DNA of 42,596 nt, from NCBI GenBank assembly GCA_903878415.1, contig CAIRHO010000034.1:1-42596 (forward strand), written 5' to 3'. Position 1 is the stretch's first letter, and every line of letters starts with the position of its first letter. This DNA is from an uncultured Actinomycetes bacterium. Lineage in GTDB: Bacteria > Actinomycetota > Actinomycetes > Nanopelagicales > Nanopelagicaceae. A model generated the notes under the pieces. The model worked only from the letters and a program-made list of their open reading frames with translations. It searched no databases and was not told the origin of the DNA. Shown in pieces: positions 1 to 42,596 of this stretch. Position numbers and translations under genes: made by a program.

Positions 1-67
1 ATTTTCGAGCGCTCTTACCTTTCATCCAAAAATACGCCTCAGGCAGCACACTCACATTTTCGAACAT
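1..67 (-). CDS. N-terminal fragment of an unidentified protein, cut by the left edge
   Basis: The minus strand is open from an ATG at 67-65 to the window edge, giving 22 residues (starting MFENVSVLPE). The same frame is open upstream to a stop at 160-158. The ATG is preceded by TACCTT and exactly six bases, the leaderless-start pattern used by many other genes in this window, which is the main reason to believe it. Too little protein is present to assign a family. It could also be chance open frame, since a plus-strand frame is open here too. Confidence 0.4.
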   Translation of the reverse strand, partial: MFENVSVLPEAYFWMKGKSARK

Positions 68-73
68 GACGCG

Positions 74-79
74 AAGGTA
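74..79 (-). promoter_or_regulatory. -10 box of a likely leaderless promoter
   Basis: The minus strand reads TACCTT, then six bases, then the ATG at 67. This fits the TANNNT-N6-start pattern repeated across the window. No convincing -35 was identified. Confidence 0.35.
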
Positions 80-178
80 CTCCAACCGCTCAAACTTTCG
101 ACTTGGGAGATGCGCCTTACCTAGGATAGATTTCGCCTTGCTCTTGCTGGTCGTCTTTTATCGGGTAGCTGGAGTTTT

Positions 179-251
179 GCGGACGTAGCGCCGGTGGTAG
201 CGCGGACCCTGGCCAAGGTTCAGGTCGCCGGTTCGATCCCGGTCGTCCGCT
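179..251 (+). tRNA. tRNA-Gly(GCC), with an unusual anticodon loop
   Basis: A 73-nt cloverleaf: 7-bp acceptor stem GCGGACG/CGTCCGC, D stem GCGC/GCGC, T arm GCCGG-TTCGATC-CCGGT and discriminator T. No CCA is encoded. The anticodon loop reads TGGCCAA, giving anticodon GCC at 34-36. T73 fits tRNA-Gly, and the lack of a G3:U70 pair argues against Ala(GGC). Three normally fixed features are off: base 33 is G instead of T, base 14 is C instead of A, and the anticodon stem has a C29-T41 mismatch. It may be a functional variant, a decaying extra copy, or carry sequence errors. Confidence 0.75.
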
Positions 252-270
252 CGGTGCTTACTACACCCAC

Positions 271-341
271 GGTCGGGTGGCCGAGAGGCGAGGCTCGGGA
301 CTGCAAATCCCGCTACACGGGTTCAAATCCCGTCCCGACCT
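271..341 (+). tRNA. tRNA-Cys(GCA)
   Basis: A 71-nt cloverleaf with acceptor stem GGTCGGG/CCCGACC, anticodon stem CGGGA/TCCCG around loop CTGCAAA (anticodon GCA, normal T33), T arm ACGGG-TTCAAAT-CCCGT and discriminator T, as expected for Cys. CCA is not encoded. It starts 19 bases after the tRNA-Gly and is probably co-transcribed with it. Confidence 0.95.
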
Positions 342-367
342 CCACATTCCTAAATAAACATTTACCG

Positions 368-373
368 TAAAGT
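368..373 (+). promoter_or_regulatory. -10 box of a leaderless promoter for the ROK kinase
   Basis: TAAAGT is followed by six bases (cggcgc) and the ATG at 380. Transcription would start at or next to the start codon, and there is no Shine-Dalgarno sequence in between. Confidence 0.55.
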
Positions 374-379
374 CGGCGC

Positions 380-1318
380 ATGTCTTCATCCCAATATCTA
401 ATCGGCATCGATGTTGGCGGCACAAAAATAACAATTGGACTCTATAGCCCAACCTGCGAACTCCAACAAAATTATCGGATTGATTCTGGGAATCGTTCCG
501 CTGCAGATATTGAATTCGACATTAGAAATGCAATTTCAGAGTTAGCAAAAATTCAAAGCTCGATTGTCAGCGTCGGAATCTCCAGCGCTGGACCAATTGA
601 TTTACAGCGCATTGAAATAAGTCCAGTAAATATTCCAGGTTTTCGTAAATTCCCATTGGGTGCAATTGTTCTAGATCAACTAGCAAGAAATGAATCGAAA
701 CCGAAGATTGCAATCCAAGGAGACATTATTGGAATGGCTAGGGCCGAGATTTCCCTTGATAGCACTCTCCAAACTTCTAGTGCCTTCTTGGTTAACGCCG
801 GAACTGGAATAGGTGGCGCATTAATTGCAAATGGCAAAGTGCTAACTGGCGATACTGGAAACTCTGGGTATTTCGGTCATGCATCGGTCACATTTGATGG
901 TCCAACATGCAAATGTGGTGCAATTGGATGTGTTGAGTTTTACGCCGGTGGTTCCGCAATGGTTTCTCGCGCTATTGAAAATGGCGTAACTCAACCAATA
1001 ACGGATTTTGCTGAATTGAATTCACTCGCTGAATCTGGTGACCAAGCAGCCCGAAGAACTATAGAAATTGGCGCATCTGCCATTGCGCAAGCCACAGTCA
1101 ATGTGATGCTAATAAACGACCTTTCAAAAATTATCTGCACAGGAGGCGTTGCTTTAAGTTCTGAAATTTTTTATCAGAAATTCATTTCTGACCTTGCTCT
1201 CCGGGTTAGACCTCATGCATTCTTGGCAAACCTAACCGTACGAAAAGCCCTTTTAAATAGCAGCAGTGCAGAGCTAGGCGCAGCCCTTTTAGCTCGTGAA
1301 GTAGTATTTTCCTCATGA
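380..1318 (+). CDS. ROK-family sugar kinase
   Basis: 312 residues, the usual ROK length. Visible: N-terminal phosphate-binding loop DVGGTK (11-16), a probable catalytic Asp in QGD near 115, the GTGIGG loop (141-146), and the ROK zinc site made of H167 and CKCGAIGC (177-184). These enzymes phosphorylate free hexoses or hexosamines in the cytosol using ATP. The sugar-contact Glu of the usual ExGH motif is replaced: the sequence reads GYFGH (163-167), so the substrate may differ from glucose. The next gene is a mannose-6-phosphate isomerase-type cupin overlapping by 4 bases, which suggests mannose or fructose as substrate (inference). A repressor role is unlikely because there is no helix-turn-helix domain. 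Confidence 0.85.
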   Translation: MSSSQYLIGIDVGGTKITIGLYSPTCELQQNYRIDSGNRSAADIEFDIRNAISELAKIQSSIVSVGISSAGPIDLQRIEISPVNIPGFRKFPLGAIVLDQLARNESKPKIAIQGDIIGMARAEISLDSTLQTSSAFLVNAGTGIGGALIANGKVLTGDTGNSGYFGHASVTFDGPTCKCGAIGCVEFYAGGSAMVSRAIENGVTQPITDFAELNSLAESGDQAARRTIEIGASAIAQATVNVMLINDLSKIICTGGVALSSEIFYQKFISDLALRVRPHAFLANLTVRKALLNSSSAELGAALLAREVVFSS

Positions 1319-1662
1319 CGCTAGAAAAATCCGACCGCCCTTGGGGAAATTATGAAGTCCTTTTCGAAACTAGTACTCATAAAGTAAAAACAATTACCGT
1401 AAAACCAGGGGCAAGGCTGTCACTACAACGTCATCAAAAAAGAGCAGAACATTGGTTTATTGTTTCTGGAAATGCGCTGGTGACAGTCGGCGAAAATAAA
1501 TTTGAGAAAATGTCTAATTCATCGGTAGATATAGAGATTGGCCAGTTGCATAGAATAGAAAATATCGGAAATAGCGACCTCGTCTTTATTGAAGTTCAAA
1601 CTGGCACATATTTCGGTGAAGATGATATCGAGCGTGTTGAAGATGATTTTGGACGGGCATAA
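1315..1662 (+). CDS. Stand-alone type II mannose-6-phosphate isomerase-like cupin
   Basis: 115 residues starting RPWGNYE, the typical opening of the cupin isomerase domain found at the C terminus of ManC-type bifunctional proteins. Cupin motif 1 is recognisable around RLSLQRHQKRAEHW (metal-binding His residues) and motif 2 around GQLHRIEN. The family converts mannose-6-phosphate to fructose-6-phosphate using a divalent metal. The start codon overlaps the kinase stop (ATGA), so the two are translationally coupled; kinase plus isomerase would bring a hexose such as mannose into glycolysis. Alternatively it is a generic sugar-phosphate cupin. Confidence 0.8.
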   Translation: MTLEKSDRPWGNYEVLFETSTHKVKTITVKPGARLSLQRHQKRAEHWFIVSGNALVTVGENKFEKMSNSSVDIEIGQLHRIENIGNSDLVFIEVQTGTYFGEDDIERVEDDFGRA

Positions 1663-1691
1663 ATCCAATATATGATTCACTAAGAAAAGAA

Positions 1692-1764
1692 GGACCGTTG
1701 GCGCAGCTGGTAGCGCGTTTCCTCGACATGGAAAAGGTCACTGGTTCGATCCCAGTACGGTCCA
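1692..1764 (+). tRNA. tRNA-Val(GAC), with C at position 33
   Basis: A 73-nt cloverleaf with perfect stems: acceptor GGACCGT/ACGGTCC, D stem GCGC/GCGC, anticodon stem TTTCC/GGAAA, T arm ACTGG-TTCGATC-CCAGT, discriminator A. The loop TCGACAT places GAC at 34-36, and A35, C36 and A73 are Val identity elements. Base 33 is C where nearly all elongator tRNAs have U. CCA is not encoded. Confidence 0.88.
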
Positions 1765-1773
1765 CTAAAGAGA

Positions 1774-2745
1774 TCAAATTGCCAAAAATTTATCAATTCG
1801 CTTTGAAGTTTCTTCCAGATATGTGGGAATCATAGCTCGATGCTCTTTATTATCGGTTTCGTACAAGTAATTAAGTAACATCAACCTCCGATGTAGAAGT
1901 AACGCTCGCAATTCCTCATCGCTGTAAATCGGTAAAGGTGCAATCGATTTATAACCTGACAGCAGCGCTTCATCTTGATCCGGCGTATCTAAATAGTAAA
2001 GCGCAGTAGCAATGTCTTGGATTCGTAAACCAAAACCACAATCATCAAAATCCAATATCGAAAGTACTCCTGCGTTCCATTTGAGGTTCCAGCCATGCAG
2101 ATCCGCGTGAATCAACAAAGAATTTTCTCTCCGATACATTGCATCTGTAGTATCACCAATTTTTTTAAAAGCCGCCGCAATCCTTGATTTGTCGCTCTCT
2201 TTGAGTTGACTCTTAATGCTTAAGAGCAAATCTTCGGTTTCCCAGAATGGATCTTTAAACGAAGGCAAAACTGCACCTTTTGGCAAAACAAAATCTCTAC
2301 TCATTATGTGCATTAGCGCCATACTCTTGCCAACTAAAAACAGCTGCTCTGCGGAGGGTTCATCTCCGACATCTTCTCCATGTACCCAACCAAAGAGAAC
2401 GCAATTTAGCTCCTTACCTATGATTAGAGAAAATTTCGTTGTGACATATTCGCCTGCGAGATTACAAATTGGTTTGGCTACATTAACTATGCCAAGCTCG
2501 CAGAGTTGTTTTACCCAAGCAATTTCGCCCCTAATATTTTCGATACTTCTGGGAGAATTTATATTGATACGCAACGCAAAGCATTTGCCATCTAAGGATA
2601 CTATTTTGAAAGTAGCGTTATATTCATAATTAATCGAAGTAATCTCTTGCGCTTGTATTCCGTATTCGGACAATACCAATCGTGACAATTCTTCAAGTTG
2701 CCTTACCTGCTGCGATTGATCTTGTTCAATAAAATCTGAGTTCAC
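1774..2745 (-). CDS. APH/homoserine-kinase-type small-molecule kinase
   Basis: 323 residues of the protein-kinase-like APH fold (PF01636). The Brenner/catalytic loop HADLHGWN and the metal-binding DFDD (in LSILDFDDCGFG) are both intact, so it should be an active ATP- or GTP-dependent kinase of a small hydroxylated substrate. Candidates in this family include homoserine, hydroxylysine, aminoglycosides and amino alcohols; the substrate cannot be read from sequence. The GTG start overlaps the stop of the M48 protease gene upstream by 4 bases, so the two form an operon. It ends 9 bases from the tRNA-Val gene. Confidence 0.8.
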   Translation of the reverse strand: MNSDFIEQDQSQQVRQLEELSRLVLSEYGIQAQEITSINYEYNATFKIVSLDGKCFALRININSPRSIENIRGEIAWVKQLCELGIVNVAKPICNLAGEYVTTKFSLIIGKELNCVLFGWVHGEDVGDEPSAEQLFLVGKSMALMHIMSRDFVLPKGAVLPSFKDPFWETEDLLLSIKSQLKESDKSRIAAAFKKIGDTTDAMYRRENSLLIHADLHGWNLKWNAGVLSILDFDDCGFGLRIQDIATALYYLDTPDQDEALLSGYKSIAPLPIYSDEELRALLLHRRLMLLNYLYETDNKEHRAMIPTYLEETSKRIDKFLAI

Positions 2746-3980
2746 TTGAGTCTTGCTAACCTCTGCAATATTGGTGGATGCGAGTAATGAACTGCAACAT
2801 AAACTGGATGTGGGTTTAAGTTACTCAACGAATTAACAGAAAGCTTCTTTAAAGCCGAATACATATACTCGACTGCCCCTGGATAAGTTTCAATCGAATA
2901 TTGATCAGCTTGATACTCATTATGCCGTGAGAATGAATTATTGATTAAACCAAGAACTGTAGAAACCGGTATGAAAAGTAAGAAGAATGCCAACATTGAA
3001 AGGTGGAAACTCGGAATCTTTGATCCGAGCGCCGCAGAAAGATTTGGATTACTTAATAGCCAACCCATAAGCGAGAACATAATCAGCGTTTGAACCTGGC
3101 TAAAAAGAAACATAGTAAAAATGTGCTTTCGCTTGTAATGACCCACTTCGTGCGCTAAAACGGCGACAATTTCTTTAGTATTTAATTTCTCGATCAACGT
3201 GTCATATAAACCAATGATTTTAACTTTGCCCATTCCGGAGAAAAAAGCGTTCAATTTCGTAGAGCGCTTGGAGGCATCCATTTCATATAACTTAGAAAGT
3301 GGGAACCCTTGGGAATTGCAATAGATTTCGATCTCATCGCGTAACTCTCCCTCTGGGAGCGGTTTCAACTTATTGAAAATCGGCAAAAAGATGCGCGTCC
3401 CAAAAACAAACATAAAAAGAGTAAAACTGGCAACAAGCAGCCAAGCCACCAGCCAAAAAACACTTTGCAATTCTTGATAAATCCATGCGATAGCGTAAAG
3501 CAACGGTAATCCAATTCCTAAGCTCAGTAACAAATTCTTAACCTGATCAGCAATAAATAACCGTGGCGTAGTTTTATTAAAATCATATTTTGTTTCTATT
3601 ACAAAAGTTGAATAGATGCTCGCTGGGAGCGATCCAATTGCGCTTACTACTATTAGAACCGCAATAAAAATTACAGTTACTAAGAGATTGTCAGAAATTC
3701 GTTCACGAATAAAATTATCAATTTTTGCAAAAACACCAAGTATTATTGCGGCAAGTATCACGCAAGTACTAATTACAGATGAGAGACTTTCAAGCTTGTA
3801 ATTAGCAGTTCCATACGCCATTGATTTCTGATAATCCGCAGCGGTATAAATCTCGGCCGCTTGCGGGCTAAGAGGTTGATTTTTAGATTGTTCATTAAGA
3901 AAATTGATAACGCGTCCAGATGCGAAATCGATAAGAACTAAAGTTACTATCCCGATTAAAATCCAATCAGCGGTACTCAT
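2742..3980 (-). CDS. Ste24/HtpX-type M48 membrane metalloprotease
   Basis: 412 residues. The N-terminal half has several membrane helices matching the Ste24 (CAAX protease 1) N-terminal domain, including a start near WILIGIVTLVLIDF. The C-terminal M48 domain holds the zinc motif HEVGH (about 277-281) and the third-ligand region NEYQADQYS. The segment FFSGMGKVKIIGLYD before the active site is typical of Ste24. In bacteria the family cleaves membrane or misfolded proteins; prenyl proteins are not expected. A clear Shine-Dalgarno (AGGAGA) precedes the ATG. It is first in an operon with the APH-type kinase. Confidence 0.88.
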   Translation of the reverse strand: MSTADWILIGIVTLVLIDFASGRVINFLNEQSKNQPLSPQAAEIYTAADYQKSMAYGTANYKLESLSSVISTCVILAAIILGVFAKIDNFIRERISDNLLVTVIFIAVLIVVSAIGSLPASIYSTFVIETKYDFNKTTPRLFIADQVKNLLLSLGIGLPLLYAIAWIYQELQSVFWLVAWLLVASFTLFMFVFGTRIFLPIFNKLKPLPEGELRDEIEIYCNSQGFPLSKLYEMDASKRSTKLNAFFSGMGKVKIIGLYDTLIEKLNTKEIVAVLAHEVGHYKRKHIFTMFLFSQVQTLIMFSLMGWLLSNPNLSAALGSKIPSFHLSMLAFFLLFIPVSTVLGLINNSFSRHNEYQADQYSIETYPGAVEYMYSALKKLSVNSLSNLNPHPVYVAVHYSHPPILQRLARLK

Positions 3981-4002
3981 AATTTTCTCCTAACATCTAC
4001 AA

Positions 4003-4626
4003 TTATTTTTTGTCTAGCGGGCGTAATTCCGATACTTTATCGGAAATATTTGTTTTCCCATCCTTTAATAACCCCGCAATAACACCATCTAAATCTGCTT
4101 TAGTTTTGTTCTGACTCATCTTGAACGAAACTTCAATACGGGTAACTTTTAGTTCAACTCCAACAATTGCACGTAATTGCCCCGCCACATAATCTTCTGG
4201 AGCATCATCCAATTTCCAAGGTTTAGCGCGGGTAGCCTCGAATTTATTAGTTAAAGCACTTACTTGTTGGCGTAACCAGGAAACGTCATCATGAATTACC
4301 AGTTCGCCATAAACATGCGCTGTCATGTAATCCCAAGTAGGTACAACTTTTCCGTGTTCTTGTTTCGATGCATACCAAGATGGTGAGATATATGAATCGT
4401 TTGAAGTTGAGATAAAGAGCGCATCTTCAGTTGTACCGTACGACCATTGTTGATTGCCTCGGGCTAGATGTCCAACAATTGAATTAGTTTCTTCTTGAAA
4501 ATTAACTGGTATAAATGTTGCGATTAATCCTGCTGATGTATGAGAAACTAAATGGCCTGAATTTATTGATCTTAGAAATATTTGGCCGGCTTCATCACTA
4601 GGTTCGAAGTGTTTCGGGATATACAT
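4003..4626 (-). CDS. PaiB-like FMN-binding protein
   Basis: 207 residues beginning MYIPKHFE, the characteristic opening of the PaiB / 'FMN-binding negative transcriptional regulator' family (PF04299, split-barrel flavoprotein fold). Conserved parts such as HLARGNQQW and the PSWYASKQ..GKVVPTWDY region are present. In Bacillus PaiB works with the polyamine acetyltransferase PaiA; biochemical function is otherwise poorly known, and DNA binding is not visible in the sequence. It is the last gene of the opp operon, 3 bases after the DapB-like gene. Two GNAT acetyltransferases lie in the divergent cluster, which makes a link to amine metabolism possible. Confidence 0.8.
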   Translation of the reverse strand: MYIPKHFEPSDEAGQIFLRSINSGHLVSHTSAGLIATFIPVNFQEETNSIVGHLARGNQQWSYGTTEDALFISTSNDSYISPSWYASKQEHGKVVPTWDYMTAHVYGELVIHDDVSWLRQQVSALTNKFEATRAKPWKLDDAPEDYVAGQLRAIVGVELKVTRIEVSFKMSQNKTKADLDGVIAGLLKDGKTNISDKVSELRPLDKK

Positions 4627-4629
4627 GAT

Positions 4630-5424
4630 CTACCCGAGTAATATATTTTCTAGCCCGCGCGTTAAGCCAACTGTACTTACAACGGCCTTAGCAGCTAATA
4701 GAGTTCCATCAACATAAGGTTCTGCAGAACTTCCAGCGTCAAATTTAATTGATAGCCGTTGATCCGGTAAACCAAATATCACTTCAGTAGACACTACAAA
4801 ACTTGGTAGCCGAATCGAATGCACCTGAGTTCCGCCAATATCAGCTCCCCTGGCTTCTTGCGGGCCAGCAATATCTTTAACCGGCACACCAATTTCTGGT
4901 TTATGTACTGCGCTCAATTTCTCGGCTAGTTCGCGAGCAGTGCCACTAGGTACATCGGGTTTCTTCTTACTTGCGTAATCTATAACTTCCCATTGCGGCA
5001 AATGTTTAGCAACCATCAGAGCTGCAGCTTGAGCTAACGCAGCGGTGAGCGCGTAATTCCCAGCCGCAATTACGCCAACATTTTTTGCTTTGGCCGCGCT
5101 TTCTATCTCTGCAAAATCCGCTGCCGACATTCCAGAAGATCCGACAACCACATGTACCCCAGCAGCTATTGCAGCGAGAGTATTTGCTTTAACCGATGCA
5201 TGTCCGGTGTATTCGATCATTACATCAACACCTTGCAAACCTTCTTTAATATCAGAGTAAATCGGCGTTCCCCAATGAGTATTTACTAAAACTTCACCTA
5301 AATCCTGGCCGCCGGTACTCCTGGTGAGCGCTGCTGTTAATTCGAAATCGCTACTCGAGTGAAGTGCGTTTGCTAACGCTTTGCCAGTCCAACCAGTTGC
5401 GCCAGCCAAGAGAACTTTTATCAT
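4630..5424 (-). CDS. DapB-like NAD(P)H-dependent reductase lacking the catalytic His pair
   Basis: 264 residues with the DapB two-domain layout: N-terminal Rossmann motif GATGWTG (about 8-14), a VVVGSSG nucleotide-binding segment, and the C-terminal substrate loop KPDVPSGTA. In true 4-hydroxy-tetrahydrodipicolinate reductases the substrate loop is preceded by a His-His pair that includes the proton donor; here the same place reads IDYASKKKPD, so both histidines are gone (Asp-Tyr instead) while the downstream Lys remains. It is therefore a divergent DapB homologue, probably reducing another cyclic imine or related compound, not the lysine-biosynthesis enzyme. It sits in an operon with an oligopeptide transporter and an EamA exporter. 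Confidence 0.75.
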   Translation of the reverse strand: MIKVLLAGATGWTGKALANALHSSSDFELTAALTRSTGGQDLGEVLVNTHWGTPIYSDIKEGLQGVDVMIEYTGHASVKANTLAAIAAGVHVVVGSSGMSAADFAEIESAAKAKNVGVIAAGNYALTAALAQAAALMVAKHLPQWEVIDYASKKKPDVPSGTARELAEKLSAVHKPEIGVPVKDIAGPQEARGADIGGTQVHSIRLPSFVVSTEVIFGLPDQRLSIKFDAGSSAEPYVDGTLLAAKAVVSTVGLTRGLENILLG

Positions 5425-5434
5425 GAAATAAACC

Positions 5435-6316
5435 TTATCCCTTATGCTCTTTTGTTACTAATAGAACGCCAAGCGCAGCTAGTCCCATTCCTAAAATTCC
5501 GATCAGGCCAATTCGCTCTCCAAAAAGAATATAAGCCTGTATTGCAGTTGAAGGCGGCACTAGGTAATACAAACTGGAAACTGTACTTGCGCTATCAGTA
5601 CGGAGCATAAAAAATAGTAGAAAAATTGATCCAATTGAAAGCGCCATGACTATCCAAGTTATAGCCAGAATAAAACGAAGATTCACTATTACCGTTGTAT
5701 CTTCGAAAATTACCGCTAGTACAAAATAAATGGCCGTCGCAGCGGCATACTGCACCGCTGTGCCAGATAGGAAAGGAATTCCTGAACCAGTTCGTTTCTG
5801 CAATAAATATCCAACAGTTGTCCCAACTAACGCTAAGAAGCAAGAAAATAAACCAAGCGCTGAAAAACTAGATGAGTAATCGCCTTTGAAAACTCGTGGA
5901 AGCAAAAGCAGTGCCACCCCGATTAATCCAAGTAATAATCCAGCAATCTGAACCACCCTCAGCTTTTCGCCGAACATTGGAATGGCGATTAAGGAAACAA
6001 AAATCGGTTGCAAACTTACGATCACAGCAGCTATCCCAGCAGATACCCCTAGATGCACGGCGTAAAATACGCCAGCTATATAGAGAACGTGTAAAAAAAC
6101 GCTGACCAAAACTGATTCCTTGATCTGTGCCTTAGATATCCGTAAAGTCTCGTTAGCTAGTTTTGCAAGTGCTACCAAAATTATTGTGGCGAAAAAATAT
6201 CTAATTGCTAGGAAGGTGAAAGGCGACGCGTACGGCAAAATATACTTAGCGCCAACAAATCCAGTGCTCCAAAGTAAAACAAAGATCCCGGGAGCAAACC
6301 GCTTAATTAATAGCAA
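5435..6316 (-). CDS. EamA/DMT-family transporter
   Basis: 293 residues with about ten hydrophobic helices and the internal repeat of two EamA domains (conserved LLWSTGFVGAKY start; second-repeat region LYYLVPPSTAIQAYILFGE). DMT proteins export or import amino acids and related metabolites across the inner membrane; the substrate is not predictable. The start chosen is TTG at 6316, four bases after the OppF stop, with no strong Shine-Dalgarno, so the exact start is uncertain. It lies inside the opp operon, which suggests it handles a product of what Opp imports. Confidence 0.85.
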   Translation of the reverse strand: MLLIKRFAPGIFVLLWSTGFVGAKYILPYASPFTFLAIRYFFATIILVALAKLANETLRISKAQIKESVLVSVFLHVLYIAGVFYAVHLGVSAGIAAVIVSLQPIFVSLIAIPMFGEKLRVVQIAGLLLGLIGVALLLLPRVFKGDYSSSFSALGLFSCFLALVGTTVGYLLQKRTGSGIPFLSGTAVQYAAATAIYFVLAVIFEDTTVIVNLRFILAITWIVMALSIGSIFLLFFMLRTDSASTVSSLYYLVPPSTAIQAYILFGERIGLIGILGMGLAALGVLLVTKEHKG

Positions 6317-6319
6317 TTT

Positions 6320-7288
6320 CTAAGCTTCTGGAAAATGACATGCAACTAATGATTTCCCGATCTGTATCAATGGTGGTTTGGTGGTGCAAACATCTTGAGT
6401 CTTCCAACACCGAGTTCTAAACCGACATCCAGAAGGCGGGCTGATTGGGCTAGGAATATCCCCCGAGAGTCTTATTCGTTCTCGCGCGCCGACCGCGTCA
6501 GGATCAGCACTAGGTACCGCCGACATTAATGCCTTTGTATATGGGTGCTTAGGATTGGCATATAAATTAACGTGATCCGATACTTCTACAATATTTCCGG
6601 CATACATAACTGCCACGCGTTTAGAAAAATGTCGTACTACAGCGAGATCATGTGCAATGAAAATAAAAGACAAATTGAATTCAGTTTGCAAACTCTGCAA
6701 TAGATTGAGAATTTGCGCCTGGATAGATACATCGAGAGCGCTAACCGGTTCATCCGCGATGATTAATTTAGGTTTCAATGCCAGAGCTCGTGCGATACCG
6801 ATTCGTTGCCTTTGACCACCAGAGAATTCATGAGGATACCGGTTGTAATGCTCTGGATTAAGTCCAACGATTTCAAGTAGTTCTTGAACTTGTTTTTTAA
6901 CATCAATACCGTACTTTTTTCCATGAATTTTTAATGGGGTTGCAATAATTGTTCCAACTGTATGGCGCGGATTTAAAGACGCATATGGATCTTGAAAAAT
7001 CATTTGGATTTGCGGACGCAAATTTCTAAATTCATTCAATTTCATATTGGTAATATCTTGACCACTGAATTCAATATTTCCTGAAGTGGCTGGGATCAGC
7101 TTGGTAATTAATCTGCCGGTTGTAGATTTTCCGCAACCAGATTCGCCTACCAAGCCAAGAGTTTCGCCTGTGGCAATCTCGAAAGATACATCATCAACCG
7201 CATGAACGAATTCACGTTTTCCAAAAAAGTTATGGTTTTTACTCGGAAAATGTTTAGTCAATCCCGACACTTTTAAAAGTGGTTTCAT
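6320..7288 (-). CDS. Oligopeptide/dipeptide ABC transporter ATPase, OppF-type
   Basis: 322 residues. Walker A GESGCGKST (48-56), Q-loop region QMIFQDPYASLNP, signature FSGGQRQR, Walker B LIIADEPVSALD and the switch His in IFIAHD are all intact. The C-terminal OppD/F extension (PPSGCRFRTRC, with paired cysteines that in relatives can bind an Fe-S cluster) is present. It forms the ATPase dimer with OppD at the membrane. The ATG overlaps the OppD stop by 4 bases. Confidence 0.93.
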   Translation of the reverse strand: MKPLLKVSGLTKHFPSKNHNFFGKREFVHAVDDVSFEIATGETLGLVGESGCGKSTTGRLITKLIPATSGNIEFSGQDITNMKLNEFRNLRPQIQMIFQDPYASLNPRHTVGTIIATPLKIHGKKYGIDVKKQVQELLEIVGLNPEHYNRYPHEFSGGQRQRIGIARALALKPKLIIADEPVSALDVSIQAQILNLLQSLQTEFNLSFIFIAHDLAVVRHFSKRVAVMYAGNIVEVSDHVNLYANPKHPYTKALMSAVPSADPDAVGARERIRLSGDIPSPISPPSGCRFRTRCWKTQDVCTTKPPLIQIGKSLVACHFPEA

Positions 7289-8310
7289 AACTTTGCCGCA
7301 ATTTCATTATTAAAAAGATTCACTCGATCAGCATCGGGCAAATGACAACTAACTAAATGCCCATTGCTAGTACTTACAGATAGGAGCTCCGGTGAAATTT
7401 TGGTGCAATCTATTTTTGACCGATCTTTAAAGCTACATCTTGGACTGAAACTGCATCCATTTGGTAAATTAATCAAACTTGGGGGCGTGCCCGGAATCGC
7501 TAATAAAGCATTATCATTTGCGCTATTTAATTTAGGTATCGAAGTTAAAAGACCCCACGCGTAAGGATGTTGTGGGGTTTTCAATAATTCACGAACGGTG
7601 CCTTTTTCAATAGCTTTGCCGGCATACATCAGCAATACATCATCTGCAATCTCGGCTACTACTCCCAAATCATGGGTGATCATCAAAATCGACGAACCAA
7701 ATTCGCGTTGTAGATCTCTTAACAAATCTAGAATTTGGGCTTGCACCGTTACATCAAGAGCAGTTGTGGGTTCGTCTGCAATAAGTAATTTTGGATTGCA
7801 TGAAAGTGCCATAGCAATCATTACACGTTGCCTCATGCCACCAGAAAATTGGTGAGGAAAATCTTCAATGCGTTGGGCTGGATTAGGAATTCCCACTCTC
7901 CCAAGCATCTCTACCGCAACCTTTTTCGCTTGTTTTTCCGAAACTTTATTGTGAACGCGGTATGCCTCGGCAATCTGATCACCTACTTTAAAAAACGGAT
8001 GGAGCGCTGCGAGTGAATCTTGAAAGATCATTGACATAGATTTACCGCGAATTTTTGCTACTTCTTCTTCCGAAGCGCTATTAATATTTAAGCCATCAAT
8101 TAAGATTTCACCAGAAACTTCAGCCCGGCTCCCTTTGTGTAAACCCATAATTGCCAAACTAGTTACAGATTTTCCAGAACCGGATTCACCAACAATACCT
8201 AAAGTTTTTGCTGGTGCAATATCAAAAGAAATCCCATCTACAGCTTTTACTAAACCGTCATCGGTTTGAAAATGAACTTTCAGATCTTTAACTTGCAAAA
8301 TAGGGATCAT
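7285..8310 (-). CDS. Oligopeptide/dipeptide ABC transporter ATPase, OppD-type
   Basis: 341 residues. Walker A GESGSGKSV (41-49), Q-loop MSMIFQDSLAALHP, signature FSGGMRQR, Walker B LLIADEPTTALD and switch His MITHD are present, plus the C-terminal oligopeptide-transporter extension LPNGCSFSPRC with further cysteines downstream. It pairs with OppF to drive peptide (or opine/nickel-like) import. The start overlaps the OppB stop by 4 bases. Confidence 0.93.
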   Translation of the reverse strand: MIPILQVKDLKVHFQTDDGLVKAVDGISFDIAPAKTLGIVGESGSGKSVTSLAIMGLHKGSRAEVSGEILIDGLNINSASEEEVAKIRGKSMSMIFQDSLAALHPFFKVGDQIAEAYRVHNKVSEKQAKKVAVEMLGRVGIPNPAQRIEDFPHQFSGGMRQRVMIAMALSCNPKLLIADEPTTALDVTVQAQILDLLRDLQREFGSSILMITHDLGVVAEIADDVLLMYAGKAIEKGTVRELLKTPQHPYAWGLLTSIPKLNSANDNALLAIPGTPPSLINLPNGCSFSPRCSFKDRSKIDCTKISPELLSVSTSNGHLVSCHLPDADRVNLFNNEIAAKL

Positions 8311-9299
8311 GAAAGTCGCACCTTAGGATCAAGCACCATATAAAGAAGATCAACTAAAATATTGGCGACCACTATAAATACTGCAGCTAATAAAACGGTT
8401 CCGACAATAATAGGTAGATCAACATTAGTTACTGCCTCAGTTGCTAATTTACCTAAGCCAGGGATATTAAATACGTACTCAGTTATAACGGCACCGCCCA
8501 ATAAACCGCCTAAATCTAATCCGAAGACTGTGACGATTGGAGTGAGCGCAGCACGTAATACATGTTTGAATTTAATAGTTCGGTTAGATAAACCTTTAGC
8601 ACGAGCGGTTCGAATATAATCTTCACTCATCACTTCAATCATGCCAGCGCGGGTAAGTCGTGCATAAATGGCTGAGAGCAAGAATCCGAGGGTGAGCCAA
8701 GGCAAAATCATCTCCAGCGCCCATTCTTTTGGGTCTTCAAACGGTGATACATATCCGGGCGCATGAAACCATGCGAGTTTGTCTACAAAAATGAATTGCA
8801 ATACTAAGCCAACGAAATAAATCTGCAATGAAGCCCCAGCTAACGCAAAACCTTGCGAAAATTTATCTATCCAAGTTCCGCGCCTTAGCGCTGAGAGTAT
8901 TCCACTAGATAATCCAATCAGCACCCATAATATTGATGCACCAATTGCAATAGACAATGTGGCCGGAACTCGATCTTTTAAAAGATTAGTTACCAATTCA
9001 TCGGTTTGGTACGAATAGCCAAGGCATGGTGCCGTGCAATGTAACGCTGCTTCAGTTCCCGGAAGGTAAGTGCGACCAAAAAATATTCCTTTAACAAATC
9101 TAAAATATTGGACTTGAAGTGGTTGATCTAATTCAAGGCCGTGCCGAATCTCTGCCATCAATTCCGGGGTACAGGATTTACCACAAGCGAGCCGCGCTGG
9201 ATCTGCCGGAATTACAAAGAAAAGACCAAAAACAAAAATACTTACAAATGCCAGCACAGTAATACCACCAACAATCCGGCGTACTAAATAGCTAAGCAT
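8307..9299 (-). CDS. Oligopeptide/dipeptide ABC transporter permease, OppB/DppB-type
   Basis: 330 residues with an N-terminal helix (RRIVGGITVLAFVSIFVFGL) and further helices of the binding-protein-dependent permease fold. The ATPase-coupling EAA-like motif DYIRTARAKGLSNRTI is clear. A large external loop after helix 1 contains several cysteines (CGKSC and HCTAPC), which could form disulfides outside the membrane. A good Shine-Dalgarno (AAGGGGA) precedes the ATG. It is separated from the binding-protein gene by a hairpin, so it may be expressed at a lower level. Confidence 0.92.
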   Translation of the reverse strand: MLSYLVRRIVGGITVLAFVSIFVFGLFFVIPADPARLACGKSCTPELMAEIRHGLELDQPLQVQYFRFVKGIFFGRTYLPGTEAALHCTAPCLGYSYQTDELVTNLLKDRVPATLSIAIGASILWVLIGLSSGILSALRRGTWIDKFSQGFALAGASLQIYFVGLVLQFIFVDKLAWFHAPGYVSPFEDPKEWALEMILPWLTLGFLLSAIYARLTRAGMIEVMSEDYIRTARAKGLSNRTIKFKHVLRAALTPIVTVFGLDLGGLLGGAVITEYVFNIPGLGKLATEAVTNVDLPIIVGTVLLAAVFIVVANILVDLLYMVLDPKVRLS

Positions 9300-9319
9300 C
9301 AGTTCCCCTTTTTATTGCG

Positions 9320-9349
9320 TTATCCGGCTCCGAAATCGAAGCCGGATAA
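9320..9349 (-). terminator. Intra-operon hairpin after the binding-protein gene (attenuator or RNA stabiliser)
   Basis: A perfect 10-bp inverted repeat (TTATCCGGCT / AGCCGGATAA), extendable to about 13 pairs with a 4-base loop. It lies just after the binding-protein stop. On the minus strand it is followed by CGCAATAAAAAG, not a U-run, so it is not a standard intrinsic terminator. Such hairpins after binding-protein genes commonly protect the upstream mRNA or limit read-through so that the binding protein outnumbers the permease. Confidence 0.6.
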
Positions 9350-9366
9350 CAACAATTACTTGATAA

Positions 9367-11100
9367 CTACTTCTTAACGTAAGCAGCTAACGGACTGAGA
9401 GTGCCGTAACCACCATCTACTTTTACGCCGCCCAATTTAGAGCCAACGATGAAGTTTGAAGTTTCGAAATAAGCTGGCATCACAGCAGCAAAATCCACGA
9501 TCGCTTTTTGGTCGATATCACCTAAAGCCTTATCAGATTTAGCAGCATCTGTAATTAAGTCAGCTTTTTCAAAGAGTAACTGCAGCGATGGTTCATTCTG
9601 TCGGGAATAGTTTGAGTGCGCATCAGATGCAGTCATTGTGCGACCGTCTAATAACGCAGGAACAATTCCGGAAACAGCTGCCCAGTCAAAGCCCCAAGAA
9701 GTTTGCATCACATCGGGTTGAACTACGCCAGGATCGCGTTGACCAATCGTTGTGTAATAAACCGCTTTAGGAAGTTTCTGCATAGTTACTTTGAAACCAA
9801 CAGCTTGCAGTGCTTGTTGCACAGCAGCTGCACGTTGTGGCTCTACACCTTTATCACGGTAAGCAAGTATGAGATCCATCTTGGCACCTGGTGATTTAGC
9901 TAGTAAAGCTTTTGCTGCAGCAATTTGAGCTTCTGGTTTCTTATGGACATCTCGACCGCAGATATCAAAGTTACGATATCCATTTGCGATCGAAGATGGA
10001 ATCAGCGAATTACTATATGAACCAGCGTTTGTGCCGCCAGCTGCTAACAGAATAGTTTTCAAATCTATCGCGCATTGAATTGCCTTACGCACATTTATAT
10101 CTTTTACTGTGTCCATATTGATGGAGTAGTAACGAGCATAAGGTGATACGAACGAGAAGAACCGATCCTTGTACATTGGTCGATATGCCAAAATTTCGGA
10201 TAAGTTAGTAATTACGTTGGTATCGAGCGACATGGACTTACGTGCTTCGCCGCTATCTGAGAATAATTGTTGTTCGAGAGCGTTCTGCTCGTAACCGAAT
10301 TTCACAACAATTTGATCGGGATAATTCCAGCGGGCTGGATCTGTCTTTGGGTCCCAATACTTATTGCGAACCAATGTCATATTCTTTCCACGGTTATAGC
10401 TTTGTACCTTGTATGGTCCAGTTGAAATCGGCTTCAAGTCGTAATTCTGCTTTGTATCTTTTGCTTTTGGCACTGGAGAGAATGAGCCAAAAGTAGTTAC
10501 ATAAGCAAAATATGGAACTGGTTGTGCCAATTTGTAAGTGATTGAATCACCTTTAGCTGAACATACGATTGAAGTTAAATCGCCGGTTGGGTCAGTGTAA
10601 GGGCCCTTAAATCCAGTTGGATTCAACAAGAAATCTTTAGCGTAGGTAGTTCCGCCATCTAGGATGTCATCATTATAAGAACGCATAGTCCCGTACTTAA
10701 GGTCTGCGCAAGTAACTTTTGAACCATCTTCATACTTTAAATTGGTACGAAGTTTGAAAGTCCATGTTCGGCCGTTATCAGGAGTAGTTCCTAAGTCGGC
10801 TGCAACATCTGGAACTAATTCAGTTACGCCATTTACTGTGCGATACGTAGTTAGTGTGCGAACAAAGAATCGATAAAAATCTAAAGATGACCCAACATAA
10901 TTACGAGCTGGATCAACATGTTCGAAATCACCTTGATCAAGAATTGTTAGGGTTCCGCCAGAAACTGCACCTTTAACTGCTGGTGCTGGCCCAACCCATG
11001 ATGCTGGCGTTGCTGCGTGTGCAGTTGGCGCCATTGACATTGTTGTCAGGCCCAGTGCAAGCGTTCCAACAGCTGCCATTAATTTATTTCTTAGGATCAT
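9367..11100 (-). CDS. Peptide/opine-type ABC transporter substrate-binding protein
   Basis: 577 residues of the SBP_bac_5 (cluster C, DppA/OppA) family. A Sec signal peptide covers residues 1 to about 29 (positive start, hydrophobic stretch, cleavage likely after AHA). The mature protein carries typical elements such as TGPYKVQSYNRGKNMTLVRN and NVRKAIQCAIDLKTI. There is no lipobox cysteine near the cleavage site, unusual for a Gram-positive binding protein, which normally needs a lipid anchor. It lies between oppC and oppB. The ligand is unknown; short peptides or cationic amino-acid derivatives are possible. Confidence 0.9.
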   Translation of the reverse strand: MILRNKLMAAVGTLALGLTTMSMAPTAHAATPASWVGPAPAVKGAVSGGTLTILDQGDFEHVDPARNYVGSSLDFYRFFVRTLTTYRTVNGVTELVPDVAADLGTTPDNGRTWTFKLRTNLKYEDGSKVTCADLKYGTMRSYNDDILDGGTTYAKDFLLNPTGFKGPYTDPTGDLTSIVCSAKGDSITYKLAQPVPYFAYVTTFGSFSPVPKAKDTKQNYDLKPISTGPYKVQSYNRGKNMTLVRNKYWDPKTDPARWNYPDQIVVKFGYEQNALEQQLFSDSGEARKSMSLDTNVITNLSEILAYRPMYKDRFFSFVSPYARYYSINMDTVKDINVRKAIQCAIDLKTILLAAGGTNAGSYSNSLIPSSIANGYRNFDICGRDVHKKPEAQIAAAKALLAKSPGAKMDLILAYRDKGVEPQRAAAVQQALQAVGFKVTMQKLPKAVYYTTIGQRDPGVVQPDVMQTSWGFDWAAVSGIVPALLDGRTMTASDAHSNYSRQNEPSLQLLFEKADLITDAAKSDKALGDIDQKAIVDFAAVMPAYFETSNFIVGSKLGGVKVDGGYGTLSPLAAYVKK

Positions 11101-11167
11101 GCTTTGCCTTTCTCGAGTTGTATTACTCCATGGTTTGTTGCTGTAAAACTCCCAGTGACTCTATAGA

Positions 11168-12133
11168 TCATCGGGAACCTTTTGGATCTAAGGCATCTCT
11201 TACGCTATCGCCTAGTAGGTTAAATGCTAAAACTAAAATGAATAGTGCAATACCGGGAATAAAGGTGTACATCGGATCAACCCCATAAAAAGGAACTGAA
11301 GCCAAAAGCATTGCCCCCCAATCAGAAGTGGGTTCGATAACGCCTGCACCTAAAAATGTTAATGCCGCTTCCGTTGTAATAAATGTTGGAATATTTAGCG
11401 CAACCGTAACCAATATCGGTGCCCACAAATTGGGCAGAATTTCACGAAATACTAAATGCCATTTGCTAGCACCAAGAGCTTTTGCCGCTTCAATAAATTC
11501 GCGTTCTCTAAGTGAAATTACCTGGCCGCGCACAATTCTTGCAATATATGGCCAACCGAATGTTGCAATTACAAAAATCATTACCGGAATTCGCGTGGCA
11601 TTTCCCTGGGGAATTCCTGCATCAGTTAAAACGCTCTCTAATACTGGAGTTACTGCTAATGCAAAAAGTATTGAAGGAAATGCTAAAACAATTTCCATTA
11701 GGCGTGAAAAGAATTGATCGATCTTGCCACCGAAAAATCCAGAGATGAGTCCAATGAATACGCCAATTACCGTTGCAACTATGGTCGCAGTTAATGCAAT
11801 TGAAAGTGATGTTCTTGCACCAAAAACAAATCGTAAAAAAATGTCGCGTCCAGTCCGTGGTTCTACGCCAAACCAATGTGCGCTCGAAATTCCACCAAAC
11901 GAACCGATTGGCATCGCTCCCATATTTTCATCTAGCGTTTCCGGATGAAACGCATCAGGATCAGTGTGCAAAATGTGCGGAAAAATCGGTGCGATTGCTC
12001 CAATAAAAATGAAGAAGAAAACTACGCCTGCGGAAACCCAAGCAGTTTTATCTGATTTCAGATGGCTCCATGCAATTGCCGATGGCGAACGACCAAGTAC
12101 CCGCGTGGAGTTATCCAAATCCAATACAGACAT
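11168..12133 (-). CDS. Oligopeptide/dipeptide ABC transporter permease, OppC/DppC-type
   Basis: 321 residues. The N-terminal OppC region (SPSAIAWSHLKSDKTAW followed by a hydrophobic helix) and the permease domain with coupling motif EFIEAAKALGASKWHL are present, as is the conserved PRTGRDIF..RFVFGARTSL region. It heads the minus-strand transport operon and is divergent from the MFS gene at 12222; the 88 bases between should hold both promoters. No clear leaderless -10 was found for this start. Confidence 0.92.
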   Translation of the reverse strand: MSVLDLDNSTRVLGRSPSAIAWSHLKSDKTAWVSAGVVFFFIFIGAIAPIFPHILHTDPDAFHPETLDENMGAMPIGSFGGISSAHWFGVEPRTGRDIFLRFVFGARTSLSIALTATIVATVIGVFIGLISGFFGGKIDQFFSRLMEIVLAFPSILFALAVTPVLESVLTDAGIPQGNATRIPVMIFVIATFGWPYIARIVRGQVISLREREFIEAAKALGASKWHLVFREILPNLWAPILVTVALNIPTFITTEAALTFLGAGVIEPTSDWGAMLLASVPFYGVDPMYTFIPGIALFILVLAFNLLGDSVRDALDPKGSR

Positions 12134-12209
12134 CGTTACACCACCCCAAATTCCCTAAGACTTTCAATGCGAGTCTAACTCGCTCAAGAGGCGAAATAAA
12201 GAACCTCTC

Positions 12210-12215
12210 TATACT
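12210..12215 (+). promoter_or_regulatory. -10 box of a leaderless promoter for the catabolic operon
   Basis: TATACT is followed by six bases (tccaga) and the ATG at 12222. This is the best -10 match in the window and would drive the five-gene operon 12222-18228. Confidence 0.65.
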
Positions 12216-12221
12216 TCCAGA

Positions 12222-13367
12222 ATGTTCAAATGGCGGACTCGGGAATTGATAGTTCTCTTGCTTATTGCTGGTTGTATCCGAGCCCCCTTGACCAGCATCT
12301 CCCCTCAGATCAATCGAATTCGCGAAGATCTTGGCATTTCAATCTCGCTCTTCGGCGTTTTAACTTCTATCCCTATTATTTGTTTCGCAGTAGCCGCACC
12401 ACTTCCTTACACAAAATTATTTCGCAAAATATCTAATGAACTCCTAATTGTGCTCGCCTTATTTATATTAGGGCTCGCCACCATAATTCGCTCAATCGGA
12501 AATACCCCAATACTTTTCTTGGCCACCATAATCCTTGGCATTGCGATCGCAATACTTAATGTTGTTACCCCTGCCATGGTTCGACGGGATTATCCGTTAA
12601 AAATTACCGCCATAATGCCAATTTACTCAGCGCTATTAGCGTTGATTGCCTCAGCTGCTGCCGGTTTTTCGATTCCAATAGCTAGGTTTTTTCACAATAG
12701 TTGGCGAATTGGTATTTCTATTTGGGCGATTCTGCCGTTAGCTACCGCGTTACTTTGGATTCCAGTTTTATTGAATGCTAAACGCACTACCCATACCTCT
12801 GTAAATCATTGGAACACATTATTGAAAAGTTCATCTGCGTGGATGGTCACGATATATATGGGTTTGCAATCGACACTCTTCTACGTGCAAATTGCTTGGT
12901 TACCGAAAATATTAATGGATCAAGGTTATAGTGAAGCGAAAGCGGGTGCGCTTTTAGGTTTTACAACATTCTCCGGATTCATTTTTACTTTCTCGCTTCC
13001 ATTGATTTTCGGACGTGGCAGTAATCAGAAATATTCAGTTTTGGTTACGGCACTCCCCGGCGTCTTTGGCTTCGCAGGTGTTCATTATTTATCAACTTCA
13101 TGGACAGTACCTTCATTAATTCTGATCAGCGCAACGCATGCGGCGTTACCGGTTGCATTAGGGTTAATCGCCATGAAATCGCCTGCCCCGGATCAGACTG
13201 GACATTTATCAGCAATGGCGCAAGGAATTGGATATGGAATTTCTGCAATATTTCCCGCTGCCTTTGGGCTTATTTACCAAGCTACAAATAGTTGGACAAT
13301 TGCAATCAATATTCTTATTGCCATCTCTCTAATTCAAGCCGTAATTGGGTTGCGAGCGAATCGATGA
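12222..13367 (+). CDS. MFS transporter, CynX/NimT-like
   Basis: 381 residues with about 12 hydrophobic helices. The opening RAPLTSISPQINRIREDLGIS is the hallmark of the CynX/NimT (cyanate/nitroimidazole) branch of the major facilitator superfamily; members carry small anions or organic molecules and most substrates are unknown. It is the first gene of an operon whose downstream genes (two GNATs, a mu-crystallin family reductase, a kinase-lyase fusion) suggest transport of an amino-acid-like substrate or export of a product (inference). A leaderless start at 12222 is supported by a -10 box six bases upstream. Its stop overlaps the next start (ATGA). Confidence 0.87.
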   Translation: MFKWRTRELIVLLLIAGCIRAPLTSISPQINRIREDLGISISLFGVLTSIPIICFAVAAPLPYTKLFRKISNELLIVLALFILGLATIIRSIGNTPILFLATIILGIAIAILNVVTPAMVRRDYPLKITAIMPIYSALLALIASAAAGFSIPIARFFHNSWRIGISIWAILPLATALLWIPVLLNAKRTTHTSVNHWNTLLKSSSAWMVTIYMGLQSTLFYVQIAWLPKILMDQGYSEAKAGALLGFTTFSGFIFTFSLPLIFGRGSNQKYSVLVTALPGVFGFAGVHYLSTSWTVPSLILISATHAALPVALGLIAMKSPAPDQTGHLSAMAQGIGYGISAIFPAAFGLIYQATNSWTIAINILIAISLIQAVIGLRANR

Positions 13368-13858
13368 TTATTCGAGAAGCAACCTTGTCAGAGGTTCCAA
13401 CCATTACTGACATTTACAACGAGGTGCTGCTAACCACCAATGCCATATATCGTGAAAATAAAGTGAATCTTGCTGACCGGATTAATTGGTTTAACCAAAG
13501 AGTGGATCTGGGTTTTCCAGTAATCGTCGCTGAAGCAAATGGCGAAGTGGTTGGTTATGGTGCTTTTAATGAATTCAGATTTGGCGAAGGTTACAACGGA
13601 ACAATTGAACATAGCTTGCATGTTAAATCCACGCATAGAGGTAATGGAGTTGGCAGTGCAATATTGGACGAACTAATTAAGATTGCAAAAGTGCAGAGGC
13701 GAAAAATTATGGTAGCGGGAATCGATTCCGAAAATCTTGGCTCAATTAGGTTCCATAAGAAATTCGGATTTATCGAAACTGCCCGCATGCCAGGTGTAGC
13801 GATAAAACATGAGAAGAAATTGACACTTGTTTTAATGCAAAAAGATTTAGCACGATGA
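13364..13858 (+). CDS. GNAT N-acetyltransferase, Pat/MnaT-like
   Basis: 165 residues. The start is ATG at 13364, overlapping the MFS stop, because the protein then begins MIIREATLSEVP as usual for GNATs; a longer in-frame ORF upstream has no homology-like content. The acetyl-CoA loop is in THRGNGVGSAILDEL, and the GIDSENLGSIRFHKKFGF segment is typical of the phosphinothricin / methionine-sulfoximine / L-amino-acid acetyltransferase group. It acetylates an alpha-amino group of an amino acid or analogue, using acetyl-CoA. Context suggests a lysine-like or hydroxylated amino acid, but this is not visible from the sequence. Confidence 0.85.
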   Translation: MIIREATLSEVPTITDIYNEVLLTTNAIYRENKVNLADRINWFNQRVDLGFPVIVAEANGEVVGYGAFNEFRFGEGYNGTIEHSLHVKSTHRGNGVGSAILDELIKIAKVQRRKIMVAGIDSENLGSIRFHKKFGFIETARMPGVAIKHEKKLTLVLMQKDLAR

Positions 13859-14337
13859 TAATAAGAGATGCAGTTCCTGAAGATGCCCAGTTTATTCTCA
13901 ATTTAATTATCGAATTAGCAGTTTACGAAAAAGCACCTGATGAAGTTATTGCTAACATCGAAGATATTCGCACTTCACTTTTTGGAGATAACCCCGTGTC
14001 ATTTTGCAAAATTGCCGAAGTGGAAGGTGAGATGGCTGGCTTTGCAATCTGGTTTTTAAATTACTCAACTTGGTTAGGAAAACCTGGGATTTATCTTGAA
14101 GACCTCTTTGTAAAACCAGAATTTAGAGGAAGTGGCATCGGTTTGGGTCTAATGAAATCTTTGGCTGATATTTGCCTCACTCGTGGTTACGAACGGTTCC
14201 AATGGTGGGTACTTGATTGGAATGAAACAGCTATTGATTTTTACAAATCTATTGGAGCCCAACCGATGGCGGAATGGACTGTTTTTAGATTAAGCGGTGA
14301 GGCGTTGGTTAATTTCGCAAAGAAACCGAATAAGTGA
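13855..14337 (+). CDS. GNAT N-acetyltransferase, SSAT/thialysine-type
   Basis: 160 residues starting MIIRDAVPEDAQ. The segments FAIWFLNYSTWLGKPGIYLEDLFV, with the acetyl-CoA loop PEFRGSGIG, and WWVLDWNETAIDFYKSIGA are diagnostic of the diamine acetyltransferase family (spermidine/spermine SSAT1 and thialysine SSAT2). These add acetyl groups to polyamines or to the side-chain amine of lysine analogues. The start overlaps the previous gene by 4 bases. In this operon a side-chain-amine substrate such as hydroxylysine or a polyamine is plausible (inference). Confidence 0.85.
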   Translation: MIIRDAVPEDAQFILNLIIELAVYEKAPDEVIANIEDIRTSLFGDNPVSFCKIAEVEGEMAGFAIWFLNYSTWLGKPGIYLEDLFVKPEFRGSGIGLGLMKSLADICLTRGYERFQWWVLDWNETAIDFYKSIGAQPMAEWTVFRLSGEALVNFAKKPNK

Positions 14338-14350
14338 GAAGGTTTGCGAT

Positions 14351-15301
14351 ATGAACTCCGCTATGCCAGTCACAATATCTGCAGCAGAAGTGGAATCCGC
14401 TTGTTCACTGATCGAGGTTGTGCAATCGCAACGGAATGCGCTCGGCGGTCTGATAACTGGCGTTTCGGTAATGGGTCCAAGAGCGGTAATTACAAATGGT
14501 GAGAATGCTCAATTTTCATATATCGCCAGAGCATCTAGTACGGCGCCCACAATAGTTAAATTTGGCAGCGTTACTGGATCTAATAGCGCAAAAGGGTTGC
14601 CAGTTGTCCAGGCCTACATCGGCGTAATGGATTATGAAACTGGATCGTTAAAATATTTTGTAGATGGCGAGAGCGTTACACGCATCCGAACTACTGCAGC
14701 CAGCATGGTCGCTGCCCAAGAATTAGCTAATAAACCTAAATATATAACGGTAATTGGCAGCGCGCCGCAAGCGATTGCTCATGCTAAAGCAGCGCTTGAA
14801 CTCTTTACTCCAGAAAAAATAACTATAGTTGTAAGAAACGCCGCAAAAGGCGATGCAGTTAGAGCTCAATTTCAAAATAGTTCTCCCATCGAAATATCAA
14901 TGGATATCGAAGCTGCGGTAACTGGTTCTGATTTAATATTTGCATGTACAAATGCGATGGTTCCGCTTTTTAAATCTAAGCTGTCGCCAGGAACAACTTG
15001 CATTTCAATTGGATCATTTGCGCCGAATCGTGAAGAGATATCAGCAAACACAGTAATTGCCGCTGATAAAGTATTTGCCGACGATGCTGCCACAACTGAA
15101 GCACAATGTGGCTCAATAATACCGGCGTTATCATCACCTAATAAGAAGTGGGATTCTGTTTTTTCAATTGGAGCAGTCATAAATCGAACCATAGGCGGGC
15201 GGGATAATGCCGACGAAATTATTTGTTATTTCAGCGTAGGCCTTGGGGTTCAAGATGCAAGTTTTATTGAATTACTTATGAGCAAGAAATTAAACAAATG
15301 A
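14351..15301 (+). CDS. Ornithine cyclodeaminase / mu-crystallin family NAD(P)H enzyme
   Basis: 316 residues. The start is ATG at 14351, with Shine-Dalgarno AGAAGG eight bases upstream; a longer frame from 14297 would overlap the previous gene needlessly. Family signs: a Lys in IVKFGSVTG, the TRIRTTAAS motif, and a Rossmann loop TVIGSAPQAIAHA (the usual GxGxQA is here GSAPQA). Members are ornithine or lysine cyclodeaminases, or ketimine reductases that reduce cyclic imines such as piperideine-2-carboxylate or pyrroline-2-carboxylate. Its place directly before the hydroxylysine-kinase/lyase-like fusion favours a C6 cyclic-imine reductase (inference). It overlaps the fusion gene by 4 bases. Confidence 0.82.
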   Translation: MNSAMPVTISAAEVESACSLIEVVQSQRNALGGLITGVSVMGPRAVITNGENAQFSYIARASSTAPTIVKFGSVTGSNSAKGLPVVQAYIGVMDYETGSLKYFVDGESVTRIRTTAASMVAAQELANKPKYITVIGSAPQAIAHAKAALELFTPEKITIVVRNAAKGDAVRAQFQNSSPIEISMDIEAAVTGSDLIFACTNAMVPLFKSKLSPGTTCISIGSFAPNREEISANTVIAADKVFADDAATTEAQCGSIIPALSSPNKKWDSVFSIGAVINRTIGGRDNADEIICYFSVGLGVQDASFIELLMSKKLNK

Positions 15302-18228
15302 AGAATATAGATCCGAAAGTGATTTTAGTTGAGCACTTCAACATAACCGCGGAAGTGTTGCAACTACCTGGAGAGCGCGATCTAAATTACAAAGTAATTG
15401 CAGATCAAACTTACGTTTTAAAATTGTATGAAACTGGAAATAGAGATTGGCTTGAACTTCAAGATTTCGCACTTCGGATGTTAGATATTGATGGCATCCC
15501 GAACCCATTTCCTTCAGTAAAAGGTGATTTCTTAGTGGATCTACCTAATGGACGAATTGCAAGATTATTAAAATGGGTGAATGGCGAACCTTGGGCAAAA
15601 AGCGATACCGATCCGCAACAATTGCAGGCCCTTGGCGCCAAAATTGCCCAGGTCGATCAGAAGCTATCTACCATCACTTTAGACGTAAAAAATAACGCGG
15701 TTTTAAATCGCCAGTTCATTTGGAATTTATTGCAAGCTGATTCACTGATTTCTCAATGTAATCTGATAACTGATCCAGCTCTGCAATCAATTGTGATTAA
15801 GGTTTTGGAACATTTTAAGAATGAGACAAAACCTGCGCTAGCCAAATTACCAGCTCAAGTTATTCATAACGATGGTAATGATTACAACATTCTGGTCGAT
15901 GGAAATCGATTAGGTTTGATTGATTTTGGCGATATTGTGATTGCCCCGAAAATAGTAGGACTAGCGGTTTGCGCTGCATACATGGTTCTGGAAAAGAATG
16001 ATCCAATCAAGGAAATCCTGCCATTGATCCGCGGCTATCACATGGTCGCTCCCCTAACTCCTGCCGAATTGGAAATACTTTTTGACTTAATCCAAGTTCG
16101 ATTAGCTATGAGCGTAGTAAATGCTGCAATCCAAAGTAAATCAGCACCAACGAACGAATACTTATTAATAAGTCAAGATGTAGTCCCTGATGCGCTTTTC
16201 AAATTAGCTAAAACCGATCTCAACCACTCACATTTTCGATTCAGAGATGCTTGCGGATATGATGGAAATCCAAACTCCCGCGCAATCCGCCAATATTTGG
16301 AGAGCGTTGCTAAACCTAGCGATGTTGTTTGCAAACCATTTGCTTCTGCTAAAAAATATTTCTTCAACTGGTCCATTGATAACCCAGACCTGCCTCGAAC
16401 CGAGGCTGAACTAAACGCTTTGATGGCCGAAATTGGAGCGCAAGTTTCAATTGGTTACTACTGCGAAGAACGCAATGTCTATCAAGGTGAAGCATTTAAT
16501 ATCAAAAGTCCGAGCGCCCGAACTTTCCATCTCGGCGTTGATTTAGGCATGCCAGCCGGCTCCGCGGTTTATGCTCCGCTAGATGGTGAAATTTATGCAT
16601 TTAACGATAACAACACTTATTTAGATTATGGGCCAGTCATAATGTTGAAACATTTAACTGATACCGGTATTCCGTTTTGGACTTTATACGGTCATTTATC
16701 TCGGACATCCCTGCTTCCGCTAACTGTTGGCATGAAGGTCAAAGCGGGCGATCAAATCGCAACTATGGGTGTGGAAGCAGAAAATGTTGGTTGGCCACCA
16801 CATACCCATTTCCAATTACTAACGGATCTCTGTGGCATGGGATTAGACGTGCACGGAGTAGCACCTCGAGATGAAGTTTCGCTTTGGCGGAGTATCTCCC
16901 CCAACCCGAATCTAATTCTGCGTATTAAAGAAGGTACGGATGCCCACGGCAAGGTTTCGCCAGAAGTGATTAGAAATCAGCGCGACACTGTGCTTTCACA
17001 AAACCTTAGTTTAAATTTTAGAGCTCCGCTACAAATCGTTAAAGGTGAAGGCGCTTACCTCTTCGATCAATCCGGTAAAAAATATTTAGATTTAGTTAAT
17101 AACGTTGCCCACGTTGGTCATGGTCATCCCCGAGTTGTTGCGGCGGGTGCTAACCAAATGGCAACTTTAAATACCAACACCCGATATTTGCACCAGAACA
17201 TTGTTGAATACGGTCGTGCACTAACTAACACACTCCCAGACCCTTTAAGTGTGATCTTCTTTGTAAATAGTGGAAGTGAAGCTAACGATTTAGCCATTCG
17301 ATTAGCACGCGCTTACACAAAACGAAAAGGCATGATTGCTTTGAAGCATGGCTATCACGGCCATACCCAGAGTGTGGTTGAAATTAGTCCTTACAAATTC
17401 TTGGGCAAAGGTGGCGCTGGCACGCCGGCTCATGTTGGCGTTGCAGAACTTCCCGACCCGTTCCGCGGTCAGTACCGTGGCGAAGGCGCCGGAGTTAAAT
17501 ATGCTGCTGATTTTGCAAATGTAATTTCTAATTTGAAAGAACCACTTGCTGCCTTTTTTTGTGAGGGAATTGTCAGTACTGGTGGCCAAATCCGATTAGC
17601 TGAAGGGTTTTTAACTAGTGCTTTCGCACAAGTTCGCGCGAGTGGCGGAATCTGCATCAGCGATGAAGTACAAATTGGTTTAGGTCGAGTAGGTGAAAAA
17701 TTCTGGGGATTTGAATTACATGGCGTTGTTCCAGATATCGTAACTATGGGCAAACCGCTAGGAAATGGTCACCCGCTAGCTGCTGTAGTTACGACTCCTG
17801 AAATCGCGGCCGCTTTTCATAATGGTATGGAATATTTCAATACTTTCGGCGGCAATCCGGTAAGCGCCGCCATCGGTCAAGCAGTTCTAGATGTTGTGCA
17901 AGATGAAAATCTGCAAGCAAACGCGATCGAAATAGGTAATTATCTTTCAAATGGCGTAAAGGAACTTAGCAAATCTCATCCGATAATTGGTGATGTGCGC
18001 GGGTCCGGGCTATTTATTGGCGTGGAATTAATGCGCGATGAAAATACGCCAGCAACTGCAGAGATGTCAGATTTAATGGAGTATGCAAAAGATGCTGGAG
18101 TTTTCCTATCCTGTGACGGTCCAGATAATAATATTTTGAAAATTAAACCACCAATGATTATCAACCGAAAAGATGTAGATTTCTTTTTGAATGTTTTTGA
18201 TGCTGGAATTAAAGCAATAACTAAGTAA
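15298..18228 (+). CDS. Three-domain fusion: APH-type kinase, M23 metallopeptidase-like domain, class III aminotransferase/phospho-lyase
   Basis: 976 residues in one uninterrupted frame. Residues 1 to about 330 are an APH/RdoA-type kinase with HNDGNDYN (about 191-198) and IDFGD (about 208-212). About 400-525 is an M23 (LytM) domain with a full zinc site: H411 and D415 in HLGVD, H466 in YGHLS, and H502/H504 in PHTHF. About 548-976 is a class III PLP enzyme with Asp in SDEVQ (D789) and Schiff-base Lys in MGKPLG (K819). Human hydroxylysine kinase and the phosphohydroxylysine / phosphoethanolamine phospho-lyases belong to the two terminal families, so the likely joint reaction is phosphorylation of an amino alcohol followed by elimination of phosphate and ammonia. 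5-Hydroxylysine is favoured by the neighbours; ethanolamine or 1-amino-2-propanol are alternatives. No signal peptide, so the M23 domain would be cytosolic. Confidence 0.85.
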   Translation: MKNIDPKVILVEHFNITAEVLQLPGERDLNYKVIADQTYVLKLYETGNRDWLELQDFALRMLDIDGIPNPFPSVKGDFLVDLPNGRIARLLKWVNGEPWAKSDTDPQQLQALGAKIAQVDQKLSTITLDVKNNAVLNRQFIWNLLQADSLISQCNLITDPALQSIVIKVLEHFKNETKPALAKLPAQVIHNDGNDYNILVDGNRLGLIDFGDIVIAPKIVGLAVCAAYMVLEKNDPIKEILPLIRGYHMVAPLTPAELEILFDLIQVRLAMSVVNAAIQSKSAPTNEYLLISQDVVPDALFKLAKTDLNHSHFRFRDACGYDGNPNSRAIRQYLESVAKPSDVVCKPFASAKKYFFNWSIDNPDLPRTEAELNALMAEIGAQVSIGYYCEERNVYQGEAFNIKSPSARTFHLGVDLGMPAGSAVYAPLDGEIYAFNDNNTYLDYGPVIMLKHLTDTGIPFWTLYGHLSRTSLLPLTVGMKVKAGDQIATMGVEAENVGWPPHTHFQLLTDLCGMGLDVHGVAPRDEVSLWRSISPNPNLILRIKEGTDAHGKVSPEVIRNQRDTVLSQNLSLNFRAPLQIVKGEGAYLFDQSGKKYLDLVNNVAHVGHGHPRVVAAGANQMATLNTNTRYLHQNIVEYGRALTNTLPDPLSVIFFVNSGSEANDLAIRLARAYTKRKGMIALKHGYHGHTQSVVEISPYKFLGKGGAGTPAHVGVAELPDPFRGQYRGEGAGVKYAADFANVISNLKEPLAAFFCEGIVSTGGQIRLAEGFLTSAFAQVRASGGICISDEVQIGLGRVGEKFWGFELHGVVPDIVTMGKPLGNGHPLAAVVTTPEIAAAFHNGMEYFNTFGGNPVSAAIGQAVLDVVQDENLQANAIEIGNYLSNGVKELSKSHPIIGDVRGSGLFIGVELMRDENTPATAEMSDLMEYAKDAGVFLSCDGPDNNILKIKPPMIINRKDVDFFLNVFDAGIKAITK

Positions 18229-19842
18229 CTACTCGTTCCATCTTGGGCTAGTACTCTTAGGTGGATAAAGCGTTTCCTTTATTAGAATTATTCCTGGAGT
18301 ATCTTGTTGAAGTGCGTCACCAAGTTTTTCAATTGTACTTTCAGTAAAAGCCAAGCCGAATGAAGCCGCTAACAATTCCCAATTAGGCGAGAACAAATCA
18401 ACACCGCGTTCTGGATGGGCCGCTACTTGTTGGTCGTATCGGAGCATCCCGTAACCGCCATCATCAACAATTAGCAATGTATATGGCAAATTCTCTTGCA
18501 CGATTGTTGCTAACTCACCGAGTGCAAATGCAACGCCACCATCTCCGCAGACTGCAAGAGTTTTGATGCCGGATGCAGCGGGACCAATTGCAGCTGGTAA
18601 TCCGAAGCCGAGGGTGCCCCAACCAACTGGGTAAGAAAGTCTTCTAGGACGCGGTTGTTTTGCATAAACGCCGGTCCAATAACCAACTACCGCCATATCG
18701 CAGACTATTGCACCATCCTTCGGCCAATTATCTTCAATCGCCGCCACTAGTGCGATACCTCTTGCACTTTTTTCTTCCGCTATTAACCGAGATCTAACTT
18801 TTTGATTTAGCGCAGAAACATCTGCCCACTTACTCAGCGCTTTCAATTGGCTAAGTTGAGTTAGCGCGGAACTTAGATTCGCGGTTTGAATTACTACTTG
18901 CGGAGATATGTTGCGTAACACAATGGTTGGATCCACATCAATTACAACTATTGATTTAGGGAAAGGAATATTCCAATTTTTAGTATTCATGCCATCTAAT
19001 TGACTTCCAATAACGATTAGAGAATCGCATTCAGCCATCAAATTTGAAATTTCAGGTTCATGAATTGGGGCTTGTAAAGTTAACGGATTACTTGCGCAAA
19101 CTCCGCGGGCTGCAAATGATGTAAAAATCGGAGCGCTTAAATGTGTAGCAAGTATGCCAATTTCGCTATCTGCTGCAAGACCACCGCCACCAACCCAAAT
19201 TCCAATTTTTGATTTACCAGAGAGCTCTTTGATAGCTGGCGCCAATTCTGGAATAGCCAATTCAATTTTCGATGCAGTTGGAATCTCGCCAACAAACTCT
19301 GCTCCTAATAAATCTGCCGGAATTCCGATATATCCAGATCCACTTGGCGCGTTCGTTAAACCAGATATGAAATCAATAACTGCAGCAATTGCACTTTTAG
19401 CATCAGTGACGCTAACCGACATTGCTTTACCATTTCTAATCTTCGCAAGTGGAGTAAAAAGTGCGCTTTGATCGTTCATCTCATGTAACAAACCACGTGA
19501 TCCATCTTTATGGCGCTTTCCGATTGGTGCTTCTGAAGAAATTACTAAAACTGGGGATCCACTAATCGCTGCTTCGCCGAAGGCTCCTAAAGTATTTGCC
19601 GCTCCTGGCCCCGTGGTAGTAAGTGCAACCGCTAACTTTCCAGTGCTTCGGGCTAAGCCATCCGCTGCGTAAACAGAGCTCTGTTCATGTCTAACTCCAA
19701 TAATCCTGGGACGATTGGTATCTAGCGCGTTCCAAAATGCGAGATTATGTACACCAGGTATTCCAAAACACTCTTTTACGCCTGCGCGCCAGAGTAAATC
19801 TAAAATGGCGCCAGCTAACGTAGTAGTGGAATGCTCAGGCAT
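18229..19842 (-). CDS. ThDP-dependent enzyme of the acetolactate synthase / 2-oxoacid decarboxylase family
   Basis: 537 residues with the three ThDP-enzyme domains. The activating Glu is E53 in RHEQSS. The diphosphate/metal motif runs from GDGG (about 432) to VDDGGYGML (about 460), where the usual NN is DD. A strict acetolactate synthase assignment is not supported: no regulatory subunit or ilv genes are nearby. The gene is packed head-to-tail against the fusion gene (convergent, no spacer) and divergent from an ALDH7-like gene. Decarboxylation of 2-oxoadipate to glutarate semialdehyde would complete the proposed pathway, but that activity is inferred from context only. Confidence 0.8.
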   Translation of the reverse strand: MPEHSTTTLAGAILDLLWRAGVKECFGIPGVHNLAFWNALDTNRPRIIGVRHEQSSVYAADGLARSTGKLAVALTTTGPGAANTLGAFGEAAISGSPVLVISSEAPIGKRHKDGSRGLLHEMNDQSALFTPLAKIRNGKAMSVSVTDAKSAIAAVIDFISGLTNAPSGSGYIGIPADLLGAEFVGEIPTASKIELAIPELAPAIKELSGKSKIGIWVGGGGLAADSEIGILATHLSAPIFTSFAARGVCASNPLTLQAPIHEPEISNLMAECDSLIVIGSQLDGMNTKNWNIPFPKSIVVIDVDPTIVLRNISPQVVIQTANLSSALTQLSQLKALSKWADVSALNQKVRSRLIAEEKSARGIALVAAIEDNWPKDGAIVCDMAVVGYWTGVYAKQPRPRRLSYPVGWGTLGFGLPAAIGPAASGIKTLAVCGDGGVAFALGELATIVQENLPYTLLIVDDGGYGMLRYDQQVAAHPERGVDLFSPNWELLAASFGLAFTESTIEKLGDALQQDTPGIILIKETLYPPKSTSPRWNE

Positions 19843-19848
19843 GAGGCG

Positions 19849-19854
19849 ACAATA
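19849..19854 (-). promoter_or_regulatory. -10 box of a leaderless promoter for the ThDP enzyme
   Basis: On the minus strand TATTGT is followed by six bases and the ATG at 19842. The divergent ALDH gene starts at 19879, so the two promoters overlap in a 36-base spacer. Confidence 0.5.
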
Positions 19855-19878
19855 CCGCGATATGAAAGAGGGAAGAGA

Positions 19879-21381
19879 ATGAGCAACATAGTTTCGAAAA
19901 ATCCCAGCAATCTAAGCGATGTAATTGTCGAACTTCCAGCTGCTACCTCTGATGAGATTGTCGCCGCCGCAAAGCGCGCAAAGGCAGCGCAAAAAGCATG
20001 GGCAGCAATGCCCGCACCAGCTCGCGGTCGAGTAATTGCAAATGTTGGACGACTTGTTGAAGCTAATAAAGAATCTCTTGCGAAATTGGTAACTCGTGAA
20101 ATGGGCAAAGTTTACGCCGAAGCACTTGGTGAAGTTCAAGAAGTTATCGATACCTGTGATTTCTTCCTAGGCGAAGGTCGACGCATGTATGGCCAAACCG
20201 TACCAAGTGAGATGCCTAATAAGAATTTATTTACTTTCAGAATGCCGGTTGGTAGCACACTGATTATCACAGCTGGAAATTTCCCAGCAGCCGTACCATC
20301 TTGGTACATCGTTCCAGCGTTATTAACTGGCAACTCCGTTATCTGGAAACCAGCAGAATTTACGCCAGCCGTTGCCAACGCGCTCACCGCAATTTTCCAC
20401 GCTGGCGGTGTACCAAAAGATATTTTGATTACTCTTGTTGCAGAAGGCGCCGCAACATTTGAAGCGATGGATAAATGTTTATCTTTAGGGCTAATAAATA
20501 AAGTTGGATTTACCGGATCAACTGAAGTTGGTCGAAAAATCGGCGCAAAAACTGGCGAATATATTCAAAGCGCATGCCTTGAACTAGGCGGCAAAAATCC
20601 AATGGTCGTAATGCCAGATGCAAATCTAGATTTAGTTCTAGAAGGCGCACTCTTCGCCGGATTCGGAACTGCTGGACAACGATGCACATCACTTGGAACG
20701 CTCTGGCTTCATGAATCTATTTACGATGCATTCTTAGCTAGATATGCCGAAACAGTTGCTAATGCAAAAGTTGGCGACCCGATGAAAGATGTTCTATTCG
20801 GACCAATGATTAGCGAAAAATACTTAGAAAACCATCTCAAGAATTTATCGATGATTCAAAAACACCATACCGTGCTTGGTTCTACTGGAGTAGGTCGGAT
20901 CACAAAAGAGAATCCCCGCGCTGGTTTTGTGGGAGATCCAGAAGCTGGCGTCTTTGTGCATCCAACAATCGTCGCTGGTTTAACTAAAGATGATGAACTT
21001 TATGCCACCGAAACATTTGGCCCATTAGTAACTGTCGGAAAATTCAAAACAATCGAAGAAGCAATCGAACTATCCAATGGCCACGGCTATGGCCTCTCTT
21101 GTGCAATTTATAGTAGCGACCCAAAAACAATTTGGACTTATCGTGAAGGCGTATCTGCCGGAATGATGTCAGTTAATAATTCAACTTCAGGAGCCGAAGC
21201 CCATTTGCCTTTCGGTGGAAATGGCAAAAGTGGAAACGGTTCCCGTCAAAGTGGCGTTTGGGTACTAGATCAATTCACCAGATGGCAATCACTCAACTGG
21301 GATTGGTCCGGTAAATTACAAAAAGCCCAGATGGATACTGTTGAAGTTGCCCATAATCCAAATTTCCGAATCGCTGAATAA
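19879..21381 (+). CDS. Aldehyde dehydrogenase, ALDH7-like (2-aminoadipate semialdehyde dehydrogenase-type)
   Basis: 500 residues from the ATG at 19879, which follows a strong Shine-Dalgarno (AGAGGGAAGAG); the frame stays open upstream but would run into the divergent gene. Catalytic Cys is C269 in GTAGQRCTS and the general base E235 in LELGGK. The GTAGQRCT block and the late NSTSGAEAHLPFGG match ALDH7 (antiquitin), in which the SGAE segment contacts the amino-acid end of 2-aminoadipate semialdehyde. The family oxidises that aldehyde to 2-aminoadipate with NAD(P). It is followed after 23 bases by glutaryl-CoA dehydrogenase, which supports a lysine/hydroxylysine catabolic role. Confidence 0.85.
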   Translation: MSNIVSKNPSNLSDVIVELPAATSDEIVAAAKRAKAAQKAWAAMPAPARGRVIANVGRLVEANKESLAKLVTREMGKVYAEALGEVQEVIDTCDFFLGEGRRMYGQTVPSEMPNKNLFTFRMPVGSTLIITAGNFPAAVPSWYIVPALLTGNSVIWKPAEFTPAVANALTAIFHAGGVPKDILITLVAEGAATFEAMDKCLSLGLINKVGFTGSTEVGRKIGAKTGEYIQSACLELGGKNPMVVMPDANLDLVLEGALFAGFGTAGQRCTSLGTLWLHESIYDAFLARYAETVANAKVGDPMKDVLFGPMISEKYLENHLKNLSMIQKHHTVLGSTGVGRITKENPRAGFVGDPEAGVFVHPTIVAGLTKDDELYATETFGPLVTVGKFKTIEEAIELSNGHGYGLSCAIYSSDPKTIWTYREGVSAGMMSVNNSTSGAEAHLPFGGNGKSGNGSRQSGVWVLDQFTRWQSLNWDWSGKLQKAQMDTVEVAHNPNFRIAE

Positions 21382-21404
21382 CTAGTAAAGGATAGATTCA
21401 CCCT

Positions 21405-22583
21405 ATGACTAAAAAAGATCCAGTGCATCCATTCGATTTACTAGATGTGCAACGCGAGTTAACTGAAGAACAACGCGCTATCCAAAAAGTTGCGCGCGAT
21501 TTTGTTGATAAAGAAGTCAAACCACATATTGCTGGTTGGTATGAAAGCAGCGATATCCCGGTTCGCGAATTAGCGCTTAAGTTGGGTGCAATTGGAATGT
21601 TAGGTATGCATCTTGAAGGTTATAGCTGCGCCGGAACTGATGCCACTTCTTATGGTCTTGCGTGCTTAGAACTTGAAGCTGGCGATTCCGGGTTGCGTTC
21701 CCTCGTTTCAGTACAAGGATCACTTTCAATGTTTGCAATTCATGAATATGGCAGCGAAGCCCAAAAAGAGAGATGGCTACCGGAAATGGCGGCTGGCCGT
21801 GCGATTGGATGTTTTGGTTTAACTGAAGCTGATTTTGGCTCAAACCCATCCGGAATGCTCACAAATGCAAAACGTGATGGCGATAATTGGATTATTAACG
21901 GCAACAAGATGTGGATTACAAATGGCACGGTCGCCGATGTAGCCATTATTTGGGCGCAAACCGATGAAGGAATCCGTGGTTTTGCGGTCGATACTAAAAC
22001 CGCCGGCTTCCAAGCAAATTTAATCAAACATAAACTTTCACTTCGCGCTTCATTGACTGCGGAGTTAGTTTTCACAAATCTAAAAGTTTCAGATGCTGAC
22101 CGATTGCCTGGCGCAACTAGTTTGCGGGCTCCCCTAATGTGTCTTGCCGAAGCTCGCTACGGAATTATTTTTGGAACCGTCGGTGCTGCACGAGATTCCT
22201 TAGAGACTGCACTTGCTTATGCTGCTACCCGCGAACAATTTGATGGCCCTATTGCTCGTCATCAAATGACGCAAGCAAAGTTTGCTGCGATGGCAACCAG
22301 ATTGAACACTGCGATGCTCTTGGCACTTCATATCGGAAAAATAAAAGATGTTGGTCAAGTCCAACCGCAGCAAATAAGTATGGGTAAATATAACAATGCC
22401 ATGGGCGCGCTTGAAATCGCACGTGAAGCGCGATCAATCCTTGGCGGCGCTGGCATCACCACTGAATATTCGGTTTTCCGACATATGGCCAATTTGGAAA
22501 CCGTTTTAACTTATGAAGGAACCCATGAGATTCATTCGTTAGTAATTGGTGAAGCCCTTACCGGAATAGCGGCTTACCGCTAG
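21405..22583 (+). CDS. gcdH: Glutaryl-CoA dehydrogenase
   Basis: 392 residues of the acyl-CoA dehydrogenase fold, with segment-by-segment resemblance to human GCDH: LRSLVSVQGSL (Arg at 98 corresponds to the Arg that binds the glutaryl carboxylate), CFGLTEADFGSNPS, FSLRAS-like LSLRASLTAE, LGGAGITTEY and TYEGTHEIHSLV with catalytic Glu near 371. The FAD enzyme oxidises and decarboxylates glutaryl-CoA to crotonyl-CoA and passes electrons to electron-transfer flavoprotein. A Shine-Dalgarno AAAGGA precedes the ATG. It is in an operon with the ALDH7-like gene; its stop overlaps the stop of the convergent CoA-transferase gene. Confidence 0.93.
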   Translation: MTKKDPVHPFDLLDVQRELTEEQRAIQKVARDFVDKEVKPHIAGWYESSDIPVRELALKLGAIGMLGMHLEGYSCAGTDATSYGLACLELEAGDSGLRSLVSVQGSLSMFAIHEYGSEAQKERWLPEMAAGRAIGCFGLTEADFGSNPSGMLTNAKRDGDNWIINGNKMWITNGTVADVAIIWAQTDEGIRGFAVDTKTAGFQANLIKHKLSLRASLTAELVFTNLKVSDADRLPGATSLRAPLMCLAEARYGIIFGTVGAARDSLETALAYAATREQFDGPIARHQMTQAKFAAMATRLNTAMLLALHIGKIKDVGQVQPQQISMGKYNNAMGALEIAREARSILGGAGITTEYSVFRHMANLETVLTYEGTHEIHSLVIGEALTGIAAYR

Positions 22584-23698
22584 TCATCAGCCCCAAGATC
22601 TGGTGCGCCTAACCGATATGTAACTGGTGTTTCTGAGAAAATTATTGGGTTCGCAATTGTCTTACTTATTTTTCCTGATCGTGAATCGGTAATGCTTACT
22701 ATGGGATCGAGTCCAATATCGGTGGCGAGTTTTACACCTTCCGCTATTGAATTAATCGGTCCAGCGGGTACGCCGAATGCAGTTAGCTTTTCCGTCCAAA
22801 AAGCAGCCGTTTCAGTCATGAATTTTTGATTTAAAAAATCGTTTAACGCGGTGCGATTTGCAACTCGCGCAGAATTACTTTCAAATCTTGCGTCAGTTGC
22901 AATATCTAGATTAAGCACTCTTGCAAGATCTACGAACTGGCGATCATTACCCACCGCGATAATTAAATACTGGTCCTTCGCTTTATAAACTTCATACGGA
23001 GCAATACTTGGATGCGCATTACCCATTGCTTTAGGTGTAACGCCAGCGCCCGCAAATGCCCCTGATTGATTTACCATCGCAGATAGCGCTGAACTCAATA
23101 AATTTACCGCTATTTTCTGACCAATGCCGGTCTCAGCTCTACTAACTAAAGCCGCCGAAATTCCTAACGCAGCATGTAACCCAGAAATTACATCCACTAG
23201 CGCAACCCCAACTTTAGTTGGCGATTTTGAATCTGCTCCAGTAATGCTCATTAACCCACTCATGCCTTGTACCAACAGGTCATAACCAGGAAGTTTCTTA
23301 GCTAACTCACTTGTACCAAAACCAGAAATGGAACAATAGATCAATTTGGGGAATTTTTTATGTAACTCCTCATAACCTAGACCAAATTCTTCCATGGTAC
23401 CAACCGTGAAATTCTCAATCAGCACATCACATTTGCCAATAATTTCTAGCGCTTTAGCTTTTCCGGCTGCCGTAGATAAATCTGCAGTTACTCCAACTTT
23501 ATTTCGGTTAACAGATTGAAAATAAGTTGAAGTGCCATCCTCGTTAAATGGTGGCCCCCAAGTACGTGTGTCATCGCCGTCGACTGGCCGTTCAATTTTT
23601 ATTACTTCCGCTCCCATATCGCCAAGCAACATGCTCGCGTATGGGCCTGCTAATACTCGCGAAAAATCCGCGATCTTAATTCCGGTCAGTGCTGTCAT
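22580..23698 (-). CDS. Class III CoA-transferase, probably succinyl-CoA:glutarate CoA-transferase-type
   Basis: 372 residues of the CaiB/BaiF family. The opening GIKIADFSRVLAGPY and the catalytic Asp at D169 (in ALVDVISGLHA, the same number as in formyl-CoA transferase) are intact. Human SUGCT, which activates glutarate with succinyl-CoA, is in this family; adjacency to glutaryl-CoA dehydrogenase makes glutarate the best substrate guess. Other dicarboxylates or 2-hydroxyacids remain possible. It is the second gene of a minus-strand pair with a class V PLP enzyme, 3 bases apart. Confidence 0.87.
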   Translation of the reverse strand: MTALTGIKIADFSRVLAGPYASMLLGDMGAEVIKIERPVDGDDTRTWGPPFNEDGTSTYFQSVNRNKVGVTADLSTAAGKAKALEIIGKCDVLIENFTVGTMEEFGLGYEELHKKFPKLIYCSISGFGTSELAKKLPGYDLLVQGMSGLMSITGADSKSPTKVGVALVDVISGLHAALGISAALVSRAETGIGQKIAVNLLSSALSAMVNQSGAFAGAGVTPKAMGNAHPSIAPYEVYKAKDQYLIIAVGNDRQFVDLARVLNLDIATDARFESNSARVANRTALNDFLNQKFMTETAAFWTEKLTAFGVPAGPINSIAEGVKLATDIGLDPIVSITDSRSGKISKTIANPIIFSETPVTYRLGAPDLGADD

Positions 23699-23701
23699 TT
23701 A

Positions 23702-24901
23702 TTAAAGCAGTTCGCTTATTCCGCTAATTAATCGATCGACATCTTCCCGGGTGCTGTAAGGAGCTAATCCAGCACGGATCGCACCGGCATCCCCTAAGCC
23801 AAGTGATAAACAAGCTTCTAAACCGTAAAAATTAGAGGCTGGAGCGTTGACATTTTTTGAAGCTAAATGTTTATAAACATCGCTCGAATTTAAGCCATCA
23901 AAAGTAAAAAATGCGGTTGGTGTGCGGTGTGAAGCGTTGCTATATAACTTAATTTTAGGCAATCCGCGTAATTTTCCATCCATATAACGGAAAAGTTCTT
24001 CTTCATAACGTTCCATCGCGATCATGGACGCAACTATTTTTGCCCGTCGTGTACCACTTTGATTAGGTATTACATCTGCGATGAAATCAATCGCTGCTGT
24101 AACTCCAGCCATAATTTCATATGGCAAAGTACCGAATTCAAAGCGTTCCGGAACTTCAGATGTGGCTGGTAAAAGTTTGTCGTTATTAAGGGTTCTTAGT
24201 AGCTCTGGTGCTGCAGCAATTGCCGCGCAATGTGGGCCAAACAATTTATAGGAAGAGAACCCATAAAAATCTGCTCCTAACTCTTTCATGCTTATCGGAG
24301 TATGCGGAGTGAGGTGAACACCATCAACATAAAAAAGCGCACCCACGGCGTGCACCAACTTTGAAATTGCTGCAATATCTGGTCGAGTTCCAATTACATT
24401 TGATGCGCCAGTAACTGCCACCAATTTAGTTTTTGCAGATAGTAAATTACCGATAACCTCTGGAGCTAATTCACCGGTGTTGATATCAATTTGCGCCCAT
24501 TTAACTGTTGCCCCAACTGCTTCAGCAGCTTGCACCCATGGCCGAACATTTGAATCATGATCTAATCGCGTTACGATTATTTCATCGCCTGGCTTCCAAG
24601 TTTTTGCTAACGTTCTAGAAAAATCATAAGTAATCTGGGTCCAACTGCGACCATATACAACTCCTTCTGGATTGCAATCCAACAAATCCGCTACTGCGCT
24701 ACGAAAACCAAGTACAGCTGCATCCGCGTTCTGTTCCGCTTTCGTTGTTGTTCCTCGATTAGAAACAGATGCGGTAATAGTTTGCGATATTGCATCACCA
24801 ACAGATTTCGGAACTTGGGATCCACCTGGTCCATCAAAAAAAGCAGTTCCGGAATTTAAGGCTGGAAATTGGGCGCGAATTCGATTTACGTCGTAAGTCA
24901 T
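23702..24901 (-). CDS. Class V PLP enzyme (cysteine-desulfurase-like protein)
   Basis: 399 residues. The start is set at ATG 24901 (MTYDVNRIRAQFPAL), where a TAGAAT box lies seven bases upstream; a longer frame would overlap the divergent gene. Fold-type I class V signatures: DHDSN (about 114-118), cofactor Asp D193 in YVDGVH and Schiff-base Lys K219 in GFSSYKLFG. It matches the 'cysteine desulfurase-like, VC1184' subfamily. The mobile-loop Cys in the normal sulfurtransferase context is absent (only an isolated Cys in EACLSL), so desulfurase activity is doubtful. Pairing with the glutarate-type CoA-transferase suggests it may act on an amino acid of the pathway, for example 2-aminoadipate (inference). 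Confidence 0.8.
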   Translation of the reverse strand: MTYDVNRIRAQFPALNSGTAFFDGPGGSQVPKSVGDAISQTITASVSNRGTTTKAEQNADAAVLGFRSAVADLLDCNPEGVVYGRSWTQITYDFSRTLAKTWKPGDEIIVTRLDHDSNVRPWVQAAEAVGATVKWAQIDINTGELAPEVIGNLLSAKTKLVAVTGASNVIGTRPDIAAISKLVHAVGALFYVDGVHLTPHTPISMKELGADFYGFSSYKLFGPHCAAIAAAPELLRTLNNDKLLPATSEVPERFEFGTLPYEIMAGVTAAIDFIADVIPNQSGTRRAKIVASMIAMERYEEELFRYMDGKLRGLPKIKLYSNASHRTPTAFFTFDGLNSSDVYKHLASKNVNAPASNFYGLEACLSLGLGDAGAIRAGLAPYSTREDVDRLISGISELL

Positions 24902-24908
24902 GAAATGG

Positions 24909-24914
24909 ATTCTA
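24909..24914 (-). promoter_or_regulatory. -10 box for the class V PLP enzyme / CoA-transferase pair
   Basis: TAGAAT on the minus strand, seven bases before the ATG at 24901, with no Shine-Dalgarno between. Confidence 0.5.
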
Positions 24915-24940
24915 GCCCGAGGTAGGGCAGTATTAGCGAC

Positions 24941-25840
24941 GTGCATCTAACGCGGACCGAAAAGATAGGAATGCTTTATGCGCTCTTAGGTGTCTTTCTC
25001 TTCTCGCTATCGCTGCCAATGACTAAATGGGCGCTAGAAAGTTTCAGTCCTTATTTAACTGCAACATCGCGGCCAATTTTGGCCTCACTCTTAGCAATCC
25101 CCTTAATGCGTGCCGCAAAAGTTCCCGCCCTTCCAAAAATTCATTTCAAAGCCATGGTTTTTACAACAATTGGCGCTGCGTTCGCTTGGCCGATTTTGAT
25201 TGCGTTGGCGTTAGCCCGAACTACTTCTGCTCATGTAGCCGTAATTGCAGCAATAATGCCGCTAACAACTGCAATCATGGCTGTGATCAGAACTAAAGAA
25301 AATGTAACTGCGCAATTTTGGCTTGCATCAGCAACTGGAACGATCCTTTTAATACTTTTTGCCATCTCAAGGGGTGGCGCCGAAAATGGCGATTTCATTG
25401 CAGATCTTCTTACTATATGCGCAGTGATCGCATCTTCATATTGTTATGTAGAAGGAGCCGAGCTAACCAAAGTAATGCCGGGCTGGCAAGTGATTTCTTG
25501 GGTGGTAATTTTTGCGTTACCTATCTGCATACCTGCTTCAATAATTATTTGGTTAAATACATATGATGGTTCGCCTCTAACTTTCCATGCACTATTTGGA
25601 ATTGTCATGATTGGTTTCTCTTCGATGTATATCGGATTTTTTGCTTGGTACCGCGGTTTGAAAGATGCTGGCACAGCACATGGTTCGCAAGTTCAACAGC
25701 TTCAAGCGATTATGACTTTGGGTTGGGCCGCTTTGTTGCTTAATGAAAAAGTAACGCTAACTATGGCGTTGATCGCGCTAGGGGTTATTGCATCAGTACT
25801 TTGGGCGTTAACTTCGCGCCGAAAACCAAAAACAAATTAA
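24941..25840 (+). CDS. EamA/DMT-family transporter
   Basis: 299 residues with about ten membrane helices in two EamA repeats (first repeat GVFLFSLSLPMTKWAL; second-repeat end region HGSQVQQLQAIMTLGWAALLLNE). It starts with GTG (24941) only 39 bases from the divergent class V gene; the -10 for this gene is not clear (TATTAG lies just upstream). It probably moves an amino acid or organic acid. Its TAA stop overlaps the stop of the convergent M3 peptidase gene. Confidence 0.85.
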   Translation: MHLTRTEKIGMLYALLGVFLFSLSLPMTKWALESFSPYLTATSRPILASLLAIPLMRAAKVPALPKIHFKAMVFTTIGAAFAWPILIALALARTTSAHVAVIAAIMPLTTAIMAVIRTKENVTAQFWLASATGTILLILFAISRGGAENGDFIADLLTICAVIASSYCYVEGAELTKVMPGWQVISWVVIFALPICIPASIIIWLNTYDGSPLTFHALFGIVMIGFSSMYIGFFAWYRGLKDAGTAHGSQVQQLQAIMTLGWAALLLNEKVTLTMALIALGVIASVLWALTSRRKPKTN

Positions 25841-27876
25841 TTTAAACCACGTCTAGTTAATAGCGGCGTGATCGTTGCATCTCGCCCCCGGAAATTACGA
25901 AACATTTGCATGGAATCAATAGAACCACCGCGGCTTAATAGCTCGTTACGGAAATGATCGCCGTTTGCCCGGGTTAAACCGCCATTTTCTTTAAACCACT
26001 CGACCGAGTCCGCATCTAAAACTTCACTCCAGATATATCCGTAATAGCCAGCGGAATAGCCACCGGCAAAAATATGCGAGAAATAAGTTGATCGATAGCG
26101 AGTATGAACTGGCAGATAATCCAACCCGTACTCGGCGATGGCTTTCCGCTCAAATTCATTAACATCATTGACTTCATCATCCTCAGTTATCGAATGCCAT
26201 GCTAGATCAAGGATTGCCGCCGCCAAGTAACTTGTAGTAGCAAACCCTTCATTAAATGTCGAAGCTGCCTTGAGATTCTCAATCCACTCGCTAGGCATCT
26301 GTTCCCCAGTTTGATAATGCTTTGCGTAGTTATTGATCACTTCTGGCCATAAAATCCACATCTCATTCACTTGCGATGGGAACTCTACAAAATCCCGTTG
26401 CACGCTAGTGCCTGAAACGCGCGGATATTTAACTTGCGATAACAAACCGTGAAGTGCGTGACCAAACTCGTGAAATAAAGTTGTGGTGAAATCTAGTGTC
26501 AAAAGGGCAGCTTCGCCTACCGGTGGTTTTGGGATATTCAAATTATTTACAACCACTGGTAATTGGCCAAGTAAGAAATTTTGGTCCACCAAGCTATTCA
26601 TCCAAGCGCCACCGCGCTTTGAATCTCGAGTGAAGAAGTCGCCAATATATAAGCCTAACGGTGATCCATCTTCATTCGTGACTTCAAAAGCTCTAGCCTC
26701 CGGATGATAAGTAACTAAATCTTTCCTTTCCTTAAATGTAATTCCAAATAATTTCGTAGCAGCGAAAAATACGCCATCTTTTAAAACTCGTTCCAATTCA
26801 AAGTATGGGCGCATCGCAGCGGTATCAACGTTATGTTTTGCTAAGCGGACCTTCTCGGAATACATATCCCAATCCCAGCTAGCCAATTCAAAACTTTCGC
26901 CTTCGGCCGATATTGCAGCCTGTAATTCGGCTCCTTCACTCCTTGCATTTTTCACTGCAGATGGCGCTATCTCTTTGAGAACTTTATGAACTCGCTCCGG
27001 ACTACCTGCAGTTTGTTCGTGAATTACATACTCGGCATGTGACTTCACTCCAAATAATTTTGCACGTCTTGCGCGCAATTTCACCATCTGCAAGAGAATA
27101 TTTTTTGTATCCTTATCGTTACCTCGATTACCTTTGACCAATGATGCATCCATAATCTTTTTACGTAGCTCTCTACTTCTCAAAGTAGTTAGCAGCGGAT
27201 TGCCTGTGAAGTTGACCATTGCCAATAAATATTTCCCAGTTAAACCTCGTTCTTTGGCCGCATTAGCTGCAGTAGCAATTTCATTTTGAGTTAATCCATC
27301 CAAATCAGATAAATTATCAACGACGATTCCAAGGTCGTTTGTATCTGCCAATAAATTTTTTCCAAAACCTGTCTGTAGCTTAGAAAGCTCTTCGTTAATA
27401 CCTTTCAACTCCACACGCTGCGCTTCATCTAGATGAGCTCCGGCGTGTACTAAATCTCGATAGTATTTTTCGAGCAACCAACTATCTTCGCTATTTAGAT
27501 CCGAACTGTCTCGATTATCGTAAAGAGCCTTAATTTTCGCGAAGAGCTTTGGGTTGAGTTGGATCGCATCAGAATGGGCCGCCAATTTAGGAGCAATTTC
27601 AGCCTCAATATCATCGATGGCATCGCTGGTATCACTTGAAGATTTATTGTAAAAAACATTTAACATCCGGCCAAGAAGTTGTCCGCTCTTTTCTAGCGCA
27701 ACAATAGTGTTCTCGAAAGTGGCTGGTTCTTTTGCATCGATAATCGCTGCTACTTCTGCTATCTGTGTTTTAGCGCCTTCATAAAATGCAGGAAGATAAT
27801 GCTCGTCTTTAATTACGCTAAACGGCGGAAGTTCAAATGGCAAAGTGCTCCGCTCAAAGAATGGATTTTCAGCCAC
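25837..27876 (-). CDS. M3-family zinc oligopeptidase (Dcp/oligopeptidase A-type)
   Basis: 679 residues, the normal length for Dcp/PrlC peptidases. The zinc motif HEFGH lies near 469 in TTLFHEFGHALHG, and the downstream Glu ligand region (ASTFNEGFATTSYLA) and the substrate-contact RYRSTYFSHIFAGGYSAGYYGYIWSEV segment are typical. There is no signal peptide, so it would degrade short peptides in the cytosol. The GTG start overlaps the upstream hydrolase gene by 8 bases. Peptides imported by the Opp system in this window are natural substrates (inference). Confidence 0.93.
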   Translation of the reverse strand: MAENPFFERSTLPFELPPFSVIKDEHYLPAFYEGAKTQIAEVAAIIDAKEPATFENTIVALEKSGQLLGRMLNVFYNKSSSDTSDAIDDIEAEIAPKLAAHSDAIQLNPKLFAKIKALYDNRDSSDLNSEDSWLLEKYYRDLVHAGAHLDEAQRVELKGINEELSKLQTGFGKNLLADTNDLGIVVDNLSDLDGLTQNEIATAANAAKERGLTGKYLLAMVNFTGNPLLTTLRSRELRKKIMDASLVKGNRGNDKDTKNILLQMVKLRARRAKLFGVKSHAEYVIHEQTAGSPERVHKVLKEIAPSAVKNARSEGAELQAAISAEGESFELASWDWDMYSEKVRLAKHNVDTAAMRPYFELERVLKDGVFFAATKLFGITFKERKDLVTYHPEARAFEVTNEDGSPLGLYIGDFFTRDSKRGGAWMNSLVDQNFLLGQLPVVVNNLNIPKPPVGEAALLTLDFTTTLFHEFGHALHGLLSQVKYPRVSGTSVQRDFVEFPSQVNEMWILWPEVINNYAKHYQTGEQMPSEWIENLKAASTFNEGFATTSYLAAAILDLAWHSITEDDEVNDVNEFERKAIAEYGLDYLPVHTRYRSTYFSHIFAGGYSAGYYGYIWSEVLDADSVEWFKENGGLTRANGDHFRNELLSRGGSIDSMQMFRNFRGRDATITPLLTRRGLN

Positions 27877-28639
27877 TTAATCGCTCCACAAATAGTCGGG
27901 AATTTTCAAAAATTACTTCTGCATCAAAATCCATTGTCGCAACGTGATAACTATTTAATAATTCAATTCGGTTTTTATCTTTGCTACCTATTTCAGCCAT
28001 GATAATTTCAGTATTGGAAACACCCAGGACGTGATCGTCCACGCTATGAAAAAGCAGTAACGGCGTTTTAACTCCAGAGAGCATCGATCGTGATTTCTTT
28101 AAAAACTCGTAAAGTTGCACAACCCCCGATGTGGGCAAAACGTCATATCCCCACTCAGTTACACCAGGTTTTTTAATATCATCGCCTACCGAAGGCATGC
28201 CTGCCTTGAGCCTTGCCAATAACCGGCCAAACTTAACCTTTACTCCAGGAATGTGAATCATTGGATTAACTAAAACAATTCCAGTTATTTCGCTCTGGTT
28301 CTTCGCTGCAACATAAAGCGTATTTCCGCCGCCCATAGATAGACCACAGATAAAAATTTTCTCGCAAGTTTTTGATAAATCATCAATATCTTTTTGAACT
28401 CGATCCGGCCATTCGCCCCATTTAACGTGATTTAAATCTTGCCATTTCGTACCGTGGCCGGGAATTCGCGGAACTCGAATCGAATAGCCATGCTCTTGAA
28501 AATAATGAGCCCAAGGCCGCATCGAAGCTGGCGAGCCAGTAAAGCCATGTACAAAAATAATTCCTATTTTTGCATTCTTGCCTTTGCCATCATGCGCATA
28601 ATCTGTGAGCCAACCGCTTGGTGCGTTATCTGTGGCCAT
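27869..28639 (-). CDS. Alpha/beta hydrolase (carboxylesterase / monoacylglycerol-lipase-like)
   Basis: 256 residues with oxyanion motif FVHGFTGSP, nucleophile elbow GLSMGG, Asp in HSVDDHVLG and His in NSYHVATMD, so a complete catalytic triad. It resembles Est30-like carboxylesterases and bacterial monoacylglycerol lipases. Substrate not predictable. A leaderless start is supported by TAGAGT six bases upstream of the ATG. It is the first gene of an operon with the M3 peptidase and is divergent from the exonuclease gene. Confidence 0.87.
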   Translation of the reverse strand: MATDNAPSGWLTDYAHDGKGKNAKIGIIFVHGFTGSPASMRPWAHYFQEHGYSIRVPRIPGHGTKWQDLNHVKWGEWPDRVQKDIDDLSKTCEKIFICGLSMGGGNTLYVAAKNQSEITGIVLVNPMIHIPGVKVKFGRLLARLKAGMPSVGDDIKKPGVTEWGYDVLPTSGVVQLYEFLKKSRSMLSGVKTPLLLFHSVDDHVLGVSNTEIIMAEIGSKDKNRIELLNSYHVATMDFDAEVIFENSRLFVERLSG

Positions 28640-28645
28640 GCCGTA

Positions 28646-28651
28646 ACTCTA
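28646..28651 (-). promoter_or_regulatory. -10 box of a leaderless promoter for the hydrolase-peptidase operon
   Basis: Minus strand TAGAGT, six bases, then ATG at 28639. Confidence 0.5.
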
Positions 28652-28675
28652 ATGTGAATTGTCATATCTAGGCCC

Positions 28676-28681
28676 TAGATT
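28676..28681 (+). promoter_or_regulatory. -10 box of a leaderless promoter for the DnaQ-like exonuclease
   Basis: TAGATT followed by six bases (gcgcac) and the ATG at 28688. Confidence 0.55.
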
Positions 28682-28687
28682 GCGCAC

Positions 28688-29281
28688 ATGACTTCGCAAT
28701 TGGATCGTTCGCTCGCGGAGACAACCTTCATAGTGGTTGATTTAGAAACAACGGGGTGGTCCCCCGGAAGTGGTGCGGCGATAACTGAGATTGGTGCTGT
28801 AAAAGTTTGTGGCGGCGAAATTCTTGCTGAATTTCAAAGTTTAATAAATCCAGGTTCTCCTATACCGGAACTTATAACGGGCATTACTGGCATCTCAGAT
28901 GAAATGGTGCTTAATTCCCCTTGGATTAATGAAGTAATGCCAATGTTCTTAGAATTCTGCGGGTCGCCAGAGGAATCTGTTTTAGTTGCACATAATGCGC
29001 CATTTGATATGAGCTTTTTAATTGCTGCTGCAGAATCTACGCATAATCAATGGCCACAATTTCCGATTATTGATACCGCATATCTAGCCCGCAAACTCTT
29101 AACAAAGGATGAAGTGCCAAATAACAAATTAGGAACGCTCGCTGCATATTATGGAACACAATCTCAACCAAACCACAGAGCGCTAGATGATTCACGCGCC
29201 ACGGTAGATGTGCTGCACGGACTTTTTGAACGGTTGGGAACTTTTAGCGTTACTACCCTTGGAGAGTTGATTGAGTTTTAA
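28688..29281 (+). CDS. DEDDh 3'-5' exonuclease, DnaQ-like
   Basis: 197 residues containing one exonuclease domain. The acidic residues are visible: Asp and Glu in VVDLETTG (motif I), Asp in HNAPFD (motif II) and the His-Asp pair in HRALDDSRAT (motif III). It resembles the proofreading epsilon subunit of DNA polymerase III and the N-terminal part of the larger DnaQ-UvrC-type actinobacterial proteins, but no endonuclease domain follows here. Role is probably DNA repair or nucleic-acid trimming. It overlaps the convergent receiver gene by 29 bases at the 3' end. Confidence 0.87.
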   Translation: MTSQLDRSLAETTFIVVDLETTGWSPGSGAAITEIGAVKVCGGEILAEFQSLINPGSPIPELITGITGISDEMVLNSPWINEVMPMFLEFCGSPEESVLVAHNAPFDMSFLIAAAESTHNQWPQFPIIDTAYLARKLLTKDEVPNNKLGTLAAYYGTQSQPNHRALDDSRATVDVLHGLFERLGTFSVTTLGELIEF

Positions 29282-29663
29282 GCAAGTTCCCTACAGTCGC
29301 AGCAATCGTAAACGGATCAATCGGGTGTGTTACCACGCCATCTGCCCGAGACCACCCAGCCAGCCAAGCATCTTCGGCTCGACCGGTAATTACCAAGATC
29401 GGCGGGCAATTAAATAACTCATCTTTTAATTGGCGAGCTAGGCCCAATCCACCTTCAGGGACAGCTTCACCATCAAGAATGAAAATATCAGCGCTTTTCT
29501 TATCGTCGATAAAACTCTTCACAGCATTACCAGTAGCGAATTCGAGGATTTTATGTTCCGCGAATTCCACCGAGACCCGTTTTCCAAGGGCGCTCTTAAT
29601 CGAATTTCTAACCGATGAATCATCGGAATAAATCGCGATAATCAAAGAGCGGTTTGCCGTCAT
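29253..29663 (-). CDS. Degenerate response-regulator receiver-domain protein
   Basis: 136 residues, a single receiver-like domain and no output domain. The acidic pocket (YSDDSSVR), the phospho-acceptor Asp (FILDGEA, about 69) and the Thr in LVITGR are in place, but the invariant Lys of the KP motif is replaced by His (THPIDP), so phosphorylation-driven switching may be lost or altered. No histidine kinase is nearby. It is divergent from ctaE; a similar arrangement is familiar from actinobacterial ctaE-qcr loci (from memory, not checked). Confidence 0.72.
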   Translation of the reverse strand: MTANRSLIIAIYSDDSSVRNSIKSALGKRVSVEFAEHKILEFATGNAVKSFIDDKKSADIFILDGEAVPEGGLGLARQLKDELFNCPPILVITGRAEDAWLAGWSRADGVVTHPIDPFTIAATVGNLLKTQSTLQG

Positions 29664-29669
29664 GGCTCG

Positions 29670-29675
29670 AGTTTA
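29670..29675 (-). promoter_or_regulatory. -10 box of a leaderless promoter for the receiver-like protein
   Basis: Minus strand TAAACT, six bases, then ATG at 29663. Confidence 0.5.
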
Positions 29676-29798
29676 GCGAGCAAAATCAATTCCTTTTGGC
29701 CACCCCTACCGGTTTTAAGCGTGATGCGTTTCACCACTTATACGAGGAAAAAGGGCTTCCCCCAACCCGCTTAAGTCGGAAAATCCCAACAAATCGGG

Positions 29799-29804
29799 AA
29801 TAAT
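29799..29804 (+). promoter_or_regulatory. Possible -10 box for the ctaE-qcrCAB operon
   Basis: AATAAT lies seven bases before the ctaE ATG at 29812 and no Shine-Dalgarno is seen. The first base departs from TANNNT, so this is weaker than the other boxes. The rest of 29664-29798 shows no other gene. Confidence 0.4.
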
Positions 29805-29811
29805 CGCCCAC

Positions 29812-30450
29812 ATGTCTAGCGCCAATTCCAGCATCGATACATTGCCAAGAAAAGTTAACCGTCCCAATATCGTTGCGGTGGGCACAATTGTTTGGCTATC
29901 TAGCGAATTAATGTTTTTTGCCGCGTTATTCTCAATGTATTTCACTACTAGATCTGTTCAAGGTCCAAAAGTTTGGGCCGAATCAACCGGGTTGCTAAAT
30001 ATTCCATTCGCCGCTGTTAACACAACCGTTTTGGTGCTTTCTTCGGTTACTTGCCAATTTGGAGTATTTGCCGCAGAACGTTTTCAAGCTTCTCGTACCG
30101 GAAAACTATGGCAATTTAAAAAATGGGGCATGCGAGAATGGTTTGCACTAACTTTCTTAATGGGTGCTTTCTTTATCGGTGGCCAAGTATACGAATATGC
30201 AAAATTAGTTTCTGAAGGTATCTCACTTTCCGCGCAAGCTTATGGATCAGTTTTTTACATAACAACTGGTTTCCATGGAATGCACGTTACTGGTGGCTTA
30301 ATTGCTTTTCTTGTAGTTTTAATCCGAGTATTCAAAGCCCAGAAGTTTGGCCATAAGCAAGCTACTACCGCAATTGTGGTTTCTTACTACTGGCACTTCG
30401 TCGACATCGTTTGGATCGCGCTCTTCTCTGCGATCTACTTAATAAAGTAG
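29812..30450 (+). CDS. ctaE: Cytochrome c oxidase subunit III (aa3-type)
   Basis: 212 residues with five membrane helices, the short form typical of actinobacteria. Visible features: the helix region [26 protein letters not shown], and the family's closing [12 protein letters not shown] and [15 protein letters not shown] motifs. It is a core subunit of the aa3 oxidase in the bcc-aa3 supercomplex, in the cytoplasmic membrane. It heads ctaE-qcrC-qcrA-qcrB. Confidence 0.97.
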
Positions 30451-30461
30451 GAAGACGGGTA

Positions 30462-31256
30462 ATGAATTTCATTTCGCGATACCGCCGATCTAAATTCTTT
30501 GGTCCGGCTTTATTAGCCGCTGCGCTATTTATTCTTGGTACTACTTACTCCGTTGCGAGTGCAACAACTTTTAAGGCTGTCACACCTGCTTCCGATAAGA
30601 CCACTCTTGTCGCTGAAGGAAAAGAATTATTCGCTCGAGGCTGTTCCTCTTGCCATGGCTTAAATGCTGAAGGTGGATCAATCGCACCATCGCTGCTCGG
30701 TGTAGGCGCTGCATCTGTTGATTTCCAAGTTGGTACCGGTCGGATGCCGATGGCAGATATGAGCGTGCAAGCATCGCGAAAAACACCAGTTTATGATGAA
30801 GCTCAAACGGCTGCTCTGGCTGCTTATGTAGCTTCGCTCGCCCCTGGCCCTGCTTCGATAAAGAGTGCAGATTTAGCTTGGGAACGTTCTGGTGATACTG
30901 CCCAAGGCGGCGAACTATTTAGAACTAACTGCGCCATGTGCCACAACTTTGCTGGTCAAGGTGGAGCACTTAGTCAAGGAAAATATGCACCATCTGTAAT
31001 GGGTGCAGAACCTGGTCAAATTTACGAAGCGATGATTACCGGTCCACAATCAATGCCGGTCTTTTCAGACAAGATTATTACACCAGCTGAGAAACTTTCA
31101 ATTATTAAATGGATAAAATCTGCAGAAGCTGAACCTAGTCTTGGTGGCGCATCTTTGGGAAGAACTGGTCCAGTAACTGAAGGTTTACTCTCTTGGACAC
31201 TCGGCATCGGTGGCTTAATCGGTGTTGCGGTATGGCTAGCTTCGAAAGCGCGGTAA
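30462..31256 (+). CDS. qcrC: Diheme cytochrome c subunit of the bcc complex
   Basis: 264 residues from ATG 30462 (the longer frame from 30411 would overlap ctaE). N-terminal membrane segment (about 12-32), two cytochrome c domains with heme motifs CSSCH (61-65) and CAMCH (157-161), each with a later Met axial-ligand candidate (GRMPMADM; SMPVFSD), and a C-terminal membrane anchor (about 240-260). The diheme protein carries electrons straight from bc1 to CuA of the oxidase, replacing soluble cytochrome c as is usual in actinobacteria. Confidence 0.96.
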   Translation: MNFISRYRRSKFFGPALLAAALFILGTTYSVASATTFKAVTPASDKTTLVAEGKELFARGCSSCHGLNAEGGSIAPSLLGVGAASVDFQVGTGRMPMADMSVQASRKTPVYDEAQTAALAAYVASLAPGPASIKSADLAWERSGDTAQGGELFRTNCAMCHNFAGQGGALSQGKYAPSVMGAEPGQIYEAMITGPQSMPVFSDKIITPAEKLSIIKWIKSAEAEPSLGGASLGRTGPVTEGLLSWTLGIGGLIGVAVWLASKAR

Positions 31257-31260
31257 TTAA

Positions 31261-32271
31261 ATGACAACTGATAACCATTCAAAAGAAATTGCACCGTTAA
31301 GCGATCCAGGAATTCCAGAGCACGTACACCGAAGAACCGATACCGATCCTAAAGCTGCTAAAAAAGCAGAACGTCAAGTAGCAATACTTTTCTCAATTTC
31401 TGCAATCGGAACAATTTTATTTGTTTACTCTTACACCTTTATGTCAGGAGATATATTTGTTTTCCTCCCAGTAATGGGAAGTACAAATGCGAAGCAACTA
31501 TTCCTAGGGCTAGGAATGGCAATCTCACTATTCTTTATTGGTTTGGGCGCAGTCCATTGGGCTAAAATGTTGATGCCAGATAATGAAATTATTGCGCATC
31601 GCCACGAATTCAGATCTGAAGAATCAGATCGCGAAGATTTTGTTAAAACAGTTAAAGCTGGTGCAGAAGCTGCGGGCCTTGGTCGTCGCTCCCTCATCAA
31701 ACGTTCCCTCGGTGCCGCTCTTGGTTTAGTCGGGCTCACACCGCTGCTATTACTACGTGATTTAGGCCCACTTCCTAAAGATGATTTCACTAAAACTTCT
31801 TGGAAGGCCGGTACTCGATTAGTTACTGACCCTGGGAACCGACCAATTAAGCCATCCGATTTAGAAGTAGGCGCAGTGGCCCAAGTTCTTCCAGAACTTC
31901 AACCCGGCGAGCTTCGTAAGCTAGAAAATATCGGCAAAGACGCAGTACTTCTGATTCGCATTCGTCCAGAAGAATTTCAACTTGATGCCGAACGTCTCTC
32001 TTGGACTCATGAAGGCATAATCGCATTCTCAAAGATTTGTTCACATATGGGATGCGCTGTTGCGCTATATGAACAACAGACCAAGCATCTACTCTGTCCA
32101 TGCCATCAATCAACATTCGATGTGACGCGAGCTGCCAAAGTTATCTTTGGCCCATCTGCTCGACCTCTGCCACAATTAGCGCTGATGATTGATGCTGATG
32201 GTTATCTAGTAGCAAAACAACCATTTACCGAACCTGTCGGACCTAGTTTCTGGGAGCGTGATTCAGCATGA
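31261..32271 (+). CDS. qcrA: Rieske iron-sulfur subunit of the bcc complex
   Basis: 336 residues. Three membrane helices in the first half (about 40-60, 78-100 and near 165 after the GRRSLIKRS stretch), as in actinobacterial QcrA, then the Rieske domain with cluster motifs CSHMGC and CPCHQS holding two Cys and two His ligands. The basic RR segment before the third helix resembles a Tat-type signal. It transfers electrons from menaquinol to QcrC. It starts four bases after the qcrC stop. Confidence 0.96.
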   Translation: MTTDNHSKEIAPLSDPGIPEHVHRRTDTDPKAAKKAERQVAILFSISAIGTILFVYSYTFMSGDIFVFLPVMGSTNAKQLFLGLGMAISLFFIGLGAVHWAKMLMPDNEIIAHRHEFRSEESDREDFVKTVKAGAEAAGLGRRSLIKRSLGAALGLVGLTPLLLLRDLGPLPKDDFTKTSWKAGTRLVTDPGNRPIKPSDLEVGAVAQVLPELQPGELRKLENIGKDAVLLIRIRPEEFQLDAERLSWTHEGIIAFSKICSHMGCAVALYEQQTKHLLCPCHQSTFDVTRAAKVIFGPSARPLPQLALMIDADGYLVAKQPFTEPVGPSFWERDSA

Positions 32272-33860
32272 GTGCAAAAGAGCGAGCTGCGGGATCGGTA
32301 GCCAACTATGTAGATGAACGTACTGGTGCTGCAAAATGGATGAAAAAGAATTTAACTAAAGTATTTCCTGACCATTGGTCGTTCATGCTCGGTGAAGTCG
32401 CGCTTTACTCATTTATAATTTTATTACTTTCTGGAACATTCTTAACTTTCTGGTTCGACCCTTCTATGAAAGAAGTCGAATACGAAGGTAATTATGGACC
32501 ACTTTCTGGATTAAAGATGTCCGCTGCATACGCCTCAACTCTGCACATCTCGTTTGATATTCGCGGCGGATTATTAATGCGCCAAATTCATCACTGGGCA
32601 GCGCTGCTCTTTATGGTTGCTATCGTTACTCACTTACTCCGCGTTTTCTTTACCGGAGCGTTTAGAAAACCACGAGAATTTAACTGGCTGCTCGGTATTG
32701 GTTTGTTGACTCTTGGAATCGTAGAAGGTTTCCTCGGCTATTCGCTCCCAGATGATCTGCTTTCTGGTACCGGCATTCGAATTGCTGAAGCAATAATTCA
32801 AGCCATCCCAGTAGTTGGTTCTTATCTCGCCTACTTTGTTTTCGGTGGCCCATTCCCGGGCGAGGTATTTATTCCACGCATTTACACCGTACATATTCTC
32901 TTACTGCCTGGCATTTTTCTTGCACTGATCACGGTGCACTTGATGTTGGTTTGGTACCAGAAGCACACTCAATACCCTGGACCAGGTCGAACCGAAAAGA
33001 ACGTTGTTGGATACCCACTTATGCCTATCTATATGGCTAAAGCTGGCGGATTCTTCTTTATCGTTTTCGGCTTTACTGCATTCCTTGGCGCAGTTGCATC
33101 GATAAACCCGATTTGGCTCTTTGGTCCTTACACTCCCGCTCAAATCACCGCGGGTTCCCAACCAGATTGGTACATGGGTTGGCTTGATGGATTAGTTCGT
33201 ATGGCACCGCCACTTGAAACCCACGCCTTTGGTCACACAATTTCCTGGAACATATTAATTCCAGGTTTAATAATTCCAGGAATTCTTTTCACAGGAATGG
33301 CGCTCTACCCATTTATCGAAAGTTGGATGACGGGTGATAAGCGCGAACACCATCTATTAGATCGACCACGTAACGTTCCTACACGTACTGCTATTGGCGT
33401 AATGTCACTAACTTTCATGATCGTTACTCTACTTAACGGTGGTAACGACATCATCGCTACTCACTTTGGTCTAACAATTAACCAAATCATGTGGTTCTCT
33501 CGAATTGGCGTATTAGTTCTACCTCCGATTGCATATATCGTTACTAAGCGCATCTGTCTTTCATTGCAACGTGCCGATCGCGAATTAGTTTTGCACGGTA
33601 AAGAAACCGGCCGCCTAGTCATGTTGCCACATGGTGAATTCATAGAAGTTCATGAAGAACTATCACCTGAAAAGAAATGGACGCTCACTCAGCATGAGCA
33701 ACTCCCGCAGCTAGAAATTGCACAAGAAAATCAATCCGGTGTGCGTAATCCAAAAGGATTGCGCGCGAAGTTACAACAACGCGCATCGAGAGCGCATCAA
33801 GAACAAATTGAGAAACCTTCTGCAAAAGATTTGTTAGAACTGGGCGACGGGCACCACTGA
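32268..33860 (+). CDS. qcrB: Cytochrome b subunit of the bcc complex
   Basis: 530 residues with eight or so membrane helices. The four b-heme histidines occur in two pairs spaced by about 14 residues: IHHWAALL to VTHLLRVF, and YTVHILLLPG to TVHLMLVW. The Qo-site region (PDWYMGW) and an extended hydrophilic C-terminal tail of about 100 residues fit actinobacterial QcrB. It oxidises menaquinol. The ATG overlaps the qcrA stop by 4 bases. No clear intrinsic terminator follows. Confidence 0.96.
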   Translation: MSAKERAAGSVANYVDERTGAAKWMKKNLTKVFPDHWSFMLGEVALYSFIILLLSGTFLTFWFDPSMKEVEYEGNYGPLSGLKMSAAYASTLHISFDIRGGLLMRQIHHWAALLFMVAIVTHLLRVFFTGAFRKPREFNWLLGIGLLTLGIVEGFLGYSLPDDLLSGTGIRIAEAIIQAIPVVGSYLAYFVFGGPFPGEVFIPRIYTVHILLLPGIFLALITVHLMLVWYQKHTQYPGPGRTEKNVVGYPLMPIYMAKAGGFFFIVFGFTAFLGAVASINPIWLFGPYTPAQITAGSQPDWYMGWLDGLVRMAPPLETHAFGHTISWNILIPGLIIPGILFTGMALYPFIESWMTGDKREHHLLDRPRNVPTRTAIGVMSLTFMIVTLLNGGNDIIATHFGLTINQIMWFSRIGVLVLPPIAYIVTKRICLSLQRADRELVLHGKETGRLVMLPHGEFIEVHEELSPEKKWTLTQHEQLPQLEIAQENQSGVRNPKGLRAKLQQRASRAHQEQIEKPSAKDLLELGDGHH

Positions 33861-33934
33861 ATCAGTTCTAGATATATTTGGCGAAATCCCCACCTAATCC
33901 CTGAAGGAATAGCGCGTTATTAATTCCACCTAGC

Positions 33935-33962
33935 ATGGCTGAAACAGCAATCTGATAACTCT
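33935..33962 (-). pseudogene. Relic of a DoxX gene C-terminal region
   Basis: This stretch matches 35210-35237 inside the intact DoxX gene at 26 of 28 positions. On the minus strand it reads RVIRLLFQPC and then a stop, against RAIRLLFQPLLVV in the intact protein. No upstream part of a second DoxX gene remains, because the neighbouring small membrane-protein gene ends at 33966. It looks like the leftover of a duplicated or recombined copy. Confidence 0.5.
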
Positions 33963-33965
33963 TAA

Positions 33966-34178
33966 TCAACGTAACCTACGCACCACAAACATAACTAAAC
34001 CAACGACAACTAGGAAAAATCCCACCGGTAGAGTCAAGAACATAAACCAGATGCATCCCCCAGTACCGCTGCCTTCATCCCACATAGAGCCTCCTTGAAA
34101 GAGTGAGGTGACGAACGCTAGAAGGATTGGTGACATGGCAAAAATTAAACCAGTACGTATAAAGGGAAATCGCTTCAT
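33966..34178 (-). CDS. Small membrane protein, unknown function
   Basis: 70 residues from ATG 34178 (MKRFPFIRTG), with two hydrophobic helices (GLIFAMSPILLAFVTSL and IWFMFLTLPVGFFLVVVGLV) and a basic C-terminal end. The start is chosen because TATTCT lies exactly six bases upstream; an in-frame ATG 33 bases further up has no such signal. No family recognised. Confidence 0.6.
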   Translation of the reverse strand: MKRFPFIRTGLIFAMSPILLAFVTSLFQGGSMWDEGSGTGGCIWFMFLTLPVGFFLVVVGLVMFVVRRLR

Positions 34179-34184
34179 GGGTAA

Positions 34185-34190
34185 AGAATA
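34185..34190 (-). promoter_or_regulatory. -10 box of a leaderless promoter for the small membrane protein
   Basis: Minus strand TATTCT, then TTACCC, then ATG at 34178. The layout nearly repeats that of ctaC (TATCCT TTACCA ATG). Confidence 0.55.
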
Positions 34191-34233
34191 CGGATTTCTC
34201 GGAACTGGCACACAATTGTCGACGATTTCAAAG

Positions 34234-34268
34234 AAAAAGGACTGAAGTTCTTAACTTCAGTCCTTTTT
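34234..34268 (-). terminator. Strong intrinsic terminator
   Basis: A perfect 16-bp inverted repeat (AAAAAGGACTGAAGTT / AACTTCAGTCCTTTTT) with a 3-base loop. It ends the minus-strand gene at 34289-34603. The A-run on one side and the T-run on the other would let it act in both directions. Confidence 0.9.
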
Positions 34269-34288
34269 ACTTCTTAATCGTTACTTAA

Positions 34289-34603
34289 TTAGTTATCTTC
34301 TTCAACCCAGATGCCGCCACTTTTCCACATTATTTTTGGATTTTTCTGGCGTTCTGCATTCTGAGATTCCCAATTTTTATCGGCAAATATTTTTGCGGCT
34401 GATACACCAAAGGCCTCATGACTTGCGTGTTGTACCAACAAAATGAATGAATTGTCTTCTCCGTACCAGCCAGACATAACTTTTACATTAGCGCCTGTCG
34501 CCACTCTTAAATCTTTAACGAACTCCTTGACTCGAGCACGGGCATCTGTATCTGTAGTTTTTTCGTAAGCATCTGCTTTCCATACTTCCCATACTTGTGG
34601 CAT
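34289..34603 (-). CDS. Conserved small protein of unknown function
   Basis: 104 residues, soluble, with no recognised motif. Rich in charged residues, and the pattern (MPQVWEVWKADAYE..., VKVMSGWYGEDNSFILLVQHAS) is compatible with a small ferredoxin-like alpha/beta-barrel monomer, but this is a guess. A very good Shine-Dalgarno (AAGGAGAG) precedes the ATG and a strong terminator follows the stop, so the gene is almost certainly real and has its own well-defined 3' end. Confidence 0.7.
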   Translation of the reverse strand: MPQVWEVWKADAYEKTTDTDARARVKEFVKDLRVATGANVKVMSGWYGEDNSFILLVQHASHEAFGVSAAKIFADKNWESQNAERQKNPKIMWKSGGIWVEEDN

Positions 34604-34665
34604 TTTCTCTCCTTGTTATTTATGTTTTTGGTTTTGTTAGATGAAATACATCCACATATTCTTTG

Positions 34666-35040
34666 TTATGCGTGTTCTCCGCCTGTATGGGCGAAAACTT
34701 TGCAAGTAATCTGCCAACGACCTTCAAGAATTGAAAGAGTGAAGTAGTCAGTAAATGAAAGAGTTCCCCAAAAACCCTCTTCTTTTACGGTAACAACCGC
34801 AACAGTCTTATCAATTTGAATTTCAGTAATCTTTGCAGTGAGCTGACCGGCATCTCCTGGAGAACCAACCATCAAAGCCACAAAACCGTTTTTATCTAAG
34901 TCATAATCCGTTCCACCCATAGTGCCAAACCAACGTGCACTTGAATGAAAGGCTTCATTTAATTTGCTAGCGTCGCCTTTCCCAGCTCCATCGATATATA
35001 GATTGATGAGTCGGGTAATTTCAGTTTTGTCATCGGACAT
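34666..35040 (-). CDS. NTF2-like (SnoaL/DUF4440-type) protein
   Basis: 124 residues from ATG 35040 (MSDDKTEITRL), preceded by Shine-Dalgarno GGAGGT; the upstream in-frame ATG at 35088 lacks one. The pattern LINLYIDGAGKGDASKLNEAFHSSARWFG followed by LEGRWQITCKVFAHTGG is typical of the putative lumazine-binding / NTF2 fold, a small cone-shaped pocket protein that may bind or convert a small ligand. Specific function unknown. Confidence 0.78.
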   Translation of the reverse strand: MSDDKTEITRLINLYIDGAGKGDASKLNEAFHSSARWFGTMGGTDYDLDKNGFVALMVGSPGDAGQLTAKITEIQIDKTVAVVTVKEEGFWGTLSFTDYFTLSILEGRWQITCKVFAHTGGEHA

Positions 35041-35135
35041 GTTCTCTGACCTCCGCAAGATGTTAGATCCCAAAATCTTCGAGACCATTTAGGAGGGTAG
35101 ACCCAATTCTTGAAAAATAATAGAGAAATTATTTA

Positions 35136-35540
35136 TTAGGTTCTCTCTCTACTTCCCCTTCGGGAACTGCGCCACGCGCCGGTTGACCATAAAGCCCAAA
35201 CCACTAACAATGGCTGAAAGAGCAATCTGATAGCTCTAGCCTTATCGCTATCTAACCCAAATGCATCAACGTGATTTAAATACTGCGAAATATTTCCAGG
35301 AAAAACCGCTATGAAGAATCCGGCCACAATCCATCCCACGATAATCCGATATCGCCACAGAAAAACTAATGTGAACCCCAATAAAATCTCAATTACCCCG
35401 GATGCAAGTACTACAAAATCTGCGTAATCCTTTAATAAGGTAGGCACCTGCGCCTGAAACTCTTGGCGACTTGTAGTCAGGTGCGAAATGCCAGCGTAAG
35501 CAAGTGCCACTCCCAAAATTATCTGAAGCGCTTTTTTCAT
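35136..35540 (-). CDS. DoxX-family membrane protein
   Basis: 134 residues with four hydrophobic helices: about 3-18, 40-65, 67-85 and 105-122. The pattern with GISHLTTS after helix 1 and RLLFQPLLVVWALWSTG near the end matches small DoxX/DUF4345-type proteins. Function is poorly known; some are linked to redox stress or thiosulfate metabolism. The ATG overlaps the alcohol dehydrogenase stop by 4 bases, so it is co-transcribed. Confidence 0.78.
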   Translation of the reverse strand: MKKALQIILGVALAYAGISHLTTSRQEFQAQVPTLLKDYADFVVLASGVIEILLGFTLVFLWRYRIIVGWIVAGFFIAVFPGNISQYLNHVDAFGLDSDKARAIRLLFQPLLVVWALWSTGAWRSSRRGSRERT

Positions 35541-36580
35541 TTAATCGAATAATTATTAGGTTTGATAATCGTTATTCCGCCAAGTGAATTACTATCGAGT
35601 TCGGCGAGGGCTTTAGCGCCTTCCGCTAAACCAACTTCTCGCTTGACTAGCACCGCAGGATTTAGCACACCAGTGGCAACTAGCGCCAACATTTCTGGAT
35701 AATCACGAGCGGACATTCCGTGAGATCCAAGCAGGTCAATCTCCCAAGCAATAACGCGGGCCATCGGAATTTCAGATAAACCGTCGGGAGTAATTAATAG
35801 TCCTAATTGCAGATGTCTGCCGCGGCGTGCCAGCGAGAGGACGGATGCGCCGGCGGTTGCTTTGCTGCCAAGTGCATCTACTGAAACATCAGCGCCACCA
35901 AGGTTTTGAAGATAAGCAATGGGATCCATTTTGCTTGAGTTAATTGTTTCGGCACCGAGAGATTCGGCAATTTTTAAGGCAGCATCGTTAATATCTACGG
36001 CATAGACGGTTGCACCTTTCGCCTTTGCAATCATGATTGCGCTAAGACCAACACCGCCGCATCCGTAGATAACAACTTTCTCATTCGCTTTTACATGCGC
36101 CCGCTTGATTAGACCTCGATAAGCAGTGGCAAAGCGACAACCTAATGCGGCCGCGGTAGCGAAGGAGAGCGCTTCGGGAATTTTTACTAAATTAAAGTCG
36201 GCGTTATTAATTGCAACGTATTCGGCGAATGAACCGAAACCGGTAAAGCCAGGTTGGGTTTGCGTTGGGCAAACTTGTGCATCTCCGCGCAGGCAGTATG
36301 CGCACTTTCCGCAGCCAGAGACGAAGGGAACAGTCACGCGATCGCCTATTGAATGTTTAGAGACTGAACTGCCAATGGCGGAAATGACGCCCGCAAACTC
36401 GTGGCCTGGAACGTGTGGCAGAACAATGTCGGAATCGTGGCCCATCCAAGCATGCCAATCGCTACGGCATAAGCCCGTTGCTTCAACTTTGATTACAACG
36501 CCGTCATTAGTTGGAGCCGGGATCGGAATATCGATGACCGATAGTGTTCCCTTGAATTGCGAGAAGAAGATGGCGTTCAT
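35537..36580 (-). CDS. Zinc-dependent alcohol dehydrogenase (MDR superfamily)
   Basis: 347 residues. Catalytic-zinc ligands: Cys in ATGLCRSDWH and the GHEFAG motif; structural zinc: CGKCAYC plus the later Cys in DAQVC. NAD-binding loop GCGGVGLSAI. A general medium-chain alcohol/polyol dehydrogenase; substrate not predictable. A leaderless start is likely (TAACGT six bases before the ATG). It is first in an operon with the DoxX gene. Confidence 0.9.
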   Translation of the reverse strand: MNAIFFSQFKGTLSVIDIPIPAPTNDGVVIKVEATGLCRSDWHAWMGHDSDIVLPHVPGHEFAGVISAIGSSVSKHSIGDRVTVPFVSGCGKCAYCLRGDAQVCPTQTQPGFTGFGSFAEYVAINNADFNLVKIPEALSFATAAALGCRFATAYRGLIKRAHVKANEKVVIYGCGGVGLSAIMIAKAKGATVYAVDINDAALKIAESLGAETINSSKMDPIAYLQNLGGADVSVDALGSKATAGASVLSLARRGRHLQLGLLITPDGLSEIPMARVIAWEIDLLGSHGMSARDYPEMLALVATGVLNPAVLVKREVGLAEGAKALAELDSNSLGGITIIKPNNYSIK

Positions 36581-36586
36581 TGACCT

Positions 36587-36592
36587 ACGTTA
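36587..36592 (-). promoter_or_regulatory. -10 box of a leaderless promoter for the alcohol dehydrogenase
   Basis: Minus strand TAACGT, then AGGTCA, then ATG at 36580. Confidence 0.45.
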
Positions 36593-36615
36593 GACCAATC
36601 GAATGTTTTGATTTT

Positions 36616-37101
36616 TTAATCGCCAAGTCCTTCGTAGTTGGCAAACCCCCATAAATCAATTTCATCCAGATCTATTATCTTTAAATTATGGTTGGCAAAA
36701 ATCCCAGCAATCTGTGCGCGGTGTTCAGTTGCATGATGAATTGCTTGCGTCAGAATCGTTTCACGATTGCGGCGAATTGTCCGGTCATCTCGTTGAAACT
36801 CAACAAAACCGATTGGATGTTTTGCAGATTCACGGAGCCGAGCATCAAATGTAGCTGAAAGTTGTTTTAGCGCAAGAACTTCACTTTTATTGTTGGGAAT
36901 TTGGGTTGGGATATCCCCCGCCTGATCCAATAGATCTGCGTATCGGGATGCAGTTAGATGTTCTAAAATTTCCGCCACTGTCCATGAGTCATTCGGAGCT
37001 GTTAATTTCAGATATTCATCCGGTTGGTTAGCGATGGCATCAAAAACATATGAATTAGCCCAAGTTAAATGTCGAAAGAGTCGATCCGTAACTACGTCCA
37101 T
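36616..37101 (-). CDS. DinB-family protein
   Basis: 161 residues forming a predicted four-helix bundle. The putative metal-binding histidines are in EILEHLTAS and in IHHATEHRAQ, as in DinB / YfiT-like proteins. Many members are metal-dependent thiol-S-transferases or hydrolases; the specific reaction is unknown. A leaderless start is supported by TAATCT six bases upstream. Confidence 0.82.
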   Translation of the reverse strand: MDVVTDRLFRHLTWANSYVFDAIANQPDEYLKLTAPNDSWTVAEILEHLTASRYADLLDQAGDIPTQIPNNKSEVLALKQLSATFDARLRESAKHPIGFVEFQRDDRTIRRNRETILTQAIHHATEHRAQIAGIFANHNLKIIDLDEIDLWGFANYEGLGD

Positions 37102-37107
37102 TAAGTT

Positions 37108-37113
37108 AGATTA
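37108..37113 (-). promoter_or_regulatory. -10 box of a leaderless promoter for the DinB-family protein
   Basis: Minus strand TAATCT, then AACTTA, then ATG at 37101. Confidence 0.55.
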
Positions 37114-37137
37114 CCTGAACTTTATATAAAAGACATT

Positions 37138-38082
37138 TTATTGATTGGTTCCATTTAAATAAGTATTGATTCCATCAGCTAAAAATTGTTGTACCTCTGT
37201 TGCAACTTTCGGGGAAACTCCCGCTAAGGCGTTAAACCCATGAATTGCGCCGAGATACTCTTTGAAGATTACTTTAACTCCAGCTCTTTCTAGCGCTTCG
37301 GCATAAAGTCGCCCGTCATCGGCCAATGGATCGTATTCAGCCGTAACCACCAGCGCTGGCGCGAGGTTTGCGAGGTTTTTGGAAGTAGCTGGAAAAGCGT
37401 AAGGATTATTTAGAGCTGCATCATTTTGAGCATATTGTGATTCAAACCAACGCATTACTTTTGAAGTTAATCCAAAACCTTCGCCATTATTAATCGCACT
37501 CGGCAAGGAACCATCATGGCCGGTGCATGGATATACCAGCATTTGAAATGCAAGATTTACTAATCCGGTATCGCGAGCTTTAATTGCTACTGCAGCGGCT
37601 AGATTTCCACCAGCGCTATCCCCACCAACACCAATCTTTGTGGCATCAATTTTTAATAAGTCTGCATTTTTGACGATCCACTCAAGCGATGTATAACAAT
37701 CATTGAATGGCGTTGGAAAAGGATGTTCTGGCGCCTTTTGATACTGGACCTGTACCACAACAAAGTTTCCTTTATTAGATAGCGAACGAACCGTTGGTTC
37801 GAAGCCATCCATATTGCCAATCACCCAACCGCCACCATGTAAATAAAGCATGATCGGAAGATTTGGTTCATCACTTGGTCGATAAATCCTTATTGGTAAA
37901 TATCCATTCGGCCCAGAAATAACCTTATGTTCAACACTAAATATCGGTTCTGGTTTGCCAATGAAATCAGGATTGGGAAGAGTGCGAAATCTATATTCCG
38001 CCATTGTCATCTCCCATGGAGCTGGCATCGCCATTTTTTCACGAAGCGCTAGATGCTCGGCGAATTCCTTTGATAGCGGCAT
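37138..38082 (-). CDS. HSL-family alpha/beta-hydrolase esterase
   Basis: 314 residues of the hormone-sensitive-lipase group (bacterial family IV). Oxyanion motif HGGGW, nucleophile GDSAGG, Asp in YDPLADDG and His in IHGFN complete the triad. It hydrolyses short acyl esters in the cytosol; no signal peptide. It is a single gene between DinB and LysE-type genes on the same strand, with AGGTAAGA near the ATG as a possible weak ribosome site. Confidence 0.88.
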   Translation of the reverse strand: MPLSKEFAEHLALREKMAMPAPWEMTMAEYRFRTLPNPDFIGKPEPIFSVEHKVISGPNGYLPIRIYRPSDEPNLPIMLYLHGGGWVIGNMDGFEPTVRSLSNKGNFVVVQVQYQKAPEHPFPTPFNDCYTSLEWIVKNADLLKIDATKIGVGGDSAGGNLAAAVAIKARDTGLVNLAFQMLVYPCTGHDGSLPSAINNGEGFGLTSKVMRWFESQYAQNDAALNNPYAFPATSKNLANLAPALVVTAEYDPLADDGRLYAEALERAGVKVIFKEYLGAIHGFNALAGVSPKVATEVQQFLADGINTYLNGTNQ

Positions 38083-38132
38083 TCTTACCTACCCTTCGTT
38101 GAAATTAATATAGGCAGAGTATTACAAGTACA

Positions 38133-38756
38133 TCAATTATTCGAGAAAGCCAACCCCAGAGCAAGTGCCGCAATTCCCAGAGCTGATACTCCAGTTAGCG
38201 CTCTTCGCACTTTAGCTCTTTGAATCCACACTGCGGATCGATCGATAGTCCAAATAAGAAGTATGTACCAAGATGTTGAAACCAATGGCCAAATAGATCC
38301 GAGTATAAAAATCCCCAAACCCAGCGAGAAATCGCTCGGAACAAATTGTGGGATGAAAGAGAGCGCGAATACTGCTGCCTTCACATTAGTTAGTTGCGTT
38401 AACAAGCCAAGTCGAAAAGCTGACCACGCTTTAGTTTCGCCAGCTATTTCTAAATCAAATTTCCCAAAATCATTCTTCAAAGTCAATAAAGTTTGTATCG
38501 ACAGGAAAAATAAGAACGCGACTCCTCCCCATTTTAATATGAAAAATGCAATATCAAACTTTGCGATAATCGTAGATAAACCTAATGAACTTAATGAGCC
38601 CCAAATAAAAAGTCCGGTACTACTTCCGAGAACTGATAAGAGCGCTGGTCTCTTTCCTCCCAAAATTGACTGCCGAAGAACCATGGCTACCCCTTGGCCA
38701 GGAACGATTGCTAGTAACAAAGTTGTGAGCAGGAATGCAGGAATATGCGCTAGCAC
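38133..38756 (-). CDS. LysE/RhtB-family amino-acid exporter
   Basis: 207 residues with about six hydrophobic helices. The opening LLAIVPGQGVAMVLRQSILGG matches the LysE/RhtB signature (PGP/Q...G). These proteins export lysine, arginine, threonine or homoserine lactone-type compounds; which one is not readable here. The GTG start lies six bases after TACTCT, divergent from the next gene. Confidence 0.85.
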   Translation of the reverse strand: MLAHIPAFLLTTLLLAIVPGQGVAMVLRQSILGGKRPALLSVLGSSTGLFIWGSLSSLGLSTIIAKFDIAFFILKWGGVAFLFFLSIQTLLTLKNDFGKFDLEIAGETKAWSAFRLGLLTQLTNVKAAVFALSFIPQFVPSDFSLGLGIFILGSIWPLVSTSWYILLIWTIDRSAVWIQRAKVRRALTGVSALGIAALALGLAFSNN

Positions 38757-38762
38757 TGCATC

Positions 38763-38768
38763 AGAGTA
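38763..38768 (-). promoter_or_regulatory. -10 box of a leaderless promoter for the LysE-type exporter
   Basis: Minus strand TACTCT, then GATGCA, then the GTG at 38756. The opposing -10 at 38770 lies one base away, so the two promoters face away from each other back to back. Confidence 0.5.
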
Positions 38769-38769
38769 G

Positions 38770-38775
38770 TAGCCT
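38770..38775 (+). promoter_or_regulatory. -10 box of a leaderless promoter for the DUF4287/DUF1801 protein
   Basis: TAGCCT, then ttggat, then ATG at 38782. Confidence 0.5.
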
Positions 38776-38781
38776 TTGGAT

Positions 38782-39339
38782 ATGCCCGCTAAGGATTCGA
38801 GTCGAGAATCGCATTTTCCTGCTATCGAAAAACGTTATGGCGAATCGATGGCTTATTGGTTCAAGATTATGGCTAAATTGGCTGGGAAAAAATACCCGGA
38901 GCAGATAACTCACTTACGAGAAAATTATGGTTTTTCGCAAGCGCATGCAAATGCACTCGTTATGTTCTCGCGCGGATCAACATCTTCTAAAAGATTCAAT
39001 ACCCCAACCGAATATTTTAAAACGCTGGAACCAAAGCAAGCAAAAACTGTGCGGGCGATTTTCAAAACGATTAGAAGTAAGTACCCAGAATTAGAGCTTG
39101 TGATTGCTTGGAATCAACCGATGTTGCAATTCAATGGAAAGTACATAATCGGGGTTTCGGCCGCTAAGAACCATATTCTTTTTGCGCCTTGGAGCAAGGA
39201 GGTAATTGAGAAATTTACGCCCAAAATGAAGAATTTAGATGTTAAAAAGAAGACGATTGGTGTGCCAAACGATTGGAAAGTAGATGAAAAACTATTACAA
39301 GCTATCGTAAAGGCCCGCCTGGCAGAATTAAGTAAGTAG
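38782..39339 (+). CDS. DUF4287 / DUF1801 (YdhG-like) protein
   Basis: 185 residues from ATG 38782, selected over a TTG two codons upstream because of the -10 spacing. The N-terminal third (RYGESMAYWFKIMAKLAGKKY and the LRENYGFSQAHANALVMFSRG helix) matches DUF4287. The rest (YFKTLEPKQAKTVRAIFKTI; VIAWNQPMLQFNGKYIIGVSA; HILFAPWS) matches the DUF1801 / YdhG-like fold related to frataxin-like IscX/YdhG folds. Function unknown, possibly metal or ligand binding. Confidence 0.78.
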   Translation: MPAKDSSRESHFPAIEKRYGESMAYWFKIMAKLAGKKYPEQITHLRENYGFSQAHANALVMFSRGSTSSKRFNTPTEYFKTLEPKQAKTVRAIFKTIRSKYPELELVIAWNQPMLQFNGKYIIGVSAAKNHILFAPWSKEVIEKFTPKMKNLDVKKKTIGVPNDWKVDEKLLQAIVKARLAELSK

Positions 39340-39362
39340 TTATTTCTTCTGCAATATTTTAA

Positions 39363-39764
39363 TTAATGAGTGCTAATGCTTGGCTTTTCATACTCTAACG
39401 AAAATCCAATAACGCTGATTAATAGGGCGCCAACACCAATAATTGTGAGCCACCAACCAATTATTAAACCTAAACCAGCCGTGCAGATCGATAGTCCAAG
39501 CGGTAGTGGCCACCAAGAATGTGGGCTGTAGAAACCAAGTTCGCCAGCAGAGTCTGAAATTTCGCCTAGATCATTATCCTCTGGAAGAACTCCGCCAGAT
39601 CGTCGGTCAATAAACCATAAGTAATAACCAATGAGCAGCGCTAATAGCGCGCTCAAACCAATTGCTATTACGCCTAACTCTTCGCCACCTACAAAGAAAT
39701 AAACCGCATCAAGCACTGCGTAAAAAAGAGTTAATACTGCAAATAATTTCCAAGCGACGCGCAT
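39363..39764 (-). CDS. ctaF: Cytochrome c oxidase subunit IV, actinobacterial type
   Basis: 133 residues with four helices and the conserved WWPLPLGLS segment after FYSPHSWW. This small subunit is specific to actinobacterial aa3 oxidases. Its ATG overlaps the ctaD stop (TGATG), as usual in ctaC-ctaD-ctaF operons. Confidence 0.92.
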   Translation of the reverse strand: MRVAWKLFAVLTLFYAVLDAVYFFVGGEELGVIAIGLSALLALLIGYYLWFIDRRSGGVLPEDNDLGEISDSAGELGFYSPHSWWPLPLGLSICTAGLGLIIGWWLTIIGVGALLISVIGFSLEYEKPSISTH

Positions 39765-41431
39765 CAGTGGCCGCCGTCAGTATGGGCCATATGTGGGTGA
39801 TGTAGATCGAAAGCAGGTCGTTCACTTCGAATGCGAGGCATCGACGTGAAGTTGTGTCGTGGTGGCGGACAAGAAGTAGCCCATTCAAGTGAAGCGCCAT
39901 AACCCCATGGATCATCAACTAATACTTTTGGACTCTTTCTGGAAATCCAAACATTAATTGCAAATGGAATCATCGATAAAGCTAATAAGAAGGATCCGGC
40001 TGTAGAAATCATATTCATCCCGGTGAACCCGTCAGTTGCGAGATAGTCCGCATAACGACGTGGGAAACCTTTTATGCCTAACCAATGTTGAATTAGGAAT
40101 GTTGTGTGGAAGCCAAAAAATAGCGTCCAGAAATGAATCTTTCCTAATCGTTCGTTCAACATATGTCCGGTCATTTTTGGCCACCAGAAATAAAAGCCGC
40201 CGAACATTGCGAAAACTACAGTTCCAAACAAAACATAGTGAAAATGTGCAACCACGAAATATGAAGCTGAAACACTGAAATCCAACGGTGGGCTAGCCAA
40301 AATAATTCCGGTCAAACCACCGAATAAGAATGTAATTAAAAAGCCCATTACCCAGAGCATTGGGGTATCAAATGTGATTGAACCTCGCCAAATAGTTCCA
40401 ATCCAGTTAAAGAATTTAACTCCAGTAGGAACTCCAATTAAAAATGTCATAAAGGAGAAGAACGGCAATAGAACTTGCCCAGAGGCAAACATGTGATGTG
40501 CCCAAACTGCAACTGAAAGCGCTGCAATTCCGATTGTTGCTGCAATTAAACCTTTATAACCAAAAATTGGTTTACGACTAAATACTGGCAAGATTTCAGT
40601 TGCAATTCCAAAAAATGGAAGGGCCAAGATATAAACCTCGGGATGGCCAAAAAACCAAAATAGATGTTGCCAAAGCATCGCTCCGCCATTAGCGGGATCA
40701 AATATATGCGACCCAAATATTCGGTCCGACTCAAGTCCTAACAAAGCGGCAGCTAAGGGAGGGAATGCGATTAAAACTAGGATTGATGTGAGCAGCGCGT
40801 TCCAAGTAAAGATGGACATCCGGAACATTGTCATTCCAGGAGCTCTCATCGTAAAAATTGTCGTTACAAAGTTAACGCCGCCCATGATTGTGCCAAGACC
40901 ACCAATTGCCAATCCAATAACCCATAAGTCAGCACCAATTCCTGGTGAGTACTGTGAATTAGATAGTGGCGCATAGGCAGTCCAACCAAATGATGCCGCG
41001 CCACCTGGTGATAAAAATCCGCCAAATGCCATTAGGCCGCCAAATAAATATAACCAATAAGAGAGCATATTTAGCCTTGGGAAGGCAACATCTGCTGCGC
41101 CAATTTGCAACGGCATAATCACATTTGTGAAGCCAACGAACAGTGGCGTTGCAAACATCAACAACATGATGGTGCCATGCATCGTAAATACTTGATTGTA
41201 TTGCTCAGAACTTACAAATTGCAGTCCAGGCCTAGCTAGCTCGCTCCGTAAAATTAAAGCAAGCACGCCGGCAATCAAAAACCAGGTAAAAGCCGTAATC
41301 AAATATAAATAACCGATTGTTTTATGATCAGTAGAAGTCATCCACTTAACTAGTAACTTACCTTTGCTTGTGCTTGGAATTCTTGTTGATCCTGACGAGG
41401 CCGCCATAGGTTTGGTTGCGTAAGTGGTCAT
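39764..41431 (-). CDS. ctaD: Cytochrome c oxidase subunit I (aa3-type)
   Basis: 555 residues with about twelve helices. Ligand motifs for heme a, CuB and heme a3 are all present: [25 protein letters not shown] (CuB His and cross-linked Tyr), HHMFASG, and [11 protein letters not shown]. The K- and D-channel residues lie in the expected areas but were not checked one by one. The hydrophilic C-terminal tail ([18 protein letters not shown]) is typical for actinobacteria. It reduces oxygen and pumps protons. Confidence 0.97.
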
Positions 41432-42186
41432 TTTTGTCCTACTTTCAAATTAGCAATATAAGTTGCGTACTCTGATGGCGTAACTACTTTTACAGTGAAC
41501 AACATCTGTGAATGGTTCCGCCCACAAAGCATGTTGCAACGACCAGGGAATGTTCCCAATTTATTTGCCGAAAATTCAAGATGATTTTCTACACCGGGTA
41601 AGTTCATCATTTGAATCATGAATGCTGGAATCCAGAAACCATGGTCGACATCGCTAGAAGTTAATGAGAAACGAACCCGTTCGCCAAGTGGCATGTAAAG
41701 CACAGGCGGGTTGGCAGGAGTGCCAGTAATAGTTGTACCTGGGCCAGCCTCTTTGTAATTAAACTGCCACGACCATTGAATTGCATTCACATTTATATCG
41801 TGGACAGCCGTAGAGGTGGCAGGCGAAATTTTGGTGATATTTGTTTCGGCAACTGCGGTATAGCCAAATAGAACTGCAACAATCAAAAATGGAATTATTG
41901 TGTAAGCAATTTCAGTTGGAATGTTGTAACGAGTCTGTTTTGGAAAATTTTCATCTTTCTTACGGTGAAATATCATCGCCCAAAAAATAAGTCCTGCGGT
42001 AAAAGCTCCGACGACAAGTGCAGCAATCCAGGCGCCTTGCCAAAGTGGCAGCGTTATATCGTTTACGCTCGATAGGCCTGGATCGAATCCGAAACCGAAA
42101 GTTTCTTTGCTGGAACAACCGGTAATCAAAGTTGCGCTTGTTGCAGCAACAACTCCCGTAGTTGCAAACCTCGTTAAGCGGGACAT
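41428..42186 (-). CDS. ctaC: Cytochrome c oxidase subunit II (CuA), lipoprotein
   Basis: 252 residues from ATG 42186 ([11 protein letters not shown]); a longer frame from 42258 is rejected because TATCCT lies six bases before this ATG. A lipoprotein signal ends in LITGC, so the N terminus is probably lipidated. Two membrane helices follow, then the CuA domain. CuA ligands: His in DVDHGFW, and [12 protein letters not shown] with both Cys, His and Met. The residue between the cysteines, usually Glu (CAELC, backbone CuA ligand and Mg-binding side chain), is Met here. The stop overlaps the ctaD ATG by 4 bases. Confidence 0.93.
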
Positions 42187-42192
42187 TGGTAA

Positions 42193-42198
42193 AGGATA
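42193..42198 (-). promoter_or_regulatory. -10 box of a leaderless promoter for ctaCDF
   Basis: Minus strand TATCCT, then TTACCA, then ATG at 42186. Confidence 0.55.
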
Positions 42199-42231
42199 TC
42201 CGCCCATTTCGCAGAGTTCGCGCTGACCTAG

Positions 42232-42237
42232 TACCGT
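42232..42237 (+). promoter_or_regulatory. Possible -10 box for the right-edge class V gene
   Basis: TACCGT followed by seven bases and the GTG at 42245. The spacing is one base longer than the common pattern. Confidence 0.35.
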
Positions 42238-42244
42238 TCCAAGG

Positions 42245-42596
42245 GTGGTTCGTATCACAGGAGATTTTCAGAGTGACAGCCCCATCCATCCAATGGCCTC
42301 GGGGCTATTAGTCGACCTATTCGAGCGTGGCTGGTCAGACCCAACCAAGATTCATACCCAATCTGCAGATTCGGCAATCCTGATTAATGGCGCAAAAGAG
42401 AACTTAGCTAAATCACTAAAAATTTCTACATCCGAGATGGAAATAGTTTCGGATTTAAACCTCGGCTTCCACTTAGCTATATCTGGCCTGCTAAATTCAA
42501 ATTCAATCCTGATTCATAGCGCGATCGACCGTAAAGATATTTTTGCTATCGCACGTTCACATCAAAATGGCGGTGGAAAAGTTCAGGTTTTGGAAA
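42245..42596 (+). CDS. N-terminal part of a class V aminotransferase / cysteine-desulfurase-like protein, cut by the right edge
   Basis: 117 codons are visible from a GTG at 42245 to the window end, with no stop. The region SPIHPMASGLLVDLFERGWSDP, followed by an extended helix and ILINGAKENLAKSL, resembles the N terminus of actinobacterial cysteine-desulfurase-like proteins often found divergent from ctaC (family recollection). The PLP Lys and active-site Cys lie beyond the edge, so the specific activity cannot be judged. An internal ATG at 42292 is possible but would cut off the conserved start. Confidence 0.65.
   Translation, partial: MVRITGDFQSDSPIHPMASGLLVDLFERGWSDPTKIHTQSADSAILINGAKENLAKSLKISTSEMEIVSDLNLGFHLAISGLLNSNSILIHSAIDRKDIFAIARSHQNGGGKVQVLE

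Follow-up and report, generated by a model that had tools for sequence, protein, structure and literature searches.

Introduction

Which substrate would feed a gene cluster in which a kinase fused to a phospho-lyase lies beside a predicted glutaryl-CoA dehydrogenase? Such a cluster is found in a 42,596-nucleotide stretch of DNA from an uncultured Actinomycetes bacterium of the Nanopelagicaceae (contig CAIRHO010000034.1), the whole of which is called the window here. 5-Hydroxylysine is a modified amino acid that is familiar chiefly from collagen. Hydroxylysine kinase (HYKK) and 5-phosphohydroxylysine phospho-lyase (PHYKPL) are described as a metazoan pathway in an excerpt of an earlier report (PMC5200902). 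We consider it likely that this small freshwater actinobacterium uses the locus to break down 5-hydroxylysine by an animal-like route, a reading that has good support but falls short of proof. An animal-type hydroxylysine pathway would then exist in bacteria, if the product of the fusion is 2-aminoadipate semialdehyde, and the patchy occurrence of this gene set within an abundant group of freshwater bacteria would be explained.

Results

Gene content of the locus

The features of the locus, with their strands, are as follows.

6320..12133 (-), peptide-type ABC transporter (two ATPases, two permeases, SBP_bac_5), flanking, membership in the cluster only putative
14351..15301 (+), OCD/mu-crystallin family reductase, proposed cyclic-imine reductase (PF02423, 102.7 bits)
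15298..18228 (+), three-domain fusion of APH kinase, M23 metallopeptidase and class III PLP phospho-lyase
15370..16053 (+), APH-type kinase domain of the fusion, residues 25-252 (PF01636, 64.2 bits)
16525..16821 (+), Peptidase_M23 domain of the fusion, residues 410-508 (PF01551, 61.1 bits, cut-off 28.7)
17026..18201 (+), class III PLP domain of the fusion (Aminotran_3), residues 577-968, phospho-lyase type
18229..19842 (-), ThDP enzyme with three TPP domains (Pfam), proposed 2-oxoadipate decarboxylase forming glutarate semialdehyde
19879..21381 (+), ALDH7-like aldehyde dehydrogenase (ORF opens at 19831, second ATG at 19879)
21405..22583 (+), glutaryl-CoA dehydrogenase (GCDH, acyl-CoA dehydrogenase family), leading to crotonyl-CoA
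22580..23698 (-), class III CoA-transferase, SUGCT-like, proposed succinyl-CoA:glutarate CoA-transferase (PF02515)
23702..24901 (-), class V PLP enzyme (TIGR01976), a doubtful part (ORF to 24946, probable start 24901)
25837..27876 (-), M3 oligopeptidase (PF01432, 390 bits), flanking, membership in the cluster only putative

ORF, Pfam and NCBIfam analysis placed all seven core genes where the first-pass annotation had put them. The genes within its span were correct, but with its start at 12222 that span also includes an MFS permease and two GNAT genes, for which membership is unsupported. The OCD gene probably begins at one of two ATG codons, 14351 or 14363 (its ORF as listed opens at GTG 14297), and its stop overlaps the start of the fusion gene by 4 bases. 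The cluster genes lie on both strands and do not form one operon. Within the window's genus, the cluster is bordered by a peptide ABC transporter and an M3 oligopeptidase; the transporter flank recurs in genome G010 (locus L035) and the oligopeptidase flank in G010 and G025. Peptide supply for the cluster is proposed as the function of the transporter.

The fusion combines a kinase, an M23 domain and a phospho-lyase

Three Pfam domains, APH, Peptidase_M23 and Aminotran_3, were found in the fusion protein. The kinase and the class III PLP enzyme that had been annotated as fused are both there, but the central M23 domain had been overlooked. Kinase residues D192, N197 and D209 were invariant in all 76 aligned fusion proteins (window protein counted), and the M23 metal ligands were kept, with H411, D415 and H466 in 76/76 and H502 and H504 in 75/76. 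The M23 domain, which is LytM-like by sequence, scores above its Pfam cut-off and carries its zinc ligands in the motif HxxxD ... H ... HxH. This domain has no role in any step of the route proposed below, and a conserved zinc-peptidase domain within a kinase-lyase chain is a real puzzle.

Kinase-lyase fusions are already known. The window protein scored 1121 bits with NF004799 (PRK06148), 7 under the cut-off of 1128; this bacterial fusion family is named 'hypothetical protein' in NCBIfam, without an assigned function there. Residues 7-975 of the window protein align to 17-1012 of the 1015 in the model, a full-length architecture match in which all three domains are common to both. Homologues in G010, G001, G023 and G005 scored 1110, 1079, 1094 and 1131 bits with the same model, and seven fusion homologues scored 1079-1468 bits. 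Judged by these alignments, the window fusion is an edge relative of the NF004799/PRK06148 family with the same architecture.

Among solved structures, the PLP domain was closest to human ethanolamine-phosphate phospho-lyase 6tor (437 bits; by VIA, Z 59.0, rmsd 1.3, 389 aligned, 50% identity), and the second was the bacterial phospholyase 5g4i. Both the PLP domain and 6tor are of the class III PLP phospho-lyase type, but the 6tor enzyme is not fused and acts on phosphoethanolamine. Since the human lyases for 5-phosphohydroxylysine and for ethanolamine phosphate are close paralogues, nearness to 6tor does not decide the substrate. With an APH-fold kinase retaining its catalytic residues beside a class III PLP phospho-lyase, the fusion shows the pattern of HYKK plus PHYKPL, and we propose it as a candidate 5-hydroxylysine kinase and 5-phosphohydroxylysine phospho-lyase.

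Proposed route to crotonyl-CoA

In the proposed route, the kinase domain would phosphorylate the 5-hydroxyl of 5-hydroxylysine, and the PLP domain would form 2-aminoadipate semialdehyde by eliminating phosphate and ammonia. This semialdehyde would equilibrate with piperideine-6-carboxylate (P6C). The ALDH7-like enzyme, judging from motifs and co-occurrence, would convert the semialdehyde to 2-aminoadipate, whose deamination to 2-oxoadipate has two candidate enzymes, the class V PLP enzyme in the window and an FAD oxidase in relatives. The ThDP enzyme would decarboxylate 2-oxoadipate to glutarate semialdehyde, which an ALDH, the same or another, would take to glutarate; the CoA-transferase would then form glutaryl-CoA, and GCDH crotonyl-CoA. 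Within a search scope smaller than the whole genome, no gene for aminoadipate deamination or for dedicated glutarate semialdehyde oxidation was identified.

The APH kinase, class III PLP phospho-lyase, ALDH7-like dehydrogenase, SUGCT-like CoA-transferase and GCDH, and the proposed intermediates, match the animal hydroxylysine pathway (HYKK, PHYKPL, ALDH7A1, SUGCT, GCDH), a likeness judged for kinase and lyase by domain type. In contrast to the animal pathway, the window has kinase and lyase in one chain with M23 between them, its genes are clustered, and a ThDP decarboxylase is proposed instead of 2-oxoadipate dehydrogenase. Such a decarboxylase would offer one more way out of 2-oxoadipate, in addition to the dehydrogenase complex and to HglS (2-oxoadipate dioxygenase/decarboxylase).

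GCDH alone in the route has strong homologues among solved enzymes that carry the name of the reaction proposed for it, with strong, full-length matches to 3sf6 (547.7 bits) and 1sir (336 bits). The name glutaryl-CoA dehydrogenase stands on 9 of the 10 best distinct sequences (one 'putative'), followed by peroxisomal acyl-CoA oxidase 4 at 241 bits. With the glutaryl-CoA dehydrogenase Acd model NF045552, presumably the non-decarboxylating type, GCDH scored 193.3 bits and did not reach the cut-off of 470. ALDH, CoA-transferase, ThDP enzyme and fusion all fall below curated NCBIfam cut-offs. The best of 7 models for the CoA-transferase was succinate--glutarate CoA-transferase NF052585 (350.7 bits, cut-off 750), and the second-best for the ThDP enzyme was 5-guanidino-2-oxopentanoate decarboxylase (PRK07524; 261.9 bits, cut-off 500).

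The OCD protein exceeds the PF02423 cut-off of 24, all 13 NCBIfam models listed for it are under their cut-offs, and its best solved relative is delta1-pyrroline-2-carboxylate reductase 6t3e (73 bits); it is without a clear role where the FAD oxidase is missing. The class V PLP enzyme scored 439.8 bits with TIGR01976, over the cut-off of 352.35. It had been counted as part of the locus and is adjacent here, but among the loci examined its gene adjoins the cluster only in the window, L035 and L038, all of the window's genus, so its membership is not established. It is perhaps the aminoadipate aminotransferase of this genus.

The aldehyde dehydrogenase is a probable ALDH7-like sister type

We propose that the ALDH oxidises 2-aminoadipate semialdehyde/P6C, with glutarate semialdehyde as a possible second substrate. 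It is probably an ALDH7-like sister type, but it is not a curated P6C dehydrogenase (P6CDH), scoring 347.8 bits with the P6CDH model NF050084 against a cut-off of 730; no P6CDH above this cut-off was found in any of the 30 family genomes sampled. Its closest solved relative was Thermus thermophilus ALDHTt (6fjx, 467 bits), followed by antiquitin/Pcd/ALDH7A1 at 250-270 bits and the next other ALDH at 245.6. The exact motifs GEVQE, GQRCT and SGAE (anchor loop), within which the aminoadipate-contact residues of ALDH7A1 presumably fall, were present in 8/8 window-type ALDHs and 15/15 P6CDHs. All three occurred together in none of the three other ALDHs of the window's genome (G000) and in none of 19 ALDHTt-like Chloroflexota ALDHs, of which 19 had GQRCT and 17 had GAE. 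ALDHTt-like ALDHs often have GQRCT and also the GAE part of the anchor motif, in genomes with and without the fusion, so that only exact GEVQE and SGAE are telling; the anchor motif is TVGAE in ALDHTt and TSGAE in the window. Human ALDH7A1 contacts aminoadipate via Glu121, Arg301, Gly461 and Ala462, according to an excerpt of PMC11362210, and the authors of the ALDHTt structure, in the part of PMC6127216 consulted, suggest from the anchor loop and tail 'crook' that ALDHTt may belong to ALDH family 7.

The gene set co-occurs with the fusion in the family

Thirty genomes of the window's family were sampled, 14 of the 20 with the fusion and 16 of the 131 without it. The ThDP enzyme and the ALDH were each present in 14/14 fusion-bearing and 0/16 fusion-lacking genomes, one of the ALDHs being a fragment (in G046); Fisher p was 7e-9, and 0.0013 with genera collapsed to 12 units. 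GCDH was found in 14/14 against 2/16, OCD in 13/14 against 0/16, and the CoA-transferase at at least 420 bits in 12/14 against 1/16; the exceptions were fusion-lacking G003, with GCDH and CoA-transferase, and G019, with GCDH. OCD, fusion, ThDP enzyme, ALDH, GCDH and CoA-transferase also recur together in other genera, partly rearranged, where OCD, fusion, ThDP enzyme and CoA-transferase are 44-61% identical to the window's, so the grouping exceeds chance. Co-occurrence across genomes was a check suggested in the first-pass annotation, which had counted absent linkage in relatives against its own reading; the linkage proved to be conserved.

A close FAD oxidase (sarcosine-oxidase superfamily, at least 400 bits) was present in 11/14 fusion-bearing and 0/16 fusion-lacking genomes, with weaker matches of 138-185 bits in 5/16. 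It is an extra gene in fusion-bearing genomes of four genera besides the window's, so lysine may be fed into the route there by way of pipecolate; in relatives with both FAD oxidase and OCD reductase, lysine or pipecolate probably joins at P6C.

The fusion outside the family

The record titles of the 80 fusion loci kept cover about ten phyla. P6CDH lay within 2.3 kb of the fusion in 5/80 loci, in two lineages of distant bacteria: beside HglS in Sinosporangium and Nonomuraea, where HglS adjoins the fusion, and in three Latescibacterota. In Pseudomonas putida, lysine is degraded by P6C dehydrogenase, then HglS, ending in 2-hydroxyglutarate. The window instead has the ALDH7-like sister and the ThDP enzyme, and its route would end in glutaryl-CoA. 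A P6CDH-HglS pair is also found in G182, and ALDH-ThDP without such a P6CDH in G183 and G184. P6CDH and HglS act on intermediates of the proposed route, and the genomic company of the fusion points to 2-aminoadipate semialdehyde as its predicted product.

P6CDH was over the cut-off in 30/35 searched genomes from the 80 loci, a count that may partly reflect shared ancestry because it lacks a P6CDH background for Bacteroidota and Alphaproteobacteria. In the Chloroflexota sample, P6CDH was found in 1/9 full-fusion genomes and 9/191 others (E up to 1e-150, p 0.38). P6CDH was absent from the stretch covered in 63 of the 68 kept loci placed outside the window's order, 49 of the 68 spanning at least 3 kb on each side, and the fusion had no constant neighbour.

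With regard to the earlier reading of a bacterial hydroxylysine-to-crotonyl-CoA route with a ThDP bypass, linkage and P6CDH/HglS beside the fusion favour a semialdehyde/P6C-to-glutaryl-CoA route, a hydroxylysine-type kinase/phospho-lyase feed and the ThDP exit, while M23, ALDH class, class V PLP enzyme and lysine entry had to be amended.

A speculative role for the M23 domain

It is conceivable, though a long shot, that the fusion is a single-chain salvage machine for peptide-locked hydroxylysine, in which M23 would free it intracellularly from imported collagen-like peptides (Gly-Hyl or Hyl-Gly bonds) for kinase and lyase to make 2-aminoadipate semialdehyde. If true, collagen-type protein would be recycled by an unrecognised enzyme in bacteria of about ten phyla.

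Alternative explanations

A lysine/pipecolate cluster, in which OCD would form pipecolate, the FAD oxidase P6C, and ALDH, ThDP enzyme, CoA-transferase and GCDH would follow, with the fusion acting on another amino alcohol and linked for other reasons, is unlikely. OCD and FAD oxidase are in the set in fusion-bearing genomes of genera g2, g4 and g9, genus g6 has the oxidase with ALDH, and the solved structure that matches OCD best is that of a cyclic-imine reductase. However, none of the three genomes of the window's genus that carry the fusion has a close oxidase, yet fusion, ALDH, ThDP enzyme, CoA-transferase and GCDH are kept there. Moreover, the fusion stands beside P6CDH in two unrelated lineages, and 4 of those five loci, listed gene by gene, had no OCD or oxidase match.

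Still less probable is a fusion that turns ethanolamine (or aminopropanol) by kinase and phospho-lyase into acetaldehyde (or propanal) next to an independent glutarate pathway. It would agree with the structural neighbours of the PLP domain, with most sampled fusion-bearing Chloroflexota being without P6CDH, and with the glutarate genes of fusion-lacking G003 and G019. However, the ThDP enzyme and the ALDH7-like enzyme strictly accompany the fusion across the 30 family genomes and would serve no purpose in the use of ethanolamine, and P6CDH and HglS adjoin the fusion elsewhere.

Decarboxylation of 6-amino-2-oxohexanoate by a 2-oxoarginine-enzyme-like ThDP enzyme, with ALDH forming 5-aminovalerate and the class III domain transaminating it on the way to glutarate, glutaryl-CoA and crotonyl-CoA, is very improbable: the second-best ThDP model, GCDH and the CoA-transferase would fit, but the class III domain, fused to the kinase, belongs to the phospho-lyase type, and the ALDH has the exact P6CDH motifs.

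That the genes share no pathway and are neighbours by chance in a compact genome would suit their lying on both strands but is scarcely credible, since the set accompanies the fusion in five genera of a single family and was not found in the sampled genomes that lack it (except GCDH and CoA-transferase, as above), and it is kept even on other contigs than the fusion, as in G005, G044, G183 and G184, which have both the fusion and a ThDP-ALDH-oxidase trio on different contigs.

The gene cluster and its co-occurrence in the family

Every one of the seven core genes listed in the first-pass annotation was found in the window, which is one entire contig of a 1.36 Mb genome (71 contigs, 90% complete):

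14351-24946, seven genes: OCD reductase, fusion, ThDP enzyme, ALDH, acyl-CoA dehydrogenase, CoA-transferase and class V PLP enzyme
15298-18228, + strand, the fusion: APH kinase, Peptidase_M23 and class III PLP domain in one chain

The gene cluster is real, and its interpretation as a route from 5-hydroxylysine through 2-aminoadipate semialdehyde/piperideine-6-carboxylate (P6C), 2-oxoadipate, glutarate and glutaryl-CoA to crotonyl-CoA is largely right, with corrections needed. Domain types, catalytic residues, the identity of the glutaryl-CoA dehydrogenase (GCDH) and co-occurrence can be read from the sequences, and all substrates in the pathway are those we infer.

Of 151 family genomes, 20 carried the fusion in complete or largely complete form. 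The fusion was found in 3 of the 5 genomes of the window's genus, not in G037 (80% complete) and G048 (73% complete), and its presence differed between genomes inside genera g2 and g4 too. Whether the gene set co-occurs across genomes, a check proposed with the first-pass annotation, was examined in 30 family genomes. This set took in 14 of the 20 that carry the fusion, plus 16 of the 131 lacking it, which were picked as complete or nearly complete. The results showed that the gene set does co-occur: both the ThDP enzyme and the ALDH were present in 14/14 genomes with the fusion and 0/16 without. The ALDH of one of them, G046, is a fragment (L136:2779-3804), a 341-residue open frame spanning 306 of 516 residues, from a broken gene or an assembly fault. 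GCDH was present in 14/14 and 2/16 genomes, respectively, OCD in 13/14 and 0/16 (two of the OCDs are just 31% identical, and that of G025 is cut by the contig end), and the CoA-transferase, at 420 bits or more, in 12/14 and 1/16. A FAD oxidase at 400 bits or more accompanied the fusion in 11/14 genomes against 0/16; it was absent at this score from all 3 fusion-bearing genomes of the window's genus, and weaker matches (138-185 bits) occurred in five of the 16 fusion-lacking genomes. Fisher values for co-occurrence with the fusion were 7e-9 to 1e-5 (0.0013 for ThDP with genera collapsed), which overstate independence because the genomes share kinship.

The usual order in loci of other genera was ACAD - FAD oxidase - ALDH / ThDP - OCD - fusion - CoA-transferase. 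In G005, G044, G183 (L060) and G184 (L061), the fusion and the ThDP-ALDH-oxidase trio were both present, on separate contigs. Named records bearing this cluster or a closely related fusion (UBA7398, SCGC AAA027-J17, an acI actinobacterium, and Nanopelagicales MAGs) place the window with freshwater acI-type actinobacteria (Nanopelagicales). Two MAG records titled Bifidobacterium breve (L056, L057) carry an acI-type cluster with a 60% identical fusion and the same gene order, and their labels are probably wrong. The class V PLP enzyme, listed among the adjacent genes in the first-pass annotation, does adjoin the cluster in the window; among the loci examined this adjacency is confined to the window's genus, and pathway membership is not concluded. 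In locus L042 it lies 3 kb from the cluster.

The fusion protein and its predicted reaction

Both terminal domains, kinase and class III PLP, were as first annotated, and a central third domain, Peptidase_M23, had been missed. We aligned 76 fusion proteins, namely that of the window and those of 75 of the best 80 loci, the ones having an open frame of at least 900 residues. The Asp/Asn/Asp residues of the kinase and the lysine of the PLP domain were invariant in 76/76, and the M23 metal ligands were retained in 75 or 76 of 76. The AlphaFold model of the fusion had a pLDDT of 89.2 and a pTM of 0.84. By sequence, the sole match of the kinase domain was homoserine kinase 2ppq (E 0.0024), which is uninformative on substrate. 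The best solved match of the PLP domain was human ethanolamine-phosphate phospho-lyase (437 bits), followed by the bacterial phospholyase 5g4i; structure comparison with the human enzyme, which concerns the PLP domain and barely covers the kinase and M23 parts, gave Z 59.0 and rmsd 1.3 over 389 aligned residues.

The fusion might accordingly be taken for an ethanolamine enzyme, a reading that stays as a rival but is disfavoured because the ThDP enzyme and the ALDH track the fusion, and ethanolamine would require none of the enzymes that accompany it. Under the hydroxylysine proposal, the fusion would couple its kinase step to a 1,2-elimination across C5/C6 of hydroxylysine, yielding 2-aminoadipate semialdehyde. 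Hydroxylysine is favoured as substrate since this product is the substrate of the enzymes accompanying the fusion.

The bacterial fusion family itself was already known, and the abstract of Veiga-da-Cunha 2012 reportedly refers to bi- and trifunctional kinase fusions in bacteria. Its NCBIfam model, NF004799, bears the name 'hypothetical protein'. What the cluster points to is a putative animal-type hydroxylysine pathway in bacteria, centred on a fusion family without an NCBIfam function. Among the titles and abstract openings listed in hydroxylysine searches, with subscription papers mostly outside them, none gave an account of a bacterial hydroxylysine kinase/lyase pathway. A Herbaspirillum operon includes a gene annotated as hydroxylysine kinase, which in the parts of the paper covered is an annotation only (PMC13275390).

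Two possible routes onward from P6C

Three fusion-bearing genomes outside the first family sample (G182, G183, G184) lie taxonomically close to the order to which the window belongs. G182 (L059) carries a pair of P6C dehydrogenase (P6CDH) and the 2-oxoadipate dioxygenase/decarboxylase HglS, while G183 and G184 have the ALDH-ThDP-oxidase trio and no P6CDH at E up to 1e-150. This suggested that P6CDH with HglS and the ALDH7-like enzyme with ThDP are two interchangeable ways onward from P6C. It is mainly because of this replacement pattern that we name the ThDP enzyme a putative 2-oxoadipate decarboxylase. P6CDH is next to HglS (PF07063) at L171:9813-12729 in G182, an uncultured Nanopelagicales, and at L067:4485-7633 in Sinosporangium, there by the fusion.

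The ALDH had been called ALDH7-like. Its top model was P6C dehydrogenase at 348 bits, below the curated cut-off of 730, and its best solved match was Thermus ALDHTt (467 bits), ALDH7 members then following at 250-270 bits. The motifs GEVQE, GQRCT and SGAE were identical in 8/8 window-type ALDHs and 15/15 P6C dehydrogenases; none was exact in the 3 compared out of 8 other ALDH matches of the window's genome. Presumably, Glu121, Arg301, Gly461 and Ala462 of human ALDH7A1 fall inside these motifs. These four residues are the aminoadipate contacts of the human enzyme (PMC11362210). ALDHTt may itself be a family 7 member, as its authors argue from anchor loop and tail (PMC6127216). Among 19 ALDHTt-like Chloroflexota ALDHs used as a control, GQRCT occurred in 19 and GAE in 17, fusion in the genome or not, and exact GEVQE and exact SGAE in 0/19. 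The control thus weakens two of the three motifs as evidence and leaves the odds of the hydroxylysine reading unchanged, and within the compared set only window-type ALDHs and P6C dehydrogenases had all three motifs exact. Given the missed cut-off, the shared motifs and the limit set by the control, we take the ALDH of the window to be a sister type probably able to do the same reaction, not a proven ALDH7 member.

The matches of the acyl-CoA dehydrogenase identify it as a glutaryl-CoA dehydrogenase: 9 of the 10 best solved sequences bear this name (3sf6 547.7 bits, 1sir 336 bits), against 241 bits for the best match of another kind. The top model of the CoA-transferase was succinate--glutarate CoA-transferase (351 bits, under the cut-off of 750), and the ThDP enzyme and OCD protein were under cut-off for every NCBIfam model listed. 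The FAD oxidase of relatives groups with sarcosine oxidase and dimethylglycine dehydrogenase; action on pipecolate and on aminoadipate are both possible.

The fusion in other bacteria

In a genome scan, the best 80 of at least 582 relatives of the fusion were kept, covering about ten phyla by record title. The fusion was linked to window-type ALDH and ThDP in 6 of these 80 loci (L054-L057, L066, L131), all actinobacterial by title or sequence, and outside these six no constant neighbour was found among the 80. P6CDH lay 1.0-2.3 kb from the fusion in five of the best 80 loci, a small share representing two lineages: Sinosporangium L067 and Nonomuraea L089, and three related Latescibacterota loci (L080, L086, L094; fusions 81-85% identical). 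Of all 80 loci, 53 span at least 3 kb on both sides. Two of the five P6CDHs scored 809.5 and 783 bits on the curated model, over the cut-off of 730; the other three scored 849-880 bits on a profile built here from 15 of 30 P6CDH loci, and their genomes (G164, G165, G167) hold one over-cut-off P6CDH each. HglS adjoins P6CDH in L067 and L089 (454 and 457 bits). Over the cut-off, P6CDH was present in 30 of 35 genomes searched, from 36 of the best 80 loci, compared with 1/14 control genomes and 9/200 Chloroflexota; common descent may account for part of the 30.

Several other neighbours were observed. HglS also adjoins P6CDH, distant from the fusion, in Rhizobium tropici PTD1 (G168, L148:7-1314, 542 bits), and an HglS-like gene lies distant from the fusion in L154 (G157). 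A streptomycin adenylyltransferase-like gene (PF04439, 243 bits) is near the fusion and P6CDH in Latescibacterota (L080:15779-16672). In alphaproteobacteria, an Lrp/AsnC-type regulator, clustering with a gene of L070, is divergent from the fusion (L062:9372-9851, L076:9385-9840); such a regulator would suit amino-acid catabolism. On pSymB of S. meliloti R14 (L053:7660-14961), a LacI-type regulator, an amino-acid ABC transporter and an SDR oxidoreductase precede the fusion.

The Chloroflexota sample comprised 200 genomes, with the centre genome G173 left out. The full fusion was found in 9 (two further genomes match the PLP part alone) and P6CDH in 10 at E up to 1e-150, 9 of these over the cut-off. 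Only G324 had both, so that 1/9 genomes with the fusion had P6CDH versus 9/191 others (p 0.38), and a universal fusion-P6CDH link is unsupported in Chloroflexota. With four Chloroflexota from a different sample added, 4/13 have P6CDH (p 0.005). This scarce overlap points to another dehydrogenase there, or to another substrate of the fusion. An ALDH resembling that of the window (34-38% identity, E up to 1e-85) was present in 9/9 fusion-bearing genomes of the sample, versus 10/20 without fusion or P6CDH (p 0.009), and in 0/4 of the other sample, three of which have P6CDH. The excess settles nothing, since the ALDH motifs show no clear group difference.

Flanks of the cluster

A peptide ABC transporter and an M3 oligopeptidase flank the cluster in the window; both are also found in G010, and the M3 oligopeptidase alone in G025. 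These flanks would suit peptides as the hydroxylysine source. Animal collagen or giant-virus collagen-like proteins are possible, if speculative, origins. A promoter scan was uninformative, with 6 promoter-like sites versus 28.1 expected from shuffles. A second APH-family kinase gene (1774-2745, 68.7 bits) lies apart from the cluster. At 179-252, ARAGORN made a tRNA-like call with a four-base 'ggcc' anticodon, and Rfam gave none at its threshold; the stretch reads as tRNA-Gly(GCC) with a G preceding the anticodon, possibly a sequence error or a decayed gene.
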